IMG/VR virus record: IMGVR_UViG_3300030060_004233
Coordinates: 1-21,061 of that record
Source: a virus
Direction: 5' to 3' (one strand)
Length of the DNA: 21,061 nucleotides
Part shown: positions 1-21,061 of the stretch, one piece after another
Layout: each line of letters opens with the position of its first letter
Position numbering within the stretch: position 1 is the stretch's first letter
The notes under the pieces: generated by a model
Told to the model about the DNA's origin: nothing
The model's input: the letters and a program-made list of their open reading frames with translations, nothing else
The model's database searches: none
Made by a program: the position numbers and the translations under genes

Positions 1-7
1 GCACATC

Positions 8-45
8 ACGGGTAGTAACCTCACATACTACCCGTTATAATAATT
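8..45 (+). terminator. Hairpin terminator before the first gene
   Basis: A perfect 10-bp inverted repeat (ACGGGTAGTA at 8-17, TACTACCCGT at 26-35) encloses an 8-base loop and runs directly into an AT-rich tail, TATAATAATT. It fits a rho-independent terminator for a gene ending left of the window, although the tail is mixed A/T rather than a clean T run. The tail contains TATAAT, so the element may also act as a promoter (see 35-50). Confidence 0.7.
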
Positions 46-50
46 ACATA
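35..50 (+). promoter_or_regulatory. TTATAATAA-TACATA box, copy 1 (possible -10 element)
   Basis: TTATAATAATTACATA lies at the 3' foot of the hairpin at 8-35. It recurs with one mismatch (TTATAATAAGTACATA) at 359-374, soon after another hairpin and again just upstream of a small gene. It contains a perfect sigma70 -10 hexamer TATAAT (36-41), but no -35-like hexamer sits 17 bases upstream, because the hairpin arm occupies that place. A promoter is therefore an inference from recurrence and position. Confidence 0.4.
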
Positions 51-68
51 CACAAAAGGAGTTACTTC

Positions 69-320
69 ATGTTTCAAACAGCAATCAACCTCACAGACAC
101 ACCAAGAACAGAATATAATGGATGGTCAGACTGGACTACATGGAACTGTGCGTTATGGATCGGAGGGGACGAAGGTTTTTATAACTTAGCAAAAGATTAC
201 AGAAATTACGGAGACTTCGTTGAGTGCATCAAAGAAATCTATATGGACAAAACACCCGACGGAGCAAAGTGGGATGAAGCAGACTTTGGAGAGATGCAGG
301 AGATGATGGACGAATTATAA
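69..320 (+). CDS. Small phage protein with NGW..TWN..LW motif, function unknown
   Basis: This 83-residue protein carries the pattern NGWSDWTTWNCALW followed by DEG-x-YNLA (residues 17-41). I associate this pattern with a small protein family of unknown function that is common in tailed phages (I recall the name DUF7249 but could not check it). The C-terminal half is acidic (many D/E in 60-83). There is no signal peptide or membrane segment. The start is well supported: AAGGAG at 56-61 lies seven bases before the ATG. The gene sits alone between two hairpins (8-35 and 333-350), so it is probably a single-gene transcription unit. No enzymatic residues can be named. Confidence 0.8.
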   Translation: MFQTAINLTDTPRTEYNGWSDWTTWNCALWIGGDEGFYNLAKDYRNYGDFVECIKEIYMDKTPDGAKWDEADFGEMQEMMDEL

Positions 321-332
321 ACTGTCACACAA

Positions 333-350
333 GGGGTCACAACTGACCCC
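333..350 (+). terminator. Hairpin between the first two small genes
   Basis: A perfect 7-bp stem (GGGGTCA 333-339, TGACCCC 344-350) closes a 4-base loop, CAAC. It begins 12 bases after the stop of the 69-320 gene and is followed by ATTAACCATTATAATAA, which is AT-rich but not a T run. It is most likely a terminator or an mRNA 3'-end stabiliser for the 69-320 gene. Confidence 0.65.
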
Positions 351-358
351 ATTAACCA

Positions 359-374
359 TTATAATAAGTACATA
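359..374 (+). promoter_or_regulatory. TTATAATAA-TACATA box, copy 2 (possible -10 element)
   Basis: TTATAATAAGTACATA is a 15/16 match to the box at 35-50. It ends 12 bases before the ATG at 387. It contains TATAAT (360-365) with no convincing -35. As with copy 1, a strong hairpin lies just upstream. Its use as a promoter for the 387-1518 gene pair is inferred. Confidence 0.4.
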
Positions 375-386
375 CCACAGAACAGA

Positions 387-644
387 ATGAACAAAACTCA
401 AACACTCATCAACCGCATCAAAGAAAAAGAGTCCTTTTATGACGTTGCTTTTCTATGTGAAGACTTTGAAACTTTTGAAATTGAAGTTGCAGAGTGGGGA
501 GTAGATCACGCAGGGGGAGTTGACTTTGATGATCCAGAAGTAGACCGCAAACAAATGGATGCGTTCTTTGCCTCTTTCGGTTGCACCCCAGAGAATCCAC
601 ATCCTTGCAGTAAGTATGCGACAGCAGTTTATCAAGGTGCGTAA
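387..644 (+). CDS. Small acidic protein, function unknown
   Basis: I do not recognise this 85-residue protein. It has a short basic N-terminus (MNKTQTLINRIKEK), then an acidic central region rich in D, E and F with a DFDDPEVDRKQ segment, and a C-terminal stretch with two cysteines (FGCTPENPHPCSKYA) that could bind a metal or form a disulphide. There is no signal or membrane segment. No Shine-Dalgarno is visible (CACAGAACAGA precedes the ATG). The TAA stop at 642-644 is one base before the ATG of the ligase-like gene at 646, so the two are almost certainly co-transcribed and probably translationally coupled. Base composition matches the downstream gene rather than the AT-richer structural genes. 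Confidence 0.7.
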   Translation: MNKTQTLINRIKEKESFYDVAFLCEDFETFEIEVAEWGVDHAGGVDFDDPEVDRKQMDAFFASFGCTPENPHPCSKYATAVYQGA

Positions 645-645
645 T

Positions 646-1518
646 ATGAAGAACTTACACATTGAACACCCAGAGGACACAATCTTAACAGGGGATCTAT
701 CTGTACTTGAAGCATTTGAATCAAACAATCATTACTCAGTTAAGATTGACGGATCGCCCGCAATCGTATGGGGAACTAACCCAGAGAACGGGAAATTTTT
801 TGTCGGCACGAAGTCCGTATTTAATAAGAGAACCCCAAAAATCAATTATACGAATGAGGATATTGAACGCAATCACGGGAACAACATTGAACTAAGTGGC
901 ATTTTGCACAGGTGTTTTAATTGCTTACCCCGTACAGACAGAATTTTTCAAGGAGACTTTATTGGGTTCGGTGGTTACAGAGATTACAAACCAAATGCAA
1001 TTAGTTACACATTTACCGAAGTTCAGAACACGGGAGTAGTCGTTGCACCTCATACAGAGTACACAGGGGAGACAATGAAAACAATGACAGCAGCACCCTT
1101 ATTGGATAAGTTGGGAGAGGGTTTTGTTCAACCTGATGCGTGGTTGTCTGAGTTGGGTGCAGGGCATAACATCTCACAGTTAATTCAGTTTGCCCGTCAG
1201 ATTGCTACACTTGTGGACTTTGCCACAGAGAAGGAGGCAAAACAAATTAAAATTGATCTCAATGCGTACATTCGTGACGGAGATGAGGTTGTTGCGGAGG
1301 AGTTCGCAAACTATCAGTTGGTGCGGTTGTGGTTACTTGTGAAGAAAATCAAGGAGGAGTTTATGCTCAGAATGAGAGACAATTTTGATGCTGATTGCTT
1401 CTTAGGTAATGAATACATCACAGGAGAAGGTTATGTAATGAGTGGACTTCACGGAGTCTTTAAGTTGGTGGACAGAGAGACCTTCTCTTATTATAACTTT
1501 AATATCATTCGTTCGTGA
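646..1518 (+). CDS. Putative covalent nucleotidyltransferase (RNA/DNA ligase-like fold)
   Basis: The protein has 290 residues. I chose the ATG at 646, one base after the previous stop, over an in-frame ATG at 559 that lies deep inside the preceding gene. The ordered motifs of the covalent nucleotidyltransferase superfamily (ATP-dependent ligases and capping enzymes) can be seen. KIDGS at 33-37 fits motif I, with Lys33 as the candidate adenylated lysine. GTKS at 54-57 follows, FQGDFIGFGG from 101 is motif III-like, EGYV at 261-264 fits motif IV, and FKLVDR at 272-277 fits motif V. It begins with an IEHPED.ILTGDL segment that I recall from T4-like marine phages, usually annotated as hypothetical. 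No OB-fold domain follows motif V, so it would be a minimal enzyme. Substrate (RNA nick, tRNA, DNA) cannot be told. A non-ligase nucleotidyltransferase is possible. Confidence 0.65.
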   Translation: MKNLHIEHPEDTILTGDLSVLEAFESNNHYSVKIDGSPAIVWGTNPENGKFFVGTKSVFNKRTPKINYTNEDIERNHGNNIELSGILHRCFNCLPRTDRIFQGDFIGFGGYRDYKPNAISYTFTEVQNTGVVVAPHTEYTGETMKTMTAAPLLDKLGEGFVQPDAWLSELGAGHNISQLIQFARQIATLVDFATEKEAKQIKIDLNAYIRDGDEVVAEEFANYQLVRLWLLVKKIKEEFMLRMRDNFDADCFLGNEYITGEGYVMSGLHGVFKLVDRETFSYYNFNIIRS

Positions 1519-1529
1519 TCACAGCAGTT

Positions 1530-1550
1530 GGGGGGTTAAACGCCCCCTTA
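1530..1550 (+). terminator. Terminator after the nucleotidyltransferase gene
   Basis: A run of six G (1530-1535) pairs with C5 (1543-1547) around a short GTTAAACG-type loop, 11 bases after the stop of the 646-1518 gene. TTATATAAAAA follows. The GC-only stem and its position support a transcription terminator closing the first gene block. The tail is weak. Confidence 0.65.
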
Positions 1551-1562
1551 TATAAAAACGCA

Positions 1563-1634
1563 CTGGGAACCTAACCTACAAAGTGTTACGGAAGAGAGAT
1601 ATAAGTTGCATTTCATATATAAAAATTTTCCCAG
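1563..1634. other. Intergenic stretch with a long-range inverted repeat
   Basis: In the gap before the gene at 1653, CTGGGAA (1563-1569) is complementary to TTCCCAG (1628-1634), with about 58 AT-rich bases between. This could fold the leader of the downstream mRNA, but seven base pairs over that distance is weak. No convincing -35/-10 pair was found here. Confidence 0.25.
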
Positions 1635-1652
1635 GTATAGATACAGTCAGAA

Positions 1653-1847
1653 ATGAAAAATGAAATCCACTACATGAAAAAAAATCCCGCAGAAATTTCT
1701 AGCATCATAGAGACCGATCCTGTTACTGGGGAATACTATACTATCATACCCGAATGGATAATGAATGAAATGAATTGGTACGAAGGAACACCAATTAATT
1801 TTAATTCGGATGGAGATGAAGTAGTCATCACAGACAAGGATGAGTAA
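1653..1847 (+). CDS. Small AbrB/SpoVT-like protein
   Basis: This 64-residue protein has the sequence pattern ETDPVTGEYYTIIPEWI...MNWYEGTPINFNSDGDEVVIT. It resembles the short swapped-hairpin (AbrB/MazE-like) proteins of phages: a 'D..TGE..v.iP....e..gW.eGt.l.....gd.v.i' arrangement of strand, helix, strand, strand. Such proteins bind DNA in cellular AbrB/MazE families. A DNA-binding role here is inferred only from resemblance, and no partner toxin is adjacent. An alternative start at 1674 would remove seven residues; neither start has a Shine-Dalgarno. The stop overlaps the next ATG (1840) by eight bases, indicating coupled translation. Confidence 0.65.
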   Translation: MKNEIHYMKKNPAEISSIIETDPVTGEYYTIIPEWIMNEMNWYEGTPINFNSDGDEVVITDKDE

Positions 1848-1986
1848 GAAAGAAGAATCCAAGTATTATGCAAAAGACCGAATGGAATATTTTCGAGAAT
1901 TTCATCGTGTAATTGCACCACCAGTTGTCAGAAAATTAGATGATGACAACGATTCCCTCGATAAGAATGTAACAAAAGAAATATAA
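1840..1986 (+). CDS. 48-residue charged protein, function unknown
   Basis: The ATG overlaps the end of the AbrB-like gene by eight bases, and the upstream ACAAGG may serve as a weak ribosome-binding site. The translation starts MSKKEESKYYAKDRMEYFRE and ends DDDNDSLDKNVTKEI. It is strongly charged, with a Lys/Tyr-rich helical N-terminus and an acidic tail. There are no cysteines and no membrane segment. The overlap arrangement and intact frame are the main support for it being real. I do not recognise a family. Confidence 0.5.
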   Translation: MSKKEESKYYAKDRMEYFREFHRVIAPPVVRKLDDDNDSLDKNVTKEI

Positions 1987-2000
1987 AGCAAACATTAAAC

Positions 2001-2029
2001 TTGTAAATAATTAAGATTAGTGATATATT
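2001..2029 (+). promoter_or_regulatory. Possible sigma70-type promoter upstream of the 48-residue gene at 2074
   Basis: TTGTAA (2001-2006, 4/6 match to TTGACA), a 17-base spacer and TATATT (2024-2029, 5/6 match to TATAAT) lie 44 bases upstream of the ATG at 2074. The AT-rich background makes chance matches likely, but the spacing is ideal and there is a gene-free gap here. Confidence 0.4.
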
Positions 2030-2073
2030 TGATAAGAGAGAAGTTCATATAAAGGTACTATACAGGAGGATTT

Positions 2074-2220
2074 ATGAGTGGTGACTCAGGATTAAATGAA
2101 ACTATTGTTTTCTATAGTTCAAAAATGACTATGGCAAAGGCAATAGTTTTAAAACATAAAGGAATTGTATTAGATCATAAGGTAATGAAAGCAATCAAAG
2201 AAACCGAACAAAAGAGATAA
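2074..2220 (+). CDS. 48-residue basic protein with strong ribosome-binding site
   Basis: A consensus AGGAGG at 2065-2070 lies three bases from the ATG, the best Shine-Dalgarno in the window, so a short gene is well supported. The product begins MSGDSGLNETIVFYSSKMTM and is followed by AKAIVLKHKGIVLDHKVMKA and IKETEQKR. It looks like a small alpha/beta protein with Lys/His-rich middle and C-terminus; no signal peptide or transmembrane helix. The family is not recognised. It may be transcribed from the candidate promoter at 2001-2029, separately from the glycosyltransferase gene that has its own promoter. Confidence 0.6.
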   Translation: MSGDSGLNETIVFYSSKMTMAKAIVLKHKGIVLDHKVMKAIKETEQKR

Positions 2221-2230
2221 AAGACTCTTA

Positions 2231-2259
2231 TTGACATTGTATAGATAATAGAGTATTAT
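2231..2259 (+). promoter_or_regulatory. Near-consensus sigma70 promoter for the glycosyltransferase gene
   Basis: A perfect -35 hexamer TTGACA (2231-2236), an optimal 17-base spacer and TATTAT (2254-2259, 5/6 match) are followed 22 bases later by the ATG at 2282. This is the best host-type promoter in the window. It implies expression by unmodified host RNA polymerase, unlike the late-type octamers in front of gp25 and gp8. Confidence 0.65.
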
Positions 2260-2281
2260 ATAATTATAATTGAACAATAGT

Positions 2282-3055
2282 ATGGCAAAGGGATTTACTG
2301 TTAAATCAGCAGCTGCGACTGCAAAAGCAAAGGCAAAAGCATCAGAAGAACCACAGTGGGATTACGATAAAGCAAAAAGAATGGTAGCAGGTAAGACAAT
2401 TGTATTTTGTCTACCAGGTCGAGGAGTATCATATACATTTCTAAAGAACTTTGTAACTCTATGCTTTGATCTTGTACATAACAAAGCAAGTATACAAATA
2501 TCACAAGATTATTCATCAATGGTAAACTTTGCCAGATGTAAGTGTCTTGGTGCAAATGTTCTTCGTGGTCCTGATCAGTTACCTTGGGATGGTAAGTTAA
2601 AGTATGATTATCAACTATGGATAGACTCTGATATTGTTTTTAATGTTGAGAAGTTCTATCAACTTGTGTTAATGGACGAAAAGATTGCATCAGGTTGGTA
2701 TTGTACAGAAGATGGAAGAACAACTTCAGTCGCTCACTGGTTAGATGAGGATGACTTCAAAGGTAACGGTGGAGTGATGAACCATGAAACCATCGACTCA
2801 ATCTCAAAGAGAACAAAACCATTTACAGTTGACTATGCAGGTTTCGGATGGTTACTGATCAAACACGGAGTATTTGAAGACAAGCAAATGCCTTATCCTT
2901 GGTTTGCTCCGAAGATGCAGGTATTTGAATCTGGTGCTGTTCAAGATATGTGCGGAGAAGATGTCTCATTTTGCTTAGATGCAAAGGAGGCAGGATTCCG
3001 TATTATGTGTGACCCTCGTATTCGTGTAGGACATGAAAAAACAAGAGTTATATAG
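2282..3055 (+). CDS. GT-A-like glycosyltransferase
   Basis: The product has 257 residues when started at ATG 2282; an in-frame TTG at 2270 is less likely. After an Ala/Lys-rich linker (residues 7-23), the body opens with TIVFCLPGRGVSYTFLKNF, a typical first strand and loop of nucleotide-sugar GT-A folds. It then has WIDSDIVF with a DxD metal/nucleotide-sugar motif at Asp115-Asp117, GEDVSFC at 225-231 (the acceptor-side ED motif) and a terminal GHEKT at 250-254 whose His could be the late metal ligand. The protein should therefore be a metal-dependent glycosyltransferase. Its acceptor (host surface glycan, phage DNA base or virion protein) cannot be told. No signal or membrane segment is present, so it should be cytoplasmic. 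The 61-residue gene overlaps its 3' end by 23 bases. Confidence 0.75.
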   Translation: MAKGFTVKSAAATAKAKAKASEEPQWDYDKAKRMVAGKTIVFCLPGRGVSYTFLKNFVTLCFDLVHNKASIQISQDYSSMVNFARCKCLGANVLRGPDQLPWDGKLKYDYQLWIDSDIVFNVEKFYQLVLMDEKIASGWYCTEDGRTTSVAHWLDEDDFKGNGGVMNHETIDSISKRTKPFTVDYAGFGWLLIKHGVFEDKQMPYPWFAPKMQVFESGAVQDMCGEDVSFCLDAKEAGFRIMCDPRIRVGHEKTRVI

Positions 3056-3218
3056 TATTTCTCACAAAGGTAAGATACTCTTTGAAGATCTTACCGAAGA
3101 GGAGTACTTTGAGAAAATGCAAGATCTTGCAGACCAATTTTTCGCAGATGGATCACCGCATCCACTCGAACTTGTAACCGATGTAAAATTTGAAGAATCT
3201 AATGGCAAAAACATTTAA
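3033..3218 (+). CDS. Small acidic protein of T4-like marine phages, function unknown
   Basis: This 61-residue protein is encoded in a frame overlapping the end of the glycosyltransferase gene by 23 bases. The pattern YSISHKGKILFEDLTEEEYF then MQDLADQFFADGSPHP looks like a small conserved family I associate with cyanophages (Y-x-I-S..G...F-x-DLT..EYFE). It is mostly helical by appearance and acidic in the middle. The overlap with genes on both sides suggests translational coupling in a glycosyltransferase - 61 aa - 45 aa - 229 aa run. The function is unknown. Confidence 0.7.
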   Translation: MKKQELYSISHKGKILFEDLTEEEYFEKMQDLADQFFADGSPHPLELVTDVKFEESNGKNI

Positions 3219-3339
3219 CACTGGAAATACTATCCAAAGTCATCCGAAAAAAACTCGACAAGGAAACGGAAAACACTCGAAATATGCCGCTACATCCCGT
3301 AACTCGGCTCGTAAAAGATCTAGAGGGCAAGGAAAATAG
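3202..3339 (+). CDS. 45-residue highly basic protein without acidic residues
   Basis: The translation begins MAKTFNTGNTIQSHPKKTRQ and ends ATSRNSARKRSRGQGK. Twelve of 45 residues are Lys/Arg and there is no Asp or Glu, so it should bind nucleic acid or acidic protein surfaces. The ATG overlaps the previous gene by 17 bases, and its TAG stop (3337-3339) is directly followed by the ATG of the next gene, a very tight arrangement that supports it being real. I recall similar 'MAK.F..GN...SHPKKTRQG' peptides in cyanophage genomes. It may be a minor head or DNA-associated protein, but this is inference. Confidence 0.65.
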   Translation: MAKTFNTGNTIQSHPKKTRQGNGKHSKYAATSRNSARKRSRGQGK

Positions 3340-4029
3340 ATGTCTACGTTGATTGCGAATCTACCTTCTTATGAAGTATGGGTAAGAAAAGAGTATTTGA
3401 CCGATCATAAGAGTGGTCACGGTGAATTTGTAAAGGGAGTCTGGGTATCTGCGAAAAGTATACCTGGTCGTGCGTTTTATTTTGAAACTTATTTACCAGA
3501 ATATGCTGCAATGTTTGATAAATTGCCCATTTCTGCGTTTACAACCGACCCAGAGACTCCTACACCTGATATGACACTGCATAATTTACAGTTTTGGAAC
3601 TGTATGGACTATGGTGTCGTTGCAGTTCAGAAGCAATTTATCGGTTCAATGCATTTTGAAGTGATGACAAGAGACTTTGGCAACCAAACAGGCACTTATA
3701 TTTGTACTTTAGACAATTATCACGAAAGTATTGATGCAATTGACTACTCTACAAGTGAACAACCTGCCGAACATAAGTCTCATAACCTCTTAGAGTTGGA
3801 CAATGGACAGTTTTGTCTTTATCCAAACAACAGAATGAGGATTTACGACAACAGTATTACACCAGAAACACCAAAAGTGCCTGATTTTAAGGTTTCAACC
3901 GTATATTATCAAGTTGAAAACGGTCATGACCGTGATGGATTGGGTTCAGAAGAGAATTATTTCTGGAAAACAGCAAAAGAACGTAAAACTGGTAACGTAG
4001 AAATACAAATTGAACCAGAATTAGGATAA
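3340..4029 (+). CDS. Conserved-type phage protein upstream of gp25, function unknown
   Basis: The protein has 229 residues and its ATG abuts the preceding stop. It is rich in aromatic residues (YEVWVRKEY, FYFETYLPEYAAMF, LQFWNCMDYGVVAVQKQF) and looks like a mixed alpha/beta soluble domain with a long Pro/Asp-rich linker near residues 175-190 and a polar C-terminus. There is no recognised catalytic motif and no signal peptide. I do not recognise a T4 counterpart. It is translated in one run with the small genes to its left but is separated from gp25 by two late-promoter octamers, the first of which overlaps its own stop codon. This places it at the boundary between the accessory and virion modules. 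Confidence 0.7.
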   Translation: MSTLIANLPSYEVWVRKEYLTDHKSGHGEFVKGVWVSAKSIPGRAFYFETYLPEYAAMFDKLPISAFTTDPETPTPDMTLHNLQFWNCMDYGVVAVQKQFIGSMHFEVMTRDFGNQTGTYICTLDNYHESIDAIDYSTSEQPAEHKSHNLLELDNGQFCLYPNNRMRIYDNSITPETPKVPDFKVSTVYYQVENGHDRDGLGSEENYFWKTAKERKTGNVEIQIEPELG

Positions 4030-4032
4030 ATA
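4025..4032 (+). promoter_or_regulatory. T4-type late promoter octamer, distal copy before gp25
   Basis: GATAAATA matches the T4 late consensus TATAAATA at 7/8 and overlaps the TAA stop (4027-4029) of the upstream gene. T4 late promoters need only this octamer at -10, read by the phage sigma gp55 with gp33 and the clamp gp45. A second copy lies 29 bases downstream. Confidence 0.45.
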
Positions 4033-4053
4033 ATATCATTTACAAAAAAGTGT

Positions 4054-4061
4054 CATAAATA
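4054..4061 (+). promoter_or_regulatory. T4-type late promoter octamer, proximal copy before gp25
   Basis: CATAAATA is a 7/8 match to TATAAATA, 22 bases upstream of the gp25 ATG. The distance suits a short 5' leader. Together with the exact match before gp8 it supports late, phage-directed transcription of the baseplate genes. Confidence 0.55.
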
Positions 4062-4083
4062 AAACAGGAAAACTCTTGTTTAA

Positions 4084-4485
4084 ATGGCAATAAAGCGGAT
4101 ATCGAGGGCATTTAAGGACATAAGTTTGTCATTTACCCCTCATCCAGTCACAAAAGACCTTACAATTCTCAAAAATGAGAATGCAATTAAGAAGTCTGTA
4201 ACAAATTTAATACAAACTATACCCACTGAGAGGTTTTTCAACTCAGTATTGGGGTCTGAGGTGCGTGATAGCCTATTTGACTTTGTAGATTTTGGTACTG
4301 CATCGGTAATTCAGAACCAAATAGAAATTACACTTGAAAACTTTGAACCTAGAATTGATAATGTAAGAGTTGAAGTAGAACCAAGACCAGATACGAATGA
4401 ATTTGAGGTTGCGGTATTCTTTAATATTGTAGGACAGGACATTCCCACACAAGAATTCACATTCATGCTCGAAGCAACAAGATAA
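4084..4485 (+). CDS. 25: Baseplate wedge protein gp25
   Basis: This 133-residue protein (T4 gp25 is 132) has the gp25 pattern: NAIKKSVTNLIQTIPTERFF, then GSEVRDSLFDF, a variant of the usual 'l.t..gER.f.p.fGs.l...lF' core. It is followed by C-terminal beta strands DNVRVEVEPRPDTNEFEVAV and a final FTFMLEA. gp25 joins gp6 and gp53 to form the wedge core and provides the handshake that starts tail-sheath assembly. The TAA stop is directly followed by the gp6 ATG, giving the gp25-gp6 order of T4-like phages. No good Shine-Dalgarno is seen (AGGA at 4066-4069 is too far). Late transcription is suggested by the two octamers just upstream. Confidence 0.92.
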   Translation: MAIKRISRAFKDISLSFTPHPVTKDLTILKNENAIKKSVTNLIQTIPTERFFNSVLGSEVRDSLFDFVDFGTASVIQNQIEITLENFEPRIDNVRVEVEPRPDTNEFEVAVFFNIVGQDIPTQEFTFMLEATR

Positions 4486-6423
4486 ATGCCTTTTACTAAG
4501 TTTACAAACCTCGATTTTGATCAAATTAAGACTTCAATTAAGGATTATATCCGTGCAAACTCCGATTTTACGGATTTTGACTTTGAAGGATCTAATTTTT
4601 CGGTCTTAATTGACACTTTAGCATATAATACCTATATTACAGCATTTAATTCCAATATGATTGTGAATGAGTCCTTTTTAGACTCTGCAACAGTTCGTGA
4701 AAATGTAGTTTCACTTGCTCGAAACATAGGATATGTACCAAAATCAAGAACAGCTGCTCAAGCAACAGTTTCTTTTGATGTAACAACTGGTAGTAATACA
4801 CCAACTCTTACTCTTCAAGCAGGTTTGGTATGCGTAGGTGCACAAAATGACTCATCATATGTGTTTTCCATACCAGAATCAATTACAACGACCACAATAC
4901 AAAATTTAGACGTAAATGGCAATATAATAAGCAGTACAGGATCGTTTAATGACATTAAAATATATCAAGGAACCTATCTAACAAAAACATTTACTGTTGA
5001 TGGTTCATTAGATCAAAGATTTTTACTCGAAAATTCATTTATAGACACTTCAACTATTAATGTTTACGTAAAAGGTGCTGCAGATACTGGTTTAGGTAGA
5101 GAATATCGTAAAGTTGATAATATTCTCAATATAACAGATATATCAGAAACATATTTAATACAAGAAACCACAGATGAGAGATATGAACTTCTCTTTGGTG
5201 ATGGAATATTTGGTAAAAAACTAGAAAATGATTCAGTCATAACAGTATCATACATTGTCACAGATGGTGTTGAAGGTAACGGTCCTTCATCATTTACCTA
5301 TGCAGGTAGTGTAGTATCATCTACAAACCAAATATCATTACCGTCAGGTACACCATCAATTACAACCATCTCAGCGGCATCTAACGGGGGTAATATAGAG
5401 TCAATTGATTCTATTAAGTATTTTGCACCTAGATTGTATTCATCACAGTACAGAGCAGTTACAGCAAGAGATTATGAGAGTATAATACAACAAATATATC
5501 CAAACACTGAATCTGTTTCAGTCGTTGGTGGAGAGGAACTTGATCCACCCAAATTTGGAACGGTATTCATTACAATCAAACCTAAGAATGGTGAATTTGT
5601 ATCTGATTTTGATAAAAATGCAATACTGTCCAATTTAAAGAGTTATGCTCTTGCAGGAATAAATCAAAAAATACTAGACTTAAAACTATTATATGTCGAA
5701 TTAGATTCATTTGTTTATTTTGATGCATCAAAGGTAACAACTGTATCTGATCTAAAAACAAAGATAACAAATGGATTACTTACTTATGGATCATCAACTG
5801 ATATTAACAAATTTGGTGGAAGATTTAAATATAGTAAGGTGTTGAATGTTATTGATAAGATTGATGATGCGATTACTTCAAATATTACAAGAGTTAGAAT
5901 TAGAAGAAACCTAAGAGCATTAACAAATCAATTTGCTCAATATGAATTATGTTATGGTAATAGATTCTATATCAATCCAGAAGGTAAAAATATAAAAAGC
6001 ACTGGATTTACGATTCAAGGAGTAAATGATATGGTGTATTTTACAGATATACCAAACAGAAATCCTGATGGTACATTAGATGGAAGTGGAAAGGGTATTT
6101 TAGCTATTGTAAAGGGTGATGCTGAATTATCTCAAGGACAATTGGTAGTTGCTTCTGCAGGTATTGTTGATTATGCACATGGAGAAGTAATCATATCAAC
6201 GGTTAATATAACATCAACTCAAAGATCAAATAATATTGTGGAAATTCAGGCATTCCCCGAATCAAATGATATTGTAGGATTAAAAGACTTGTACTTGAGT
6301 TTTGCTGTTGGAGATAGTGCCATAAATATGGTTAAAGACACTATTACATCTGGTGAACAGATTTCTGGTGTTGGATTCAAGGTTACATCAAGTTACGCAA
6401 ATGGAGCATTGGTAAGAGGATAA
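4486..6423 (+). CDS. 6: Baseplate wedge protein gp6 (baseplate J-like)
   Basis: The product has 645 residues, close to T4 gp6 (660). The N-terminus carries the typical gp6/J-like opening (FTDFDFEGSNFSVLIDTLAY, then NSNMIVNESFLDSATVRENV and RNIGYVPKSRTAAQATVSF), seen in proteins that form the inner ring of contractile baseplates. The middle has ERYELLFGDGIFGKKL and PRLYSSQYRAVTARDYESII, both classic baseplate_J features. gp6 dimers link the six wedges around the hub. The gene abuts gp25 and is followed after one base by the giant gp7-position gene, as expected for wedge assembly order. Confidence 0.92.
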   Translation: MPFTKFTNLDFDQIKTSIKDYIRANSDFTDFDFEGSNFSVLIDTLAYNTYITAFNSNMIVNESFLDSATVRENVVSLARNIGYVPKSRTAAQATVSFDVTTGSNTPTLTLQAGLVCVGAQNDSSYVFSIPESITTTTIQNLDVNGNIISSTGSFNDIKIYQGTYLTKTFTVDGSLDQRFLLENSFIDTSTINVYVKGAADTGLGREYRKVDNILNITDISETYLIQETTDERYELLFGDGIFGKKLENDSVITVSYIVTDGVEGNGPSSFTYAGSVVSSTNQISLPSGTPSITTISAASNGGNIESIDSIKYFAPRLYSSQYRAVTARDYESIIQQIYPNTESVSVVGGEELDPPKFGTVFITIKPKNGEFVSDFDKNAILSNLKSYALAGINQKILDLKLLYVELDSFVYFDASKVTTVSDLKTKITNGLLTYGSSTDINKFGGRFKYSKVLNVIDKIDDAITSNITRVRIRRNLRALTNQFAQYELCYGNRFYINPEGKNIKSTGFTIQGVNDMVYFTDIPNRNPDGTLDGSGKGILAIVKGDAELSQGQLVVASAGIVDYAHGEVIISTVNITSTQRSNNIVEIQAFPESNDIVGLKDLYLSFAVGDSAINMVKDTITSGEQISGVGFKVTSSYANGALVRG

Positions 6424-6424
6424 T

Positions 6425-9400
6425 ATGATAACCACTGGAATTGATAAGAGAGTCAAAGTCCAACAGATAATCGAAAATCAAATACCTGAATTTTTATTAT
6501 CTGAAAGTCCAAAGGCAGTAGATTTTTTAAAACAGTACTATATTTCCCAAGAATATCAGGGAGGTCCGATTGACTTAACTGATAATCTGGATCAGTATAT
6601 AAAATTAGATAATTTAACACCCGAAGTTGTTGTTGGTGAAACTAAGTTAACAAGTGGTATTACAACCACTTCAACAACTATAAATGTTAGTAGTACAAAG
6701 GGATTTCCTAATGAATATGGTCTTTTCAAGATTGAAAATGAAGTCATAACATATACTGGAATTACAACTAATAGTTTTACTGGTTGTATTCGTGGTTTTA
6801 GTGGAATTACAACATATCATGCAGAAAATAATCCAACAGAATTAATTTTTACAGACTCAGATGCAATTAATCATGATAATGATGCAACTGTAGTTAATTT
6901 AAGTGCATTATTTTTAAAAGAATTTTATAATAAGACCAAAAAACAACTTACACCTGGTTTAGAAAACTCTAAATTTGTTAATAATTTAGATGTAAGCAAT
7001 TTTATCAAAAATTCAAAATCTTTATACCAATCAAAAGGTACAGAAGAGTCATTTAGGATTTTATTTAATGTCTTATACAATGAAAATCCTAAAGTTGTTG
7101 ATTTAGAGCAATATTTAATAAAACCATCATCTGCAGAGTATATAAGACGAGAGATTGTATTAGCAGAGGCATTATCGGGAAATCCACTAAATTTAGTGGG
7201 ACAGACAATCGTTAAATCAACCGACTCTGCAACTAGAGCTTCAATATCTGAAGTTGAACCCATAACAAGAAAGGGAAAGGTATATTATAAAATTGCATTA
7301 TTTGTTGGTTTTAATGAAGTAGACCTAATTGAAGGAACTTTTAACATTCCAGGTAAAACAAAGTCAATTGGCAATGTTTCAGCAGGTTCTTCCGTAATTA
7401 CAGTTGATTCTACTGTTGGATTTGGTCAAACTGGAACTTTAGTTTCAGGTATTAGTACTAATATTTACTACAGTGACAAAACAGTCAATCAATTTCTAGG
7501 ATGTCAGAATATTATTGATAATATATCATCTACTGATGATGTAAGAACAAATGAGTTTTATTTTGGATATGAAAATGGAGATTTAAGTAAAAAAGTTGAA
7601 GTAAGATTAACAGGTGTATTATCTAAATTTGTTCCTACCTCAGATATTCGTTTATTGACAGATGGTGAAAAAATAAGTGTTAGAAATGTTGGTGAAAAAA
7701 TATTAAATCCTACTGAAAGTAGAACAAAAAAACAAATTTTTGCAAATTCATGGATTTATAATACATCATCAAGATTTTTAATAAAAAGTATATCTGGTTC
7801 TAATCTTGTCTTATTCACAAAAGATATTGATAAATCAAGTTTAAAAGTTGGTGATAATATTGAAATATTGTTTAGAAATGAAGAAACTCAGATAGCAACA
7901 GGAATTGTAGGTAATATTGATAAACCAACAAGCACTATTTCTATTAATAATCTAACAAATGCATCAGGAATAACAGTATTCCCAGATCCAAATAGAGAAT
8001 ATGATCTAAGAAGAGTTATAAATCGTGCTTTTAGTAACACAGCAGATGTAGAATTTGGTAATAATGTTTTAACTAGTGATATTACTAATGTTTACAATGA
8101 ATCAGATACTAATTTTTATGTTGCATCCAACTCTTTACCATCATATCAAATAACAGCATCTTTACCAAAAGCAATATTACCAAATGCTATTGCAGGAAAC
8201 GAATTACCTCAATCTGGTTATGATCCAAATACACTTAAATATAATATTTTATCATTCCCAAGTCCAGTTCCATTTATAACTGGAGATGAGATATTCTATA
8301 CAGCACAAGGATCTGTATTACCAAATTTACCAGAATCTTCGTATTTTGTTGAAGTATTAAGTAATCAAAACCAAATACGTCTTTATAGATCAAGATCTTT
8401 TATACCTATAGGTGATTATGAAGAGTTTGAAGCATTACCATCGGGTTCAGGTACTCATACATTTTCATTAGTTGGTATTCTTGAGCAAGAAATAGCAGCT
8501 CAAAAACTATTTAAAAAGTTTCCTCTCAATCCAAATTTAACAAATTCTTCATCAGTACTAACAACACCAGGCACCACTGGTATGTTGATAAATGGAGTTG
8601 AGATAAGAAATTACAAATCTGATGATAAAATATTTTTTGGACCACTAAGTAAAATTGATTTACTTAATGGTGGAAGTAATTATGATGTTGTAACACCACC
8701 TAACATTCAATTATCATCTCCTGGTGTAGGTAATACCACTGCTTTGATAAGACCAGTTGTTACTGGTGAAGTAAAAGAAGTTCAAGTTGATCCACAAGAT
8801 TTTGATATCCAAAAAGTGATAACAGCTACTATTGAAGGTGGAAATGGATCTGGTGCAATACTTGAACCTATATTATCAGAAAGAAGAAGAGAAATATCAT
8901 TTGATGCAAGATTATTAACAGAATCAGGTGGTGTTGACAATGTTGATGAAACCATTACATTTTTAGATAATCACAATATTGTTAGTGGTCAACCTCTTGT
9001 TTATGATAGAAACAATAATCCACCTTTAGGTATAGGAACAGTAGGTAATGATAGTGGTACATCTGTTGTAGGATTAGGAACAACTACTTTAGTTAATGCT
9101 GCGACATACTACCCATCAGTTATTAATCCAACTACTATTAAATTGTTCCAAACAGAAACTGATTTTAATTCTGGTATTAATACTGTTGGTTTTACAACTT
9201 CTAATAAAATTGGTATTCATAAATTTAAACTTTTAAGTGATCAAAAAACATTAAGTGATATTAAAGTTATAGACGGTGGAAGTGGATATCAAAATAGACA
9301 AGTTTTTGTTAAACCAACTGGTATAAACACAATTACAAATACAATCCATTTTGATAATCATGGATTTAATCAGGGTGATAAAATTGTTTATTCAACAGCA

Positions 9401-12400
9401 GTTGGAATTGGATCAACATTACCAACAACAATTACAGGTTTAACTACATCAACAGGTATAACTACAACTACCACTTTCTACCAAGTAATAAAGGTAAATG
9501 ATAGTGCATTTAGAATTGTAAATGCAGGTCTTGGTGGAACTATTAAATCTGAATATAATAGAAGAGACTATTTAAAGTTTTCAGATAAAGGAACAGGATT
9601 CCAAGTATTTAAATACCCTGATGTTAAATTAAATTTAAAATATGAACTTTCTAATACTTCAGTTGGAGTTATTACTGCAACACCTGTGGTAAGAGGTTCT
9701 ATCACTGATGTTTTATTATATGAAGAAGGATCAGGATATGGTTCTGATATTTTAAATCTTGAAAAATCTGTAGCTGTAACTGTAAAAACAGGAAAGGAAG
9801 CACAATTAAAACCAATTGTAACTGATGGAAAAATATCTTATGTAGAAGTACAAACAAAAGGTCGTGAATATGAATCTGCTCCAGACTTAGAAGTAGTTGG
9901 TATAGGAACTGGATTAGGTGCAAAATTAAGGGCTGTTGTATCTGATGGAAGAATAACAGATGTTATTATATTAGATGGTGGATTACAATATCAACAAGAT
10001 AAAATTGATATTAAAGTTGTCCCACCAGGATCAGGTGCTAAATTAGAAGTTGGTACCAGAGGTCTTATAGTTAATACTTTTGCAAGATATGACATTGAAG
10101 CATTAGTAGAAACTAACAATAAATTAGAATATTCATTAGTTGGATACTCTACTCAAATAGGTAGTGATACTTTTGGAGATACTGGTGGAGGTCACTCACC
10201 AATTATTGGATGGGCATATGATGGTAATCCAATATATGGTCCATATGGATATAGTGATCCAAATGATGATAACTCTGCAGTTAGAATTTTAAATAGTGGA
10301 TATGTATTAGATACATCTAATGTTGTTAATAGACCAAGTGGATTTAGTAATGGATTTTTTGTAGAAGATTATCAATTTACAAACGCAGGTGATTTAGACG
10401 TTCATAATGGTAGATATGGTAGAACACCCGAATATCCTAATGGAATATATGCATACTTTGTGGGTATCAATACAAATTCATTACTACCTGTTTTCCCATA
10501 CTTTATAGGACATTCATATAGATCAAATCCATCTACAGAAAATTTCAATGTCAATCAAAATACTTTTGATTTTGATAATTCAAGTTTAATAAGAAATAGT
10601 TATCCATATAAAGTATCTGATGAATTTGCTGATAATGATTTTATAATCGAATCTAATGAAATTACATTACAATCATCAATTGTTGAATCAACAACATCAG
10701 GTTCTATTGACTCTATTAGTATTATTAATACTGGTGATAATTATGAGGTAGGTAATGTTGCTACTTTTGATAACACAAATACTAATGGTGGTGGTTTAAG
10801 TGTATCTGTAAAGAGTGTAGAAGGTAAACAAGTTCTATCAGTTGAAACAACTGTTGATACATATGAAAATACGGTATTTGTGTGGAGAAACTCTGAACAT
10901 GTTGCTGCATATATTTCAACTGCTCCAAATTTAAATGGTGGTGATAATGTTATTATTTCTGGTTTAAGCACTTCTTCAATTAAAGGATTGACAGGAACAC
11001 ACCAAATAGGAATTAATACAGCTCAAACAATTGTATATCAAGATATACCCAACTCATCTACAACAGGTATTGTAACTGATATTTACGTTACGAATATACC
11101 AGAACATATTTCAGTTGGTAGTAGCATTGGTATTGGAACTGAAAAACTGTTAGTTTTAAATACATTTAACGAAAATAATATAATAAGAGTTAGAAGAGGT
11201 GTATCATCTGGTATTCATACAGTATCAACCTCAGTTAGTTTAATACCAAATTATTTTAATATACCACTTAGAACTAAGTTATTTGATTCAAGTGTAAAAG
11301 ATCAAGTATATTTTAATCCTCATGAGTCTGTAGGGGTTGGAACAGTTGTTGGTTTAGGATCAACTGCAACATCAACATTAGGTGATTTAATTAGTGTGGT
11401 GTCAACTCCAACTCGTAGTATACGACTACCAAATCATCCATTTAAAACAAATCAAAGAGTTACATTAACAAAACCTAATGTGGGTTTTGCATTAACAGTT
11501 TCTAAAGACGATGGAGTAACAACATTTAATATACCTGAAAGTGGAAATAGTCAAGATATATTTGTAATAAGAAAATCAAAGGATTATATTGGAATAGTTA
11601 CTCAAGTTGGTTTAACAACATCTTCTGATGGTTTATCATTTGTAGGTGATACTACAGTTGGTTCAAGTAGTTTTGAATATCTTTTAGAATCAAATCCAAC
11701 TCAAATTACAGGAACTCTTCAAAGAATAGATGCAGTTGTTTCTGTATCAACAGCACATAATTTAGTTGATGGTGATATTGTCAATTTGTCATTAACACCA
11801 AGCGCATCAGTAGGTATTGGTACTTCTTCATCTATTGATCTTAGATTTGATGAGGGAACACAAGCAATATTGGTAAATCCAATATCTTGTCCTACAAGTG
11901 GAGTTACTACATCTACAAATACATTTAATATAGTTGAACATAATTTAGAAACTGGTGATAAAATTAAATATTCATCAACAAATGTATCAGATGGTTTAGT
12001 AAATAATGAATCCTATTATGTTTTTAAAGTTGATGATAATAATTTTAAATTAGGTGAAACCTTCAGTGATGTTACTAGTAATCCTGCTAGTGTAATAGAA
12101 TTGAGCACAACTGGAGGGGTTCATGAATTTTCATTAATCAATCCTGAAATATCAGTTCTTAGAGATAATAATCTAGTTTTTGGAGTTGGTCATTCTTCAT
12201 TAAATGGTTATGAGTTGAATATTTTCTACGATCAAGATTATAAGAATCAATTTGTATCGGTAGGTAACACTACAAACTTACAAGTTATAGGAGTAGGAAC
12301 AGTTGGAGTAACTTCAACAGCTACACTTACATTAAATTATTCTAGTGATAATCCATCGGTTCTTTATTATAATCTTAAAAAATCTGGTTTTATTAGCACA

Positions 12401-15400
12401 TCAGATACTGATGTTCAAAATTATAATAAAATTAATTATATTGACAGTAAGTATAGTGGACAATATAGTATATTTGATGTCCCTCCTGTAGTTGGAGCAT
12501 CATATACTAACTTTACTATTTCTCTAAACGAAGTTCCAGAAAAATTATCATACGCATCAACAGAAACTAATGTTCTAAAATACACAACAAAATCAAGTAG
12601 AGCTAAAGGTCCTATTGATAAAGTTGGTATTGATTTTGGTGGTGTTGGGTATGATAGTTTACCATCTTTTGTAAGTATCGCATCTACACAAGGAACAAAC
12701 GCAACTTTATTACCAGATTCTACAACAATTAATAGAGTAGATGATGTTAGAATAGTTAATCCTGGATTTGAGTATTCATCCGACCCTACTCTAAAACCAG
12801 AAGCATTTGTATCACCAGTTATATCAATTATTAATTCAAATACTATTTCATCAGTTGAAGTGGTTGATGGTGGAAAAAATTACACAACAGTTCCTGATTT
12901 AGTAATAGTAAATCCAATCACAGGTCTTGAAGATAAATCTGGTGCAATAATAGCTGGTAGATTAAATGGTAGTTCTTTAACAACAGTCGATGTAATTGTA
13001 GCACCTAAAGGTCTACAATCGGTAACTCATAAAGTATTTACAATTAATAACAGTAATGGATCTACAGTTAGCAAACTAGAGTATAATCCATTATCAGGTA
13101 TAGCAACGTGTACACTTGTTACACCAGTACTAGGATTTTCAACTGCACCATTCTCAGTAAATGAAGAGATATTTGTTGAGGGTCTTCAAAAATTTGGAGA
13201 TACTGGAACTGGATTTAATTCTTCTGATAATGGTTATAATTTCTACAAATTAACATCTGTAAGTAACACAAATCCAGCTACAATCGAATTTGATTTATCA
13301 AAATTTACTACGAATGCTGGTATTGCAAAAACAGTTCAAAATTCGTATGGTGTTGTTATAAGTAAAAATGATTATCCTGTCTTTGAAGTTGAACAAAAAA
13401 TATCAAAATTTAGTATTGGTGAAAAATTATTAGCATTCGTTGGAACAGAATATGTACCAGTAGATATTATAGTTTCAGAATCAACAAATGAATTTATAAA
13501 AATTCAAGAGGAAACAGCAGGTGCCTTTAATTTAGTTACAGGACAATTAATAAAAGGATTTGTTTCTGGTAACATTGGTAAAATAAATACTATCTCCAAA
13601 AATAGTGGTATTTTTGAAGTAAATTATTCACTTAGACAAGATCAAGGTTGGAATGATAATATTGGTAAATTAAGTCAAGATTATCAGGTCATACCCGATA
13701 ATGACTATTATCAAAATTTATCTTATAGTGTTAAAAGTAAAATTACATATGAAGAATTAGTTAATCCAGTAAATAGATTACTTCATACTTCTGGTTTAAA
13801 AAACTTTGCTGATGTAGGAATAACTTCTGCAACTAGTGCTGGTATTACAACATCAAGTTTTACTGATGTGCTTGCACTTGATTTCATAGATGAAAAAAGA
13901 GTAGATACAATTAATAATTTTGATTTTGCTTTAGATATTGATACAGTTGAAGGTAAATCTAAATTCTTAAAATTAAGAAATACAAAACTATCACCATATA
14001 TTGAATGTAGAACTAATAGAGTTTTAGAAATAGATGATATTAGTGGATTATTCTCCAATACTGCATCATCATTAACTCAATTCTTAGATCTATCAGTTAA
14101 CACTCGTTATGCCACTTTCTTAATTCAGGCAAGAAATCCAAATAACAATAACACTCAAATATCAGATATAATTTTATATAAAGATGATTCAGACGTATTT
14201 ACAGCTGAGAGAGCAAAAAATCATACTACATTATCTGAACTTGGTGAAATTGTAGGTCAAATTGATACATCAGATAATATTAGTTTAAAATTTACTCCAG
14301 ATGATCCTGATAATAATGATTATGATCTAAAAATATTAGAGACATCATTTAATACAAATCTAACAGGTATTGGAACTCAATCAATAGGTTTCATTAATCT
14401 ATCTGGTATAAACACAACTGTATCTACAGCAACGACATCTGTTATATTATCAACTAATGTTAATAATACAGAGGCATTGTTTGCATCAATCGAAGTCAAT
14501 AACGTCACGTCAGATGCAACTAATTTTGTAGATTTATATTTAACTCACGATGGGACAAATTCATTTATTTCTGAATTTTATGCGGATAGCATAGATGGAC
14601 CAACTTCTAATTTTATTGGTACATTTATTTCAAATATTGAATCAAATATATTGACATTATCATTTGAAAATGATCAAGCAAATGAAGTATTGGTAAGATC
14701 AAGAGTAATTGGTATTGGGACAACTGCTGCAGGTATTGGAACATATAGATTTAAATTACCTGGTCAATTAGATGGCACAGAGAAGACAAGTAGATTTGAG
14801 TCTAATTTCTCAAATGTTTCTACATCTTCCACTATTGCATCCTTTACAGAAAATGAAATTTCTTCATTAAAAGGATTTGTAAGAGTATCAAGTGGTTCTA
14901 CTAGTGCATTGCATCAGGTTTTAGTTGCACATGATTCAACTGATGCTCATACAGTACAGTATCCATTCTTGTCTATAGGAAGCACATCAGGTATTGGAAC
15001 ATTCTCATCAACAATTGTTGGAAATGATTTAAATCTCAACTTCCATCCAGATCCATTGTATAGTGGTGGAACTAATAGTGTTGAGGTACAAACATTTACT
15101 GAAGCATTTAATTCAAAAACTGATTTATTAAACATACCACCTGATCTACAATACGGAACAGTTACTGAGTCATTATCATTTGCACAATATGATGCAATTA
15201 ATGGAACAAGATCTAATAAAACAAGTTTTGTTCTTCAAAGTGATTCAAAACCAATATTCCAAAAACAATTTAATCCATCTGACACAGCAACATTAAATGC
15301 AGAAACTGGTGTATTCACAATTATTGATCATTTCTTTGAAACTGGTGAGAGATTAGTATATAATCCTGGTTCAACTTTTGAAGGAATAACATTATCAGGA

Positions 15401-18400
15401 ATTGCAACTGCTGGTGGTGCTTTAGGATCAGAAGTATATGCAATTAGAGTTAATAAAGATACTTTAAAAATTGCAAAAACACACCCAGATTCATTAGCTG
15501 GTATAAGTGTTACATTTACTAGTGTTGGAACTGGTAATGCCCATGAATTTGAAATGTTTAAAAAGAATGAAAAGGCATTATTATCAATTGACGGTGTAAT
15601 TCAATCTCCAATAGCATTTACACCAATAACTACTGATTTAGAATACAATATAAACAATTCAGCAACAACATTTAGTGTTACTGGATTATCATCAATAACT
15701 TCAGGTGATGTTATCAAAATTGATGATGAATTTATGAAAATAACTACCGTTGGTCTAGGAACTACATCAGTTGGACCAATTACAGAATCGGGTTCTGTTA
15801 ATTTATTGGTAGTTGAAAGGGGATCTATTGGATCTGCTGCAACAAGTCATTCATCTGGAGCAACAAGTAGATTATTCTCAGGTGGATATAATATTGTAGA
15901 TAGCACTATTCACTTTACTGAAGCACCTAGAGGAACTAATACTACTCAAAAAACACAATCAAATCTTGATCCTCTTAAATCTAAATTTAATGGTAGGGTA
16001 TATCTTAGACAAGATTATAGTACAAATACAATCTTTGATGATATATCAGATAGTTTCACTGGAATTGCAGCTACACTTCCAGTAAAAGTTGGAGGTGCAA
16101 GTACATCTGGCATACAAACTGGTAGCACATTGCTTTTATTAAATGGAATATTCCAAACTCCATCAACATTTAATAATTTGGGTAATAATTATGAGTTTGC
16201 AGAATCTGGTGGAGCAAGTAATGTTGTATTTACTGGTATAACATCATCTAATGGTACAAAAATTGTAAGTGATACAGATGTAAATCAAAATCAACTACCA
16301 AGAGGTGGTGTAATTGTTTCATTGGGATCTACTGGTGGATTGGGTGTTGCAAATCTTGCACCTGCAAAAGTTAAAGCAACTACAAATGGAAGTGGTGCGA
16401 TTATAGGTATTGTTGGTCTTAATACAACTGGCAATTCATTTGGTATTAGCACAGCATCATTTAATCATTTAACAGGTCAACTTCAGGTTACAACTTCAGG
16501 AAATCATGGATTTAGAAACATTAATGAATTTGTAAGATTTGATGGTCTAACATTTACTCCATCATTAACAATACCAGCAGATAAGTCATTCAGTGTAACT
16601 GGAATTTTATCAGCAACAACATTTACAACTGACATTGGTGTTCAGTCACAAGCACGTACTTATGTTGGAAATGGAACTGCATTTGAGTATTTGGCAGATC
16701 TAACATTCGGATCTGGATATCGCAATCCAGTTTCTGTTGCAGTTACAGATTTATCTGGAAATGGAGCAAGTGCAGATATTACAGCAGAAGTTGTTTCTAA
16801 CACACACGTATTTGTAAGTGCAGCAACCAATGCTGTTACAGTGACTGGAGGTTCTCCTATAACTCCTACAGGTGCTACTTATGATCCAGCAACAGGAAAT
16901 TTAGTAATTACAAAGGCATCTCACGGTTTAACCACAAGTGATACAGTTGGTCTTGCAACTAACTCATTTGTATTCAGATGTGCTCAAGATAACTTCTCAA
17001 CTGATCACTCATATCCTCGTTCTGGTCCTACCCCAAGTTCAGCTGGTGGAGATCCAGCACACAACGCAACTTTAGCAATAACTGCAAAAACAACTAATAC
17101 ATTTACTGTAAATGTTGGTATTACAAATACAGGTACAGGTGGTGCACTTAAATTTAACATTAACAATGCAGGTACTGGGTATACACAACCACAAATTCAA
17201 GTTTCTGCACCATCATATACAAATCTACCAATTACTGGAGTTTCAAGAAGAGGTATAGGATCTACAACTGATACAGGAACAGGTGCAACAATATCAGTTG
17301 AAGTAGGTGCTGCAAATACTACAGTAGGACTAGGATCAACTTCATTTGTAATTTCTAACTTCAAACTAGAAAACAATGGATACAACTTTAAAGTTGGAGA
17401 TGTATTTAAACCTGTTGGATTAGTAACTGATAGATTTTTAAATACTTCACAATTAATCAATGATTTTGAATTAACAGTTACAGATGTATTCAGAGATCAA
17501 TATTCATCTTGGAACTTCGGACAATTTGACTTTATTGATTCTATTAAAGATCTACAAGATGGTCAAAGAAAGAGATTCCCAATACTCTTTAATTCAAATT
17601 TACTCAGTTTTGAAGTAGATGAAAATAATCCAGATTCATCACTCATTGATCTTGATGCGTTACTACTAATATTCGTTAATGGTGTTGTTCAAGATCCAGG
17701 TGATGCTTACACATTTGATGGAGGTACATCATTTGAGTTCTCACAAGCACCAGATCCTGAAGATATAATTGATATTTTCTTCTATCAAGGAACAGCAGGT
17801 GTAGATTCAGTTCAAGTTGCTGCTGGTTCTTCTGTATCACCAACTGTGAAAACTGGTGATGTGGTTCAGATCTTTAAATTAAATAATGATAGTGGAATTA
17901 CAACAACTCAAGATCAAAGAACAATATTTGCTATTTCAGCATCTGATGAAGTTGAAACTAATTTATATACAGAAGCAGGTGTTGATGAAAGAAACTTTAA
18001 ACCATTAACTTGGATAAAACAAAAAGTTGATAAAAAAGTAAGTGGTGAAATTGTATTTAAAACTAGAGATTCATTAGAGTCACAAGTTTATCCAACAGCA
18101 AAAATTATTGATGATATAACAACCACTGGTAATGAATTATATGTTGATAATGCAAAATTCTTTAATTATGAGGAAGATTTCTCCAATTTGGTCATAGGTA
18201 GTGTTGGTGGACTAATTGTTGGATCTACTAATCCAGTTGCAGCAGGATTAACAGCAATTGTATCAGTAGCTGGTACAATAACATCACTTTCAATAACAAA
18301 TGGAGGTAGTGGTTATGTTGGATCTACAACTTCCATCTCCATATCAGCTCCTCATGCTATAGGAGTTGGTGTAGGAACGACTGCAACCGCAACCGCAACC

Positions 18401-19045
18401 ATTACAAATGGTGTAATTACTAATACAACAATTACTAATCCTGGTTTTGGTTACACTAGTTCTGCTTTACCTCAAGTATTGGCACCTTTACCAAATCCAA
18501 TTAAAGAGGATATTAATACAATAACCACTGTAGAAGGATTTGATGGTGATATTGTTGGAATTGCAGTTACTGATGGTATAGGACATCCTCTTGCCCTTAA
18601 ATTTACATTAAATGCTGATTTAACAAATAATCCCAACTCAGTCCTTACTGATTTGAAGGTTGGATATCCTATATACATATTTGACACACAAGTTGGTCAT
18701 GGTGTAACCTCTGTTGTTAGTGACAACTCAACAATTGTCGCAACTGGAACCACATGTGTTGATAATATCTACTTTGTCAATGCATTTAACAGTGGTGTTG
18801 GTATTATTACTTGCAACATTATGACTGGTGTAAATACAACTGGTATTAACACTTCAGTTGGTTTAGGAACTGCTATTGGTGGATTCTCATGGGGTAGACT
18901 TTCAGGGTTTACACGAGGAGAAAATCCTGTATCAATAGGAGTAACTGGATTAACAATAGACTCTGGATTAACGACTTACCCATCTATTCAGAGAAGAGAT
19001 TTTGGTCTTAGGGACAACGGTTCATTAAGAAAGGATCTTGGGTAG
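6425..19045 (+). CDS. 7: Giant gp7-position baseplate wedge protein, 4206 aa mosaic
   Basis: One uninterrupted ORF starts one base after gp6 and ends 26 bases before gp8, the place of T4 gene 7 (1032 aa); it is about four times longer. The N-terminus keeps wedge-like segments (FLKQYY at 34-39, YQSKGTEES at 201-209, then RILFNVLYNENP). The C-terminus ends with GFTRGENPVSIGV and YPSIQRRDFGLRDNGSLRKD, which I recall from cyanophage homologues. In between there is a YHYH-like domain (about 1256-1366), at least 13 G-x-G-Y modules, eight H....GD modules, three RG..H modules, three NG..Q.P modules and three tandem copies of another module (2562-2900). It is rich in Gly, Thr, Ser and Asn, almost free of Cys, with many VGIGT/IGLGT turns, as in beta-structured fibres. 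Estimated mass is about 450 kDa. It probably forms wedge plus a large peripheral appendage; this is inferred. Confidence 0.8.
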   Translation: MITTGIDKRVKVQQIIENQIPEFLLSESPKAVDFLKQYYISQEYQGGPIDLTDNLDQYIKLDNLTPEVVVGETKLTSGITTTSTTINVSSTKGFPNEYGLFKIENEVITYTGITTNSFTGCIRGFSGITTYHAENNPTELIFTDSDAINHDNDATVVNLSALFLKEFYNKTKKQLTPGLENSKFVNNLDVSNFIKNSKSLYQSKGTEESFRILFNVLYNENPKVVDLEQYLIKPSSAEYIRREIVLAEALSGNPLNLVGQTIVKSTDSATRASISEVEPITRKGKVYYKIALFVGFNEVDLIEGTFNIPGKTKSIGNVSAGSSVITVDSTVGFGQTGTLVSGISTNIYYSDKTVNQFLGCQNIIDNISSTDDVRTNEFYFGYENGDLSKKVEVRLTGVLSKFVPTSDIRLLTDGEKISVRNVGEKILNPTESRTKKQIFANSWIYNTSSRFLIKSISGSNLVLFTKDIDKSSLKVGDNIEILFRNEETQIATGIVGNIDKPTSTISINNLTNASGITVFPDPNREYDLRRVINRAFSNTADVEFGNNVLTSDITNVYNESDTNFYVASNSLPSYQITASLPKAILPNAIAGNELPQSGYDPNTLKYNILSFPSPVPFITGDEIFYTAQGSVLPNLPESSYFVEVLSNQNQIRLYRSRSFIPIGDYEEFEALPSGSGTHTFSLVGILEQEIAAQKLFKKFPLNPNLTNSSSVLTTPGTTGMLINGVEIRNYKSDDKIFFGPLSKIDLLNGGSNYDVVTPPNIQLSSPGVGNTTALIRPVVTGEVKEVQVDPQDFDIQKVITATIEGGNGSGAILEPILSERRREISFDARLLTESGGVDNVDETITFLDNHNIVSGQPLVYDRNNNPPLGIGTVGNDSGTSVVGLGTTTLVNAATYYPSVINPTTIKLFQTETDFNSGINTVGFTTSNKIGIHKFKLLSDQKTLSDIKVIDGGSGYQNRQVFVKPTGINTITNTIHFDNHGFNQGDKIVYSTAVGIGSTLPTTITGLTTSTGITTTTTFYQVIKVNDSAFRIVNAGLGGTIKSEYNRRDYLKFSDKGTGFQVFKYPDVKLNLKYELSNTSVGVITATPVVRGSITDVLLYEEGSGYGSDILNLEKSVAVTVKTGKEAQLKPIVTDGKISYVEVQTKGREYESAPDLEVVGIGTGLGAKLRAVVSDGRITDVIILDGGLQYQQDKIDIKVVPPGSGAKLEVGTRGLIVNTFARYDIEALVETNNKLEYSLVGYSTQIGSDTFGDTGGGHSPIIGWAYDGNPIYGPYGYSDPNDDNSAVRILNSGYVLDTSNVVNRPSGFSNGFFVEDYQFTNAGDLDVHNGRYGRTPEYPNGIYAYFVGINTNSLLPVFPYFIGHSYRSNPSTENFNVNQNTFDFDNSSLIRNSYPYKVSDEFADNDFIIESNEITLQSSIVESTTSGSIDSISIINTGDNYEVGNVATFDNTNTNGGGLSVSVKSVEGKQVLSVETTVDTYENTVFVWRNSEHVAAYISTAPNLNGGDNVIISGLSTSSIKGLTGTHQIGINTAQTIVYQDIPNSSTTGIVTDIYVTNIPEHISVGSSIGIGTEKLLVLNTFNENNIIRVRRGVSSGIHTVSTSVSLIPNYFNIPLRTKLFDSSVKDQVYFNPHESVGVGTVVGLGSTATSTLGDLISVVSTPTRSIRLPNHPFKTNQRVTLTKPNVGFALTVSKDDGVTTFNIPESGNSQDIFVIRKSKDYIGIVTQVGLTTSSDGLSFVGDTTVGSSSFEYLLESNPTQITGTLQRIDAVVSVSTAHNLVDGDIVNLSLTPSASVGIGTSSSIDLRFDEGTQAILVNPISCPTSGVTTSTNTFNIVEHNLETGDKIKYSSTNVSDGLVNNESYYVFKVDDNNFKLGETFSDVTSNPASVIELSTTGGVHEFSLINPEISVLRDNNLVFGVGHSSLNGYELNIFYDQDYKNQFVSVGNTTNLQVIGVGTVGVTSTATLTLNYSSDNPSVLYYNLKKSGFISTSDTDVQNYNKINYIDSKYSGQYSIFDVPPVVGASYTNFTISLNEVPEKLSYASTETNVLKYTTKSSRAKGPIDKVGIDFGGVGYDSLPSFVSIASTQGTNATLLPDSTTINRVDDVRIVNPGFEYSSDPTLKPEAFVSPVISIINSNTISSVEVVDGGKNYTTVPDLVIVNPITGLEDKSGAIIAGRLNGSSLTTVDVIVAPKGLQSVTHKVFTINNSNGSTVSKLEYNPLSGIATCTLVTPVLGFSTAPFSVNEEIFVEGLQKFGDTGTGFNSSDNGYNFYKLTSVSNTNPATIEFDLSKFTTNAGIAKTVQNSYGVVISKNDYPVFEVEQKISKFSIGEKLLAFVGTEYVPVDIIVSESTNEFIKIQEETAGAFNLVTGQLIKGFVSGNIGKINTISKNSGIFEVNYSLRQDQGWNDNIGKLSQDYQVIPDNDYYQNLSYSVKSKITYEELVNPVNRLLHTSGLKNFADVGITSATSAGITTSSFTDVLALDFIDEKRVDTINNFDFALDIDTVEGKSKFLKLRNTKLSPYIECRTNRVLEIDDISGLFSNTASSLTQFLDLSVNTRYATFLIQARNPNNNNTQISDIILYKDDSDVFTAERAKNHTTLSELGEIVGQIDTSDNISLKFTPDDPDNNDYDLKILETSFNTNLTGIGTQSIGFINLSGINTTVSTATTSVILSTNVNNTEALFASIEVNNVTSDATNFVDLYLTHDGTNSFISEFYADSIDGPTSNFIGTFISNIESNILTLSFENDQANEVLVRSRVIGIGTTAAGIGTYRFKLPGQLDGTEKTSRFESNFSNVSTSSTIASFTENEISSLKGFVRVSSGSTSALHQVLVAHDSTDAHTVQYPFLSIGSTSGIGTFSSTIVGNDLNLNFHPDPLYSGGTNSVEVQTFTEAFNSKTDLLNIPPDLQYGTVTESLSFAQYDAINGTRSNKTSFVLQSDSKPIFQKQFNPSDTATLNAETGVFTIIDHFFETGERLVYNPGSTFEGITLSGIATAGGALGSEVYAIRVNKDTLKIAKTHPDSLAGISVTFTSVGTGNAHEFEMFKKNEKALLSIDGVIQSPIAFTPITTDLEYNINNSATTFSVTGLSSITSGDVIKIDDEFMKITTVGLGTTSVGPITESGSVNLLVVERGSIGSAATSHSSGATSRLFSGGYNIVDSTIHFTEAPRGTNTTQKTQSNLDPLKSKFNGRVYLRQDYSTNTIFDDISDSFTGIAATLPVKVGGASTSGIQTGSTLLLLNGIFQTPSTFNNLGNNYEFAESGGASNVVFTGITSSNGTKIVSDTDVNQNQLPRGGVIVSLGSTGGLGVANLAPAKVKATTNGSGAIIGIVGLNTTGNSFGISTASFNHLTGQLQVTTSGNHGFRNINEFVRFDGLTFTPSLTIPADKSFSVTGILSATTFTTDIGVQSQARTYVGNGTAFEYLADLTFGSGYRNPVSVAVTDLSGNGASADITAEVVSNTHVFVSAATNAVTVTGGSPITPTGATYDPATGNLVITKASHGLTTSDTVGLATNSFVFRCAQDNFSTDHSYPRSGPTPSSAGGDPAHNATLAITAKTTNTFTVNVGITNTGTGGALKFNINNAGTGYTQPQIQVSAPSYTNLPITGVSRRGIGSTTDTGTGATISVEVGAANTTVGLGSTSFVISNFKLENNGYNFKVGDVFKPVGLVTDRFLNTSQLINDFELTVTDVFRDQYSSWNFGQFDFIDSIKDLQDGQRKRFPILFNSNLLSFEVDENNPDSSLIDLDALLLIFVNGVVQDPGDAYTFDGGTSFEFSQAPDPEDIIDIFFYQGTAGVDSVQVAAGSSVSPTVKTGDVVQIFKLNNDSGITTTQDQRTIFAISASDEVETNLYTEAGVDERNFKPLTWIKQKVDKKVSGEIVFKTRDSLESQVYPTAKIIDDITTTGNELYVDNAKFFNYEEDFSNLVIGSVGGLIVGSTNPVAAGLTAIVSVAGTITSLSITNGGSGYVGSTTSISISAPHAIGVGVGTTATATATITNGVITNTTITNPGFGYTSSALPQVLAPLPNPIKEDINTITTVEGFDGDIVGIAVTDGIGHPLALKFTLNADLTNNPNSVLTDLKVGYPIYIFDTQVGHGVTSVVSDNSTIVATGTTCVDNIYFVNAFNSGVGIITCNIMTGVNTTGINTSVGLGTAIGGFSWGRLSGFTRGENPVSIGVTGLTIDSGLTTYPSIQRRDFGLRDNGSLRKDLG
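10190..10520 (+). other. YHYH-family-like domain inside the giant gp7-like protein
   Basis: Residues about 1256-1366 carry the landmarks of YHYH domains: GWAYDGNPIYGPYGY (from residue 1262), HNGR at 1327-1330, TPEYP at 1334-1338, then GIYAYFV and a late FPYFIG. The name-giving Y-H-Y-H is Y1342-A-Y-F1345 here, so both histidines are lost while the framework is kept. YHYH domains occur in bacterial secreted proteins and in cyanophage structural proteins; their function is not established. Loss of the histidines argues against metal binding at that site in this copy. Confidence 0.7.
14108..15126 (+). repeat. Three tandem diverged copies of a 90-120-residue module
   Basis: Residues about 2562-2682, 2683-2814 and 2815-2900 share 'f.i.v.n......f.d..L.hD..d.ft.e.........iG.f...i..n.l.L.F.pd......v.v'. 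Landmarks are ILYKDDSDVFTAE, LYLTHDGTNSFISEF and VLVAHDSTDAHTVQY, each followed 15-30 residues later by a G-x-(F/I) strand (GEIVGQIDT, GTFISNI, GTFSSTIVG) and then by SLKFTPD, LTLSFEND or LNLNFHPD. This is the only clearly tandem array in the protein and looks like three successive beta-sandwich domains. Confidence 0.65.
15585..17760 (+). repeat. Three NG-x-x-Q-x-P modules in the giant gp7-like gene
   Basis: The pattern 'LL.vNGv.Q.P...f......y.f......' occurs at residues about 3056 (IDGVIQSP), 3240 (LNGIFQTP) and 3752 (VNGVVQDP). Copies 2 and 3 are followed by a Y/F-E-F strand (YEFAESGG, FEFSQAPD). This resembles short modules of tail-fibre proteins. All copies lie in the C-terminal third of the protein. 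Confidence 0.55.
18383..18400 (+). repeat. Three perfect GCAACC hexamers
   Basis: GCAACC is repeated three times without change, encoding (Ala-Thr)3 between two G-x-G-Y modules near the C-terminus of the giant protein. Slippage by one unit would keep frame and change a linker by two residues. Three copies are short enough to be chance. Confidence 0.6.
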
Positions 19046-19053
19046 TATAAATA
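19046..19053 (+). promoter_or_regulatory. Exact T4-type late promoter before gp8
   Basis: TATAAATA is an 8/8 match to the T4 late promoter, starting on the base after the stop codon of the giant gene and ending 18 bases before the gp8 ATG. It would let gp8 and downstream genes be made independently of a 12.6-kb read-through transcript. Confidence 0.7.
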
Positions 19054-19071
19054 TAGAAAAAAGCTAATGAT

Positions 19072-20640
19072 ATGGCTGCAATTGTAACAGATCAATTTAG
19101 AATTCTAAATGCAAATAATTTTGTAGAGACAGTAGATAATTCTGCTAACTCATATTATGTTGTAGTTGGTTTAGCAAATCCAGCTCTTGCAGTCGGTTTT
19201 GGTAGAACAACGGATTGGAATACTAATACACCTAATCCAGTTGATAACTTCAACTATATGAATCACGTTGGAGATACTCAAATATTTGGTAAAAAAGTAA
19301 CTGGTGCTAACGTAAGAAGATTAATAACAAGAAGAAATTGGACACAAGGAACAAGATATGAAATGTATCGACATGATTATAGTGTTTCAAGTCCTTCACC
19401 AATTACAAACTCAACAAGACTATACGCATCAAATTATTATGTAATGAATAAAAACTTTGATGTGTATGTGTGTATTGATAATGGATCTTCTGGTATTAGC
19501 ACATCTGGTAATGCTTCACAAGATGAACCTTTATTTACAGATTTAGAACCATCAAGAGCAGGTGAAAGTGGTGATGGATATATTTGGAAGTACTTATTTA
19601 CAGTTCCTCCAAGTGATATCATTAAATTTGATTCAACTGAATATATCTCAGTACCAGGTAACTGGCCAGATTCATCAGAAACACAAATTCAATCAGTACG
19701 TGAAAATGGTGATTCAACGATAAATAATAATCAAATTAAAAAAGTTTATATTGATAAACAAGGATTTGGTTATTCCCAAAATATAGTTGGTAGAGAAGTT
19801 GATATTATCGGTGACGGAACAGGTGCAAAAGTTGTTGTTGATACTGATAGTAATGGTAAAATAATAAAAACAGTTGTTTCATCAGGTGGTCAAGGTTACA
19901 CTTATGGTATGGTTGATTTGGGTCCTTTAGGTAACTCTGGAGTATCTGCTAATAACAAAGCTAAGTTAATACCAATTATTCCACCATCTAAAGGTCATGG
20001 ATTTGATTTATATAAAGAACTTGGAACTGATAAACTTTTAATATATGCCAGATTTGATGATTCTACTAAAGATTTTCCAACTGATACTAAGTTTGCACAA
20101 ATAAGTATCATAAAAAATCCAACATCTATAGGATCAACTGCAACTTATACTGCAAATGATTTTTCATCAGTTAATGCAGTTAAAGTTATATCACCTACTG
20201 GAACACCTGTAATTGGTGAAAAAATACAACAAACTGTGACTGGTGGAACAGCAGAAGGGTATATTGTTTCTTATGATACTGATACTAATGTAATTAAATA
20301 CTATCAAGATAGATCTCTATACTTTAACCAAACAACATCAGATCAGACTGATTATGTTGGAGTTACAACAGAGGCAAAAGTATTAGCATTTGAATCATCT
20401 GCTGAAAGTATAATTGCACCAACAAGTGGATTTTCTGCAAATGTAAATCAAACTTTCACAGGTGTAAGTACAAATCCAACTGGTAATAAAGTTATCTCAT
20501 TAGGAGTTAACTTCACAAATGGTCTTGCTTCACCTGAGATAAATAAAGGGTCAGGTGAAATAATATACTTAGATAATAGACCTCTAATTACTAGAAACTC
20601 CAGACAAAAGGAAGACATTAAAATCATCTTGGAATTTTAA
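19072..20640 (+). CDS. 8: Baseplate wedge protein gp8, enlarged
   Basis: This 522-residue protein begins MAAIVTDQFRILNANNF and has the gp8 core: YYVVVGLANP, RRLITRRNWTQGTRYEMYRHDY, YYVMNKNFDVYVCIDN and DGYIWKYLFTVP (168-179). T4 gp8 is 334 residues, so roughly 190 extra residues are present. These follow the core and contain two G-x-G-Y modules (GFGY near 231, GGQGY near 272) like those in the giant gp7-position protein. gp8 binds gp7 and gp10 in the T4 wedge; the shared modules fit two proteins that touch. The ATG lacks a good Shine-Dalgarno. An exact late promoter octamer precedes it, and the next gene starts three bases after its stop. Confidence 0.9.
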   Translation: MAAIVTDQFRILNANNFVETVDNSANSYYVVVGLANPALAVGFGRTTDWNTNTPNPVDNFNYMNHVGDTQIFGKKVTGANVRRLITRRNWTQGTRYEMYRHDYSVSSPSPITNSTRLYASNYYVMNKNFDVYVCIDNGSSGISTSGNASQDEPLFTDLEPSRAGESGDGYIWKYLFTVPPSDIIKFDSTEYISVPGNWPDSSETQIQSVRENGDSTINNNQIKKVYIDKQGFGYSQNIVGREVDIIGDGTGAKVVVDTDSNGKIIKTVVSSGGQGYTYGMVDLGPLGNSGVSANNKAKLIPIIPPSKGHGFDLYKELGTDKLLIYARFDDSTKDFPTDTKFAQISIIKNPTSIGSTATYTANDFSSVNAVKVISPTGTPVIGEKIQQTVTGGTAEGYIVSYDTDTNVIKYYQDRSLYFNQTTSDQTDYVGVTTEAKVLAFESSAESIIAPTSGFSANVNQTFTGVSTNPTGNKVISLGVNFTNGLASPEINKGSGEIIYLDNRPLITRNSRQKEDIKIILEF

Positions 20641-20643
20641 AAA

Positions 20644-21061
20644 ATGCCACAAAAAACGAATTTAAATATAAGTCCTTATTACGATGATTTTAATAAGGAA
20701 GATAAATTTTACAAAGTCCTATTTAAACCAGGATTCCCTGTACAAGCAAGAGAATTAACAACTCTACAATCCTCCTTACAGAATCAAATTGAATCATTTG
20801 GTAGTCACATCTTTAAAGATGGGTCTATGGTGATACCTGGTAATATAAATTACGATTCACAATATCATTCAGTTAGAGTATTAGATTCACATCTTGGAGT
20901 TCCAGTATCTTTATATTTGGATCAATTAATTGGTCTTAGATTAAAAGGTGAATCTTCTGGTATTATTTTAACAATTGATAGTTATGAACTTGCTGGTATA
21001 AATTCTGAAATAAATGATCTAACAATATATGTACAATATTTACAGTCAGGAGATAATAACG
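20644..21061 (+). CDS. DUF4815-type virion structural protein, 5' part only
   Basis: The first 139 codons of a gene that continues beyond the right edge. The opening has PYYDDFN (11-17), FKPGFPVQARELT (27-39) and LQNQIESFG (45-53), then a beta-rich stretch with DGSMVIPG. This signature is typical of large DUF4815-containing structural proteins that follow gp8 in cyanophages and are thought to be tail-fibre or baseplate-fibre components. The ATG is three bases after the gp8 stop, so it shares gp8's transcript. Full length and C-terminal domains cannot be judged. Confidence 0.8.
   Translation, partial: MPQKTNLNISPYYDDFNKEDKFYKVLFKPGFPVQARELTTLQSSLQNQIESFGSHIFKDGSMVIPGNINYDSQYHSVRVLDSHLGVPVSLYLDQLIGLRLKGESSGIILTIDSYELAGINSEINDLTIYVQYLQSGDNN

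Follow-up and report, generated by a model that had tools for sequence, protein, structure and literature searches.

The gene at positions 646 to 1,518 of the viral DNA encodes a member of the DUF6267 family, and we propose, at a probability of about 45%, that its product is a covalent adenylyltransferase of the ligase superfamily that is reduced to the catalytic domain and seals nucleic-acid ends, RNA being slightly favoured as the substrate; the long form of the family may be packaged in virions, and the short form, to which the present protein belongs, would act within the cell. The window (the whole stretch of DNA that was analysed, 21,061 nucleotides) makes up most of a virus record of 22,469 bases, and its source, judged by the baseplate genes, is a T4-like phage. 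By sequence comparison the protein is a member of a known uncharacterised family (DUF6267, PF19782; phrog_455; cyanophage cluster T4-GC 71): it matched PF19782 at E 2.7e-74 (251.2 bits against a gathering score of 27) and phrog_455, whose function is not annotated, at E 1.5e-107, and the T4-GC 71 label was found on DUF6267 genes in annotated cyanophage records. The names 'DUF6267' and 'PHROG 455' were not found in the literature that was searched by text. An upstream in-frame ATG at 559 gives a longer frame; the relatives align from the ATG at 646. A promoter scan around the gene gave scores at the level of shuffled sequence, and a terminator-like site was not found there. The features of the window are as follows, with conservation counted in an alignment of 410 DUF6267 proteins.

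387 to 644, plus strand: 85-residue protein of phrog_9580 (E 2.9e-18), function not annotated, ending one base before the DUF6267 start codon
646 to 1518, plus strand: DUF6267 protein, 290 residues, short-form clade, predicted single-domain ligase-like nucleotidyltransferase (Pfam, phrog, AlphaFold2 and VIA)
658 to 678, plus strand: N-terminal H-x-x-H-x-E-D, residues 5-11, a family hallmark (H5 409/410, H8 409/410, D11 406/410)
742 to 753, plus strand: motif I, KIDG, residues 33-36 (K33, D35 and G36 410/410; Lys33 codon at 742-744)
949 to 957, plus strand: motif III position, Q-G-D, residues 102-104 (Q102 409/410, D104 410/410)
1051 to 1062, plus strand: H-T-x-Y, residues 136-139, a family hallmark (H136 410/410, T137 408/410, Y139 408/410)
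1426 to 1437, plus strand: motif IV, EGYV, residues 261-264 (E261 and G262 409/410)
1459 to 1470, plus strand: motif V, FKLV, residues 272-275 (K273 409/410; one lysine only)
4084 to 4485: gp25-like baseplate gene (Pfam/phrog match)
4486 to 6423: gp6-like baseplate gene (Pfam/phrog match)
19072 to 20640: gp8-like baseplate gene (Pfam/phrog match)

Three other frames of the window deserve mention. A single open reading frame of 4206 residues, very large for this place, lies at 6425-19045 between the gp6-like and gp8-like genes. The product of 3340-4029 carries the ferredoxin label of phrog_3704, and a Pfam ferredoxin domain was not found in it; that of 2270-3055 belongs to phrog_1574 and weakly matches a glycosyltransferase (phrog_34859, E 9.7e-5).

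The first-pass annotation had described motifs I, III-like, IV and V in that order in the 290-residue frame, and we found them at the positions described; their numbering is that of the ligase literature. Motif I (K-x-D-G) and motif IV (E-G-h-h) of the covalent nucleotidyltransferase (ligase/capping) superfamily are present in DUF6267. At motif III the glutamate of the superfamily is replaced by Asp104 in all 410 proteins, a conservative change, and at motif V the K-x-K pattern is absent: position 275, the site of the second motif V lysine of ligases, is valine in 394 and isoleucine in 15 of the 410. Because of these two departures we call the family ligase-like and do not file it as a ligase. 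Val264 is kept in 404 of the 410, and the sole exception for Glu261 and Lys273 is a truncated frame, L105. The protein set was drawn from 441 eligible loci (the window, L001-L080 and L098-L457), which gave 404 complete proteins of at least 270 residues, with 37 dropped. In all of 122 relatives, whose identity to the window protein ranges from 26 to 80%, Lys33, Asp35, Gly36, Gln102, Asp104, Glu261, Gly262 and Lys273 are conserved. K[WYI]DG[AS]P was itself the search pattern in two of the collection scans, so that the relatives found by these were selected for motif I, and the other scans ran without motif I, two of their patterns containing the QGD stretch. Conservation across such a range of identity places the motif pattern beyond chance. 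In the 122-row alignment, with a mean column identity of 36%, 24 columns are invariant, including H5, H8, K33, D35, G36, P38, K56, Q102, D104, N117, Y121, H136, Y139, E261, G262 and K273. We know of no ligase counterpart of the N-terminal H-x-x-H-x-E-D motif, and the invariant H5, H8, D11, H136 and Y139 are, to our knowledge, unusual for ligases.

The aspartate of motif III and the single lysine of motif V could also be read as marks of a pseudo-ligase, in which the fold is kept for binding or as a scaffold and catalysis is lost; the location of the gene, close to those for the baseplate in the window and within a few genes of one for a head protein in phage Syn1, would suit such a role. However, 409 or 410 of the 410 proteins retain Lys33 and each of the other motif residues, despite the mean column identity of 36%. 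Thus the active site is not decayed in pattern, and we consider a pseudo-ligase very improbable.

An AlphaFold2 model of the window protein, built from 122 sequences (pLDDT 95.1, pTM 0.89), predicts a single ligase-type nucleotidyltransferase domain. A model lacking this fold had been named as a refutation of the first-pass reading, and on that point the prediction agrees with the reading. In the model Lys33 ends the strand 29-33, Gln102 to Asp104 lie inside the strand 100-108, Glu261 just precedes the strand 262-267 and Lys273 is inside the strand 270-275, so that Lys33 and motifs III-V would be placed within or next to strands, as they are in ligases. The earlier observation that the chain stops 17 residues after motif V is correct when counted from Lys273, and the model agrees with the absence of an OB-fold: a helix (277-286) follows motif V, with no OB or other second domain. 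The 50 matches listed by VIA-align 2 are all RNA, tRNA or DNA ligases. The best among those listed, Naegleria RNA ligase (6vt3; Z 8.4, 3.6 A, 175 residues), is borderline, as a Z under about 8 can reflect a common arrangement and 8.4 is barely above the middling range; T4 Rnl2 (Z 7.7) and a trypanosome editing ligase (7.2) come next, and an archaeal RNA ligase, a fungal tRNA ligase and DNA ligases are listed lower. NAD+-dependent ligases are not among the matches listed, which by VIA's own caution excludes nothing. A Foldseek search of the PDB with the model gave a best E of 0.028, and 21 viral models in BFVD matched at E <= 0.001, several of them titled 'Cytidyltransferase-like domain-containing protein'.

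Sequence profiles gave a different answer. Alignment of the 122-row profile by hhalign with T4 Rnl2 relatives and with a mixed RNA-ligase set gave probabilities of 0.2-0.3%, the same profile had no match in the PDB, and a phmmer search of the PDB with the window protein gave chance matches only; neither PF09414 (T4 Rnl2-type RNA ligase) nor PF01068 (ATP-dependent DNA ligase) matched the protein. Homology between DUF6267 and RNA ligases was thus not demonstrated at the profile level, and the fold assignment rests on structure prediction and the order of the motifs. The original proposal of a ligase-like nucleotidyltransferase is thus supported by the predicted fold, the VIA matches and the invariant motif residues in one domain; of the comparison with RNA ligase families that had been suggested as a check, the structural half agreed and the sequence half showed no link. 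With the caution due to a catalytic-domain fold seen in a predicted model alone, DUF6267 likely has the fold and the active site of the ligase superfamily.

With Naegleria RNA ligase (6vt3, 5cot) and T4 RNA ligase 2 (2hvq, 1s68) DUF6267 shares the predicted catalytic-domain fold and the order and spacing of motifs I, IV and V. In the numbering of the PDB titles, the residues of the Naegleria enzyme that we take to be those of the motifs are K170, D172, E312 and K326; the distance K170-D172 is 2, as here, and E312-K326 is 14, against 12 here. Unlike both enzymes, DUF6267 has no second domain after motif V, has aspartate for glutamate in motif III and a single lysine in motif V, and has the extra H-x-x-H-x-E-D and H-T-x-Y motifs; to T4 Rnl2 it has no sequence similarity. 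The superfamily fold is likewise common to T4 gp30 (PF01068), from which DUF6267 differs in lacking the OB domain and the N-terminal DNA-binding domain.

When 50,697 phage records were searched by tblastn with the window protein, 472 matched at E <= 1. By name, 371 of these are Synechococcus, 61 Cyanophage and 24 Prochlorococcus entries; the remainder include phages of Pelagibacter, Methylophilales, Vibrio, Stenotrophomonas, Xanthomonas and Pseudoalteromonas. The T4-like helicase gp41 was found in 376 Synechococcus and 61 Cyanophage records. Since these counts are close (371 vs 376 and 61 vs 61, as tallies by name and not of matched accessions), DUF6267 is near-universal in T4-like cyanophages by name. 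With a vibriophage query, relatives were not found in the viral contigs. In Synechococcus phage metaG-MbCM1 (JN371769, 145353-146252) a gene with DUF6267 is labelled ribonucleotide reductase, apparently in error.

This distribution is relevant to a gap in the replication genes of these phages. According to the part of PMC2984593 available to us, homologues of the DNA ligase gp30 were not found in cyanomyoviruses, which have either distant homologues or none, and in T4 the host ligase can substitute. Similarly, the available part of PMC7824862 describes most jumbo phages of subgroup 2.1, its cyanophage group, as lacking any known DNA ligase while encoding a standalone ligase DNA-binding domain. 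We scanned 22 whole phage records (18 DUF6267 records, T4 and three jumbo phages) with ligase profiles. PF01068 was not found in 13 of the 18 (marine cyanophages, HTVC008M, Melnitz-3 and C48C1), and was found in T4, the three jumbo phages and the other five (Vibrio 2.275, DLP_6, XaC1, XG4 and S-CRM01); PF01653 was found in none of the 22, and thus in none of the 18; PF09414 was present in T4 and three of the 18 and absent from 15. In a tblastn search with T4 gp30, Synechococcus was not among the ten commonest organism names, the tenth having 53 records, which is an upper bound and not a count. Furthermore, gp41 is followed within a few genes by DUF6267 in nine annotated records (Syn1, S-CRM01, S-CAM4, S-MbCM6, syn9, S-RIM8, S-PM2, HTVC008M and Melnitz-3). 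DUF6267 is therefore a candidate for the gp30 gap in cyanophages, and one may go further and regard it as their missing DNA ligase, replacing gp30 at Okazaki fragments and nicks, possibly together with the separate ligase DNA-binding domain. We consider this stronger version rather unlikely, because the short forms of P-SSM2, S-SM2 and S-SSM7 are not beside gp41, the host enzyme could serve as it can in T4, and the five records named above carry both DUF6267 and a PF01068 ligase; the role of the family is thus not merely ligase replacement.

The family has a short and a long form, which we divided at 345 residues; the short form, including the window protein, lacks a middle insertion of the 400-residue long form. 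A FastTree phylogeny built from the 122-row alignment groups all 75 short forms in a single clade that excludes every long form (support 1.0), and places the window protein in a subclade of 13 leaves (support 1.0). All 12 DUF6267 phage records that were searched whole encode an adenylyltransferase of the PPAT/NMNAT fold, and this family-wide co-occurrence is reported here for the first time. Among the 12 are the short-form phages P-SSM2, SynMITS9220M01, S-SM2, S-SKS1, Bellamy and S-SSM7, in which this partner is unlinked to DUF6267. In long-form phages a gene annotated as cytidyltransferase often follows DUF6267, and it does so too in S-MbCM6, syn9 and S-RIM8. Among the first 240 viral-contig loci, 115 long-form ones extend 2 kb or more downstream of DUF6267, and in 89 of these the partner follows on the same strand; it was linked in none of the 59 short-form loci. 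The S-RIM/syn9-type short forms, which were sampled later, do adjoin the partner, and thus only the part of the short clade that holds the window protein is unlinked; in 13 records of that clade, all fragments (the window's own and 12 contigs), no partner gene was seen (0/13). Single proteins that join DUF6267 to the partner occur at L449 and L455/L456 and, in phage S-PM2, as S-PM2d138. The L455 and L456 products (1828-4638 and 288-3104, 936-938 residues) have DUF6267, the adenylyltransferase and a C-terminal stretch resembling, by eye, a PD-(D/E)XK nuclease; in L455 Pfam found only the first two domains, and both contigs come from a MAG labelled Firmicutes. Another fusion, L129:8476-10821, joins a Pol-beta nucleotidyltransferase domain to a PPAT/NMNAT-like adenylyltransferase.

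A model of the partner (pLDDT 91) matched phosphopantetheine and nicotinamide-mononucleotide adenylyltransferases (Z 14.4; Foldseek E 8.1e-6), and its invariant residues include G-R-x-x-P-x-x-x-G-H. Of the 532 phage records in which the partner was found, 374, 61 and 24 bear cyanophage names; jumbo phages infecting enterobacteria and Pseudomonas have it as well. In two of three such partner-bearing jumbo phages examined (288-352 kb) DUF6267 had no match at E <= 1, and the third, MIJ3, had a weak one (E 0.0026); we therefore do not regard these phages as carriers of a divergent DUF6267. A search with the L457 protein reached no jumbo phage of enterobacteria or Pseudomonas.

Ligase-type and PPAT/NMNAT-type enzymes both join AMP to 5'-phosphates. 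The constant presence of the partner in the 12 records may accordingly point to adenylyl transfer by the pair without joining of strands, as in NAD+-linked chemistry, the addition of a 5'-adenylate or NAD-type cap, or protein AMPylation; the extra invariant residues H5, H8, D11, H136 and Y139, the absent second domain and the absent motif V lysine would suit an acceptor that is not sealed. Set against this, the nearest folds are those of sealing ligases, and jumbo phages carry the partner with no detectable DUF6267 in two of the three examined, so that the partner can have a role of its own. We regard such non-joining chemistry as unlikely, and end joining as a plausible reaction of DUF6267, with about even chances.

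The long forms differ from the short ones also at the N-terminus. The available text of PMC3012670 describes the role of the capsid targeting sequence at the N-termini of T4 internal proteins, and we used a strict pattern modelled on that sequence in internal proteins II and III. It matched 121 of 185 long forms (44 of 75 at 70% redundancy) and 1 of 219 short forms, the start of that one resembling a long-form start; the N-terminus of the window protein lacks it. As controls, shuffled long-form N-termini matched at 3.6%, and minus-strand open reading frames of the same loci at 0/64. The pattern was also found in 132 of 842 plus-strand frames neighbouring the long forms, and thus is a feature of the region no less than of the family; such a tag-rich neighbourhood suggests a region rich in packaged proteins. 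Among partner genes it matched 107 of 176 overall and 37 of 106 in long loci. In Syn1 the partner gene is labelled GC 190, and a cyanophage 'citidylyltransferase', T4-GC190, is described in the accessible part of PMC3037559 as a cyanophage core protein detected in virions. By analogy the long-form DUF6267 may be packaged in virions too. The likeness to T4 internal proteins II and III thus concerns the long forms and the partner, whereas 218 of 219 short forms, including the window protein, lack the tag. A replication ligase would not need a capsid tag, which is a further point against a simple replacement of gp30.

Neighbours of the long form include other enzymes. In HTVC008M a P-loop kinase (zeta/AAA_33) lies between DUF6267 and the partner, and other long loci have an adenylate kinase, a HAD-family phosphatase or a Pol-beta nucleotidyltransferase fused to the partner. 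In the 68 long loci that have 4 kb or more of flanking sequence on each side, the partner was present in 54, the P-loop kinase in 15, Pol-beta in 11, HAD in 8 and adenylate kinase in 5. Kinase, HAD phosphatase, Pol-beta nucleotidyltransferase and ligase, but not adenylate kinase, are the phage RNA end-repair classes given in the part of PMC7824862 available, in which the ligases described are Rnl1, Rnl2 and RtcB and not DUF6267. The same classes thus adjoin the long form in some loci, but most loci have the partner only, and we reject the idea that kinase, phosphatase and Pol-beta nucleotidyltransferase form a fixed operon with DUF6267 in general, as such an arrangement would cover a minority of the 68. 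RNA repair that counters tRNA cleavage, suggested for the gene at the outset, is one of three live options.

The first-pass annotation had also paired the gene with the 85-residue protein encoded one base upstream, and proposed to look for the pair in relatives. In the clade of the window this pairing holds: the phrog_9580 gene lies upstream of DUF6267 in each of the 38 loci, drawn from L001-L052, whose upstream sequence reaches 500 nt or more; in five of them (L035, L036, L037, L039 and L045) it is about 0.7-1.1 kb off and non-adjacent. It does not extend to the family. Homologues occur in 33 isolate phage records, and where both positions were seen they lie elsewhere, about 100 kb from DUF6267 in S-SSM5, P-SSM7 and Syn19 and about 6 kb in S-SSM7. 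We therefore reject the small protein as a family-wide functional partner; tight synteny confined to a single clade says little about function.

In the reading that we prefer, end sealing by a ligase-type catalytic domain, Lys33, the predicted AMP-accepting lysine, would take AMP from ATP or NAD+ and pass it to a 5'-phosphate end, and the enzyme would then seal 5'-phosphate and 3'-hydroxyl ends in nucleic acid; a partner or the substrate could stand in for the absent second domain. As the substrate, RNA ends are given a slight preference, because the nearest folds are RNA ligases and because kinase, HAD and Pol-beta genes adjoin a minority of the long-form loci. Long-form proteins with the capsid-targeting N-terminus would possibly be packaged and injected, and the short form of the window, since it has no tag, is expected to work inside the cell during infection.

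T4-like cyanophages are widespread marine viruses, and the available part of the review PMC2984593 leaves an unrecognised DNA ligase in them possible. One broader interpretation, which is tentative and as a whole unlikely, is that DUF6267 is an unrecognised ligase family that gives T4-like marine phages their apparently missing ligase activity together with the PPAT/NMNAT-fold adenylyltransferase; in the long-form clade both proteins would be loaded into the head by T4-type tags and injected, and the short form of the window, from the untagged clade, would act inside the infected cell. Because DUF6267 combines a predicted ligase-like fold with an active site that looks intact and a constant partner, the question of the cyanophage ligase comes down to a straightforward test for adenylylation and sealing. 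Should the tags function as they do in T4, the long form would in addition be an injected nucleic-acid-joining enzyme.
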